Of a stretch of DNA of 64,000 bases, positions 1 through 64,000 are shown one piece after another. The notes beneath the pieces are model-generated. The model was not told the origin of the DNA. It saw nothing but the letters and a program-made list of their open reading frames with translations, and made no database searches. Position numbers and translations under genes: made by a program. The stretch covers positions 1,612,001 through 1,676,000 of the forward strand of contig OZ005703.1 of NCBI GenBank assembly GCA_963930775.1. Reading direction: 5' to 3'. The first letter of the stretch is position 1; every line of letters starts with the position of its first letter. Source of the DNA: Cliona cf. orientalis. Taxonomy: Eukaryota > Porifera > Demospongiae > Clionaida > Clionaidae.

Positions 1-92
1 AAAATGTTTGCTAAGTAACATCAATTGATACACACAGGAACACAAGGTAGCTAGCTACATCACAGTGACTGTGCTCGACACTGAACAAATAT

Positions 93-3914
<3,822 letters not shown>

Positions 3915-4313
3915 TGCTGTTTATCACACTTGATCAACTTACAACAACAAACTGGTTTGCAGCGAGGTGGACGCTTGTTTATCACACTTTGCTATCACAG
4001 GCTATGTGGAAATTGCGGCTCAAAAATTTCGCAACTGCAAGGGCCAGTCCAATTGTAGTCTGTAGAGCCGGAAATTCAGTCTTGGCTCAATACAGCACTC
4101 GCGTCCCACCTCTGTCGCTGAGCTTGCAGCCCGCGCGACCACGCCTCCAAACATGATGATGGATTCTAGGAAATTAATGTACTTTGGCATGCACCGCCCC
4201 GCCCCTATAATCACAGCAGGCGCTGTACTTTTATACCTTGCCATAGATCGAGCTATATAGATCAAGAGAGGTGCTATATATATTTGAACAGCAGCAAAAT
4301 TCAGAAAGAGAAG
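3915..4313. promoter_or_regulatory. Head-to-head intergenic region, GPCR / EH gene
   Basis: A 399-bp gap separates the divergent start codons of the GPCR (3914, minus) and the EH-domain gene (4314, plus). Both promoters must lie here or overlap. No coding sequence is evident. Stretches such as CTATATATATTT near 4274 are TATA-like, but AT-rich runs are common in this genome, so no specific element is claimed. Confidence 0.5.
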
Positions 4314-7300
4314 ATGGCCGACGAAGGTGAGTTTAGTCCCATATCATTGCCTCGCAGCGATAGCTAGTCAGCAGCAGAGCCTGCAAGCGCGTTTATATAC
4401 TATTTGAAATTGTACTACGGTTAATCTTGTAATATCAAATGCAGTACTGTTTCTGAGCCCCCACACAGTATAGACGTAGTCGAAACAATCACCTGATATA
4501 CATTTTTGAAAGTGTATAGATACACTCCACAGCTGCAGAAATGCTTACTAAAGTGGCAAATGTAAACTTGATAGAATAAACAGTATTTTTGGCATGTTCG
4601 TCCTCTCCGCTATGATAAATCTCAAGAGCCAGTTGTCTGGCTGCAAGCATGTCTATCCCTCCTACCATTTCTTTGAAAGATCCGAGGATGGATCCATTCA
4701 TCTGATATTGATGAGTGGAGGTATTCAGCCATCTTATAAATTATCTGTGGTTCAGCGCAACCATGCATGTACTAAGGTCAACTCTCTAACTTGTTTTCAA
4801 ATTCAAGTGTGGAATTTTACAGCTACGTACTTCGACACCATTGTGAACAGCTCCGTGTGTTGCACACTTGCTGGCCAATTTCACACTCAACCAACCAACC
4901 GACCCTTTCACTCCGTACGCTTCGCTCTGATCGATCAGCAGGTCCAACGAGAATCAACAAAGGTTTCGCCTCATTGAATTGACCAATGAGATTTAACCGG
5001 CTCTACTATGCCTGGCTGTTATAGTTGAACTACCGTAATTAACTGCATATTTCTGGTGCCTAGCTAGCTGCATTGGCAATGTATGTATAGTATTGGTTGT
5101 ACGTGTGAACAAAGAAGACATTGTATGGCAGTATGCATACATGTGTAGTTTGGTATGTTGACATGGAGGCAAATAGTTTAGGACACAGGACCCTGTTATC
5201 GTAATGGGGAAAGTGTGTCCGCCGCATATTCAAGGCCTGACTTAACTATAAATAGCTACACTGTTATACATGTAGTACCTCACATGTTTGTGATATGATA
5301 ACACGGTGCCGTGTCCCGCGAAGGTGACCCACAGGTGACTGACCTGTTACTAACTATTGATACCATGCTCTGTAATAATAATATTATGGCTAGAGGCATG
5401 ACTGACTGGATCGGATATCTCCAGTAGTTTGCTATGCACGCATGACTGGATGCAACCTCTCCAGGGTACTCATAACAGAGAAGGTTCGATAGAATCTGAA
5501 AGTAGCGCGTGATGTAAGAATTAGTCAAGTTTGGCCGTGACATCTGTCGAAAACGGCACCGCCTAAAAATAATTTTATCAAACCAGACGCTAATTCCCTT
5601 TGGTGTAATTGATCTTGATTAATTAACCACTACTGGTGATGTCACTACTGTGAATGGTGATGTATCTTAGCTACACCATCTCTCATTCCCCTTCTCTCTT
5701 TTTCTCCCTCTCTCTCCACATGCACAGAGTTCTACCAGTTCAATCTCAACCCAGTCGAGTTCTCTCGCTACTTTGCCTACTTTCATCGAATTACTCCTCG
5801 AGGGGAGAAATTATCAGGTGAGTTGAGTTGTTTTGATTGGCCCCTGTCCCTTGTTTGTACTGTCCGTCGTCGGGCTTGTTCAGTGTGTGTGGGTCTGTAA
5901 GGAACGCACGTCACTTACGTATGATTAGGGAAACACGGGAATGTGCTAATTGTTTTGCATTGGTCCTTGTACCTGTGGTATTTCGTACCATTACCGCCTA
6001 ATAACATTTGTGATCAGATGCACATTCTATAGCTAGCTACATGTACATGTACATGTACCGGTACGTAGCTGACATACATACCTGGGCTCGAGCATGTAGA
6101 GGAATGTGGGGGCTATTTTCATAGCAATTGTATCAGCTGTCATCCTAATTTGGAGCCATTTCTATAGTTCTGTATTTATAATTAGTATCGTTTCATGAAA
6201 TCCTCACGAATTTTGATTCACAGTAATAATACCCGACATGGTAGTAGTAGTGGTAGAAACCCGTAAGCGGTCGAGAATACTTGCTTTGGAGTGCACGGAG
6301 TACGATTGTATATGGGATACATAAATATCACAGCTAAAGCATTTGCAGGAATCAAATAATTTAATTTAACCTCTCAAATGGGTCCAAGTGCGTTGTCAGA
6401 CAGTAATGTCAATAGAATCTTTTTTCTCTCACACATATGCATGTGCATACACGTGCCCTCACACACACTCATTCGATCACTCTCACCAGGATTTCATCCA
6501 GTTGGGGGGGGGGGGGGGGGGGGGGACAGGGGGAAGCTTCCCCCTAAGAATTTGACTTTAAAAATTATCAAAATATCACAATAAGTCATCAAATCAAACC
6601 ACTAGCGTTTGTTTATGATCCAAAACCACCCTGAAGGAATTAAAGAAACTCTCCTATAAATACGTCCCAAGAACTTGGTGTGCTAAATACACCCACTCAT
6701 TTATTGCACTTCCACTTTGTCACTAGATGAAACCTGCTCACATGCACTCACTATTCATGTACTAATACTACACACACATGCACACACATGCTATGCTGCT
6801 TTTTGCAGGTGGCAGGGCTCGAGAGTTCTTTCTGCAAACTCGATTGTCCCCTCCAAGTCTGAGCACCATCTGGTGAGTGGCGGTGGTCACCCTTCTTTTG
6901 AAGGGTGACCATTATTAAAGAAGTAAATTAACCACGTACCTGGACCACCCCTCAAGCTATAGGGCCCTTCTTTCCTCAATCGCATTTTGCACTCTGCACT
7001 GTGTATGGTTGTAGGGCTTAGGCATGACTGGTCTCCCCTTTCTTGTGGTATTTGACTATCAACTAACTCGCCAAATTCACTTAGGACAATTACCTTATCA
7101 TGCCTCCGACACACACGCACACACACACACACACACACATCTGACACAACCCCACGTGTAATTTCCCCTCGCTGCCTAATATGATACTATAGTGACATGA
7201 GTCATCCGTCGGAAATCTGACATATATAGTAGTAGAGATCATACACAAGTTTTCTTCTAGAGATTCTAAGGTCTAGCATATATATAGCGTCCGCTCAAGT

Positions 7301-10300
7301 GCCTTCTCAGACTAAATTTGGCTATAAACTCCACCAAAACCATACCCATCCACTATCGCTCAAATGTTTCTGGGGGAGATCGAACGTACCCAGCTGCTAT
7401 ACGTATAATACAAAAAAATATGTGTACATGCATACTAAGGTAATGTATATCTTTCTTTCTTGTGTGACGTCACGTACGTTATCAATAGGAAGCTTGCTGA
7501 TATTGATAGAGATGGTTGCCTCAGCTCGGCCGAGTTCCCGCTGGCCATGTACCTCACCCAGCAGAACCTGAGGGGAATCCCCCTCCCCCTCTACCTGCCC
7601 AACCAGCTGCACAGCGTCTACGTTCAAGTGGTGAGTCCCCAGCTTCCTGTCGCCACGGACAGCCACCTGGCTAAGTGCAAGAAGGCGTTTGAAGCCTTCC
7701 GACAGAACATAGGGAAAGGAGTTCTTGGAGGTAATTCAAGTAAAGTGTTACGGTCTAAGAGATTGTAATGATGTGATGCATACTGAAAAGTGATCGAGTT
7801 TCTCCGTCTTCTCTGTGCACACTTCCTCTCCCCCCCCCCACACACACTGTATACACATAATATACCATACACCACACACACATACACCACACACACATAC
7901 ACAACACACACACACACACACACACACATACAAACACACAAGGTGATGCCGCTAGATATCTATTGTCAAAGTCAAATCTCTCTAAAGGACAGCTGTATCA
8001 CATCTGGTGAGTCACACCTGCATTAATTAAAGCCTCATTCCTCAATCGGCCCCAGGCATTCCCTTAGGGGGTCAGAAGGAAACTAAATTTACTTAGGCAC
8101 CCCAGGCACCCTCCAAGGGGGTCGGGAGGAAGTTAATTTAAAATTAAAATTTTCCTAGCTGTAGACACCTATTACCCCTAGATCTCAAGGCTACTGCAGC
8201 TGCTCAAAAGTAACTCTATAATACCTTTTGCATGGTTTAAGGCACTGTAGGACTGTGAACCGGGTTGGACAGTTCCCTAGGCTTGTGGTAATGTTTTCAA
8301 AACAATACATGCTAGCTATGTATATGGGACACAGTAAGTGTGGAAGTTATCAAGTCTCAATTGCAAATTCTTGTGTATATAGGAAACTGTCGGACTTGGA
8401 TGAAGATGGTCACCTGACCTTCAAGGAGTTCACGGTTGCCATGCACCTGCTCTTCATTGCCAAGCTAGGCTACTACCTCCCCGTGGACCTTGACCCCAAC
8501 ACAATCCTACCACCAAGTGTAAGTGTGTCTAGTTCCTCAATAAAATTTCTGGATTTCAGAACAAGGTCGTGAAAAAATTTACTCTTGTAAAATATTTACG
8601 ACCACTGCAAGGCAAGGCTGGAGGCTTAGCAAAATTAATATTATTTTGTGCTAGAGTATGCAAATATTTCCTCCCTCAGAAATTTTACGCTCAAGTGTGT
8701 AAACAATGTAGGAGAATTTCCCTTAATAATCTGAATCTTATCAGGTACAAATAGCACGTCTGTCCCTATTACAACTTTCTACCTAATATGGCACTAGGTT
8801 ATAGTTATAAAATTGAAATGTTGATTGACACTTGTGTAAATTCCCCGGATCTCTTTAATGCTTGGGCTTGGCAGAAATGCTTGTAGAATACCTAGCTGGT
8901 AATATGATATGATTTGGTAGTAGCTTACGATTGAAGCGACCATTACGCTCTGCTGACCCCTTGTGGTAAGTTAAAATATTAAGTTAAGTAACAGTAAAGC
9001 TGATCTAACTTGCTAGCTAGCTTTTTGATTAATTGGAACAGTCATTACACTCTGTTGACCCCAACTGAACACTGCCTGGCCGGCCGGGCCACACTCGAGA
9101 TGGCTCAATGGTGCGTCACTTATTCAGATGCCTGGAATTCCGCCAGACACAGACATACTCCATAGAGTGGTTGTCGTGGTAGCCTTAATTAACTGTTTGC
9201 TGATATTGCAAATATCATATATTATATTGCACGTACGGAAATAATATGTTATATCAGTATCTCACTCAAGTTGGTTATGTAATAAATGATACATGTAACT
9301 ATAGAAGCCCGATTTAGTCTTGGTAGTAATTTTATGAAATTCATTTTTAGGGATTGGTAACCTTTGCATTGGTTGGCAGTGGGATGTGTCATTATCCATG
9401 ATGCATGTATATATGTACTGTATAGCAGGAAACTTTGGCGAGGTTTTAATTAAGCCATTTGGCAAACTGGGTAAAGATTGCCAAATTGACTTGATGTGTG
9501 TGTACCAATGGTACTATACATTATATAGATTGCAATGCTCTCCATAATTTCCCCACTATTATGGTAATATATCTATTGCATTTTCTCAGTATCATGACAT
9601 CATCAGACTGGTACAGGCCGAGACTGAGCGTCTGCCGACCGTTGATCCAAATCACATTCCCATTCAGCCATTCTCACCACCTGCCACGCCCAGCAGACTG
9701 GCTCCGTCGCCGTTTGGGGAAAACCCCTTTTCCAGTGATGAGTTTGTGAGCCTCCCAGCGACTAGATTTCGTGAGGGGGAGTTTGAAAAATTCAGTGGTG
9801 ACCCCTTTGAATCGATTGAAATAATCACCGAGCCCCCTACACATAGTACTGCTATAGGGGGCGATGCATACTCAGAGGGAACACTGCAACAGTTCAAAGT
9901 CAACACTGGATCGGTTGAGAGCATCAGTCAAGATTCCCAAGCCTCACAGACCCATTCCCATTCCAGTGGAGTGGAGAATGAGGATCCGGAACCTATTGAA
10001 CAGCATGATTACTATACACTGGAGGATCCCAGTCAGACTGTGGCAGCGGACCAAGCTCATTCTTCTGCAGAACTGATACAAAATGACACGGAGCTCTCCT
10101 CTCGAGATTTAGCCAATCTTTCACAAACCTCCTCCGTGTTGGAATCGGAATCGGAAAAGTCCTCGCCCAGTAGCAGGAGGAGTGAGCAGAGATCAGGGAA
10201 GAGCAAGAGCAGTGTGGAGTCCCTACAGGATGTTGTGGTGACAGAGAGCGAGGAACCCATGCTGCAGGTATATAGGAAGAGAGAGAGAGATAAGGACAAA

Positions 10301-11814
10301 AGTACAAAGGGTATAGGATAAGACCTTATAAGATAGGCTTCTCCCTTCCCACCCTTTCAATATGAAGTATTGAAGGGCTAGGAAAAGGATGGGCAGTATT
10401 AAAATCTTTAATGTTGCATAGCTTTATGGCCTAGTTTGCCAACCTAAGCTTACCTGTATAGCTCATCAATAGCACTGTCATTGCATCCTACATAAACATT
10501 AATTTATTGATCAGTGTGCAATATTGATGGGACTTAGACTCAAAATCCATAATAATAATATTATAATTATGATCATGTGTTGTAAACTACAGCAAGCCAA
10601 GCCTGTGGACGTTATAGGATCAAGGGAAGTGACTCCAATACCTGAGGACATAGCCCGGGAAGGAGATATGCGTTGGGTCTCACCGGGACAAGTTCAAGCT
10701 GAGTTGGAGGAGCTGTCCAGAGCTTCAAGAAAATTCTTGCAGGTCGGTGGAAATCAATAATGAACTAGTGGCCCATTTAATTAGATGTGAAAACATCTGC
10801 TCCAGGACAAAATTAAATGAACAACAGTGAAGGTGTCTTATAATCATTATAACAAAACTATCTTAGACTATAATATTATAATAATGCATAATAACATTAT
10901 CTGGCGTTTTTGTTAAAGTAATAGGAATTCTCCATCCCTGGCTAAATGCATTAAGTATCCTTACGAACATCTCTAGCTTGCCAAGTTAATGAAGCGTATT
11001 CCTTTACGCACCTTGTCACCTTTGTCTGCTCAATTTGTTGCAGGAGTCTCGGAATCGGCTAGCCGAACAACAACGAAGGAACTTTGCGGACGATGTAGGT
11101 CCCATTCCCAGTCTTGGATCTGGAATGGATGAACTGAGAGCTGCAAGTCGCAAGGGGCTCAGTGCGACCATCCAAGAGATGGAGGGGGGAAAAATTACAT
11201 CTAGAGAGCCTGCAGCTGAGAGACCAGTTATTAATACTCCTACTAAAGAGTTGCAAAGTGAATTGGAGGGTGTACAGGTGAAGGGGGACATGATTTCTCA
11301 CCTGGACAACTTGGAGGCCGAGATTTGGGCAGTACTGGAAGAAACGGAGAATTTACATATTCTGAGTGATCCAGTAGCTAATAAGGGCGGGGCTATGCCA
11401 GTTGTTGGTAGTACAAGAGCAGGTGAGAAAATGGAGGTGAAGAAATTAGCCGATCCACCTTCAAGCAAGAAAGTAAAGGTAACCTCGGTGCAAATCAACG
11501 TTAGGAAATCGAGCCGTGGCGAAGATCCTCGGAAGGTACAGAGCCAACTTGTGGAACCAGTCAAACAGGTTACACAAGCTCCAAAATCTGAGACGTTGAC
11601 ATCCACATCCAAGAATCAGCCTCCAGCTATTTCAGTGCAGGATCAACAATCCGTAGTATTGAGGCGTCCCCGTGCCCGAGAGCCTGTAGTATCTGTGGTG
11701 AACGTGAAGAAGAAGGAGACAAGGCCGGCTGTTAGCAGACATGTACAGCCAGAGAAGACAACTCGAGCTGCAGCTGCAGTTGCAGAAAAGGAGCCTAGAA
11801 GATCTTCTGCGTGA
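4314..11814 (+). CDS. Endocytic adaptor with two EH domains (Eps15/REPS/intersectin-like)
   Basis: Nine exons: 4314-4326, 5728-5817, 6809-6872, 7489-7730, 7943-8006, 8383-8518, 9590-10267, 10593-10742, 11044-11814; all phases match, 735 aa. EH1 spans about residues 5-105 with the calcium-loop motif DIDRDGCLSSAEF. EH2 spans about 115-200 with DLDEDGHLTFKEF. EH domains bind NPF peptides in clathrin endocytosis. This protein carries its own NPF near residue 248 and a DPF (AP-2 appendage-type motif) near 274. The remaining two thirds is acidic and Ser/Glu-rich, then basic, with short helical heptad-like stretches and no SH3 domain, so it is not a full intersectin. It may be a REPS- or Eps15-related adaptor; exact orthology is unclear. 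The first exon codes only MADE plus one base. Confidence 0.88.
6504..6525. repeat. Poly-G tract
   Basis: A run of 22 G in the second intron of the EH-domain gene. Similar homopolymer G/C runs occur at about 15880-15894, 50606-50622 and 51049-51071. Their lengths may be unreliable because of sequencing or assembly error. Confidence 0.9.
7863..7940. repeat. CA-rich microsatellite
   Basis: A (CA)n tract interrupted by CATACAC units in the fourth intron of the EH-domain gene, ending right at the AAG acceptor of the exon at 7943. A second CA tract lies at about 7110-7139. ORFs read through these tracts are simple-sequence artefacts. Confidence 0.85.
8050..8135. repeat. Imperfect tandem duplication in intron
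   Basis: Two adjacent copies of a roughly 45-base unit, each with a CCCCAGGCA core followed by GGGGGTC and GGAGGAA or GAAGGAA. They lie in the intron after the exon at 7943-8006 of the EH-domain gene. No function is visible. Confidence 0.55.
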
Positions 11815-12378
11815 GTGACCGAAGATGATTGTAGCTCATTGCGTGGGACAATGTAATTATAGTTGTAGGGAATCCGTTCCCTAGTAAGGAACGAAGCTCC
11901 CGCCAGGCGCTTGCGGGCGTGATGAAATCGATTGCGGCCATACAGTTTGCAAACAGTGCGCTGTGGTATGCGGTCTGGGCTTAAGTGCATTTCCAGGATG
12001 CCGGACCCACCCAGGAGTATAGTTTACATTGGCGTTGTACTTTGCGCTCATTAGACAATAATAGGCCAGCCGTACCGTCACAATCGTCGAGAAAGAAGCA
12101 AGGTGAGCCCAGCGTCCGTGTTTGGAATAAGATACTGTATTGATGGCGTGCTGTATAGCAAAGTGAAAGTAGTTGAATTTGGTGGGCGATAAGCGCTTGC
12201 ACTCGCTAGAACTACGTAAGTACACCGGATCGAACAAATTGGTGCGGTTGGAGCGGTAGCTTTTATTTTGGTATAATAGGCCTGGGATCTTTATTAGTTA
12301 GATTATAGCGGGACCACGTAACCAAATAATTTACGTCCTCTATAAATTTCGGCTGATTGCAGCAGCGAGGAGGAGAAG
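11815..12378. other. Intergenic, EH gene to coiled-coil gene
   Basis: A 564-bp same-strand gap holding the 3' UTR of the EH gene and the promoter and 5' UTR of the next gene. No conserved coding segment, RNA gene or repeat is evident. Confidence 0.5.
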
Positions 12379-12940
12379 ATGGTGGACATCGATAGTTTCC
12401 TTGAGGGCGAGCTAGCCTCGATCAACGAGGTGCTGGAGCAGTTCCAGACGGACGACCAGAAAGCCAAGCAGCGCAATCTGACGGAAGAGAAACTTCTGGA
12501 GAGCAAAAACGCCACAGTAAGTTCCTGGATCTGTTAAAAATTCATAAATTCTTGATCATGAGTGTGCTACATGAGAAGCAGCTGCTCGCGCATGGATGCA
12601 TAGTTGTATAGTAAAGCTAGCTATTGTACTTGTCTAGTTGTGGCCCTAGTGTTTTGTGTAGTGAGCAAGCTGTGAACTGGTTCAGTAGAAATGTGGCATT
12701 GTTCAGAGTGAATTACCCACCTTGCTGTGCATTCTTCTCGACAGGATGGTGTGCCTCTTCCCGAAGTGAGTGCCGAAGAGATCTCAAGAAGAAGACAAAT
12801 TGAAAGGTAATCATGTCATCGTTTAGCATACTTGTCCCAATTAATTTCAGCCACAAAAATGATTTTCAAGATGCATTATTAATAAGGGCTGTAATTAATG
12901 TACGCATAGTTGAAGGGCGGTGTTGTCATCATCGAGAGAA

Positions 12941-12971
<31 letters not shown>

Positions 12972-15900
12972 AAGAGAGAGAGAGGGAGGGAGAGAGAGAG
13001 AGGGAGGGGGTAAGTGCACGTGTCCGCGTGTGAGCCTTAAAAAATTGTGCTGACGCTATGCGTACATCAACAGCAGTTAGTGTGCACATTAATATTTGTG
13101 AAATTCCCCCTTGGGGTGGGTTGACACAATCTTACACCCACCTATGACCCGTTCCACTATATATAATAATATTGACCAGCCCAGCCCAGCCCTGTGTTTA
13201 TGGTCGATCGTGATCTGTTTACATTTGGGGTAATGCACACAAGCCCACAACATGTTGGCGTGTACAAGTGTGCCTTAAGCTACCTATACCACAGCCACTT
13301 ATACATAATTATATATATAGCACTGCACTTCGTTAGAATTCGCTAACGACTTTTGGATTTATATTATACAAACACGATATCCCACGTAGTCAAAACATGG
13401 AGGAGCAGTGGGAGGCAGAGATGAAGAGACTCGAGGAGGAGAGACTACAGGCTCTGCAGAAAGAGGAAGAGATGAAGAAAATGATCGAAGATGACGAGGT
13501 TGTCCAAACTCTAGACAAGGAGCTTCAGTCGCTCATCGAGGTCAGTGCGTAGTATTGAACTAGGAGGGGAGGGGTTCCCTACACATTAGCCAAATTAGCT
13601 ACTATGCGATTGACTTTGGCCGATAGTCCCCGGTCCCTGGATTTGATCATGATGAGTAGCCATTTTCACTATTGTTTCCTTTATGATCTGCCAATAAAGT
13701 TAGCACCGATTGGCAATATCGCTTAAAAATGGCTACAAGATTTGGTAAGCTTCAGGAACCCCTGACTGACTGACTAGCTGTACTTTACGTGTGCTGAAAT
13801 GTCTGAGTTTTCCGTAAGGCATTTAGCAAAATATTTCCATGAATATCCAAAGAAATACAGAGGGGAGAGCAGTTACTAGAATTTCTTGAATTATTGTAGG
13901 AGAGCCCTACTGAAACCCCACTCCATAGTGCGTTGGCACAACAAAAGTCATTATCAAGTGCTTACTTTCTTATTCAGCACGAAGAACAAGCCGTGAAAGA
14001 GACACAAAAGGAGAAGGAGCTTCGCCTTCAACGAGAGCAGGAGGAACAAGAGAGAAAGGAGAGAGAGAAGAGAGAAAAGAGAGCGAGACAGCTGGAGAAC
14101 CAAGAAGAGTTGACCGTTGAGGAGTGGATCTCTTGGATGGAGGAGAAAAAGAAGCAAGGGATGACTCCCGAGCAGCAGGCTGAGTACGAGAAGAGAAAGA
14201 AGGCTCACCTCGAGAAAGAGAAGGAGAGAGAGATGAAGAGAAAGAAGGAGATTGAGGAGCAGAAGCGAAAAACTCGTGAAATGATGCTAGCTGAACAACA
14301 GTGAGTCAAGTATTGTTAAAGAAGTGAAACCTTAGTGGAGCCCAGTGGTAATCGTATAAAGCAGTCACGTACTTTGAGTTCAACAGTGGTGTAATTCCAT
14401 ATTGTTGTGTTGGTACAGAGTAACCATGCATGCATCTCTTTGTTACTGTATCCTACTTTTGGCCCGTGGTACTAAGTATGATTTCACTGTAAATTAGTTA
14501 TCCCTAGGAAATGTCTTGACTATAGTTTTTTGAGAGGTACTGCAGATCAATTTTCGTATTTTGGATCATAATATTATGCCTGCTTTCACATGCATTATCC
14601 CATTCCCCAATATCAGAGCATTCAGTGAACGAGATAGCGAGGTGAAATCGCAGCGTCTAACCGACGAAGAGCTGAAGAGAATCCAAGAGGAACACGCAAA
14701 GAAGGAGGCCGCGCTGAGCGAGCTGCGTAAGGAGAGGTCCAAGAAGATGATAGAGGACATGAAACAGCGGGAGCTCGAGGAGGCCACGCCCAAGGCTCGC
14801 TCGGCCCTGGCCGCCAGGTGGGAGGAGCAAGTTCGCTCTCGGAGCGGAGGGGGAAAACTCACGACATCACAGAACAAAGCAACGGTCATGAGTGATGTGA
14901 GTCCCATAATACGTGTGATTGTGTCATGTAGAGCTATAGAGATCTAGCCTCATTCCCAGTCCCTATTCCAAGTTGTTGTTTTTTACGTAGAGCTAGGCCT
15001 AGCCTCGTTCCCAGTCTCCATTCTCAGTTCTTCAATGTTTCATGCTGATGCATACATGCAAGTTCACAGGGAACCAGGGGATGTGGCAACGCATACATGT
15101 AGCTAGAGGCACTCTGACACATGCCACCAATTTTGTTAATGTGATCTTTTCAAGTATTGTGCATTCTCTTTGAGGGTCGTATATTTAAGCAAGTCAAAGC
15201 AGCTATGTAAAATTTGTATTTTTTGGGCTAGTGCAGGTCATTAACCTTGTATTCACATGCCACTGGACTTGTTGACATAGTAGCGCATGCTTGCTGTAGA
15301 TATTATAATGTGCCAGCACAGTATATACAACCATAATACAGTGGAACGACCTCTCCATTATAGACATTGCTGGGACCATGTGGAAGTGTCCTGATTAAAA
15401 AGAGGTGTCCTTATTTCAGGGACTGTTTTGTACACTTCTCTATGTAGTTGTGACAACAGGCAGTGTCCACAATAGAGAGAGAGGTGTCCGTATTTCGGAG
15501 GTTCGATCCACTGTACTATTATTAGGGTACCGGGTACCAAAGCATGCTTCCTATGGCAATGAACACAAGAAAACACAAAGCTTGTTATTCTTGTGTAGGT
15601 ACATAGAGCATACAGTGTGTTTGAATAATGGTTATAGTTTGTTGGAGATGATTACCTGTGCCGTTCCCAAATCCGCTAAAGTAATAACGTTACGTTGATA
15701 GTCGATCAACTGATAGTGTCTAAGTGGATCAACAAATAAGCTACAACGTGCCGTACTTAATGTACACTACATGCGTTTTGGGTGTCGTTACTATAACAGC
15801 TAGCTCGGCTAAATGTATATTAGCCGGCAGTACACTAGTCTAAAATCTAGAAACTGATAGTAATACTTCCCTCAGTCATCCCCCCCCCCCCCCCACTAGT

Positions 15901-16310
15901 TTTTATAATAATTATTATACTGTCAGCAGCTTATCATCCAGGTGAACTACCTGTTAATTGACAATGTTGTTGGCTCAATATCAGTGGACTATCACTGACT
16001 TAATTTTCCCACAAGGTGGTACTGATCCTCTTTCAAAATGATTATTATGCTCGTCTGATAATATCAACAACAGTGTATACAGCACCACTACCAGCTAGGA
16101 ACGTGTATGCCACCCAAAGTATTACGGTAGTGTTAAGTTTGACCATAATACCTTAAACTCGGTACTGACCCTCCACCCCCCACTCCCTGATCACCATGGT
16201 GACATGATGGGCAGTCTTATTTCTCCCATTTGCAGTCGCTGGAGAGAGAGAAGCAGAGAATGGCACGGATCATCGCCTCAGGCTCCCAGAACGGAGACGA
16301 ATCAAGCTGA
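12379..16310 (+). CDS. Highly charged coiled-coil protein, family not recognised
   Basis: Six exons: 12379-12516, 12745-12806, 13390-13540, 13978-14300, 14617-14896, 16236-16310; phases match throughout, 342 aa. It begins MVDIDSFLEGELASINEV. From about residue 70 to 225 it is almost pure Glu/Lys/Arg/Gln helix (for example QEEQERKEREKREKRARQ), broken by one distinctive non-coiled segment, LTVEEWISWMEEKKKQGM. A second charged helix (about 225-310) leads to a short Ser-rich tail. The composition suggests one long coiled coil in the cytoplasm or cytoskeleton. No enzymatic motif or targeting signal is seen. Similarity to caldesmon or troponin-T-like proteins is compositional only and I do not claim homology. 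The start is supported by its context after a GAGGAGAAG stretch and by the clean donor that follows. Confidence 0.82.
12935..13010. repeat. GA-rich low-complexity tract
   Basis: (GA)n with AAA and GGG interruptions in the second intron of the coiled-coil gene. Unlike the other long tracts in this window it reads as GA, not CT, on the transcript strand. Confidence 0.9.
15339..15513. mobile_element. MITE-like element with CAGTGG termini and TA flanks
   Basis: The left end reads CAGTGGAACGACCTCTC. The reverse complement of the right end reads CAGTGGATCGAACCTC. Both ends are flanked by TA (15337-15338 and 15514-15515), as expected for Tc1/mariner-type insertion. It is 175 bp with no coding capacity and lies in the last intron of the coiled-coil gene. 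The interior carries further GTGTCC repeats in both orientations, which extends the hairpin character. Confidence 0.7.
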
Positions 16311-17393
16311 CGTGACACATCTTGCTACATAATAATTATTATTCTTCAACCTTATTCTTTGGCCACCCTTTATTACCCCACCCATGTGATAATGTTGCTA
16401 CATGTATGTATGTATTGTATAGAGAGAGAAACTTTATTAAATCACCCACCCTTGCCACGCAGGAGCTAAGACTTGTAGTGAGTAATGCGAGGCTTACGTT
16501 TTATGTGAATCAGATTTCAAAAAATGCATACAGCTGTATAATATATCTTCCTTTTTTTCATTCCATTAAACACATACACTGTTTCTTTATAATAATTATT
16601 ATAATATACAGAGGGTTATTATTATTATTGTATCATACATTAAATTTTCTGGTTTATGTTGTGTTCTTTTTTGAGAGTATTCTGTTTATCATAATAATTA
16701 TCGGGTTGTTATGGTATTTGCCTTATATGGTCATGTCTAGTTGCTGGGCCGAGGGCCAAACTATAATAATTGTTATTATCGTGTTGTATGCTAAGTTAGT
16801 TGGGACAAATTAGGGGCTTGTAGACCTGAAGGAGTCTCTAGCTACGTATAAGGCCTTGGAGGTAGCCTCGTTCCCAGTCCCATTCACACAACATTGAAAG
16901 GTATGATTTTGGGAATGGGACTGGGGATGAGCTATATAGGTAGCGCTACCTTGGAGGATGCTGTATAATCAGCCGATTGCTATAGCTAACTGTTCACAGT
17001 TAAAGTCAACAAACAAGAAAAACTGTCCCCTTGTGTGTGTGTGTGTGTGGTGACAATAATAGTGATTGTCACTTAGTCAAATGAAATTAAACCTACATAC
17101 TGCTAAAAGCCGTTCATTGTGTGCATTGTTCACTGCGTGAATGAGCCGTTTCATGGACACACCACATTAATTGCAATTGTAGCATCACTTATATATTATA
17201 CCAGCTAGCTATACTGTAAGCCTATCGCTGTCTGCCAAACCTCACTCAATACATATGATACCAAGACAGTACAATAATATTATAGTTTCAACTAGACCTG
17301 CTTGCCAAGATGATCTATTATGCACGAATGTACAATTAATGTCATATATATAATAGTCGGTTGCGTCGGCTACACATAATAAATTATGGTAGG
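16311..17393. other. Convergent intergenic region with AT-rich sequence
   Basis: The gap between the stop of the coiled-coil gene (plus) and the stop of the CIMAP2-like gene (minus). It is AT-rich with ATTATT runs and a short (GT)n tract at about 17033-17048. One open frame of 163 codons from 16322 is dominated by Phe/Ile/Tyr/Leu from AT-rich sequence and is not credible as a gene. A short inverted-repeat element is listed separately. Confidence 0.5.
16863..16934. mobile_element. Short hairpin repeat (TAGCCTCGTTCCCAG family)
   Basis: The left arm 16863-16885 (TAGCCTCGTTCCCAGTCCCA...) pairs with the right arm 16913-16934, with a loop of about 27 bases. Single-arm relatives occur at about 14945-14970, 15000-15023 and, in reverse orientation, 44114-44136. 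This suggests a dispersed miniature element in this genome. Confidence 0.6.
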
Positions 17394-18533
17394 TCAGTTC
17401 AGAGCCTCTACGGAGACATGAAATGTCCTCTTGTGTAGGGAAATCCCCTTGGGGTGGATCCTCTCGTTGAGAAGCTGCTCCCTCGGGGCGTCGACTTTAG
17501 GTGGGAGGCGTGGCGTCCTGGACGTAAACACGCTGATGTTGCCGTTGGTGGGCTGTGCCTTCTTCCACCTGAGGATGTCGTACTGACCTGCACCAACTGG
17601 GTTCTGGAATACATACATGCAGCATGGTGGCAGGCAATGATTGAGTATGAGTGGTATTAATAATATTATAATCATTTGTTGGTAGTTGCCTAGCAACCAA
17701 AGTTTTTATAGGCAATTTGCCGGCCAGCTATGGCAAGGGTTGGGTCATCAAAAAGTAGGCCAATGATGAACAGAGGTCAACTACCAACAAAATTAATAGT
17801 TATCTGATATGCACCCCAATTACTGTCAGATAACCATTATAATATTATGCTGGGCATTGTATGAATGTAAGACAAGAAAAAGAGATTAATTTAACACTGC
17901 ATGCGTAGTGGTGTTTGTGTGAAAAGGTTAGAAGGTTCGTCTTTCACAACAAATTACCAATAGAGGGAAACCATCCCTCTGCTGTATGAAATTTGGCACA
18001 CTACTTTAGGCAGAGCCATTGCATGCACACACCCCATGGAATAATGCTAACTATGTACGTAGCTAGGGCCCCAATACGGTATGTTATCATGACCACGCAG
18101 CAGCTTGCAGCATAATACATGTGTACACACGCCATCCTGGACCACTGGAATCTTACTCTACTATTATCCTACTCCAATCCATTAGGTGAACAACAAGCCA
18201 ACATCTGCTATAAGGTTTTGCAATGACCACATGCATGTGTTTTCTAACCTCAGGGGATTCTCCCCACAGATAGATAACTACAGGAATGAGCCTATAGGGA
18301 TTATTAAATTTTTTAGTTTGGTTGTGGCATGAACACTCACAGTGCTTCCAAGCTGTGATCGTTTGTTGAATCTCTCCGCTGAAGAGCTGAACGGGTGCCG
18401 GCTAGGAGGAGCACTCATCGTTCTGCTGTGTTGCAGCCCATAATGGCCGGGACCTGGGTCCTCCTATATTATAGCAAATTTCATTTAAACAAGAAAGTGG
18501 TGTTAAAATAACTTCGTGTGTGTGTGTTTGAGG

Positions 18534-18593
<60 letters not shown>

Positions 18594-20422
18594 TATATGA
18601 ATGAGTGTGTGTATGTTTACATACCTTCCTTCTAGGCCACTGACTGAGGGTACTGCAATAGATACGTTCTGTTGGCAGCTCCGGATATTGGGGCATGCTG
18701 CTGAATTGACCTTGTTTCTCATGATGATGGTCTGCACAACAAGTAAAATCACAATCCGAAATTTAATGGCATTTCAGTGATACACTTGCAGTTTCAATAC
18801 CTTCCATATCAGCTGTGAACGATTTCAGATCATATCTGCCAGGACAAAGGTGCCGTTTCTGCATCTAAAATTAAAGAAAAACATCCATAAGATTTGCATT
18901 TTCAGCTTGATAGTATTAATCAATTTTACCAGTGCCTTGCTGTATTTGTGTCTGTCTCCGGTAAACAGATCATAAGGTCCCCTCTTACTAATCGTCTTAT
19001 TCAGCAGCTGCTCAATGGAGCTGGCGTACTTGTACTGGCCGGGGGAAAGGTCACTACCCGTCATCGGCTGAGCCTTCAGTCTGGCCCCTCCCCCTTCCAG
19101 CATCCCGACTGTGCTGGTCGACTGGTTCCGCTTGTCCTCCGAGGTGGCCCAAGGGACTCCGTATGTTCCCGGGCCCGGGAGATTGCTGTGAAACTTGTTC
19201 TCCTTCCCAATCCTTGCGTCAAGGGACTGACAGACACCACGGCTGCTCGACGGCTTCGAGTTCATGTCCTCTATGAAGTTCTTGATTTGATAGCGACCAG
19301 GACCCAATTGCTCAGTCTATGATCATAGCAACAATATTATACATAAGGTGAATAATTATAGTAACAAAGCTAAAGTAGTAACAGTTCTTGCATCAAGGTT
19401 TTTTCTTCCAAGTTTCATGTGAAGCAATTGAAAACATGGGAAGGCCTGGGTATGAGGCTAAGTTCAGATTCACCAATAGTGCCCATTTGAGAACATGTGC
19501 ACCAATGTACATGTAAGTCAATCAAAGAGTACGGATACAACATAATACCACTACTCATCAATGAAAAAAATTATACTGAAAGTCCAGGAAAGTGGCATGG
19601 TAAAGGAAAATGGTATTTGGATTTGCCCTACAGACATTATTATTATTATATCATAAAAGGAGGAACTGTCTAATATACGGCTAGCTTGTGGGATCTATAT
19701 GGAAGAACGACTCACAAAAATAATAACAGGTACCCGGAACCCAAACCCTGTCACGCTAACGTGAAAATTTGGAGTCGTTCGTCCATATAGATCCAGCTTG
19801 TGTATGCCTATTAAAAACACAAACTAACCAGCTGTCTCTTGAGTTTCCACTCATCTTTGTGGAGCACGTGAGGAATGGCTGCCCACCTTGCCACCTCGAA
19901 CGCCCTGGCCCAGTTGGGACCTCTGCTCTTCTCGTAGATTGCTCGGGGAGTGAAGCAACCCGTCTCAATACTGTAGGTCCCTGGACCTAGCAGCTGGTTC
20001 TGACAATGTGGATCACAAGTGTGATATTATTAATAAACCATATTGTTGCACACTCATACTGGCATGCATTCATGTGGTAAGGGGTCATTGAGCCATAGAT
20101 AATCGATTGAGCTCGAGGGAGCTACACATTGCCCCAGTTTATGAAAATTACTATGATCACACTAGTCTAGCGGTGTAGCATTGGATTTACCTCAGTCGAG
20201 GTGGCCTTCTTGCAGTAGGGGACTTGGGTGTAGGTGCCTGGTAGCTTGTTTTGGGGGTGAACAGCTGACACATCAAATCTGACAAGACGAGGTAAAAACA
20301 ACACGCGATATTTATAGAGAAATTTGCGCGCATGAATAAAAAAAATGCCGTGTTATCAGTACGTTGTTGTACCTGGCTGTTTGAGTACCAAAGGGAGCTC
20401 CTCTGTATTTCTTCTCGGCCAT
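17394..20422 (-). CDS. CIMAP2: Ciliary microtubule-associated PG-repeat protein (CIMAP2/LEXM-like)
   Basis: Eight exons on the minus strand: 20422-20373, 20278-20191, 19999-19829, 19316-18930, 18864-18801, 18731-18625, 18463-18341, 17603-17394; all phases agree, 399 aa. The N-terminus, MAEKKYRGAPFGTQTARFD, matches the typical start of LEXM/C1orf177-type proteins. The chain carries eight sperm-tail PG-rich-type repeats: LPGTYTQVPY, LGPGTYSIE, LGPGRYQIK, PGPGTYGVP, SPGQYKYAS, CPGRYDLKS, PGPGHYGLQ and the degenerate GAGQYDILR. Proteins of this class decorate axonemal microtubules in cilia and sperm tails. The length is close to that of the vertebrate protein (about 400 aa). The symbol rests on repeat pattern and N-terminus, so a different STPG-family member is possible. 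Confidence 0.85.
18545..18589. repeat. (GA)n microsatellite
   Basis: GA dinucleotide tract in the intron between the 18731-18625 and 18463-18341 exons of the CIMAP2-like gene. It reads (CT)n on the transcript strand. Confidence 0.95.
19691..19794. mobile_element. 104-bp MITE with 23-bp inverted ends and 8-bp target duplication
   Basis: The left end GGATCTATATGG(A)AGAACGACTC and the reverse complement of the right end differ at one base over 23. The element is bracketed by identical 8-base direct repeats AGCTTGTG at 19683-19690 and 19795-19802. An 8-bp target duplication is the hallmark of hAT-type transposition. It is non-coding and lies in an intron of the CIMAP2-like gene. Confidence 0.85.
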
Positions 20423-20629
20423 GGCTTATCGATCGAAGAGCGCGCTGCCTTCTATAAATAAACAAGCACAGTATTCATTGGCATTCTCCTACACTTCACT
20501 TTCGCGGCAAATAAGCGCGCATCCCATAATCGCGCGCGGCGTCAAATACCGTTAGTAGCCATGACGACCATATAGTATACGGGAATATCCGGATAAATAT
20601 ATAAATATACGGAACATTGGATTAATTAA
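20423..20629. other. Short intergenic gap, CIMAP2-like gene and GH76 gene A
   Basis: 207 bp between the start codon of the CIMAP2-like gene and the stop codon of GH76 gene A (both minus strand). It must hold the CIMAP2 promoter. GCGCGC-rich sequence (about 20513-20537) is the only notable composition. Confidence 0.45.
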
Positions 20630-22720
20630 CTAGCTGTTTAATAATTGCGATAATCTGAGGTGTGCTAAGAAGAGGTTTAGAGCTGAACCCTGTGACCTTA
20701 CATCCAGGCAGACTGGATCCTTTGGAGCTCCACTGCACTCCACAGGATAATCCAGACAACAGCTACCCTCCGTGTTATTGTCCGTCTCAAATGCATGACA
20801 CCCGGCATAGCACCAACAGTAGCCACCACCTGGAATCGCTTGTGCCTCCATTTTGTTGCACATGCCTCTACATGTGATGTTTTGATAGCCCACACAGTGG
20901 TCTGCGTAGTCGAGGCAACAGTCGAGGTACTTTGCGCAGTCCGAGTCACAATAGCACACGCCCCCGTGCTCAAGTAATATTGGATCCTTTGAGTTGCATT
21001 TCCCAGCACATGTGGCCGTGCTGCCAAAAAACGGCCTCTTTATTCCAACAGTGTAGCCATTATTCAATTCAGTACAGGAGTGGTCCGAGCGGTTATAGCT
21101 CCAGTTCCAGCAGTTCACATTAGGCACAGAGCATTGATTCTTGCAGTAGAGATACTTGGAGCATTGTGGATTCTTGTGGCACTTCTCTCTACAGTTATCT
21201 TCAGAATTCATCTTCCCCTCCCAAATTTGTGTGTTTGCGGTACCCGGAATGGAGTGGCACAATAGTTGGGCATTGATGAAGAAATAGCCAGGATCTGGTG
21301 GAATAATCTGCTCGGTGAGGGGAACATTCTCTCCCCACCACCAGTGAAACTTTGGGAATGTGGCATTAGCAGTTGGAGGTTGCACTCCAGTAGTGCAGTC
21401 ATCTTTTACGTTTTGAAATGGTGGCCAGACTGCAGATTTGTTCCATGCAGCATCGCTAGTCTTCTCAATTAGATTCATAATTGCATGAAAAGTAGCATTT
21501 GGTAGACTTCCATTTTCGTGCAGTAACTCGGTGAAGTAGCCAAGGTGAAGCATAAAGATACCACTGAAAGAGTACCAGTCCCCTCCAGGATCTTGATTAT
21601 ACCCACATGAACCTTGTGATTGGTAAGTCTGATATCCTCGAGGCTCATCGATAAGTATACCTTCTTTGGTGGTGTAGTTTGTAAGAATAGCGTCCATCCC
21701 ACGCAGTCCAATGTTGAGGTATGTCTTATCTCCAGTTCGTCTATAAAGGTATGCCGAAGAGCTCATCAGAAGGCCTTGGTTATAGGATGTTCCTGGAATT
21801 TTGGAGTTATGGCACTTCAGGTACCAGTCGGAAGTTGTGGCGTTACAACAGCCAATTGGAATGGCTCCAGTCGATACCAGATACTTGTCGCTCATGAGCC
21901 CGTAGCCATCGTCAAAACTGAAGAACCAGTCCCAAATCTTCCGTGCATCGTCCAGGTACTGTGACTGGTTCGGAAACATATAAGCCAGCTTGGAAGAAAG
22001 ATGCAAAAGCTCTACTATTGTGATGGAGTCTTTGTACATGTTGGTTCCACAACTCATCCAAACCACTCCACCACACGGCTCTGGCCATCCATACTTCCAT
22101 ATCCAATCATACAGCTCTTTGCAGTGACCCAACCAAATAGCATCCTAAGGTAAAATAAAAAAAAATTATTATTGCACACACAGTCATTAATAATAAAATT
22201 AATATATTAAGCATGCACTAACAATCTCACATACCCCAAGCCATTCGTAGAAGCGAAGATAGGCAATTGCATACCAGACAAAATCATCAACATAAGTGCA
22301 GAGATCAGTTCCGTCAAAATTTTTATTGTACGGTGAGTGTGGATATATTTTGCTGGCAAGGTCTGAGTTATTCCTTGTCTTCATGTAGATACCATAGGTA
22401 GCTACGGACTCCATGACTAGCGCGTCCCACCATCGATAACAGTTGGTGCACCAGGATGGCTTTTCGCAGCTGCACTGCGCATTATTTTGACCACCAATAC
22501 CACCAATCTGTCCACATGCAAAGAAAAATTGAATTCCTTTTGCCTTTGGGTCGTTCTTCCAGAAGTAGTGAAATAGACCATTCAATGTCAGCTGAGCTCG
22601 AGTTGCAGCATCAGCAGTTGTGGACTTGGATTTGAAATTGGCTTGATCCACAGAGCTACAGGAATGCGACAATACCAGAAGAAGAGTTACGGTGATAGAA
22701 AAGATGATCGATACTTCCAT
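20630..22720 (-). CDS. GH76-PAN-SMB-SMB secreted protein, copy A
   Basis: Two exons, 22720-22235 and 22144-20630, with a 90-bp phase-0 intron; 666 aa. A signal peptide (MEVSIIFSITVTLLLVLSHS) leads into a GH76-type (alpha-1,6-mannanase family) catalytic domain. It has NCYRWWDAL, the paired aspartates VDDFVW (145-146), CGGVVWMSC, TSYNQGLLM and FSGIFMLHL. Next is a cysteine-bearing PAN/apple-like region (NCREKCHKNPQCSKYLY ... CWNWSYNRS). Two SMB domains follow, each with eight cysteines: CAGKC...CYCDSDC...DCCLDYADHC, then CRGMC...CWCYAGC...SCCLDYPVEC. The protein ends with the shared RSQGSALNLFLAHL tail. The N-terminal half has several N-glycosylation sequons. Copy A is the most divergent around the active-site stretch (YAIAYLRFYEWLG). 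It is divergently arranged with copy B. Confidence 0.9.
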
Positions 22721-22965
22721 GACTACAGCTGTTTTATCTCACTCTACGTATAATATGTTTCACCAGCATTATTATACTGTGAAGTCCTATGAAAATTCAC
22801 TGCATGAACTATGAATTTCATGCAGAAGGAGCATGTGCCATGAGTGGGCAGTAACTCATGTGATCAGCTAGCTGGTACATGCTTGTCCTAGGAACCGGAA
22901 TCGGACTGAGAAAATGGGTGGGGCTGATGCTGCATGTGCACACGCTATTGGCCCACAATCCAGCC
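22721..22965. promoter_or_regulatory. Divergent promoter region of GH76 copies A and B
   Basis: 245 bp separate the start codons of copy A (22720, minus) and copy B (22966, plus), the only divergent pair in the cluster. The reading frame of B is open further upstream to 22879. I chose 22966 because it puts a classic signal peptide (MKRLSVYLVLLAFLSEAL) at the N-terminus. Confidence 0.5.
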
Positions 22966-25038
22966 ATGAAGAGGCTCAGTGTGTATCTCGTTCTCCTTGC
23001 TTTTCTATCAGAAGCTTTGATTTCCAGGGCAGATGAAGCAGAAAAGTTCAAATCATTGGACACTAACGCCTCAACGCGAGTCGAACAGACGCTAAACGGT
23101 CTATTCCACTACTACTGGAGGAATGACCTCTATGATAAGAAGATCCAGTTTTTCTTCGCGTGTGGCCAGATCGGAGGAGGAACTAGCGGCACAGACTACG
23201 GAAAATGTGGCTGTGCAAATCCCAGTTCGTGCATTTCTTGCTTCCGTTGGTGGGATGCAGTGGCCATGGAGTCTGTGGCAACCTATGGCATCTACAGAGA
23301 CACTAGGAACCACTCCGAAGTACCCGGCATCATCTTTGCCCACTCTCCGTACAATGCTGACTGGAATGCCACTGCTACTTGTACCTTTATCGATGATTTT
23401 TCATGGTACGGAATAGCATACCTCCGGGTCTATGAGTGGTTACAGGTATGTGTGTCTGTGTGTGTGCATGCATGCGTAATCCTCTAGTTAGTTTGAATTT
23501 TATCACACAAACCCATGACTAAGTCTTAATAATTGAACTGTCCTATCTTATTGTAGAATCCTATATGGCTGAATCGCTCCATTGCTTTGTTGGACTGGGC
23601 CTGGAAGTATGGCTGGGATGAACCTTGCGGTGGATTCTTTTGGAGCAACTGTGAATTTTCACTTTATAAGGATGCCATTACGGTAGTTGAGGTGCTTCAT
23701 CTCTCTGCAAAGCTGGCATTCTTATTCCCCAATGAGTCAGTCTACCTCCAGCGTGCTGAGCGAATCTGGGAGTGGCTTTTTACTTTCGACGATGGACACG
23801 GTCTATTATCCGAAGAATACTTGGTTTCTACTGGAGCTGTGCCTGAAAGGTGTTGCAATAACACAATCACCGATATGTACACCAAGTGTCACAACACCAG
23901 AGTCGCGGGGACCTCCTATAATCAAGGCGTATTAATGAGTGCTTCGGCCTATCTCTACAGACGCACAGGAGAACTCAAATATCTCAACGTTGGTTTGCGT
24001 GCAATCGATGCGATTATTGCTAACTATACCACGAAGGAGGGTGTTCTTATTGACGAACCTCGTGGAGTTCCTATGTACACTGTAGGGTATTGTTATGGCT
24101 ATGCAGACCCAGGAGGAGACTGGTATTCTTTCAACGGTATTTTCATGCTCCATCTTAGCTATTTCACCGAGTTACTTTACGAAAACGGAAGTCTACCAAA
24201 TTCAACGTTAGATAAGATTAGGACTCTAGTTGAGAAGACCAGTGATGCAGCATGGAATGGATCGGCTGTTTGGCCGACTTCCTTTCATAATGTCAGTGAT
24301 GCTTGCAACGATGATGGCCAGCCAAAGTTTAATCCAAAAATCACTTATCCCAAGTTTCACTGGTGGTGGGGTCAAAACGTGACTGAACAAATAACTATAC
24401 CTGACCCGAGATACTTTTACCACAAGAGTAATCTTCGCTGTCATAGCATAGGAAACGACACTCAGATGTGGGAGGGAGAATTAACTTCCGAGCTGGAATG
24501 CACTGATAAGTGTCGAAAGGAACCACTCTGTTCCAAGTACCTGTTCTCCGTCTACGAAGATGTACCAGGCATAAACTGTTGGTTGTGGAGTTACAATCGA
24601 TCGAGCCATGTTTGCCATCAGCAAAGCTACGACTTCAGTGTGGGAATAAAGAGACCAATTGGTGACGCTACATGCGCTGGTCGGTGTGGCTCGAGGGAGC
24701 CACAGAAACTCGAATTAGGCGGAGTCTGCTACTGCGATTCAAGCTGTGCTGCCCATTTGGACTGCTGCGTGGACTACGCTGAACAATGCCTGCCGAACAA
24801 GATCAACACGTGCAAGGGAATGTGCAAAAAGATGATGGCTCAAGCAGTACCTGGAGGGGGCTATTGCTGGTGCTATGATGTGTCTTACTACAGTACCGAT
24901 GGGTGGTGCCCGGATATTGGTACTGAGTGTCTGGGCATGCCGTCAATGCCTGTGTGTTTGGATGGAAGGTCACAGGGTTCAGCTTTAAATCTATTCCTGG
25001 CACACTTGAAACTATCACAAATCTTTAATGAAAAGTAA
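22966..25038 (+). CDS. GH76-PAN-SMB-SMB secreted protein, copy B
   Basis: Two exons, 22966-23445 and 23557-25038, phase-0 intron of 111 bp; 653 aa. It is the only copy on the plus strand. The signal peptide is 1-20. The GH76 domain is about 30-440: FRWWDAVAMES, catalytic-type DD at 143-144 in FIDDFSWYG, CGGFFW at 184-189, SYNQG at 280-284, FNGIFMLHL, FHWWWGQ. The PAN-like region is about 454-528. SMB1 (533-571) has all eight cysteines in the canonical spacing C-x3-C-x13-C-x-C-x3-C-x5-CC-x6-C. SMB2 (579-618) keeps only six: the fifth cysteine and one of the CC pair are missing (CWCYDVSYYSTDGWCPDIGTEC). The same loss is found in copy C, its tail-to-tail neighbour. Confidence 0.9.
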
Positions 25039-25539
25039 AAAATTAATAATTGTAATCGATGTGTGATGTGTATAAAATTATAATGTAATTTGAGAAAATA
25101 AGATCTCAAATTTAAGGTCAAGAATCAGATGATAATGCACAATAGTGGAATAAGCACAATTCCAAATATGCATGTCAGTAGAGATCATGCATACTTTTCA
25201 TTTATTACCCATTCTAGTGGATATAATGCTTGAATAAATTCATTTAGACATGTAGGCAACTGTCACCAGGCTGACTATAATATTATTATCAGTTAAGAAA
25301 AATCTAAAGACAATCCTTTTAATAGGCTGCCATGTAGAGGAATATTAAATTTTTGACACTGTACACATGTAAGTACAAGTGGGCAGAACCTCACATGATC
25401 TGATCATGAGAGTTCAGTGGAGAGTATATAATCAGCTCATGAATTTTAATAATTCATTGTCTTTCTTTAAATAATAATATCAATGCGATTTTGCACTGTT
25501 CTTTCATTGATTGACAAATTAATAATTAAAAAAAACTAA
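25039..25539. other. Convergent gap between GH76 copies B and C
   Basis: 501 bp of AT-rich sequence between two stop codons in tail-to-tail orientation. It holds both 3' UTRs. No further gene or clear element is seen. Confidence 0.5.
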
Positions 25540-27563
25540 TTAGACATTAATTTTGTTATAAATTTCTGACAGCTTCAGATGTGCAAGGAAGAGGTTCAGT
25601 GCTGACCCCTGTGACCTTGCATCTAAACATGTTGGTGTCTTCACACCCAAACACTGCATGGGAAAGTCCGGGCACCAAGTATCGCCGTAGATATCCGTGT
25701 CAAAACACCAACAGTAGCCCCCTCCGGGCACTGGTAACGCCTCAACCTTCTTGCATATCCCACGACAGGTGTTGATCCTTTCCGGCAAACAGTGATCGGC
25801 GTAATCAAGGCAACAGTCTAAGTGTTTAGTACAGTTTGAATCGCAGTAGCAGACTCCACCTAATTCAAGTGTACGTGGTTCCTCTGAGCCACACTGACCT
25901 GCACAAGAAGCACTGCCAATGGGTCTTTTAACGCCTACACTGAAGGCACCGTCAGAAAGATTGCAAGCGTGATCGGAACGATTGTAGCTCCAAATCCAGC
26001 AATCTGTGTTTCCTTCAGCACCATTAGCAGCGTACAGGTATTTAGAACACCGTGGATCTTCTCGGCACTTGACGGTGCAGTGGAGTTCTGAACCTGCGTG
26101 CCCCTCCCAGAGTTGGGTGTCGTTTGCTCCTAGAGTATAGCAGCGGAGGTGGTTTTTATGGAAGAAGTGATGAGGATCTGGTGGAGTGATCTGCTCAGGC
26201 ACATTTTGACTCCACCACCAGTGAAATTTAGGATAGGTGATGTTTGCATTCAGTTTTGGTCCGCCAAGGTTGCATGCATCCCCAATCTTCCCGAAAGAAG
26301 ATGGCCAAACGGCAGATTTGTTCCACGCAGAATCACTGGATTTCTCGATTAGAGTCATGATTTTGTCCAAAGTTGCATTAGGGAGGCTTCCATTTTCGTA
26401 CAATAGTTCAGCAAAGTAGCTTAGATGGAGCATAAAGACACCGTTAAATGAGTACCAGTCTCCTCCCGGGTCCCCTTCTGACCAACACTGTCCTATATAG
26501 GTCTGGTATCCTCGCGGTTCATCGACAATAATGCCCTCTTTGGTGGTATAGTTGGCGAAAATGGCATCCAATGCACGTAGTCCAACTTTAAGGTACATTT
26601 GGTCCCCAGTTCGCCTATAGAGGTAGGCAGCAGCACTCATAAGTACACCTTGGTTGTAGGAGGTTCCTGCAATCTTCGTATTGTGACATTTATTGTACAA
26701 ATCCGTGACTGTGTTGTTGCAACACATTTCAGGCACTGCTCCCGTAGAAACTAAGTACGACTCAGTCATCAGGCCCTGTCCATCATCGAAAGAGAAGATC
26801 CAGTTCCAAATTCTCTCAGCACGCTCTAGATAGATTGAGTTGTTGGGAAACATGTATGCCAGTTTAGAGGCCAGGTGAAGCACCTCTAACATTGTGATGG
26901 AGTCCTTGTATAAACCGTAATCGCAGGTTGTCCACCAGAATCCACCACAAGGCTCATCCCAGCCATACTCAAAGGCCCAATCCAGTAGCGCAATTGAACG
27001 ATTCAGCCATATAGGATTCTATGAAGCAGAGTATACAATAGATCACAAGACTATACATTAATTTTTTAACCATATTATGCTTGCACCTTTAGCCATTCGT
27101 AGACTCGGAGGTATGCTATTCCATACCATGAAAAATCGTCGATAAAGGTACAAGTGACAGTGGCATTCCAGTCAGCATTGTACGGAGAGTGGGCATAGAT
27201 GATGCTGGCTATTTCAGAATGGTTCTTTGTCTTCGAGTAGATTCCGTAATTCGCCACAGACTCCAGAGCCACTGCGTCCCACCACCGATAGCAGTAGAGA
27301 CACACCCTGGGGTCATTACAGCTGCAAGATCCATAACTCCCAGTTCCACCTCCTCCAATCTGGCCACATGAGAAGAAGAATTGGATATGCTTTCTCTGGG
27401 GATCATTTCTCCAGAAGTAGTGGAATAGACCATTCAGTGTCTGGTCAACTCGAGTATAGACATCGGTGCTGGTGGATTTTAGATCTCTATTTGCATCTTT
27501 TGCCAAGGAAATGGCCACCACTATTGCAAGAAAGCCAACAACTAAGAGGAGAAACGACTTCAT
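25540..27563 (-). CDS. GH76-PAN-SMB-SMB secreted protein, copy C
   Basis: Two exons, 27563-27087 and 27018-25540, intron of only 68 bp (donor GTGCAA, weak); 651 aa. The start is placed at 27563, where MKSFLLLVVGFLAIVVAI forms a signal peptide, although the frame is open upstream to 27704. The GH76 motifs are intact: YCYRWWDAV, FIDDFSWYG with DD at 142-143, CGGFWWT, TSYNQGVLM, FNGVFMLHL. SMB1 has eight cysteines. SMB2 has only six (CWCFDTDIYGDTWCPDFPMQC), as in copy B. It ends with the common RSQGSALNLFLAHLKLSE tail. A full palindromic CRE lies 48 bp upstream of the start codon. Confidence 0.9.
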
Positions 27564-27610
27564 CACGATGCAGCTCCAGCATAGTAGTACAATGCATGCA
27601 ATTGCAATGA

Positions 27611-27618
27611 TGACGTCA
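27611..27618. promoter_or_regulatory. CRE palindrome TGACGTCA upstream of GH76 copy C
   Basis: A perfect TGACGTCA about 48 bases upstream of the proposed start codon of copy C. In animals this site binds CREB/ATF factors when close to a transcription start. Function here is inferred from position only. Confidence 0.45.
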
Positions 27619-27739
27619 TCGAACAACTGCAGCCCCACCCCTCCGCGAATTTTTTTTGCGCAATCAGTGCAAAAGTAATTAGATTGAGTGCACAATTCAC
27701 ACACAAAAAAAATCTTTATACAGACAATTGATTATCCTT

Positions 27740-30557
27740 TTACTTCATTATCTGTGCCAGCTTCAGATGAGCCAGAAACAGGTTGAAAGCAGATCCCTGT
27801 GACCTTGCATCCAAGCAGGGTGGCATCTGGACTTTCGGACTGCATTCTATCGGATAATCGATGCAGCAGCTTCCGTCACTATTGTTGTCCGTCATCCACG
27901 GATTACAGCCATCATTGCAGACGCAGTAGCCACCTCCAGGGAGAGGCTGTGGGTCAACCTTACCACACTGTCCTTTACACGAGGGGATCTTGCCAGCTAG
28001 ACACTCGTTGCCATAGTCCATGCAGCAGTCGAAATGTTTGGCACAGTCGGAATCGCAGTAGCAGATTCCTTCGTTGACTTTCTGAGGCTCCTTTGATCCG
28101 CACTTGCCGGCACATGTGACCTCTCCTATTGGCCTCTTCAGCCCGACCCTCCATCCGTACTGACTTATAGAGCAGTTATGGTCGGAGCGATTATAGCCAA
28201 AATTCCAGCAGTTAATATTGGCGACTTCCCCGTCGGTATTGAAAAGGTACTTTGAACAGAGTGGATTTTCACGACACTTGACGGTACATTCGAGTTCAGA
28301 GGCCACCGTTCCTTCCCAGATCTGACTGCTGGTAAGGGACGAGCATCGAAGACTGAGTTCGTGCAAGAAGAGGCGGGGATCTGGAGCTGTGATCTGCTGA
28401 GTGACATTCTGACCCCACCACCAGTGGAATTTGGGATAGGTGATATTCGGTCCAAATTTGGTAACGTCATTGTTGCAAATATCGTCAGCTTTCTTGAAAG
28501 GTGGCCAGAGAGCTGACCTATTCCACGCTGCGTCACTGGTCGCATTGATCAGAGAGGCTATGCCAGCTAAAGTTGCTTTGGGCAGGTTCTCGTCTTCGTG
28601 AAGCAAATCCAAAAAGTAGCTGAGATGCAGCATGAAGATGCCATTAAACGAGTACCAGTCTCCTCCTGGGTCTTGTCCTGCTATACACTCACCTCCCTGG
28701 TATGACTGATAAGATCGTGGCTCATCGACAAGAACGCCATCTTTGGTGGTATAATTCATGAGTATTGCATCCACAGCTCGTACCCCAATGTCAAGATACT
28801 TCTTATCTTTCGTACGCAGGTAGAGGTACGCTGCTGAGCTTATCAGTATTCCTTGGTTGTATGAAGTACCAGATACCCTTGTGTTGTAACACTTAGTGGT
28901 GGAACCAGCAGATGTAGCATTACAGCACCTCTCAGGAACTGCTCCGGTGGATACCAGAAACTTGTCGCTCATGAGTCCGTAGCCCCCATCAAAGGCAAAG
29001 AGCCAGTTCCAAAGCTTAACTGCACGATCGAGGATGTCCGGCTCTTCTGGAAACATGTAGGCGAGCTTGGAGGAGAAGTGTAGGGCCTCCATGTTGGTGA
29101 TGGAGTCCTTGAACATCACCCAGCCGCAGTTGCTCCACCAGAATCCACCGCAGTCCTTGTGCCACCCGTTGTCCCATACCCAGTCAAATAACTTACGGGA
29201 ACGAAGCAGCCACTTTGGATCCTGTATCCAGGACAAAATAGGGCAATAGTGTATGCTTATAATAATTATGGGGTCAAGTGGCATAAGTTATATAAACGGC
29301 CCCCAAATTTTTGCGTGCTATTGTGACAGGGTTTTAGGTAGTCTATCGAGCTAGACCCTTCCTTGCGCTTGTATTGTACGCACGGGGGGAAGGGTCTAGC
29401 AAAGGTCACGTTTGGAATGCAATTAATTAAAACGCAGAAAACTTGAGCAGCAAAATAATGACAATGGCAAAGTTGGCAGCTCTTCGCTGGTACAGAGAAC
29501 TTCTCAATGATCGCCGAAATATACAGAGGTAGCGAGTAGAAGGCGCTCCGCTTGTCTGACCTGGCTGGGACAGTGATCAAACACGGCACTATCAAGTTGA
29601 ACGGACTCTTTCGCTCCCGTTTCAATGATCGACTATTCCCTGGCAGCTCTCAAAAAATGGCGACGAACGGTTTTCTGAATCGTCCGCTATTGCCTCTGTA
29701 GTACTAGTACTCCAGTGCCACGCAAATGATCCAGGCGAAGGCAACAGCTAGCTCGCTATCGCGAATAAGCACTGATTGCGAGCATCACCCACGAATAAAT
29801 TGCTATCCAGAATTTGGATAGTTGAATCTGATTGGTCAGCTGAAATTCAATTAAATGTGACCTTTACTAGACCCTTCCCCCTGTGCGTACAATACAAGCG
29901 CAAGGAAGGGTCTAGCTCGATAGACTAGGTTTTAGGTCACCGGTATCTTCTATGGTTGAAAACTTTCGCGGGCCATTTTTGCCACTTGATCCTAATTATG
30001 TATTAGTGATGTATGATATTGAATATGTTATGGATGAAGCTCTTCATGCATAAAGTAATACATACCTTGAGCCAGTCATAGACTCGGAGATATGCTAGAC
30101 CATACCACGAAAAGTCATCAATCCAAATGCAAGCAGACTGTGCATCCCAGTTAGCATTGTATGGGGAGTGGGCGAACATGATATCGGCCACTTCGGAGTT
30201 ATTGGTGGTGTTGGCGTAGATTCCATAAGTTGCCAGTGATTCCAGCGTGATAGCATCGTACCAGCGATAGCAGTTGACGCACGAGTCGGGATTTCCGCAG
30301 GTGCACTGGTATAGGTTGCCCAAGCCGCCATTTCCACCCACCTGGGCACAGGAAAAGAAGAATTTGATGTTCTCGTGATCTTTCGCGGGGTCACTTCGAT
30401 AGTAGTAGTGGAACAGTCCCTGTAGCGCTTGCTCAGTCCGAGTGGAAGCATCAGTGCAAGTCGACCTGATATTAGTGCACTCGGCTGCGGAGTTCAGCGA
30501 AGGCCCTAGTAGCAGAGCAGCCAGAGCGAGAGAGATCACCGCGGCCAAGTTCATCAT
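27740..30557 (-). CDS. GH76-PAN-SMB-SMB secreted protein, copy D
   Basis: Two exons, 30557-30066 and 29221-27740; 657 aa from the MMNLAAVISLALAALLL signal peptide (665 aa if an upstream in-frame Met at 30581 is used). The intron position and phase 0 match the other copies, but this intron is 844 bp because it contains a 585-bp inverted-repeat element. The exons are paired with confidence because copy E ends just upstream at 30669 and no other first exon is free. The GH76 core is complete (WIDDFSWYG with DD at 147-148, CGGFWWSNC, TSYNQGILI, FNGIFMLHL). It is followed by a PAN-like region and two full eight-cysteine SMB domains. The SMB2 insert reads NPWMTDNNSDGSCC, shared with copies E and F. 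Confidence 0.88.
29341..29925. mobile_element. 585-bp non-autonomous element with ~68-bp inverted ends, TA flanks
   Basis: The left terminus GTCTATCGAGCTAGACCC... is repeated inverted at the right end (...GGGTCTAGCTCGATAGAC) over about 68 bases, with few mismatches. The ends are flanked by TA at 29339-29340 and 29926-29927. The interior has no recognisable transposase. TA duplication suggests a Tc1/mariner-type or related mover. It sits inside the intron of GH76 copy D. Confidence 0.8.
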
Positions 30558-30594
30558 GGAGCTGCCCGGGCGGGAGGTCACGCTTAGTAATTAT

Positions 30595-30605
30595 TGCGCA
30601 TGCGC
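30595..30605. promoter_or_regulatory. NRF1-like palindrome TGCGCATGCGC, GH76 copy D
   Basis: An exact TGCGCATGCGC 38-48 bases upstream of the chosen start codon of copy D. It matches the NRF1 consensus core found in many animal promoters. The same 11-mer precedes copy E. Confidence 0.5.
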
Positions 30606-30668
30606 GTTATGATCAGATAACACACAAATAAGTTATGACAAACATTGTTCATAATAATTCACTCCACA

Positions 30669-32702
30669 CTAATTTCCACCTGCTATTTGCGCAAGTTTTA
30701 AGTGTGCCAGGAACAAGTTGAGGGCTGACCCCTGTGACCTTGCATCCAGACAAGTGGGCATTTTTATATATTCGCACCGCTCGGGATAGTCAGGGCAACA
30801 GCTCCCATCACTGTTATTGTCGGTCATCCACGGATTACAGCCTTCTAAACACCAGCAATAGCCCCCTCCATGAACAGGGTGGGGATAGACGTCACCACAG
30901 TGCCCCTTACATGAGGGAGGTTTACCAGCTAAGCAGTGATCGGCATAGTCCAGGCAGCAGTCGAGATGTTTAGCACAGTCGGCATCGCAGTAGCAGAGTC
31001 CATGATCAAGTTTCTGAGGCTCTTTAGAACCACATCGGCCGGCGCAAGTAGCTTTACCTACAGGCCTCTTGACTCCAACCTTCCAATAATCAGTAAGGTT
31101 ACAAGCATGGTCATTACGGTTGTAGTTCCAAAGCCAGCAGTTGGTACCAGCGTAAGTTTGATCCGGATCAAAGAGGTAGGAGGAACACAGCGGATTATCA
31201 GCACACTTCTTTATACAAGCGATTTCTGTTTTTACCTGCCCCTCCCAGAGCTGACTATCACCATATGTGTAACAGCGTAGTCCAGTCCTGTGAAAGAATT
31301 GTCGTGGATCTGGAGGAGTATGCTGTTGGACCACTTTTTTGCCCCACCACCAGTGGAATTTAGGGTAGGTAATGTTGCTGCTCAGTTTGGGGATACCGAT
31401 ATCGCAAGCATCTTCACTTTGGTTGAAAGGTGGCCACACAGCGGATCTATTCCACGCTGCATCGCTGGTCTTCTTAATGAGGGTCATGACTCCGTTATAA
31501 GTATCAGTCGGTAAGCTTCCATTTTTGTGCAGTAGTTCAGTGAAGTAGCCAAGGTGCAGCATAAAGATGCCATTGAATGAGTACCAGTCCCCTCCTGGGT
31601 CCTGACCAGAATAGCACTCATACTGATATGACTGATAAGAACGTGGCTCATCAATAAGCACGCCTTCTTTGGTAGTATAATTCTTTAGAATAGCCTCCAC
31701 CGCACGTAGTCCAACTTCGAGATAAGTAGTGTTTCCCGTTCGTAGATAGAGGTTTGCCGAAGAGCTTATCAGCAGTCCTTGGTTGTAAGCCGTTCCAGAC
31801 ACTTTTGAATTGTGGCACCTCGTGGACGGATTTGCTGACGTTGCGTTACAGCACCTCTCAGGAACTGCTCCAGTGGAAACCAAATATTTGTTGCTCATGA
31901 GTCCATAGCCATTGTCGAAACTAAAGAACCAGTCCCAAACAAGTTGTGCACGCTCTAGGTAGCGTGGCTCATCTGGAAACATGTTGGCCAGTTTGGAGGA
32001 GAAATGCATCATTTCTACGATCGTGATAGAGTCTTTGAACAAGTTTGCATCGCAGTTGGTCCACCAGAATCCACCACAGGGCTCGTCCCAGGCGTACTCC
32101 CACACCCAGTCAAATAGTGCCACAGAGCGATTCAGCCACTTCGGATCCTGTGGAAATATACGCGTTAGTCAATAATTCTTTTTCCTATAATTAAGCTCTT
32201 ATCTAGTGGGTACCTTCAGCCACTCGTAGACGCGGAGGTAGGCTATTCCATACCATGAAAAATCGTCCATGAATGTGCAGTCAGCTGTAGCATTCCAATC
32301 TGCATTGTATGGAGAGTGACCATACGTAACATCGGCCACATGTGCATTCGCTCTGGTCTTCATATAGATCCCGTAAGTAGCCACGGATTCAAGTGTAACT
32401 CCGTCATACCAGCGATAGCAGCTGACGCACGAACTGGGCGTGTCTCCACACGTGCAGGAGCCGTTGAAGTCGGGATCTCCTATTTGTCCACACACTATGA
32501 AAAATCTCACTTTTGGGTGTTTATGTGGCTGGGCATCGCTCAACCAGAAGTAGTGAAGTAATCCTTGCAGCGTTTGCTCTGCTCGAGTAGAGGCGTGGGT
32601 GTCCGTGGATTTGATGTCACTGGCGTCGTCTATGCTGGCATCTATTGAATTTGAAGACAAAAGTGGCCCAAAGAAGATCAGGAGAACGATGTAACACTTC
32701 AT
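30669..32702 (-). CDS. GH76-PAN-SMB-SMB secreted protein, copy E
   Basis: Two exons, 32702-32214 and 32147-30669, intron of 66 bp; 655 aa. The signal peptide is MKCYIVLLIFFGPLLSS. GH76 signatures are SCYRWYDGVTLES (Tyr in place of the second Trp, also seen in copy D), FMDDFSWYG (DD at 146-147), CGGFWWTNC, TAYNQGLLI and FNGIFMLHL. The PAN-like region contains NCWLWNYNRND. Both SMB domains have eight cysteines (CAGRC...CYCDADC...DCCLDYADHC and CKGHC...CWCLEGC...SCCPDYPERC). Only 87-111 bp separate its stop from the start of copy D, so the D promoter overlaps the end of E. Confidence 0.9.
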
Positions 32703-32790
32703 CTTCTAGCTTGGCAAGTTGATCAACAATTCATTATCATGATAATAATATTCATGGTCATGTGAAGCGACCACGGACAGGACGTGTGAG

Positions 32791-32801
32791 TGCGCATGCG
32801 C
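32791..32801. promoter_or_regulatory. NRF1-like palindrome TGCGCATGCGC, GH76 copy E
   Basis: The same 11-base palindrome as upstream of copy D, 89 bases upstream of the start codon of copy E and within the 137-bp gap to copy F. Confidence 0.5.
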
Positions 32802-32839
32802 ATAAGATTTGCAGTATTATGTAACAATACAAGTATTCA

Positions 32840-34888
32840 TCAGTTTTTGCTAGTTATTTGTGCCACCTTCAAATGCGCAATAAACAAGTTCAAAGCTGAT
32901 CCCTGCGACCTTGCATCAAGGCAGGTGGGCATCTCCACGGATAGGCACTGTTCAGGATAATCCGTGCAACAGCTCCCATCACTATTATTATCTGTCATCC
33001 ACGGATTACATCCGGCGAAACACCAACAGTAGCCTCCTCCTGGGATGGCCTGAGCTTCCACCTTTGTACACTTTCCCTTACAGGAAACTGTCCTATTATC
33101 TGCGAGGCAATTATCGGCATAGTCCAGGCAACAATCCATGTGTGTGGCGCACAGTGAGTCACAGTAGCAAACTCCTCCAGTATCCAACTCCTGAGGCTCT
33201 TTTGAGCCGCATTTCCCAGCACATGTAGCATGAATGGGCGGCCGCTTGACACCAAGGTACCATTTATCTGCATACTGGTGGCAGGAGTGGTCTGAGCGAT
33301 TGTAGCTCCACAACCAGCAATTGAGTCCAGGTACGGCACCGTTGTCGTTGTAAAGGTACTTGGAGCAGTCGCGATTCTCGTGGCACTTTGTCTTGCAGGC
33401 CTCTTCGGAGGCTGTCAGTCCTTCCCAGAGCTGAGCATCTGCTATGCCGACAGAGTGACAGCGGATGAAGGAATTGTGAAAGAAACGTTGCGGATCTGGT
33501 GGAATTATCTGTTGAGTGACCTTTTGATCCCACCACCAGTGGAACTTGGGGTATTTCGTTATGTTTGGATTCAGTTTGGGGGCACCATAATTACAACTGT
33601 CTGCTACCATTGAGTTCTTAAACGGTGGCCACACAGCTGATCTGCTCCATGCTGCATCGCTGGTCTTCTCTATCAATGTGTTGATGCGCTGTAGGGTGGC
33701 ACTTGGTAAGCTTTCATTCTCGTACAGTAGATCTGCAAAGTAGCCAAGGTGTAGCATGAAGATGCCATTAAAGGAGTACCAATCTCCTCCCGGATCCTGA
33801 CCAGCAAGACACTCAGAACCTTGGTATGTTTGGTAAGATCGTGGTTCGTCGATAAGAATACCTTCTTTGGTGGTGTAGTTCATAACGATGGCATCCACTG
33901 CACGAAGACCAATGTTGAGATATATCTTATCTCCAGTCCTCCTGTAGAGGTATGCAGATGCACTCATCAGAAGGCCTTGATTGTAAGAGGTTCCCGAGAC
34001 TTTGGAATTGTGACACTTTAAGTAGCTGTTTTCAGTCGTGGCATTGCAACATCCGACAGGAATTGCTCCGGTGGACACCAGATACTTGTCGCTCATGAGC
34101 CCATAGCCATCGTCAAAACTGAAAACCCAGTTCCAGATTTTCTGAGCTTGTTGAAGAAATCTCGACTCATTGGGAAGTAAGAAGGCCAACTTGGAAGAGA
34201 GGTGAAGCATTTCAACATTTGTAATTGAGTCTTTGAACGTTTGACTGCCGCAGTTCATCCAAACAAATCCACCACATGGCTCCTTCCAGCCGTACTCCCA
34301 CACCCAGTCATGCAATTCTACAGAGCGATTCAACCATTTTATATCCTGAAGTAAGTAAAGGTAGGGAGTAATAATTATAAGCATGCAGCAATGCCAATTA
34401 TGTTAACTTTATACCTTGAGCCATTCATAAACTCGGAGGTATGCTATTCCATACCAGGCAAAATCATCGATAAATGTGCAATATTTGCTTGCAGGCCAGT
34501 TGGAATTGTATGGTGAATGGGCAAAGATTGTATCGGCTATTTTTGAGTAGTTAGTTGAATTTGTATAGATACCGTACGTTGCCACAGACTCCATAGCAAT
34601 GGCATCCCACCATCGATAGCAGGCCGTGCATGAGACAGAGTTCTCACACGTGCACGCCTGACCTTCATCAGCTCCACCAATCTGACCACAAGCAAAGAAG
34701 AACTCTATTTGTTTCACTTTAGCATCCTGCCTCCAGTAGTAGTGAAACAGACCCTGCATTGTCTGTTCAGCACGAGAGTTAGCTTCAGTGACTGTAGGTT
34801 CGACCCGCTTTGTAGCAGCACCAAAGACATGGCCATGCATCACAGCGATGGCAAAAAGGAGAATATAATTGAACACAAAATGATTCAT
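32840..34888 (-). CDS. GH76-PAN-SMB-SMB secreted protein, copy F
   Basis: Two exons, 34888-34415 and 34345-32840, intron of 69 bp; 659 aa from MNHFVFNYILLFAIAVM (an in-frame upstream Met at 34939 would place 17 polar residues before the signal peptide and is less likely). GH76 core: ACYRWWDAIAMES, FIDDFAWYG (DD at 141-142), CGGFVWMNC, TSYNQGLLM, FNGIFMLHL, FHWWWDQKV. PAN-like region: ACKTKCHENRDCSKYLY ... CWLWSYNRSDHSC. SMB1 and SMB2 have eight cysteines each. It closely resembles copy A in segments such as NSKVSGTSYNQGLLMSAS and in the VGCCNATT region, which suggests a closer relationship of A and F. Confidence 0.9.
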
Positions 34889-35235
34889 TCTCTCAATGCC
34901 TGCTGGCGAGTTAATTTGTATGGCTATACTGAATGGCAATGGTTATTAAATAATCCACATGAGCACAATAATTATGGAGTATATGCCTCATATGGAAAGG
35001 TCATTTGGATGACTGATATTGTGTGTCAAATCATACCATAGGCCATAAGAGGGTAAAATACAACAATAAGGTTTAGCTATGAAATAGTAATTCTAGACAA
35101 TGGTAAAATAATTCATAGTCAAGAGAACACTCAGTCATTGCAAGGTTGTACCAACATTAATAAAATTACATTGTATTCATCACCTACTACTAGATACACT
35201 TGTACAATTAGAGCAGCAATATCAAATTGTAGTAT
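34889..35235. other. Intergenic gap between GH76 copies F and G
   Basis: 347 bp of AT-rich sequence upstream of copy F and downstream of copy G. No coding segment or repeat is recognised. Confidence 0.5.
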
Positions 35236-37796
35236 TCAGTTCATAGTCAGCTTTGACAGCTTCAAATGTGCAAGAAACAGATTCAAAGCTGACCCTTGTG
35301 ACCTTGCATCCAAACAAACAGGCATTGGAAATTCCATACACTCTGGAGGGTAGTCGGGGCAACAGCTCCCATCGCTGTTGTTATCAGTGAACCATCCATT
35401 ACAGCCGTCAAAACACCAGCAATAGCCGCCTCCATACAAAGGCTGGGGGGTCAAGGTACCACATAGTCCTTTGCACGAATGAATTGTAATCGATGAACAA
35501 TGGTCGGCATAATCTAAACAGCAGTCCATGTGCTTGGCACAGTCCGAATCGCAGTAGCACACACCGTGCTCCACATTCAAAGGCTCTTTGGAGCCACAAC
35601 GACCGGCACAGGTGACATTTCCGACAGGGCGCTTTATGCCTATGGTGTAAGTTTCATCGTTCAGTGTACATGAGTGATCGGAACGGTTGAAGCTCCACAG
35701 CCAGCAGTTTACCTTAGCCTTGGCCAGCTGTGATACTTTGCCATGGTACTGGTATTTGGAACATCGTGGATTATCTCGACATTTTCTCTCACAGCCGTTC
35801 TCAGTGAGAACAAATCCTTTCCATAGCTGGCTGTTGTTGCCAGTACAGCCAAGCTTCCTTCGACGAAAGAAGAATTTCGGATCTGGAGGAATAATTTGCT
35901 TGGTGACGTTCTCATTCCACCACCAGTGGAATTTGGGGTAGCTATCAGTTGGACCAACTGTAGCTGTCCCAATATTACACCCATCATAATAACTGAAGGG
36001 TGGCCAGACCGCTGACTTATTCCATGCAGCATCGCTAGATTTTTCGATCAATGTCATGATTTTTGCTAACATTGAATCAGGTAAGCTTCCATTCTCGTGC
36101 AGCAACTCGGTGAAGTAGCCAAGGTGCAGCATGAAGATGCCATTGAAGGAGTACCAGTCTCCTCCTGGGTCTGATCCAGCCCAACAACTCCCTTCATACG
36201 ACTGATAAGATCGTGGTTCATCAACAAGAACGCCTTCTTTGGTTGTGTAGTTGGTAAGAATAGCGTCCAATGCTTGTAGGCCAACATTGAGGTAGGTTTT
36301 ATTGCCAGTTCGCAGGTATAGATATGCTGAAGCACTCATCAAGAGCCCTTGATTATAGGAGGTCCCCGATAATTTGGAGTTGTGGCATTTCTTGTGCAGA
36401 TCGGAAGATGAAGCATTGCAGCACTTCTCGGGGATTGCTCCAGTGGATACTAGACCGTTCTTACTCATAAGCCCTTGTCCATCATCAAAGCTATAGAACC
36501 AATCCCATACCTGTTGAGTACGCTCCAGGTATTGTGACTCATTCGGAAACATATAGGCCAACTTAGCAGAGAGATGAAGAACCTCGAGTATTGTGATGGA
36601 GTCCTTAAACATGGAGGTATCACAGTTGGTCCACCAGAATCCACCACAAGGTTCATCCCAGCCATACTCCCAGGCCCAGTCCAGTAGTGCAATGGAGCGA
36701 TTTAGCCATTTGGGATCCTAAGGAGGGAACATATAATATTTCTGTTGTGTTTCAAATCTTTTTACTTTGGTACCGAGTTATTATCCCTGTATCAACTAGC
36801 CTCCCAGGATATGTGACCTGCTATGAGAAAAGGGACCATTCATGTTATATAGTATGACTCGAAACAAGATCAATTTTTGTAATGACAATGTCCAACTTGC
36901 TTTCTACAAATGTAGTAGTGAGTCAGCGTATCGACATCAACAGCGGATACACGTATACAGAATATACATTATACTCTATGCATACTAGTACAAGCTACAT
37001 ACGACAAACACGAAGTCCCAAATGGCCCCTTTTCTCACAGTTTGTCACATATGGCTATGTATCAACTAAAATAAATGTGGCTATGCAGTAGAACCACTTG
37101 GCTGGTACGTACACCCCTATGGATATAGTACTGTAACACCCCTTAATCTAGGGCCCCAGGCTGCTACAATTAATATGGACACTTCATCGATCACAATACT
37201 AAGCATTTTATAGCTCTTCCAATGAAATAGCTTTAAGTTTAATTCTGATACATGTGCATGCACAGGTAATAATACAGTACTTACAAACATACCTTCAGCC
37301 ACTCATAGACTCGGAGGTATGCTATTCCGTACCATGAAAAATCGTCAATAAAGGTACAGACGACAGTGGCATTCCAGTCAGCATTGTATGGGGAGTGAGA
37401 AAAAATCACGTCAGCAGCTTTGGAAAAGTTCTTTGAGTTTGTATAGATACCGTACGTTGCTATTGACTCCAGTGCGATGGCATCCCACCACCGATAGCAA
37501 TTCACGCACGAGTTTGGGCGATTACAGCTACATTCATACTCAGAGTGTGGCTTACCCCAGCCACCGATTTGGCCGCAGACAAAGAAGAATTCTATCGGTT
37601 TCTTTAGAGGGTCGCTCTTCCAGTAGTAGTGGAACAGACCTTGAAGTGCTTGCTCGGCACGAGATTTTGGGTCAGCAGTGTTACGTACATCAAGGCTACG
37701 ACCCAGAGAACCATAGCTTCCTGTTGTTGCTTTGACGTGACAGGATAGCGGAAATACTACTATTAAAGCAACACTTATAATTAGCACAAACTTCAT
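35236..37796 (-). CDS. GH76-PAN-SMB-SMB secreted protein, copy G
   Basis: Two exons, 37796-37293 and 36717-35236; 661 aa from the signal peptide MKFVLIISVALIVVFPLSC (an upstream Met at 37811 would add five residues). The intron is 575 bp and contains an inverted-repeat element of about 244 bp. GH76 core: NCYRWWDAIALES, FIDDFSWYG (DD at 151-152), CGGFWWTNC, TSYNQGLLM, FNGIFMLHL, FHWWWNENV. The PAN-like region carries a slightly longer insert before CWLWSFNRSDHSC. Both SMB domains have eight cysteines (CAGRC...CYCDSDC...DCCLDYADHC; CKGLC...CWCFDGC...SCCPDYPPEC). It is the outermost cluster member, divergent from MED8. Confidence 0.9.
36809..37052. mobile_element. ~244-bp inverted-repeat element in intron of GH76 copy G
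   Basis: The left end ATATGTGACCTGCTATGAGA... and the reverse complement of the right end (ATATGTGACAAACTGTGAGA...) match over about 30 bases, including a shared GAGAAAAGGG. There is no coding capacity. Exact ends and target duplication could not be fixed. Confidence 0.65.
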
Positions 37797-38081
37797 CTCT
37801 CCAGCTATCACTTAAGTTTAATACCGTTTGTACCATGCATCCGATCATTGAAACTTGAGTAGCTAATTAAAATCAAAATAATTTATGTAACTCTAATAGT
37901 GCTTTTACACTAACCAAATTTAGAGAGGTTACTCACATCCATTGTTGCCATTGTTTCCAATAGACTTTCTCTGCTCCCTCCAGTAACATTCATTTGAAAT
38001 CCCCGCCACTCCATCGACCGGTGCGCTTTATTTAGGAAACAAGAAGCTGGTGTGCGTTATTTAGAATTAATTTTGACTACC
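37797..38081. promoter_or_regulatory. Divergent promoter region, GH76 copy G / MED8
   Basis: About 270-285 bp between the start codons of copy G (minus) and MED8 (plus). It contains both promoters. No specific site is claimed. Confidence 0.45.
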
Positions 38082-39781
38082 ATGGCTAGCATAGTGAGTC
38101 AACGTAGTGCTGATATTATTTGTGTTTTAGACTACACTGATACTTGTAATATCTTCAGGATAAGGAAGTTGCGGCCGCGTTGACTCCCGTCCATGAGAAA
38201 GTGACTGCTGTGAAGAAGTCCATCTCTGGTTTGGTTGGTAAAATGGAGACGGGAGGCGACCAGCTCAACTGGTAAACCTAGTATGCAGTACCTCTATTAA
38301 TAGACTTGACACGACTTGTAATACTGTATAGTGGGTAACTTAAATTTGGTGAACAATAATTTAATTGGAAACGGTGCTCATTTGGTATTGGCAGATTTTG
38401 AATTGGGTGGTCGCTCAGCATTTTATGTGTTGAATTCAATTGGTGATTTCAAAAAATTTTGAAGAACACCAAAATTTCCTGCTATACAGATATTATGGCA
38501 TGTACACATTAATTTTGGTAATGGAAATATGCCCTTTCTTGCAATGGTAGAATATTGCATATTTCCCCCAGGCCGAGTGTTTTGGACAGTTTTTCTACCC
38601 TGTCTGGTCAGACGAGCACGCTGATGAGGCAGCTCTCCAGTGACAAATTCCCTCCCATTCATAACCGAGTCATTCTGCCGCTGCAAGTCTCCAGTGATAG
38701 GGACTGTGAACTAGAGGTAACTATAATACAGTTTAAATCTGTGTATGGTTGTCACTGTACATGTGTAAGGTAGCCAACGTACTCCTTTATCACAGCTACT
38801 TAGTTCAAGCTCCATATTATGGAAATATTCCACACATTCAGTACCTCTTTTAATGCAACCAGGCCCAAGGGTGGCCATTAAGTTAATTAATGCTTTTCTG
38901 ACGAGGAATATTAGAATATTTACGTGTATATTTTATAAAATAAATGAGCCATTCTTACATTCTCTTGTATCTTGTACACCCTTGCTTGTGACTTGTGCTT
39001 GATCTTTATTTCAGCGTAACACAGAAGGTCGTATCAGCATAGTTCACCACGAGGTGGTACCCAACTACATGCGTACCAAGTTGGACCTTGACCTTGAGGC
39101 CAAGCAGAAAGAACTAGCGGAGCAAATCAGCGAGAAAGGGGCGGAGATTAGTGCGGAGATAAAGAAGTTCAACGAGATGTTATCGAGTAGTCTTGAGAGG
39201 GTGACAGAGGTCAGAGAGGAACTGGATGATCAAAAATCGAAGACAGGTACAGTATTAGATTACTGTAGTTAATCGAATACAATGCATGATCAAATATTTT
39301 ACAAATTCTCAAAACGTTTATATATGGAGCGATGACGACCTTTACCAGAAAAACGCACGTTTTTCAAAATTGAAATTATTTTTTTTCCATGCGTAGTATT
39401 AGATTAAGTACAGTAATAGCTATAGTTTGCACATGAATTCTGATGGCCTCAAAATTTTACAAATTTTGTGTGTTTATATGCGTGCCTAATTGAATTCATA
39501 ATAATTAAATCTCGGCCTCTGTGTTTGTACTTTCTATAGAAACCTCTAAGAATCAGTCAGCAGAAACGAGGAAGCTGGTTGCATCCTACCTCCATGGCTC
39601 TGGTCTCAGTCCTCTCTCCAACAACAGGAGAGCTCTAATGGCGCAGGGAAGGCTAATTGCCTCGGTCAGGTCGGCCCACGGCCAGGGCAGGGTTCAAAGT
39701 GCAATGAGAGCCGAACTAAAACAAACTGTGAATGTTGCAGCAGCACCTTACACTACCACCCCTGTACACAGAACACGATAA
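38082..39781 (+). CDS. MED8: Mediator complex subunit 8
   Basis: Five exons: 38082-38093 (only MASI), 38159-38271, 38572-38716, 39015-39246, 39540-39781; phases match, 247 aa. The family signatures are clear: a helical N-terminus (VHEKVTAVKKSISGLVGKM), WPSVLDSFSTLSGQTSTLM, NRVILPLQVSSDRD, and the HEVVPNYMRTKLDLDLE segment that aligns with the HEVVPDHLRTKPDPEVE stretch of animal MED8. A long helix follows, then a Ser/Ala/Arg-rich tail. MED8 is a head-module subunit of the Mediator coactivator of RNA polymerase II. The length is near that of the human protein (about 268). Its 3' end converges on ALG2 with 122 bp between stops. Confidence 0.93.
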
Positions 39782-39903
39782 CATATTTAGGACAAAAAAA
39801 TCACTCCAAAAATACGTGAATCTTTTCAAGTATTATTGTCCTTAATTTTGTACAAAACCTAACATTATGCAATAATGATTATGTATCATTTTTGACATTA
39901 TTA

Positions 39904-41121
39904 CTAGTTGCATAATCCTTCGACAATTCCATTCAGTTTCTCAGCAAAAGCTCGGAAAGAGAAATTTGCCATGATGTGTTCGCGTCCCGAGAGACCCATC
40001 TCCATGCTAGAGCCACGGTTTCTAAAGAGAAACACCATCTTTGCAGCAAACGCCTCAGCGGTCGGTTCGCAAAGGAATCCCGTCTTCCCATCGACTACGG
40101 TCTCCAGGGGACCTCCGCTATTCACAGCCACAATGGGACGTCGGGAGTACATCCCCTCCAGGGGGCATATGCCAAAATGTTCGTTTGAGGGGGTATAGAT
40201 TAGTGCACGACAGCACTCCAGTAGGGCGGCCTTTTGTTCGTCGCTACATGAGCGAAGAAAGGTGACCTTGTCATTCACTTTTAGCGACTCGGCTAGCTGA
40301 CGTAGCTCAAGGTAGTGTTCCTTATTCTCAACAACTCGTTCATCATAGCCACCAACCATTGCGAGATGGACTTGGGAGCGCTCAGTGGGTTTAAGTTGGT
40401 CAAGCGTTTTGGCAAATGCTTCAATGGCCAGATTGAGGTTTTTCTTTCTCTCGTAGCGATTGATTGAGAGGAACACGCACTTTACTGACGGAGGGAACAT
40501 GTTGCTTAGCTCAGCAGGTTTCTGGGAAAACGAAGAGAAATTTAGCGACGGGTATAAAACGGTAGGCTGGACGTGTGAGAGCGTCTTAAACGTTTGATGA
40601 AAGATCGTTGAAGTGAATTTGCTATTGACCAGGACCTGGTGGGCCCGACCAGTTGTATATTCTTCCAGTTTGTCAATTGGCCATCGGTATACCTTTTTAA
40701 GCCAGTTGGTCCGCTGTGTCAAGAGTTGATCGGGAAAATGGCAGTAGAAGATCACCTTTGCACGAGTCCACCTCAGCACGGGGATACATGCAGATATCTG
40801 GTCGCAAATTATAACATCAAATCGGTCCGCTGAATCTCCGAAATAATTGCGAGAAAGCAGAAAGAAAGCCACGTATAACATTCGAAGGTAGGCAAATAAA
40901 GCGTAGCCCTTGTTGCAGCAGGATCGCGGTAGCCAGTCTCCAACGCACGTCACTTTCAGGGTGCCATCCCTAGTTTGTTCGAAAGCGTGTCCTGGATCGT
41001 GGTGAGCTGTGAATATCTCGACATGGTGACCCTTTGTCTTCAGCGCAATGGCTGCGTCAACGATGAGGCGTTCTGCACCACCAATTCCCAAATCTGGGTG
41101 AACAAAAGCGATTCGAACCAT
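39904..41121 (-). CDS. ALG2: ALG2, alpha-1,3/1,6-mannosyltransferase
   Basis: A single exon of 405 aa. ALG2 is a GT4 glycosyltransferase at the cytosolic face of the ER that adds the second and third mannoses to the dolichol-linked oligosaccharide for N-glycosylation. Visible signatures are the N-terminal FVHPDLGIGGAERLIVDAA, the hydrophobic YLRMLYVAFFLL, YCHFPDQLLTQR, LFLSINRYERKKNL-type sequence (VFLSINRYERKKNLNLAIEA), and the C-terminal GT4 donor-binding motif EHFGICPLEGM followed by PIVAVNSGGPLETV. Length and motif order fit animal ALG2 closely. It shares a short bidirectional promoter with TTC33. Confidence 0.96.
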   Translation of the reverse strand: MVRIAFVHPDLGIGGAERLIVDAAIALKTKGHHVEIFTAHHDPGHAFEQTRDGTLKVTCVGDWLPRSCCNKGYALFAYLRMLYVAFFLLSRNYFGDSADRFDVIICDQISACIPVLRWTRAKVIFYCHFPDQLLTQRTNWLKKVYRWPIDKLEEYTTGRAHQVLVNSKFTSTIFHQTFKTLSHVQPTVLYPSLNFSSFSQKPAELSNMFPPSVKCVFLSINRYERKKNLNLAIEAFAKTLDQLKPTERSQVHLAMVGGYDERVVENKEHYLELRQLAESLKVNDKVTFLRSCSDEQKAALLECCRALIYTPSNEHFGICPLEGMYSRRPIVAVNSGGPLETVVDGKTGFLCEPTAEAFAAKMVFLFRNRGSSMEMGLSGREHIMANFSFRAFAEKLNGIVEGLCN

Positions 41122-41242
41122 GTCTCTCCCCCTTTTTGCGCATGTGGCAGGTACTTACTCTATTTAGAGCGCACCAAAAATTGAACGTCGAACGGATCCA
41201 GAACGAGACATATCACTCGTTTTCGTTCCGTTCCGTAAGGCA
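41122..41242. promoter_or_regulatory. Bidirectional promoter ALG2 / TTC33
   Basis: Only 121 bp separate the ALG2 start codon (41121, minus) and the TTC33 start codon (41243, plus), so one small region must drive both. A CRE overlaps the TTC33 start codon (separate entry). Confidence 0.6.
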
Positions 41243-42369
41243 ATGACGTCATTTGGCTGGAAGAGAAAGAGAGTGCTAGAGACTAAGGCTGCTGCTAGTT
41301 GGTTCTCCAGTGGTGGGGCATCTGGTACTAATGAACCCGACAGAGATGAAGAGGGCGATGATGACAGTGAGGGAGCTGTCGACTGGTTAAGCGCAGCCAA
41401 GAGGCGTCGGCTTTTGCTCCTCGAGGATAACGAGACAAAGAGTCGTCGACTGAGGGAGGAGGGAGCTGTACTGGCAGAGAGCGAGAGATACTGGGAGGCA
41501 ATCAAGTATTGGGATGAAGCCATACAACTCACCCCATATGTGGCTGCTCTCTATGAGATGAAATCACAGGTGGCTACAACATGTATATACTTGATCGTGA
41601 ACATGTGCTGTTCAATACCATGTCATGTAACAGACCACAAATATTTCATCTATGGCTAAACATAATACTGGAGAATGTGCTAATAAGTTATTTAATATTC
41701 TGAATCACCAGTGCTCATCCAACTATCTATAGCAGATTACTTAATTATTTAATTTTTATGTGAGATTGCATAATTTATTATACTAAAATACTTCTACGAG
41801 AGGCCCATTTTGATAGAAATGTATAATTTTGTGTAAATGCATAGGCATTATTGGAGCTCAGTGAGGTGTTCCCTGCTGTGCAAGCTGCAGAAAGAGCCGT
41901 TGAACTCGATCCTACTTGGTCTGTGGCAAGAATAACACTAGGAAGAGCTCAGCTTGGACTGGGTGAAGTGCACATGGTTAGAATGTCAAATTAATCACTC
42001 TTGTATAATTATTAATCGAGCACCATTAATTTTTTCTGTGACATTATAGGCTCTGAATAGTTTTCAAAAAGCTCTTCACTTAGACCCCAGTAATGATGAG
42101 GTATGTACATGTTGTAACAATCTGTTCTTTTTCTGCCTGATATTAAATTTTATTGAGTCGTATCTCCACTTTTTAAGAGCCTCTATTTTCTATAGGTACG
42201 AGAATCTGACTTAAAGTGGGCTCAGGAACTGGTGGAAAAGAAAGAGGCTATGAAATCAGAGCTTGAGAAAAAGGAAGAAAAGAAACGTCTGGATATTCTG
42301 AACAAACGTGGGGAACTACATGTACCACAGTCAGAACCTGCACATGACAGTGAAAGTACTCAGAGATAG
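41243..42369 (+). CDS. TTC33: Tetratricopeptide repeat protein 33
   Basis: Four exons: 41243-41569, 41845-41976, 42050-42100, 42196-42369; all phase 0, 227 aa. It begins MTSFGWKRK, matching the MASFGWKRK start of vertebrate TTC33. An acidic linker follows, then AVDWLSAAKRRRLLLLEDNETKSRRLREEG. TPR helices (about 75-190) include ERYWEAIKYWDEAIQLTP, AERAVELDPTWSVARITLGRAQLGLGE and NSFQKALHLDPSNDE. The C-terminus is charged. The family is a conserved, poorly characterised TPR protein. It is convergent with the dynein light chain gene. Confidence 0.92.
41244..41251. promoter_or_regulatory. CRE palindrome overlapping the TTC33 start codon
   Basis: TGACGTCA lies within ATGACGTCATTT, the first four codons (MTSF) of TTC33, 123 bases from the ALG2 start. 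It could bind CREB/ATF in the bidirectional promoter, or it could be a coincidence of coding sequence. Confidence 0.4.
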
Positions 42370-42677
42370 TAATAAGCTTTGGTGTATGTTTGGTAGCATG
42401 ATAATATTATTATACAATCAGCATGGGGGCACTCGCTGCTGTATAATAATTACCTTCAATACACCCCACCCACCCTTTCTTAGACCCAATTTTCACCTTA
42501 TCATAATAATATATAATAATATTATAGTTAATGGTACAAATCGATAATATTAAGGAAGAGATATAAAGTGAGTGATAATGCAGTTTGTAGACAAGAAAGT
42601 TGCTGCCAGCGTGCCTTGCATGAAAGTGATAAGAGGAAGTATACGATAATAGAAGGGGATCTGATGGAGTAGTTTGT
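42370..42677. other. Convergent gap TTC33 / Tctex1-type dynein light chain
   Basis: 308 bp between two stop codons. It is AT-rich with ATAATATTAT-type inverted runs and no coding signal. Confidence 0.5.
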
Positions 42678-43223
42678 TTATTCATAGTACACGCCCCATA
42701 CAGTTCCTATGGCAAACAGCGTCTTGTTTCGGAAACTGCCTGTTGCAAAAGTGTCTTGCTTGGCGTCCCAACAGCATCGACTGCCCATGCGAAATCCCTG
42801 CTCCTTCAGCTGCCCAATGCTCACAGTGACTACAATCTTGTATCGGTCGTATTTCAACTCTTTCACTCTCCCCTTGATAATCTCACAAAGTGTCTTCACC
42901 GATTGCCTGCATGACTTTGGATCGTAAGCGTCATCTTTTAGAGTATTCTTGAGCACGTCTTCAATAATCTCCTTCACTTTGCTTGCTTGGAATTTCTCCT
43001 TCGGCTCCAGCTGGTAGGTATTTTCATGAGTTAGCCTCGGCTTTCTCTTCTGCGTCGCTTCTCCCGGGTCGTTAGCCATTGCCAGCACGCTACGGCTGCT
43101 TTCTTTCTTGCGCAACATGTGCTCGTGGAAGCTTGCTTGCGAGAAAAGGCTCGACCCGCGAGCTAATTGCTCGATGGTAGCGTTAACTGCGCTTTCGGCC
43201 ATGCTCCCTAGCTCTAGATCCAC
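42678..43223 (-). CDS. Tctex1-type dynein light chain (DYNLT5/TCTEX1D1-like)
   Basis: A single exon, 181 aa. An N-terminal polar extension of about 65 residues precedes a Tctex1 domain (about 68-181). It starts with ENTYQLEPKEKFQASKVKEIIEDVLKN and runs through SVKTLCEIIKGRVKELKYDRYKIVVTVSIGQ and RCCWDAKQDTFATGSFRNKTLFAIGTVWGVYYE. This is the standard start, core and end of the family. The proteins serve as dynein light chains, or as adaptors in cytoplasmic and ciliary dynein. ENTYQL plus the N-terminal extension favours the DYNLT5 (TCTEX1D1) branch over plain DYNLT1, but paralog assignment is not certain. Confidence 0.92.
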   Translation of the reverse strand: MDLELGSMAESAVNATIEQLARGSSLFSQASFHEHMLRKKESSRSVLAMANDPGEATQKRKPRLTHENTYQLEPKEKFQASKVKEIIEDVLKNTLKDDAYDPKSCRQSVKTLCEIIKGRVKELKYDRYKIVVTVSIGQLKEQGFRMGSRCCWDAKQDTFATGSFRNKTLFAIGTVWGVYYE

Positions 43224-43399
43224 TGGAGCCTAGTCTGAGGGAAGTTTCAGCTGCCTTCTCTTCTAGATCTACTGCGCAGCTGCTCTGACCCGCCCACAAT
43301 AACTCAACATCACCATAGTGACTCTACCACAAAAATTCATTGGTAATGAATGTCATAATGCAAATGTTTTGATACTTTATGCAAGCAAGCATGGCTGGG

Positions 43400-44623
43400 C
43401 TATAGGATTGTGCAGATTTTACTACTAGAAGTCTTAGAACTAGATGACTGTTTTGACGGATTAGCAAGCTCCCCACTTGCCTGAGCACTTGATTCAGTTT
43501 CACCTGCATTCAAGATGGTGTAATAAATTCCCGCAAATCATACAATGTTATTTAAACGAGTCAGCATCTCCAAATTATTAAGGTCTGAGAACTCCTTCCA
43601 TACCAGTCTACTTATTAACTTATAATTAATACATAAGTGGAACAGTTCTTCCCTAACAGTACGTGGCTAGCTATATACCTGTTAAAGCATTGAGCATCAG
43701 CTCCCTGTCATCATCCCCTAGAGCATTGGCATAATCCAGACAAGTCTTTCCCTCATCATCCGCAGCCTCCACATTTGCCCCCCGGCTCACCAACACAGTG
43801 ACGTTCTGCAGACGCTTGTAGGCCACAACGCAGTGTAGCGGAGTCTGCCCAGTTCCATTCCTGCAGTCGATGTCCACTGATACTTTGCTCTTTTTCGGCA
43901 GCTTATGTGAGAGGAGGACCTCCAGGAATTGCGGTGATTTCTGAATGGCAGCGTGGTGCAGTGGGTAGGCTCCATTGGTGTCGGCATGAGTCAGTAGTGA
44001 ATGATGGGCTGATAGAAGAACCTGTAACAGTATGCATGTAGTAGTTGCAAGATCTTAATATTATTGGGTGCACGTTGATTGTGCCCAATGCATGCTAATG
44101 ATCATGATTGAAAACTGGGAATGGGCCGGGGATAAGAATTAAATTGCATAATTTTATCTGGCTTACCCTTATGCATTGCATCGCTTGCTGTTGTATCGAG
44201 TACGTCAATAATGTGCGTCCTTCACTATCGTGTTTAAGTGGCTCCTTACACCTGCATCATGCATATAATAATATTATAATGTGTCAATGCATAAAATTAG
44301 TGATGTTCTCACATTTTCAGCAGTAGTTTGAGGTGATCTGAATGATCATAGCTAATGGCCCAGTGCAGTGCTGTCAGTCCAAATCGATCTGCACACATTA
44401 CTAGCTCTGGAGTAGCAACACTGAAACAACGTACCGAACAAAAATATATTATGCTGTCGAGACAAAATTCATTATGAGTAAAAAGATTATTATGTACCTC
44501 ATTAATAGTTGTAGGCAGGCGTGATCATCAGGTACAGTGCTCCAGTGATATACACTGTGGTCCTACATAAGGTATTTCACATGGTTGAAGTCCCTTGGAT
44601 AGGTGCATGGATACACTCAATGG

Positions 44624-44658
<35 letters not shown>

Positions 44659-47600
44659 TGCATGCATGCACATGCAAACACACATACAGAGCACAAAAAA
44701 CTCACTGTATTGTCAAAGATACACACAGAGGCCTTTCTATTGAGCAGAACGCTAGCAGCTGCCTTGTTTCCATGGTAGCAGGCCACATGGAGGGCAGTGA
44801 GTCCACAGATGTCTTGTTGATCAACTTCAGCTCCGCAATCGATCAGCGTACTGCAAGACGAGCTCTTATTGTTGCCCAGAGCTGCAAACATCAGTGGTGT
44901 TCGATTGTACTCGTCTTTCTTGTTGACTCCGAACATCATGACTAGCTGACGCACAACTCCCGAGCTTTTGCCAATGGCCACAGCCATGTGTAGAGGGTGG
45001 GGGTAATTGGTGGTTCTACGGTACAAGAAAAAGAGCAACCACGCTGGCTATCTGATGATTACACATGTTATGGATGTGGCTATCTGCCCTACTGCAGCTA
45101 GCTGTCAAGAACACAAGGTGTATATATACCGTATTTTTTTACAAAACCATGACTCCACAAATTCTATAGCTGTCTATATAGAATGCATATACTGTACTTT
45201 TCCAACGTCTGCACACTGGGAATATGCTCCTGAGCCACCGTATTGGGTTGTCCCGAGTCCTCCTCCTGCCTCTTGAGCAGTTCAGCTTGAGCTTGCTAAA
45301 CAACAAATAAATTACCATAATATTATGTTCATGGGATGGTTATATTTAACTATTGCAAGACAATATTGCTGATACCTCTATCTGATCGTCATAGTTTGAA
45401 GCATCCTCATTAGTGTCTTGAACTTCACACTGAGTGCCCTCCATGTCAGGAATTCTTTCATTTGCTACACCATCATATGCCAACATCCCTCCAATCAACT
45501 CAGCTTGTCCATCAGTGGCAAAATGATCTGATACTTCTTGTTGAAACTTCCCATTATGCCTATCATCCAACACTGCCTTTTGTGCATCAGACTCTGCAAA
45601 CACTTGTTGCTGGTCACCATAGCTGTGTCCTTCATTTATGGTACCATCTGTTGTATCATGCTGGTTCAAGTGCATTCTCTGATTCTGAGCCTCTCCTTCA
45701 CCGTCACCAACATCCACGACAGCCATGGCTTCATGGCTGATGCTGTTTGATGAGCTTTCCTTAAATTTTGTTACGGCTGATGTTGCCCCACGGTCAATGC
45801 TCAGTTGGCTCTCCTCAAGCTCTGTGATGGACATGTCTCCACGATTGATGCCTCTCTGGCTTTCTTTAGCATTAGTGGCTGTCATGGCCTCGTGATTGAT
45901 GCTAACTTGACTATCTCCAAGCTCAACTACAGTCATGTCCCCCTCAGGATTGACATTTATAGTCCTCTGCTCCTCCCCTCTTTCTGTAGCAGAAACATTC
46001 GTTGTTGTGGGACCATCACCGCTAGTACTAGATCCTGTTGCTTGAGCCAGTAATCTTCTGATCTCTTCTTCAGAGAGAAGCTTTTTGGTCGGTCTTGAGA
46101 ATGCAGTGTAGTAGAATAACGATTCCGCATTTGCAAATACCCTGCAGGTAGATTATATTTTGTATTACTGATGGCTACTGTGTAATATTTTGTTGAAAAA
46201 TGTGTGGTTCAGTGATTGCCAAATTGGCCAAAAGTTTATGGTTACACAGTATTACAATATTGAGCTCACTTTGATCCTTCTGTATGGAACAGAGCTTCTT
46301 TATCGAGAAGCAGCTGCCCCAGTGTTTCAGCATCATCTTCATTCTCCACTCCAGCAATGTTCTGCACCATCCACCTAACCAGTTCTGCACCACTGAAGAT
46401 ACTCCCTGCATCTAATACGATCATAGCATAGTAGAGCTTGAAGGTAGATTCTCACTATAGTAAAAATAATATGGACTCCTAACAAACCTTTCTTAATCTT
46501 CACATCAGCTTTGAGGGCGCTTGCGGGTGGGCGTGGCACCCCTTTGTCTGGGTCTTGTATGATATTGACAAGGACATCAATAGTGATGTCCCGATCTGTC
46601 AGAGACGTTGTGCTGGCACTCTCTAGACCCCCAGGGACTCCCAGTAGGGCTGCCCGACGTGGATCAATTGGTGCTTTCTTTTTCTTCTTAAGTCTGACTT
46701 TTGTTTGGAGTGTAGTGGGGTCATCATGTTTGCTGCTTTGCTTTAGCTTCGTTTCACTGCTTTCTTGAAAATCATCTATAGATAGAGGATTGAAATGCTA
46801 ATTAATTTATTACTACTGATCATGAGTTAGAACTCACCATCTGAGTCTTCCTCTCCACTGCTAAGTTTGTCTTCACCAGTAGCACTCCTTTTCTCCTCCT
46901 CCTCTCTGTCTTCCAGTGCAGCTGCTACTAAAGCTGTTGCTGCCAGTTCCATGTTCTGCTGCCTGCATGGAACACATCAATTGGATTCATGATAGTTCAG
47001 GCTTAGCCTAATAAAATTAACGGTGGCCCGTGTTGACAGCAGCCGAACTATAATATATTAGAGCAATACAGACCCTTCCATTAAAACATCTACCTCTACT
47101 ATGCCGTTCCTCTAATAATATTCTTCCATGCGTAACATTGACAAAGATCCTATGTGGGGATGAGACTATATACCTAGATTTCATAAAGCCTATGTTACCT
47201 TTTCTCTCCTTCTGTCATGTTGATCATTTCATCATAGGCCGTGTCAATATCATCGCTTGATAGTGAATCTTTGGAAGCAGACAAAGCCTTCTTGTCTTCT
47301 AATCCACCATCACTTTCTGTATCTCCATGGAATGGAGAGACATTGGAAGTAATCACGATCCTGGCCCGTCGAGGTTTTTGCTGCTCTTGTTTTGCTAACA
47401 CACCTTGACCATACATTTCCTGTAGCCCCCTCATATATGCCGACATCAGTGCTTTTTCTGCCAGATCTCGCTTGTTGGGGGTATTCTGAATCATACGTGC
47501 TCTCGAAGCAAGCTTTAGCGTCTCATATAGCTCACCGTACCTTGCTGGCAGTACCAACTCTGGAACATACGTAATCAAAAGGGTTTTGCAATTTCCTCCT

Positions 47601-48766
47601 AGGGAATCTTGAAGTACCTGCGTAAGCAAGGAGTTTTGATAAAGTTCCTTGCTCGCTGTTTCAGGGACGCATGGAAGTTGCATTCCCTCTCCATTGATGT
47701 TGTACGTTGAGCTCGAAGACCCCACTACCTCGATGGCAGCTATGTTCGATGTCAGCGAATCAACCACGTCAGCAAATGTGAAAAGTGAGACAAATTCATG
47801 AGAAATTTGGTCACCGGTGGTGTGTCGCTGTCGATTGGCGAGAGGATCGGACACGGCGACATCAACAAACATCAAGTTCCCACTGACTGGTGCATTCATT
47901 GACCCAAACTGTGAATACTCTACGGTCAGAGTGAGCACAGTGTGGTGGGTATTTACCGGGACAGTTTGATTCACTCCCTGCATGGTCCGGTTGGATGAGG
48001 AACCATCTTCTCCCCTTGATTGCTGCAACTGCTCAAATTTGACAATCTTTGACTCTGTCTCACGACCGAATTTGAGTAAAGGAGCCAGTTTCTTTCCACT
48101 CTTCACCTTGTGCTGCGATGCTCCCAGTATGCTACCATTGAGCAGCTGCAATTCAGGAGGAAGCTCGACATCTATGGTTTTCCCATCACCTCCCTCTATC
48201 CCTCTGGGTCTAGATCCTTCGGCAGTGCTTTGCTGTGGAGTGGAAGAGTCATAGCCAAAGAGAAGATCGTACACCTTTTCTTGCACAATGATGGCGTAGG
48301 AACACAGCACCACAAGCTTAGAGGTAGACGACGAACGAGATTTCGATTTGGATTGGCGAGATTTCTTCAGGCAGCGGAAGATCTGCTCAGCTGCTTTGCA
48401 GATGAGAACACCCTCCTCCCGGTTCCCACTCTGCTCGAGGTCCAATTCCGTTCCAAAGGATACGACAGTGGCGTGATAGCCAAGGAGGCAGCTCTCTACG
48501 ATCTCCTTCACGGATTGCTTGTATATGGCGTCCGGCGCATCGCTGGGCCCAAACACGCGGTCGAAATTGAAGCGAATCTCTTGAAGCTGAGTGTTGCGCA
48601 AAGGCGAAAGTGGGAGGGGCTGGGTAGCGGGCAGAGTCACGGTTCGATCTTGAATTTGCAGCAAGTTTGATCCCGTATCGATCGTGCTAGCATGAGCAGC
48701 ACTCTCCTCGCTATCTGGCTGCAAAATTCCAATCAGCTTCACAATCGATGTAAAGTTCTTCGACAT
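43400..48766 (-). CDS. Kinesin-like pseudomotor + DEP + ankyrin repeats + CaaX
   Basis: Twelve exons: 48766-47199, 46962-46838, 46775-46488, 46411-46270, 46141-45376, 45295-45198, 45015-44706, 44562-44498, 44420-44313, 44251-44167, 44021-43679, 43503-43400. All phases agree, giving 4,002 nt and 1,333 aa. Residues 1-460 follow the kinesin motor fold (FNFDRVFGPSDAPDAIYKQ, QEKVYDLLFG, LTQVLQDSLGGNCKTLLI, LKLASRARMIQNTPNK). The ATP P-loop position reads GYHATVVSFGTELDL instead of GxxxxGKT, switch I lacks the SSRSH-type motif, and DLAGSE is DVAVSD, so ATPase activity is unlikely. A DEP domain (about 620-735: NIIQDPDKGVP, GSIFSGAELVRWMVQN, LGQLLLDKEALFH) resembles those of RGS7-type proteins. An acidic linker leads to about seven ankyrin repeats (1000-1290). 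The C-terminus is KICTIL, a CaaX box. Two adjacent genes are possible but the phases favour one. Confidence 0.8.
44625..44656. repeat. (CA)n microsatellite
   Basis: A CA tract followed by GCATGCATGCATGCA in a 143-bp intron of the pseudokinesin-DEP-ankyrin gene. Confidence 0.9.
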
Positions 48767-49180
48767 GTTTATCTGGTATCGCTAGATGTACACACACCCA
48801 CCATTAATTTTGCGATTACGTCACTTAATCCACCTAGTGCGCATGCGTTGGTCTGGTTATCGGGTGTAGGTAAAGGTCGTCGGGAGAAAAAGGTCTTATA
48901 ATATTATGACATGAAAGGACAAGTACTAAAATTTTTCATGAATACTAAAAGTTATATAATTAATGTGCCAAATTAACATAAAGAGACATGAGCTAACAAT
49001 AATATTAATAATAATAATAATAATAACATTGTACATTATGAAGATGACTAGTGCAGTACAACGTAATACAGCATGTGAATGAATAGGAGGGCACAGAGTG
49101 TACTGTATTATTAGTAGTACAATAGTGGTATGTTAAGCATGATAAGAATGTTAAGGGTGGTCCCACTATGACAGTGCTCA
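48767..49180. other. Intergenic, pseudokinesin gene to PKA gene
   Basis: 414 bp holding the promoter of the pseudokinesin gene and the 3' UTR of the PKA gene. It contains an ATTATT-type tract at about 49000-49026 and an NRF1-like site (separate entry). No coding signal. Confidence 0.5.
48838..48847. promoter_or_regulatory. NRF1-like half palindrome TGCGCATGCG
   Basis: TGCGCATGCG, 72 bases upstream of the pseudokinesin start codon. It matches ten of the eleven bases of the sites upstream of GH76 copies D and E. A TTACGTCA CRE-like half site lies nearby at about 48817. Confidence 0.4.
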
Positions 49181-54307
<5,127 letters not shown>

Positions 54308-54568
54308 CTTTTCCCCGCCGCCCTAGCCTAGTTTACAAACTCGGTTGCTAGACAAACCACGGCCCCTCCGTGCTCAAAAGCCAAGCAACGTACGTACGTG
54401 GACTCCAAACAGCAGCCAGATCAGACCACTACGAAACTTCTTTGAAGTGCACGGTGTGGAATCGGAATCGAAATTCGAAATAGGAGACATAAATCACGTG
54501 CGCAATATGAACTTTGAACCCTCCATCTCAGCGCTAGAGGGGCGTGTCCACAAGAAGAAGAGATAAGG
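54308..54568. promoter_or_regulatory. Bidirectional promoter PKA / Ldh_2-type dehydrogenase
   Basis: 261 bp between divergent start codons. It contains a self-complementary ACGTACGTACGT at about 54387-54398. No further motif is claimed. Confidence 0.5.
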
Positions 54569-56851
54569 ATGGCTAGCGAGCTGAAAGCAGCGTTTTCACC
54601 AGCCAATTCCAAGCTGGTGGACGTGGAGGAGGCTTCAAAGTTCATCTGTCGATGCATGGAAGCTACTGGTGCTCCTCCTGAGCATGCGGCCAGTTTGGCT
54701 GATGTGCTCATAGCTGGAGACAAGAGGGGACACTACAGCCATGGAATGAACAGACTAGGTATGTACTGAGGTTAAGGTTGATTTCTGATATACTGTTTTA
54801 TATAGAATTATAATAGTCAGCCCATCCGCTCCGCATCTAGTCTATGATTCATGCCTGAATCGTAGGTATTAGCTTGCAACATAGCGCCGTATTACTAAGT
54901 TTAATAGATTATGCAATCAGAATCCATGCTTGTGAGAACTAGCTGAGTGTTTTAGCCAGGCTGTGATATACCTTTTTTCAGATATGTATGTGAATGAGGT
55001 ACTGAGCGGTCAGTGTGATGGAAAAGCTAAGCCGACTATTATCAAGGAGACACCTGGTACTGCATACGTGGACGGACATAATGGCATTGGATCGGTGAGT
55101 ACTGTATGCATTCTGAATCTGCCATCATGGGTATTGATCCCCGTCTTGAAAAGATTCTTGTGTGACTATAAGGTAAAACTGAACTATTTTCTTTGAGTTG
55201 CTATATTGCCATGGAGGCCTTATTCCCTGCTATATACTCAACATTACTCCCTTGGGGAGCCTGGAGACTCGGCTATCAAGGCTATCTATGGGAGTACTCT
55301 TGGTGTAACTATGCAAAATAATTTTTATTATGATCATGTGATTGATGATTTCATGTGACAGATCTGTTTGTATTATTGACTGCTGTAGGTGATTGGAACA
55401 TTCTGTATGGACCTTGCAATGAAGAAGGCCAAGGAGGTTGGCATCGGATGGGTCACTTGCACAGGTCAGGAAAATTCCCATCTAGTATTATTTTCGCTGC
55501 ATGGAGTTATAATATCGGTACTTTTCAAGGTCGACTCATGCATAAAAATTAATTTTAATTCCATAGCTTCCAATCACTATGGTATTGCTGGGTATTACTC
55601 CATGCGAGCAATGCAGCAAGGATTGATAGTAAGCCTGAATAGCTGGAGTTTCAAAGCCGAGTCGTAATTTCCATATAATAATACCTCCTTTCTTTAGGGA
55701 ATGAGCACTACCAATACTTCTCCTATTGGTGTACCTACGCGATCTAAAGAGGTGAGTTAGTGGCAGCAGTCCCACTGATCTAATACAAAGAACATTATAA
55801 TGTATAGAGAGTAAAATTAAAGTATTTCGATAATGTATCAGTCACTATTATAAATTTTTTTGACCACGAACCATTCTTGATTCCCGTGCAATTTTTGTCC
55901 ATCTATTGTATACGTAATTATTTCTTCCCAGGTGGCTCTCGGCACTAACCCATGGACGTTCGCAGCTCCAGCCTCCAATGGAGATTCCTTTGTCCTGGAC
56001 ATGGCTACCACCACAGTGGCTCTCGGTAAAGTTGAGGTGCAGTCACGGAAAGACAAGACCATTCCCCACGGGTGGGGAGTCGATTCAGAGGGTAGAGAAA
56101 CTACCTCTCCTAAGGACGTGCTGGACGAAGGTGGCCTGCTCTATCTAGGGGGCTCTGAGGAAAGTGGCGGCTATAAAGGCTACGGTCTCGGCATGATGGT
56201 GGATATCATGGGAGGGATGTTGGGAGGTGGGGCATACGCCCATCATGTTAGGAAATGGAAGGCTGCTGATGGAAGATATGCAAATTTGGTGAGCACCTTA
56301 ATTGTAGTCTTATTAGTTGTCCTGTGGTGATTTGGATTCATTATATTCTCATGCAGGGGCAAACGTTTATTGCTCTAGATCCTGGAAATTTTGCACCAAG
56401 CTTTCCTGAGCGCATGGAGACCTTTATGCAGGAGATGCGTCACCTTGAACCAGTAAGTTACAGCTTGCATGCCAGTACATTGCAAAATAGCTAACAAGCT
56501 TGGACCAGAATGACCTTTATGTATACCCCATACAATTGCTTAGACAGTGTAGTTAGCTGTAGTATGAGCCTTTTATTAAAGTTATACAGTGTAATCTCTC
56601 CAACACTACAGGTTGATCCTGAAAAGCCCGTTTTAGTGGCAGGTGATCCAGAACGTAAACACGAGGAACAGGTAGCTTCCGATGGAGGCATTTGGTATCA
56701 TAACAATCTCATAGGAGTCTTGGTGAGTGTTGAATAATAATAATATTATTATTAATACATGACTTGCATAATCATCCTTGCTTAAACACAACAGAATAAG
56801 TTAGCTGAAAAGCTGAAAGTGGAACCTATAAAGCTCAAAACTCAGCAATGA
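54569..56851 (+). CDS. Malate/L-lactate dehydrogenase-family (Ldh_2) oxidoreductase
   Basis: Nine exons: 54569-54758, 54982-55094, 55389-55464, 55567-55628, 55698-55751, 55932-56288, 56357-56452, 56612-56722, 56795-56851; phases agree, 371 aa. It belongs to the NAD(P)-dependent Ldh_2/MDH type-2 family, unrelated in fold to classical LDH. Characteristic segments are the N-terminal helix ending in GDKRGHYSHGMNRLDMYV, TCTASNHYGIAGYYSMRAM with the conserved histidine, GMSTTNTSPIGVPT, the NPWTFAAPA motif, MATTTVALGKVE, and GGYKGYGLGMMVDIMGGMLGGG. Family members reduce 2-oxoacids such as malate/oxaloacetate, sulfolactate or ureidoglycolate; the substrate here cannot be told. An AATAAA begins at the last base of the stop codon. 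Confidence 0.92.
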
Positions 56852-57107
56852 ATAAATAAATAGCTTGTGCAGATGTAATTTATTACAAGTGAATTGTGAT
56901 AAATCAGGAGTAGATGAGGTATAATAATTATACTCCTGGATAATTAATTATTATTATTGTGCTATCTAATCTTGCTTTGATGTTTTAAGTCCTGTTGATA
57001 AAATAAGATCATCATTACTACATGTACGTACATTACTCTCAGATAAGGGAAAGGGGAAGGCACCTAGGAATCTCAATGGCCACAAAACACCATGGACCCA
57101 TTACGTA

Positions 57108-58385
57108 TCAGTATCTGGTATCATAACATTCTTCTGCTCTTAAGATTTTTAGTGATTTCTCTAGCCTAAACCACGAAAGAGAGAGAGAGAGACTTACATT
57201 ATGTTTGAGATAAGATAGAATGATGGACCATATGAGGTAGACTCCGTTGAGGTACATGAGCCTCAGAGGAGGGGGGACGTAGTAGAAATTCAGGGCCTGG
57301 GCGCCAGGCCATATCGCTAGATCTAGAATGAATGTGGCAACAAATTTATTGTTCAGTTCTGTGAGTGAGTCTTTCCATGAATGACCTTCCAACTTGCACA
57401 TACCTGAAATAGTAGGGAGACAAAATTGATTGATTGACGAATTTCATATAAGGTGGGATGGACGCTAGGATCAACTATGTTGCATAATTATACAATATCA
57501 TAATTATTATACAATATTGTCATCTCTGCTGGAAAATTATGGTAATGTAAAAAGTAGTCCTTTAATGCCTGAAATCTTGAAGTTCACAAAGTCTGACTAT
57601 TAAATATTGCACTCCTATAGAGGGATTCCGCAAATCGATTATCCCGCGGCGCTAATTAGCTAAGCGGCAGAAGTCGGCGTACCACGCCTACTGCCACACC
57701 CTTTGTGGGCAAAAAGGCCAACTGCTGCATGTTATTGTATTGAAACGTGTCAAGTTTTTTTCGAAAACGAGCGACTATTTCGAAGGTCTGAGCAATAAAG
57801 CGAAGAATCAATACAAAGAGAAGCTCCAAGCAGTCGGTCTTGGTATCCAAGACGATCCTTACAAGCCTGAGAACGGCAGTAGGCGTAAAACGTCGACTTC
57901 GGCCACTTAGCTAATTAGCGCCGCGGGATAATCGATTTGCGGAATCCCTCTATACGAGAATCTTTGAGAACCACTCAGAACCTAAGAGAAACCAACTGAG
58001 AACATACTAGAACCACTGAAAACCTATGAGAACCATTGATATGATTTGCCTCACCTAGATAAAACAGGACAATGTTCACAGGTCCCATAATGACACAGTC
58101 CAGGACTACCTTCAACAATATCACTCTTGGATTTCGACTCGGTAGTCTCTTATCGAGATATTTATACCAGTAGTGATCGGGAACTGTGAGGGATACCCCA
58201 ACCAGTGCCATTCTCCCTGTCCTGGGGTAATCATAAGGGGACGCCCCTTCAATTCCTCTCTGTACAATGCAGTCTCCACTCACATCGACTACAACGCCGG
58301 ATACAACGTTTGTGAGGAGAAGGTAGCGAGTCAGAGCCTTGCTCTTCAAGGTGCTTCGCCAAATATCAGCAAACCTCCTCCACAT
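57108..58385 (-). CDS. Mpv17/PMP22-family protein, MPV17L2-like copy 1
   Basis: Exon 1 is 58385-58055 and exon 2 begins at 57403, joined in phase 1 across an intron that contains a MITE. The protein starts MWRRFADIWRSTLKSKALTRYLLLTN. It carries PDHYWYKYLDKRLP, LLKVVLDCVIMGPVNIVLFYLGMC, FILDLAIWPGAQALNFYYVPPPLRLMYLN and SIILSYLKHN. These are the four-helix Mpv17 membrane-protein signatures, and closest by eye to mitochondrial MPV17L2. The 3' end is uncertain. Reading through gives a low-complexity VSLSLSLSWFR tail and a stop at 57108. A GTAAGT at 57197 suggests splicing to an unidentified last exon. Total is about 208 aa if read through. Confidence 0.82.
57620..57950. mobile_element. 331-bp MITE with long inverted ends, TA flanks
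   Basis: The left end GAGGGATTCCGCAAATCGAT... and the right end ...ATCGATTTGCGGAATCCCTC are perfect inverted copies for about 45 bases (through the GCGGCGCTAATTAGCT segment), with partial pairing further in. TA flanks both ends (57618-57619 and 57951-57952). It is non-coding and lies in the intron of MPV17L2-like copy 1. Near-identity of the arms indicates recent insertion. A run of degenerate GAGAACC units follows at 57960-58035. Confidence 0.88.
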
Positions 58386-58637
58386 GGTTGCTCAACAGCG
58401 GTTGTTTCATCACCCACCTTTCAATACCGGTGCGGTATCAACTTCGGTCACATGTACAATTTTTGCTGACTCAGATGATTTCTGATGGGCGTGGTCACAC
58501 ACATATTTGCTGACTCAGCAAATGGGCGGTCACGTCATAGCGGATGCCCAAACCCGGCCCAATCTGTTCTTGACACTTCATATAAAAAGGTCATGCACAG
58601 GCCTTTCCGACTTCCTTTCGTATTCGTGTAGAATGCC
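58386..58637. promoter_or_regulatory. Bidirectional promoter of the two MPV17L2-like paralogs
   Basis: 252 bp between divergent start codons of two paralogs. It includes two copies of a TTTGCTGACTCAG segment (about 58463-58475 and 58507-58519), a TGACTCA (AP-1-type) core in each, and CACGTCA at about 58533. Confidence 0.55.
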
Positions 58638-60065
58638 ATGGCGCTGCAGAGCCTTCGCGTCTCCTATCGAAACTTTCAGCAACTGGCGCTAGTCCAGAGC
58701 TGCAAGCGGTTCCTCTCGAAACGATTACTGCTCGTCAACACGGGTACGTGCTGTACGCTCTACACGGTGGGCGATGTCATTCAGCAACACATCGAGGGCA
58801 GAGACAGCCTCGACTGGGCCAGAATGAGGCGCATGGCCACCCTAGGCTTTTGTATGGGCCCGCTAAATCACTACTGGTATCTACATCTTGATCGACTTCT
58901 GCCCGGAGCCACCGGCAAGATCGTGTTGAAGAAAGTGCTCGCTGATCAGATGGTCATGGCGCCCATTTGTTGCAGCGTCTTCTATATCGGTATGTTTACT
59001 AGACCTACGTAGAACGAAAGGTGCTTTTAGGGGAATAAGCAATGCGGTACACGAGGTATACACATGCATCCCAGCTGCGCTGATATAATTAGTGTGGCTA
59101 TAAATATCTATTTGTGGCTGCTACCTTATGAATATTATTGCCACTAAATATTCCCCTCCAGGTATGTGTTTATTAGAAGGTCGAGGATGGCAGCATACGC
59201 GATCAGAATTGAGAGCGAAATTTTGGCCGACGTACAAGGTATTATTATTTGCCATACTAATATTTCTGTGCTCCTCATTAATATTATGTTAATACGTCAA
59301 ATGTGACATTCACTCTTCCTCTTCTCTTTATACTTTAGACGGATTGGCAAATATGGCCGGCAGCTCAGGTAAATCAATAAATAATTAAGGCAAAATTAGC
59401 TATGGCTCAGTCTACATTACAGTTTCCTTATTATGATTTAGTAGAGTAGAATGGAGAGCATGGTATGCATGACGATGTTGTTTTCTTTATGATAAGAGCA
59501 CAATCATGTCTGTCATGCCGTTGTGTTTTAGATAGTTCTGTAATAATAGACTGTTTGTGAGTGGGTTTCCATTCTGAGTAAAAATATTCCTTTGTCTATG
59601 CTTCCAGCTCTCCATAATATTATTATACATGTATACAATGTCCTGTAGGTCATAAATTTCTACGTGGTTCCATCAGCACTCCGGGTCACATATGTCAACA
59701 TAGTAACACTAGTATGGACAGTGTACCTCTCCTATATGAAGCACAAGGTATGCTACTTCTGCTTAGTTCTAGTCATGTAGCTAGTTGGTTGCAGATTTTG
59801 ATGGTATAATAATTCTTCTGGGAATTGTAAAATATGGCATTATAAGGTGTCATAACACACCTAGAAGCCAATTCTGTAGGTATATATACCCCACATACTT
59901 TTTTAGCATTCCTAAGTAATACTATCTCCCCCTCCACCCACCCATAATATATCCAGATCATTACCTTTTAGCTATTGGCATTCTTCTCGATTAATCAATT
60001 TTCCCTTATTTTCTTCTTTCCCTGTCCAGCAAAATCACCAAACTACACCGGCCGACCCCGAATAG
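58638..60065 (+). CDS. Mpv17/PMP22-family protein, MPV17L2-like copy 2
   Basis: Five exons: 58638-58989, 59162-59238, 59339-59368 (ten codons), 59649-59747, 60030-60065; phases agree, 197 aa. Signatures are KRLLLVNTGTCCTLYTVGDVIQQ, GPLNHYWYLHLDRLLP, LADQMVMAPICCSVFYIGMC, TDWQIWPAAQVINFYVVPSALRV and VWTVYLSYMKHK. The basic N-terminus with few acidic residues is compatible with mitochondrial targeting. MPV17L2 of vertebrates is an inner-membrane protein linked to mitochondrial ribosome assembly; transfer of that role to this protein is inference. It shares with copy 1 a phase-1 intron at the GMC motif but has two extra introns. Confidence 0.9.
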
Positions 60066-60256
60066 TCACATACCGCAGTACATGTATACAAGGTCATAGA
60101 CTCCACTCCATTATTATTTATTTTTTGCTATTCACTCACTAGCTCCACTCTGCCTTCTCTCACATGCTCAGTGCAATTTTTGAAATATAATTATACAAAG
60201 ATTTAATTTTTTATATAGCTGAATGCAAAATTCTTGTGCAGTGATATACCGCTCCT

Positions 60257-63200
60257 CTAGTCCAGTCCAGTGTCCTCGATATAGTTTCTTCTCGTTCTCC
60301 TGAGTGCTCGATAGAACTCAAGGACGTCCGGGTGTGTCCGAACGCATGCGGGATCAAAGTCCAATACTCGGAGAGACTTCAGACTCTTCGCTCGCGAGAG
60401 AGCCACATAGGCCTGGCCCGCCTCGAAGCAACGACCCAGAGACATCTCCACGCAGTCAAGGGTCATACCCTAATGTATGCAGTGTGTATGTGTGTGTGTT
60501 GGTTAGTAGGTATACTGTTATGATTATGTGTGTAGGATCAGTAATGTAGACGGTTATCCCTTGGCTGCATAAGGTGTTCAAGCGCTAGCGTGTACGTATG
60601 CATATGTCGCTATGATCATGTGTACTGAGATATCATTGTGTCTGTCTATCTGTCTGTACAGTATTGTGTGCTCATAGGCATAGTTGTGACTGGGTGTGAA
60701 TGGAGAGGAAATGGAGCATTCCTTGGTGTATCGCAACCAGATAGTCGACAAGTGATCCCACACTATACATGCATAAAATTAATGACCGGCATAGTGTCTG
60801 TATAGGGCAATCTAGATTCCTGCCTGCGTAGCTATCATGGACCAGCTTCCTGTGTATATGAATGGGAAATTTTTTATTCAACCTTTCATACAGGATGAGG
60901 CCTGGGGATGACCTTCAGTTTCTCTGTAATAATGTTATTCTAACCTTTTCAATGACACACAAAAAAGGTACAATGTAATGTACCTGGCTTTTGTGAATTG
61001 AGACGGCCCATGCTAGCTGGAGAGGGATCTGTCTTCTGGTCAGCAGTAGGCCCCCTCCCGTCTTGGCTGTGTATTTCTCCACTCCAACCGTCACCTCAAG
61101 ACCACTTGAGAAATGAACTACTGGGTAGCCTGTGTGTATGTGTGTATATAATATGTGAGTGTGTGTGATAGGAGGAAAGGCTTACACTTCGAGTTGTATA
61201 ATAATTCAATTAGTGTGTGACAATGGTAATCACAGTGTTGAGTATGCTAATTTGTGAGGCATATTTACAGTCCAGAGTGTTTACATGATATAATACCATG
61301 TGTACACCATAATATTATACAGAACAAGGTTAAGCTTATATGTACTCTCTCACCAGTTTACAAAAAGTCATATCCAAACCCAAATGTTTGTTCGCTTGTT
61401 TTACGTACGTACCTTTGTTTGAGTCAAAATTCTTGACCACACCCCTTGCTCCGTTCACCAGTCCTCGATAGATATCGGTATTCTTCGTTAACATTACCTG
61501 CATATGCACAACATGGTTTTTTTTTTGTGTAGAGAGTAGTGATAATGCAACACACTAGTACTAACTATATCCACCACTCCCACAGATGCACACAAATTCC
61601 TGAAATTATTGTCCAATGGATGAGTATCTGTACATAACTTTAAGCTAGATTAATTTTAGTCACAGCAGCGTCTAATTAAGGGGGGATATCCCATATCTGA
61701 GGTTGCCTCGTCTACATGTACCTAATACTGGATAGTACTAAAGTACTAAAATACTGTGTAGCTGGAAGTATTGGCGGGAATTAAATTTGCCGGTGCCGGT
61801 TTAGCCCAAAATCGCTATTGCAAGAATATTAGCAGATTTAAATGTGGCAGATCGGTAGGGGTTCACCATAATATGTACATGTATATATGCGAGTAGGAAA
61901 TTTTTAATTTGGCGGTTGTAATATAGACTGCCAAACCGCCAAATTTTCCAGGTATACGGTCTGATTTCCCTGTTCCTGAAGAACCAGTAATTGATTATCA
62001 ATCCCTGCCTATATAACATTATAATACCTGAGCTCCAATCTTGAGTTCAATGACCTTGGAAACTGGGCAGAGATTGTCCATGGTACCAGACATGTGCGGG
62101 TCGCTGTCTTGTGCCGTAAACCTCCTTCTCTCTCCCGCTAAGGCCTCCAGCTCCCTGCGATTGGTGGCTGCCACGTCTTCTTTGTGAGTGAACAGTCTCG
62201 TGGCTCGAATGCCGTCTCTCTCAATCTCCTGCCTGGAGGTGGACTGCAGCAGTTTCGTCAGCGAAGGGAGGCAGCGACCGATGCGGATGTTCTGGAGAAT
62301 GGCGATGAATTGTTTGTCGTTTTGACGATAGATCTCGGTCAGTTCCATGCTGCGTGTAATACACTTGTGCCATGAATGTGCCTGTATGAGTGATTATTAT
62401 ATATATATATATATGTGTGTGGGTAGCAATCAATGGCAAGGTTTGCACAGGACAAATTATTGGCTACTAGATGAGTACACATGTCCTGATGATGAAACGA
62501 GGTCATGGACAAACAAATTAGTTACAACTGGTATGAGATGCATTTACCACATGTGACATTGTGTCCGTGTGCATGTCATGTGTAGGTGTAAGTGATAAGA
62601 TTTGTGATGGAACTTTCTGCAGGAATATCATATAACCGAGAAATTTGTCAAGTACACCCGATATTTGTAACCAGTGGTACCTAAATTACATTATCATAGG
62701 AATGTGCAGTGGCAGATATCCATTATGCACATAATTATAATAATGCATAATAATAATATTATTATTAATAATTATGATTGCTGCACTATGATAGTGAGTA
62801 TACCTTGAAGCAGTACTGTTTCCTCTCCCCTTCCTTTGAGACTGGTGGTAGCTGACAGAAGTCCCCACAGAGCACCAGCTGTATTCCTCCAAAGGGTGTC
62901 CGATTCCTTCTCACTGACCTTGCCACCGCCTCTAGCTTATCAAAGAATTCGGCATCGATCATCGAGATCTCATCGATCACCAGACAAGAGCATTTTCTCC
63001 AAGTGACGGCACGAGACTCTCGAGAAGCCAGGGAAATGCAGTGTTCCAGAGTCCCATTCCCAGTCCCAATTCCAGCAAATGCATGCAGGGTGGTCCCTCC
63101 AATTAGTGAGGCAGCCGCTCCGGTGCTTGCAGTTGCAAATGTGGTATCTGGAGGCAGGGAGTTGATGATTTTTTTGAGGAGGTAAGATTTTCCCGTTCCA

Positions 63201-63994
63201 GCGCTGCCCGTGAAGAACACACTCTCTCCTGCCTTGACCATCTGAAGGACTTTCGTCTGTTCAGCAGACAACGGTAGACCACTAGTACATTTCAACACGA
63301 CTGACTTCTTTTTTGATGGATTCTCGTCGGAATTTTCTGTATTTACTTCGGATAGCTTTCTCTTTGTAGCCTTGGTCCCACACACCTCTACTCTTCTTGG
63401 AGTGGTCAAATTCTCTTTTCCTCCAAATTTAGACTCGGACCCTGCTGTTGCTCGGCCAGGTGTCACATGACCCTTACTTGTAGCATTTGTGGTGGCAGTT
63501 GTATGTGTGGAGTTCCTTCTAGCCAGCTCAACGTCTCTTTCTGTCAGCGGAGAGATTTCATCAAACTGCACTGATACATCTCCTAGCATTCGACGATGAG
63601 AGCCTTGTGTTTTCCCCATGGCAGTCACCTTGACAACCATGCTACGGAGAAATAGGTTTAGCTGGTCGGGTGGGCTGTTTGATATGAGTAGGTGGAGCTT
63701 TTGAGTGATGAGTCTGATGGTAGCCTTGCCTTCTTTCGCGAATCTTTTGTGTATCTTGTGTTCCCTGATGGTGTATGGCCCCAGCTTCCCTCCAGAGTGG
63801 GACAGGAGAAGGACAACATCTTCTACTTCGTTTCTCCCTAGGTCAAGTATGGCTGACTTGAACACTTGCTTTCGTAAGACTTGTCCCAAGTCGCCGACGT
63901 GCTCGGCAACACAGCTACACTTCAGGCCATTGCCTTCCATCCCTCGAGTGCTGATATTCAAATCTCCCGGGGCTGATTTGAATTTTGCTGACAT
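60257..63994 (-). CDS. PIF1: PIF1 5'-to-3' DNA helicase
   Basis: Five exons: 63994-62804, 62381-62028, 61497-61413, 61129-60984, 60469-60257; phases agree, 662 aa (human about 641). PIF1 unwinds G-quadruplex and forked DNA in nucleus and mitochondria. The animal-type N-terminal region (about 1-200) includes AILDLGRNEVEDVVLLLSHSG and FAKEGKATIRLI. A Ser/Lys-rich linker with KRKLSE and PSKKKS basic clusters (possible nuclear signals) follows. Helicase motifs: Walker A TGSAGTGKSYLLKK, FATASTGAAASLIGGTTLH, Walker B CLVIDEISMIDAEFFDKLE, LCGDFCQLPPV, GAQVMLTKN, LAWAVSIHKSQGMTLD and AYVALSRAKSLKSLRVLDFDP. The first exon ends six bases from the window edge and a Met with good context (GCCATG) is present, so the protein is probably complete. 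Confidence 0.96.
61906..61945. repeat. Hairpin with perfect 12-bp arms in PIF1 intron
   Basis: AATTTGGCGGTT (61906-61917) and AACCGCCAAATT (61934-61945) flank a 16-base loop. It may be one end or core of a small inverted-repeat element. GGCGGGAATTAAATT-type sequence lies about 140 bases away. Confidence 0.6.
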
Positions 63995-64000
63995 GGCAAA

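Follow-up and report, generated by a model that had tools for sequence, protein, structure and literature searches.

A demosponge gene array encoding predicted secreted GH76 proteins with a PAN-SMB-SMB cassette placed inside the barrel

GH76 is generally regarded as belonging to fungi and bacteria. An expanded, intron-bearing array of such genes in a demosponge, with animal adhesion modules nested in the encoded barrel, would clearly exemplify how an animal can rebuild an enzyme of microbial type. Does a cluster of seven genes on a contig of Cliona cf. orientalis represent such a case, how are its proteins built and what might they do? The window analyzed comprised a stretch of 64,000 nucleotides, to which all coordinates below refer.

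Gene array and predicted secretion

The cluster at 20630-37796 had originally been predicted to contain seven complete genes for secreted proteins sharing a phase-0 intron, and this was confirmed by reading frames, splice sites and hydropathy. All frames (A-G) are open down to a stop codon, and the two exons of each gene are separated by a single GT-AG intron of 66-844 bp, which lies in phase 0 at the same codon boundary in all seven; the encoded proteins comprise 651-666 aa. The start codon was our choice where the exon 1 frame holds several Met (e.g., gene B). Gene A (20630..22720, minus strand, 666 aa) consists of exon 1 at 22720-22235, an intron at 22234-22145 (90 bp) and exon 2 at 22144-20630. 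Gene B (22966..25038, 653 aa) is an inverted copy and the only one on the plus strand, with exon 1 at 22966-23445, the intron at 23446-23556 (111 bp) and exon 2 at 23557-25038. The remaining five genes are again located on the minus strand: gene C (25540..27563, 651 aa; exon 1 27563-27087, intron 27086-27019 of 68 bp, exon 2 27018-25540), gene D (27740..30557, 657 aa; exon 1 30557-30066, intron 30065-29222 of 844 bp, exon 2 29221-27740), gene E (30669..32702, 655 aa; exon 1 32702-32214, intron 32213-32148 of 66 bp, exon 2 32147-30669), gene F (32840..34888, 659 aa; exon 1 34888-34415, intron 34414-34346 of 69 bp, exon 2 34345-32840) and gene G (35236..37796, 661 aa; exon 1 37796-37293, intron 37292-36718 of 575 bp, exon 2 36717-35236). 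An inverted-repeat element is present at 29339-29927 inside the gene D intron.

Each protein carries an N-terminal hydrophobic segment (maximum 11-residue Kyte-Doolittle mean 2.4-3.5), and no further strongly hydrophobic 19-residue window was found beyond residue 30 in any of the seven (maximum 0.87-1.56). As judged by hydropathy, the products of A-G are predicted to be secreted.

According to the accessible text of PMC12295086, GH76 is mainly fungal and bacterial, which raises the suspicion of contaminating microbial or fungal DNA or of an assembly artefact. This explanation is extremely unlikely and was rejected: introns occur in seven of seven genes, the GC content resembles that of the flanks, and animal-like genes (class C GPCR, kinesin, Tctex-1) flank the array on both sides. 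In addition, the PAN and SMB domains share an exon with most of the GH76 domain, the catalytic dyad being encoded in exon 1. The copies are mutually 55-69% identical and are thus not assembly duplicates; the proposed expanded family was borne out as seven divergent copies in one array. Across the 217-Mb genome, which was read exon by exon so that counts are lower bounds, the Pfam models for GH76 and SMB (E ≤ 0.001) matched at these seven genes only, as did exon 1 and exon 2 of gene G (E ≤ 1) and the gene E cassette (E ≤ 10).

The GH76 barrel and the nested cassette

Pfam PF03663 matched all six full-length models scanned (A, B and D-G; E 2e-19 to 2e-24) and exceeded the cut-off in all seven exon 2 frames (E 1e-17 to 3e-21), and a profile made from 84 prokaryotic GH76 domains and CtGH76 matched the seven proteins with E values of 1e-30 to 2e-36. 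For gene E, AlphaFold2 predicts an (alpha/alpha)6 barrel, and GH76-type structures fill its 31 best Foldseek rows; this model, obtained from 10 rows of sponge sequences only and with 22 residues read from the intron in the query, has a mean pLDDT of 48.5 and a pTM of 0.54 and deserves moderate confidence in its core only. An NCBIfam scan of two proteins yielded one chance-level match, for one of the two. By family model, DD motif and a barrel complete to helix 12, all seven proteins belong to GH76. Consequently, the predicted GH76-type catalytic domain stands, with a significant PF03663 match and, for gene E, a predicted barrel where the lack of both would have spoken against it.

The order of the domains turned out to differ from the expected one. 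The Pfam GH76 match stops at profile position 295-316 of 366, giving the impression of a linear layout in which a barrel without its last helix precedes PAN-SMB-SMB and a conserved tail unrelated to it. However, this tail, DARSQGSALNLFLAHLKL, is the best match to the GH76 helix-12 block in all seven proteins, and in each of them none of 20,000 shuffles reached its score. AlphaFold2 furthermore places a helix at the gene E tail, and the structural alignment (VIA-align, reporting the first and last aligned residues only) pairs this helix with the barrel end. As most of the non-GH76 structures, other helical barrels ranked below the 25, also align through to the gene E tail, the structural pairing indicates a barrel-closing helix rather than GH76 as such, and the link to GH76 is provided by the helix-12 sequence test. 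This test identifies the tail as helix 12, the last one in the (alpha/alpha)6 barrel of GH76, which places PAN-SMB-SMB between helices 11 and 12; at the sequence level the barrel is thus complete but interrupted, running from helices 1-11 through the cassette to helix 12. Both the linear GH76-PAN-SMB-SMB order, which we regard as very unlikely, and a tail peptide unrelated to GH76 were rejected. Hence the originally predicted domains are all present but their linear order was wrong.

The cassette, composed of a linker, PAN/apple, SMB1 and SMB2, comprises 204-218 aa and expands the helix-11/12 region to 279-292 residues compared to 76 in CtGH76; no insert between these helices was found in any of the 84 prokaryotic relatives examined. 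Cassette and helix-12 tail are located at 21358-20705 and 20704-20633 in gene A, 24346-24960 and 24961-25035 in gene B (plus strand), 26235-25624 and 25623-25543 in gene C, 28438-27812 and 27811-27743 in gene D, 31367-30747 and 30746-30672 in gene E, 33553-32918 and 32917-32843 in gene F, and 35940-35311 and 35310-35239 in gene G (all except B on the minus strand).

The PAN assignment is the weakest of the domain calls. When the segments (A 21032-21298, B 24400-24657, C 25921-26181, D 28130-28384, E 31062-31313, F 33239-33499 and G 35626..35886, the last on the minus strand) were scanned singly, a PAN-type model was the best Pfam match in all seven (E 7e-6 to 0.0037); in the long proteins a sub-threshold match appeared in gene E only. 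The curated cut-off was passed in five of seven, by C, D, E and G for PAN_1 and by F for PAN_2, so that the proposed PAN/apple-like region holds as the best model throughout but remains below cut-off in A and B. For the predicted gene E cassette fold, the best 50 of 228 Foldseek rows (E 0.004-0.24, none at E ≤ 0.001) are of a type that we take, in part by title, to be PAN/apple; the mean pLDDT of this model is 41 and its pTM 0.39, with only the PAN core near 70-79.

The two somatomedin-B domains were recovered as predicted, Pfam Somatomedin_B exceeding the cut-off in all seven proteins. The tandem SMB1-SMB2 pair, delimited in gene G by Pfam and Cys spacing (35311..35610, minus strand), occupies 20705-21010 in A, 24673-24960 in B, 25624-25905 in C, 27812-28114 in D, 30747-31046 in E and 32918-33223 in F. 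Pairs scanned alone matched the model in five of five cases (E 2e-12 for gene E). SMB1 shows the pattern C-x3-C-x12/13-C-x-C-x3-C-x5-CC-x6-C in all copies; SMB2 has eight Cys in five of them and six in B and C.

Active site and possible function

The Asp-Asp dyad, which performs retaining catalysis in known GH76 enzymes and aligns with D163/D164 of CtGH76, is kept in all seven proteins, whereas the Asp at subsite -2 (CtGH76 D268, CtDfg5 D250) is replaced by Thr in every one. This Asp is present in 84/84 prokaryotic relatives and was read from alignments in CtGH76, Lin0763, ShGH76 and Aman6. Likewise, the canyon Trp (CtGH76 Trp287), aromatic in all 84 relatives, is Thr in the seven sponge proteins; the Asp268 and Trp287 columns fall outside the pattern by which the relatives were selected. 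CtGH76 Lys353 corresponds to Asn in six sponge proteins and Ser in one, a comparison that, like those at Phe352 and Gly354, is partly circular since the selecting pattern covered these residues. CtGH76 W149 falls in a gap in all seven proteins and in 74 of the 84 prokaryotic rows. The ratio pN/pS is 0.28 in the GH76 part and 0.25-0.39 in the cassette domains, rough values given that 18 of 21 pairs are saturated at synonymous sites.

These sequence features argue for an active retaining glycosidase whose specificity has changed rather than for a plain alpha-1,6-mannanase, although the missing subsite -2 Asp could also signal inactivity. With the canyon presumably remodelled, a plain alpha-1,6-mannan chain is unlikely as substrate. 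The suggested digestion of mannan is weakened in its plain form by the two replacements.

On balance we lean towards secreted, disulfide-rich GH76 enzymes with a nested cassette and a remodelled canyon that process microbial mannose glycans. They would act as retaining glycosidases still handling mannose-containing glycans, in a canyon presumably recut by the two Thr replacements and by a longer Cys-bearing loop at the place of CtGH76 wing region 1. Of the two CtGH76 wings, only wing 1 lengthens the canyon according to the accessible text of PMC12295086, but wing 2, which lies in the helix-11/12 connection, does not. Judged from helix order, the cassette would enter at a loop into an inner helix on the face of the dyad. 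Held by the barrel at both ends, it may represent a docking or gating unit rather than a floppy C-terminal tail and might hold the enzyme, close to its canyon, against a protein or glycan surface. In view of the host's way of life, the most likely role would lie in feeding or defence, where the enzymes would process mannose-rich glycans from captured or sponge-associated microbes, with tandem duplication having probably supplied divergent copies held under purifying selection. A bolder version, in which a matrix or microbial ligand of the cassette mechanically opens or closes a canyon recut for a glycan new to GH76, making a cassette-controlled glycan-remodelling enzyme, appears rather unlikely.

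Alternatively, the proteins could be Dfg5-like transglycosidases that cleave GPI or other endogenous glycans of the sponge itself and transfer the product, for instance in fixing proteins to the extracellular matrix, with the cassette binding the matrix acceptor. We consider this improbable. The fungal transglycosidases Dfg5/Dcw1 are GPI- or membrane-anchored and CtDfg5 keeps the subsite -2 Asp (D250), as far as described in PMC12295086, whereas the sponge proteins have lost this Asp, end 5-9 residues past the helix-12 block and by hydropathy carry no C-terminal GPI-anchor signal. Moreover, CtDfg5 is matched only weakly at the sequence level (E 8.5e-4), does not appear in another search listing matches at E ≤ 1 and reaches 1.6e-29 only once bacterial rows are added to the profile. 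The replacements of Asp268, Trp287 and Lys353 would also suit binding-only pseudoenzymes, in which the barrel serves as a lectin-like scaffold displaying the cassette for microbe recognition, and a multicopy, divergent, secreted family with lectin-like PAN domains would fit recognition. Against this reading, to which we likewise assign a low probability, argue the catalytic Asp pair kept throughout, the low pN/pS of the GH76 part and the cassette domains showing no excess of amino acid change.

The preferred reading of active enzymes suggests that a microbial-type enzyme was rebuilt in an animal to act on a different sugar. From the altered subsites, a new specificity is to be expected. The array would offer a ready system for studying how a barrel tolerates an insert of more than 200 residues, whether such an insert controls catalysis and in what way sponges handle the mannose-rich surfaces of microbes.

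Known relatives and origin

SMB modules, tandem or single, are joined to the secreted animal hydrolases ENPP1-3 and ENDOU, where they lie outside the catalytic domain. The sponge proteins share this joining to a secreted hydrolase but carry SMB together with PAN nested in the barrel; ENPP1 and an endoribonuclease are weak matches to them (E 0.23-0.29).

CtGH76 of Chaetomium thermophilum (PDB 9R4K), a member of the Fungi/Bacteria-mixed subfamily, is 22-25% identical to the sponge proteins, has no such cassette and carries Asp268 and Trp287 where these have Thr. Membership in this subfamily mostly goes with >35% identity, CtGH76 being the one fungal member compared. A TLC assay described in the accessible text of PMC12295086 detected no alpha-1,6-mannanase activity for CtGH76, which leaves the substrate of this nearest solved relative unsettled as well. 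The bacterial alpha-1,6-mannanases (BcGH76/Aman6, ShGH76, Bt3792) described there share fold and dyad with the sponge proteins but carry the subsite -2 Asp (read for ShGH76 and Aman6) in place of Thr. The GH76 network reported in the same text contains 9876 fungal and 5450 bacterial members among 15,624 sequences.

Among papers on GH76 with sponge, invertebrate horizontal gene transfer or metazoan, none with an animal GH76 in its title was found. The accessible main text of PMC6011409, a survey of animal GH genes, does not mention GH76, and in that of PMC4784904, which treats prokaryotic genes of Amphimedon, glycosyl hydrolases are named but not GH76.

In a midpoint-rooted tree built from the sponge proteins, 84 prokaryotic domains and a fungal protein, the stem of the sponge clade measured 2.44 substitutions per site. 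Owing to this long stem, the rooting, the single fungal protein and a prokaryotic set chosen for likeness to the sponge proteins (best 80 of 98 relatives), the tree does not place the origin of the family. A scan with the exon 2 alignment confirmed as relatives 0 of 130 pattern matches in genome contigs and 0 of 121 in viral contigs, and as its patterns lie mostly outside the conserved GH76 motifs, it tells us only that it caught no close relative with a cassette. The best single pair with the prokaryotic set reached 29% identity. A search of plasmids returned four records with 26-29% identity, three of them annotated as GH76 and one without annotation.

Gene array and domain architecture

Confirming the original prediction of a seven-gene cluster, positions 20630 to 37796 of the window were found to hold seven complete genes (A-G), six on the minus strand and only gene B (22966-25038) on the plus strand. 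Each consists of two exons separated by a GT-AG intron of phase 0, which lies at the identical codon boundary throughout and measures 90, 111, 68, 844, 66, 69 and 575 bp in genes A to G, respectively. The encoded proteins of 651-666 residues share 55-69% pairwise identity, and every one carries an N-terminal hydrophobic stretch of the signal-peptide type, 11-14 N-glycosylation sequons and 34-40 cysteines. No family remnants were detected in the window outside these genes, as 70 of 70 tblastn pieces overlapped annotated exons. The intron of gene D consists mostly of a 589-bp element (29339-29927) with 75-bp inverted arms that are 96% identical, which looks like a short inverted-repeat transposon; another inverted pair of this general kind (84 bp, 91.7% identical) lies at 57612-57958.

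The GH76, somatomedin-B (SMB) and PAN domains proposed for these proteins were all supported, PAN least. A cassette of linker, PAN, SMB1 and SMB2 is nested between helices 11 and 12 of the GH76 barrel. SMB is a common module in animals, and the regular eight-cysteine spacing was present in SMB1 of all seven proteins and in SMB2 of five. The exceptions are B (SMB1-SMB2 at 24673-24960) and C (25624-25905), the closest pair at 69% identity, in which SMB2 carries a short deletion and lacks two cysteines, which the alignment identifies as the fifth and one member of the CC pair. Since the fifth cysteine reportedly partners the sixth in the vitronectin crystal structure, this loss would remove one bridge, consistent with one disulfide having been lost in the common ancestor of B and C.

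In full-length scans PAN was detected in protein E alone, weakly and under the cut-off. When the segments were scanned alone, a PAN-type model was the best Pfam match in all seven (E-values for A to G of 0.0037, 0.0013, 2e-5, 7.5e-6, 7e-6, 5e-5 and 5e-5), with C, D, E and G passing the PAN_1 cut-off, F that of PAN_2, and A and B neither. Among solved sequences, apple domains of microneme proteins came nearest to the PAN segment profile, at E-values of 0.0015 and 0.018. A structural model of the cassette (mean pLDDT 41; PAN core about 70-79) was nearest to the apple/PAN domains of HGF, plasminogen, factor XI and microneme proteins, with a best E-value of 0.004 and none at or below 0.001.

Active site and proposed activity

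Active-site residues were aligned on the Chaetomium thermophilum enzyme CtGH76 and compared with 84 prokaryotic relatives. The catalytic dyad D163 and D164 is present in all seven sponge proteins, as are W110, Y289, F352 and the C204-C279 pair; W111 is Trp in five and Tyr in two, the Y217 position is Tyr or Phe, and a partner of W149 is absent from the alignment. In contrast, D268, which contacts the 3- and 4-hydroxyls of the subsite -2 mannose (PMC12295086), is Asp in 84/84 relatives and Thr in 7/7 sponge proteins. Likewise, W287 is replaced by Thr in all seven and is aromatic in 84/84 relatives, and K353, Lys in 84/84, is Asn in six and Ser in one. The stretch from D268 to Y289 comprises 28 residues in every sponge protein, compared to 20 in CtGH76, where it contains wing region 1, and 14-23 (median 15) in the prokaryotic relatives; the sponge stretch also includes extra Cys.

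The proteins had been read as a rebuilt mannanase family. Because the dyad is kept and the canyon is changed, we class them as GH76 only: family membership holds, and the alpha-1,6-mannanase assignment is opposed by Thr at D268 and W287 in all copies. Judged from sequence, the dyad points to catalysis and the altered canyon to a different substrate. The best-supported reading of the observed anatomy, dyad, changed residues and constraint is that of a secreted GH76 enzyme, a retaining glycosidase whose substrates contain mannose but are not plain alpha-1,6-mannan. A Dfg5-like enzyme is a less likely alternative, and so, with about the same probability, is a lectin-like protein, a proposal that faces the retained dyad. 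For the secreted glycosidase, the cassette, anchored at both ends and probably beside the canyon, would dock or gate the enzyme, with a putative role of the enzyme in feeding or defence.

The GH76 fold and family are already known, and the literature passages on GH76 that were available contained no animal GH76, seven-copy array or nested PAN-SMB-SMB cassette. Other sponges may well have such nested-cassette proteins, as the eukaryotic sequence search covered this genome alone.

History and genomic distribution

Median pN/pS was 0.28 for GH76, 0.39 for PAN, 0.25 for SMB1, 0.32 for SMB2, 0.24 for the conserved C-terminal tail (barrel helix 12) and 0.80 for the signal peptide, with synonymous sites saturated in 18 of 21 whole-protein pairs, indicating old duplicates under purifying selection. 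Neighbours pair in the tree (B as sister of C, support 100; D with E, support 98), as tandem duplication plus one inversion would give. The family as a whole is far from everything found: best local identities to prokaryotic loci were at most 33%, the best aligned pair reached 29%, and the sponge stem measures 2.44 substitutions per site. Among the available excerpts, an oomycete secretome table gives a GH76 count of 1 in two columns (PMC4316629), and GH76 is recorded once for the cryptomonad Goniomonas avonlea (PMC6260743). The sponge GH76 may stem either from transfer or from patchy ancient inheritance.

Searches of the genome (217 Mb, 149 contigs), in which match counts are lower bounds, with the Pfam GH76 model, both exons of gene G and the cassette of gene E yielded matches confined to genes A-G. 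The Pfam SMB search (E 0.001, 74 candidates scored) likewise recovered only these genes; intron-split copies may escape it.

Host genome and neighbouring genes

On the mitochondrial contig (19,633 bp), TGA is read as Trp, the recognisable protein genes all lie on one strand, and 26 tRNAs were predicted with the contig taken as two halves. It carries an atp9-like gene (L024:9410-9646), the mitochondrial gene names here being our own assignments by reading. Mitochondrial atp9 and the TGA = Trp code are typical of demosponges. A cox1 gene with eight in-frame TGA codons scored equally on two contigs of the sponge assembly (G000:C111:18100-19440 and G000:C149:4234-5574), which may reflect an additional mitochondrial copy in the assembly or an insertion into the nuclear genome.

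The neighbours of the array are animal-like: a class C GPCR is encoded at 1011-3920, and further genes code for a kinesin motor and a Tctex-1 protein. Adjoining the array on the minus strand is a single-frame glycosyltransferase group 1 gene (39907-41154), in which Pfam detects glycosyltransferase domains only and which we take to resemble ALG2, an N-glycan mannosyltransferase; it is probably a chance neighbour.
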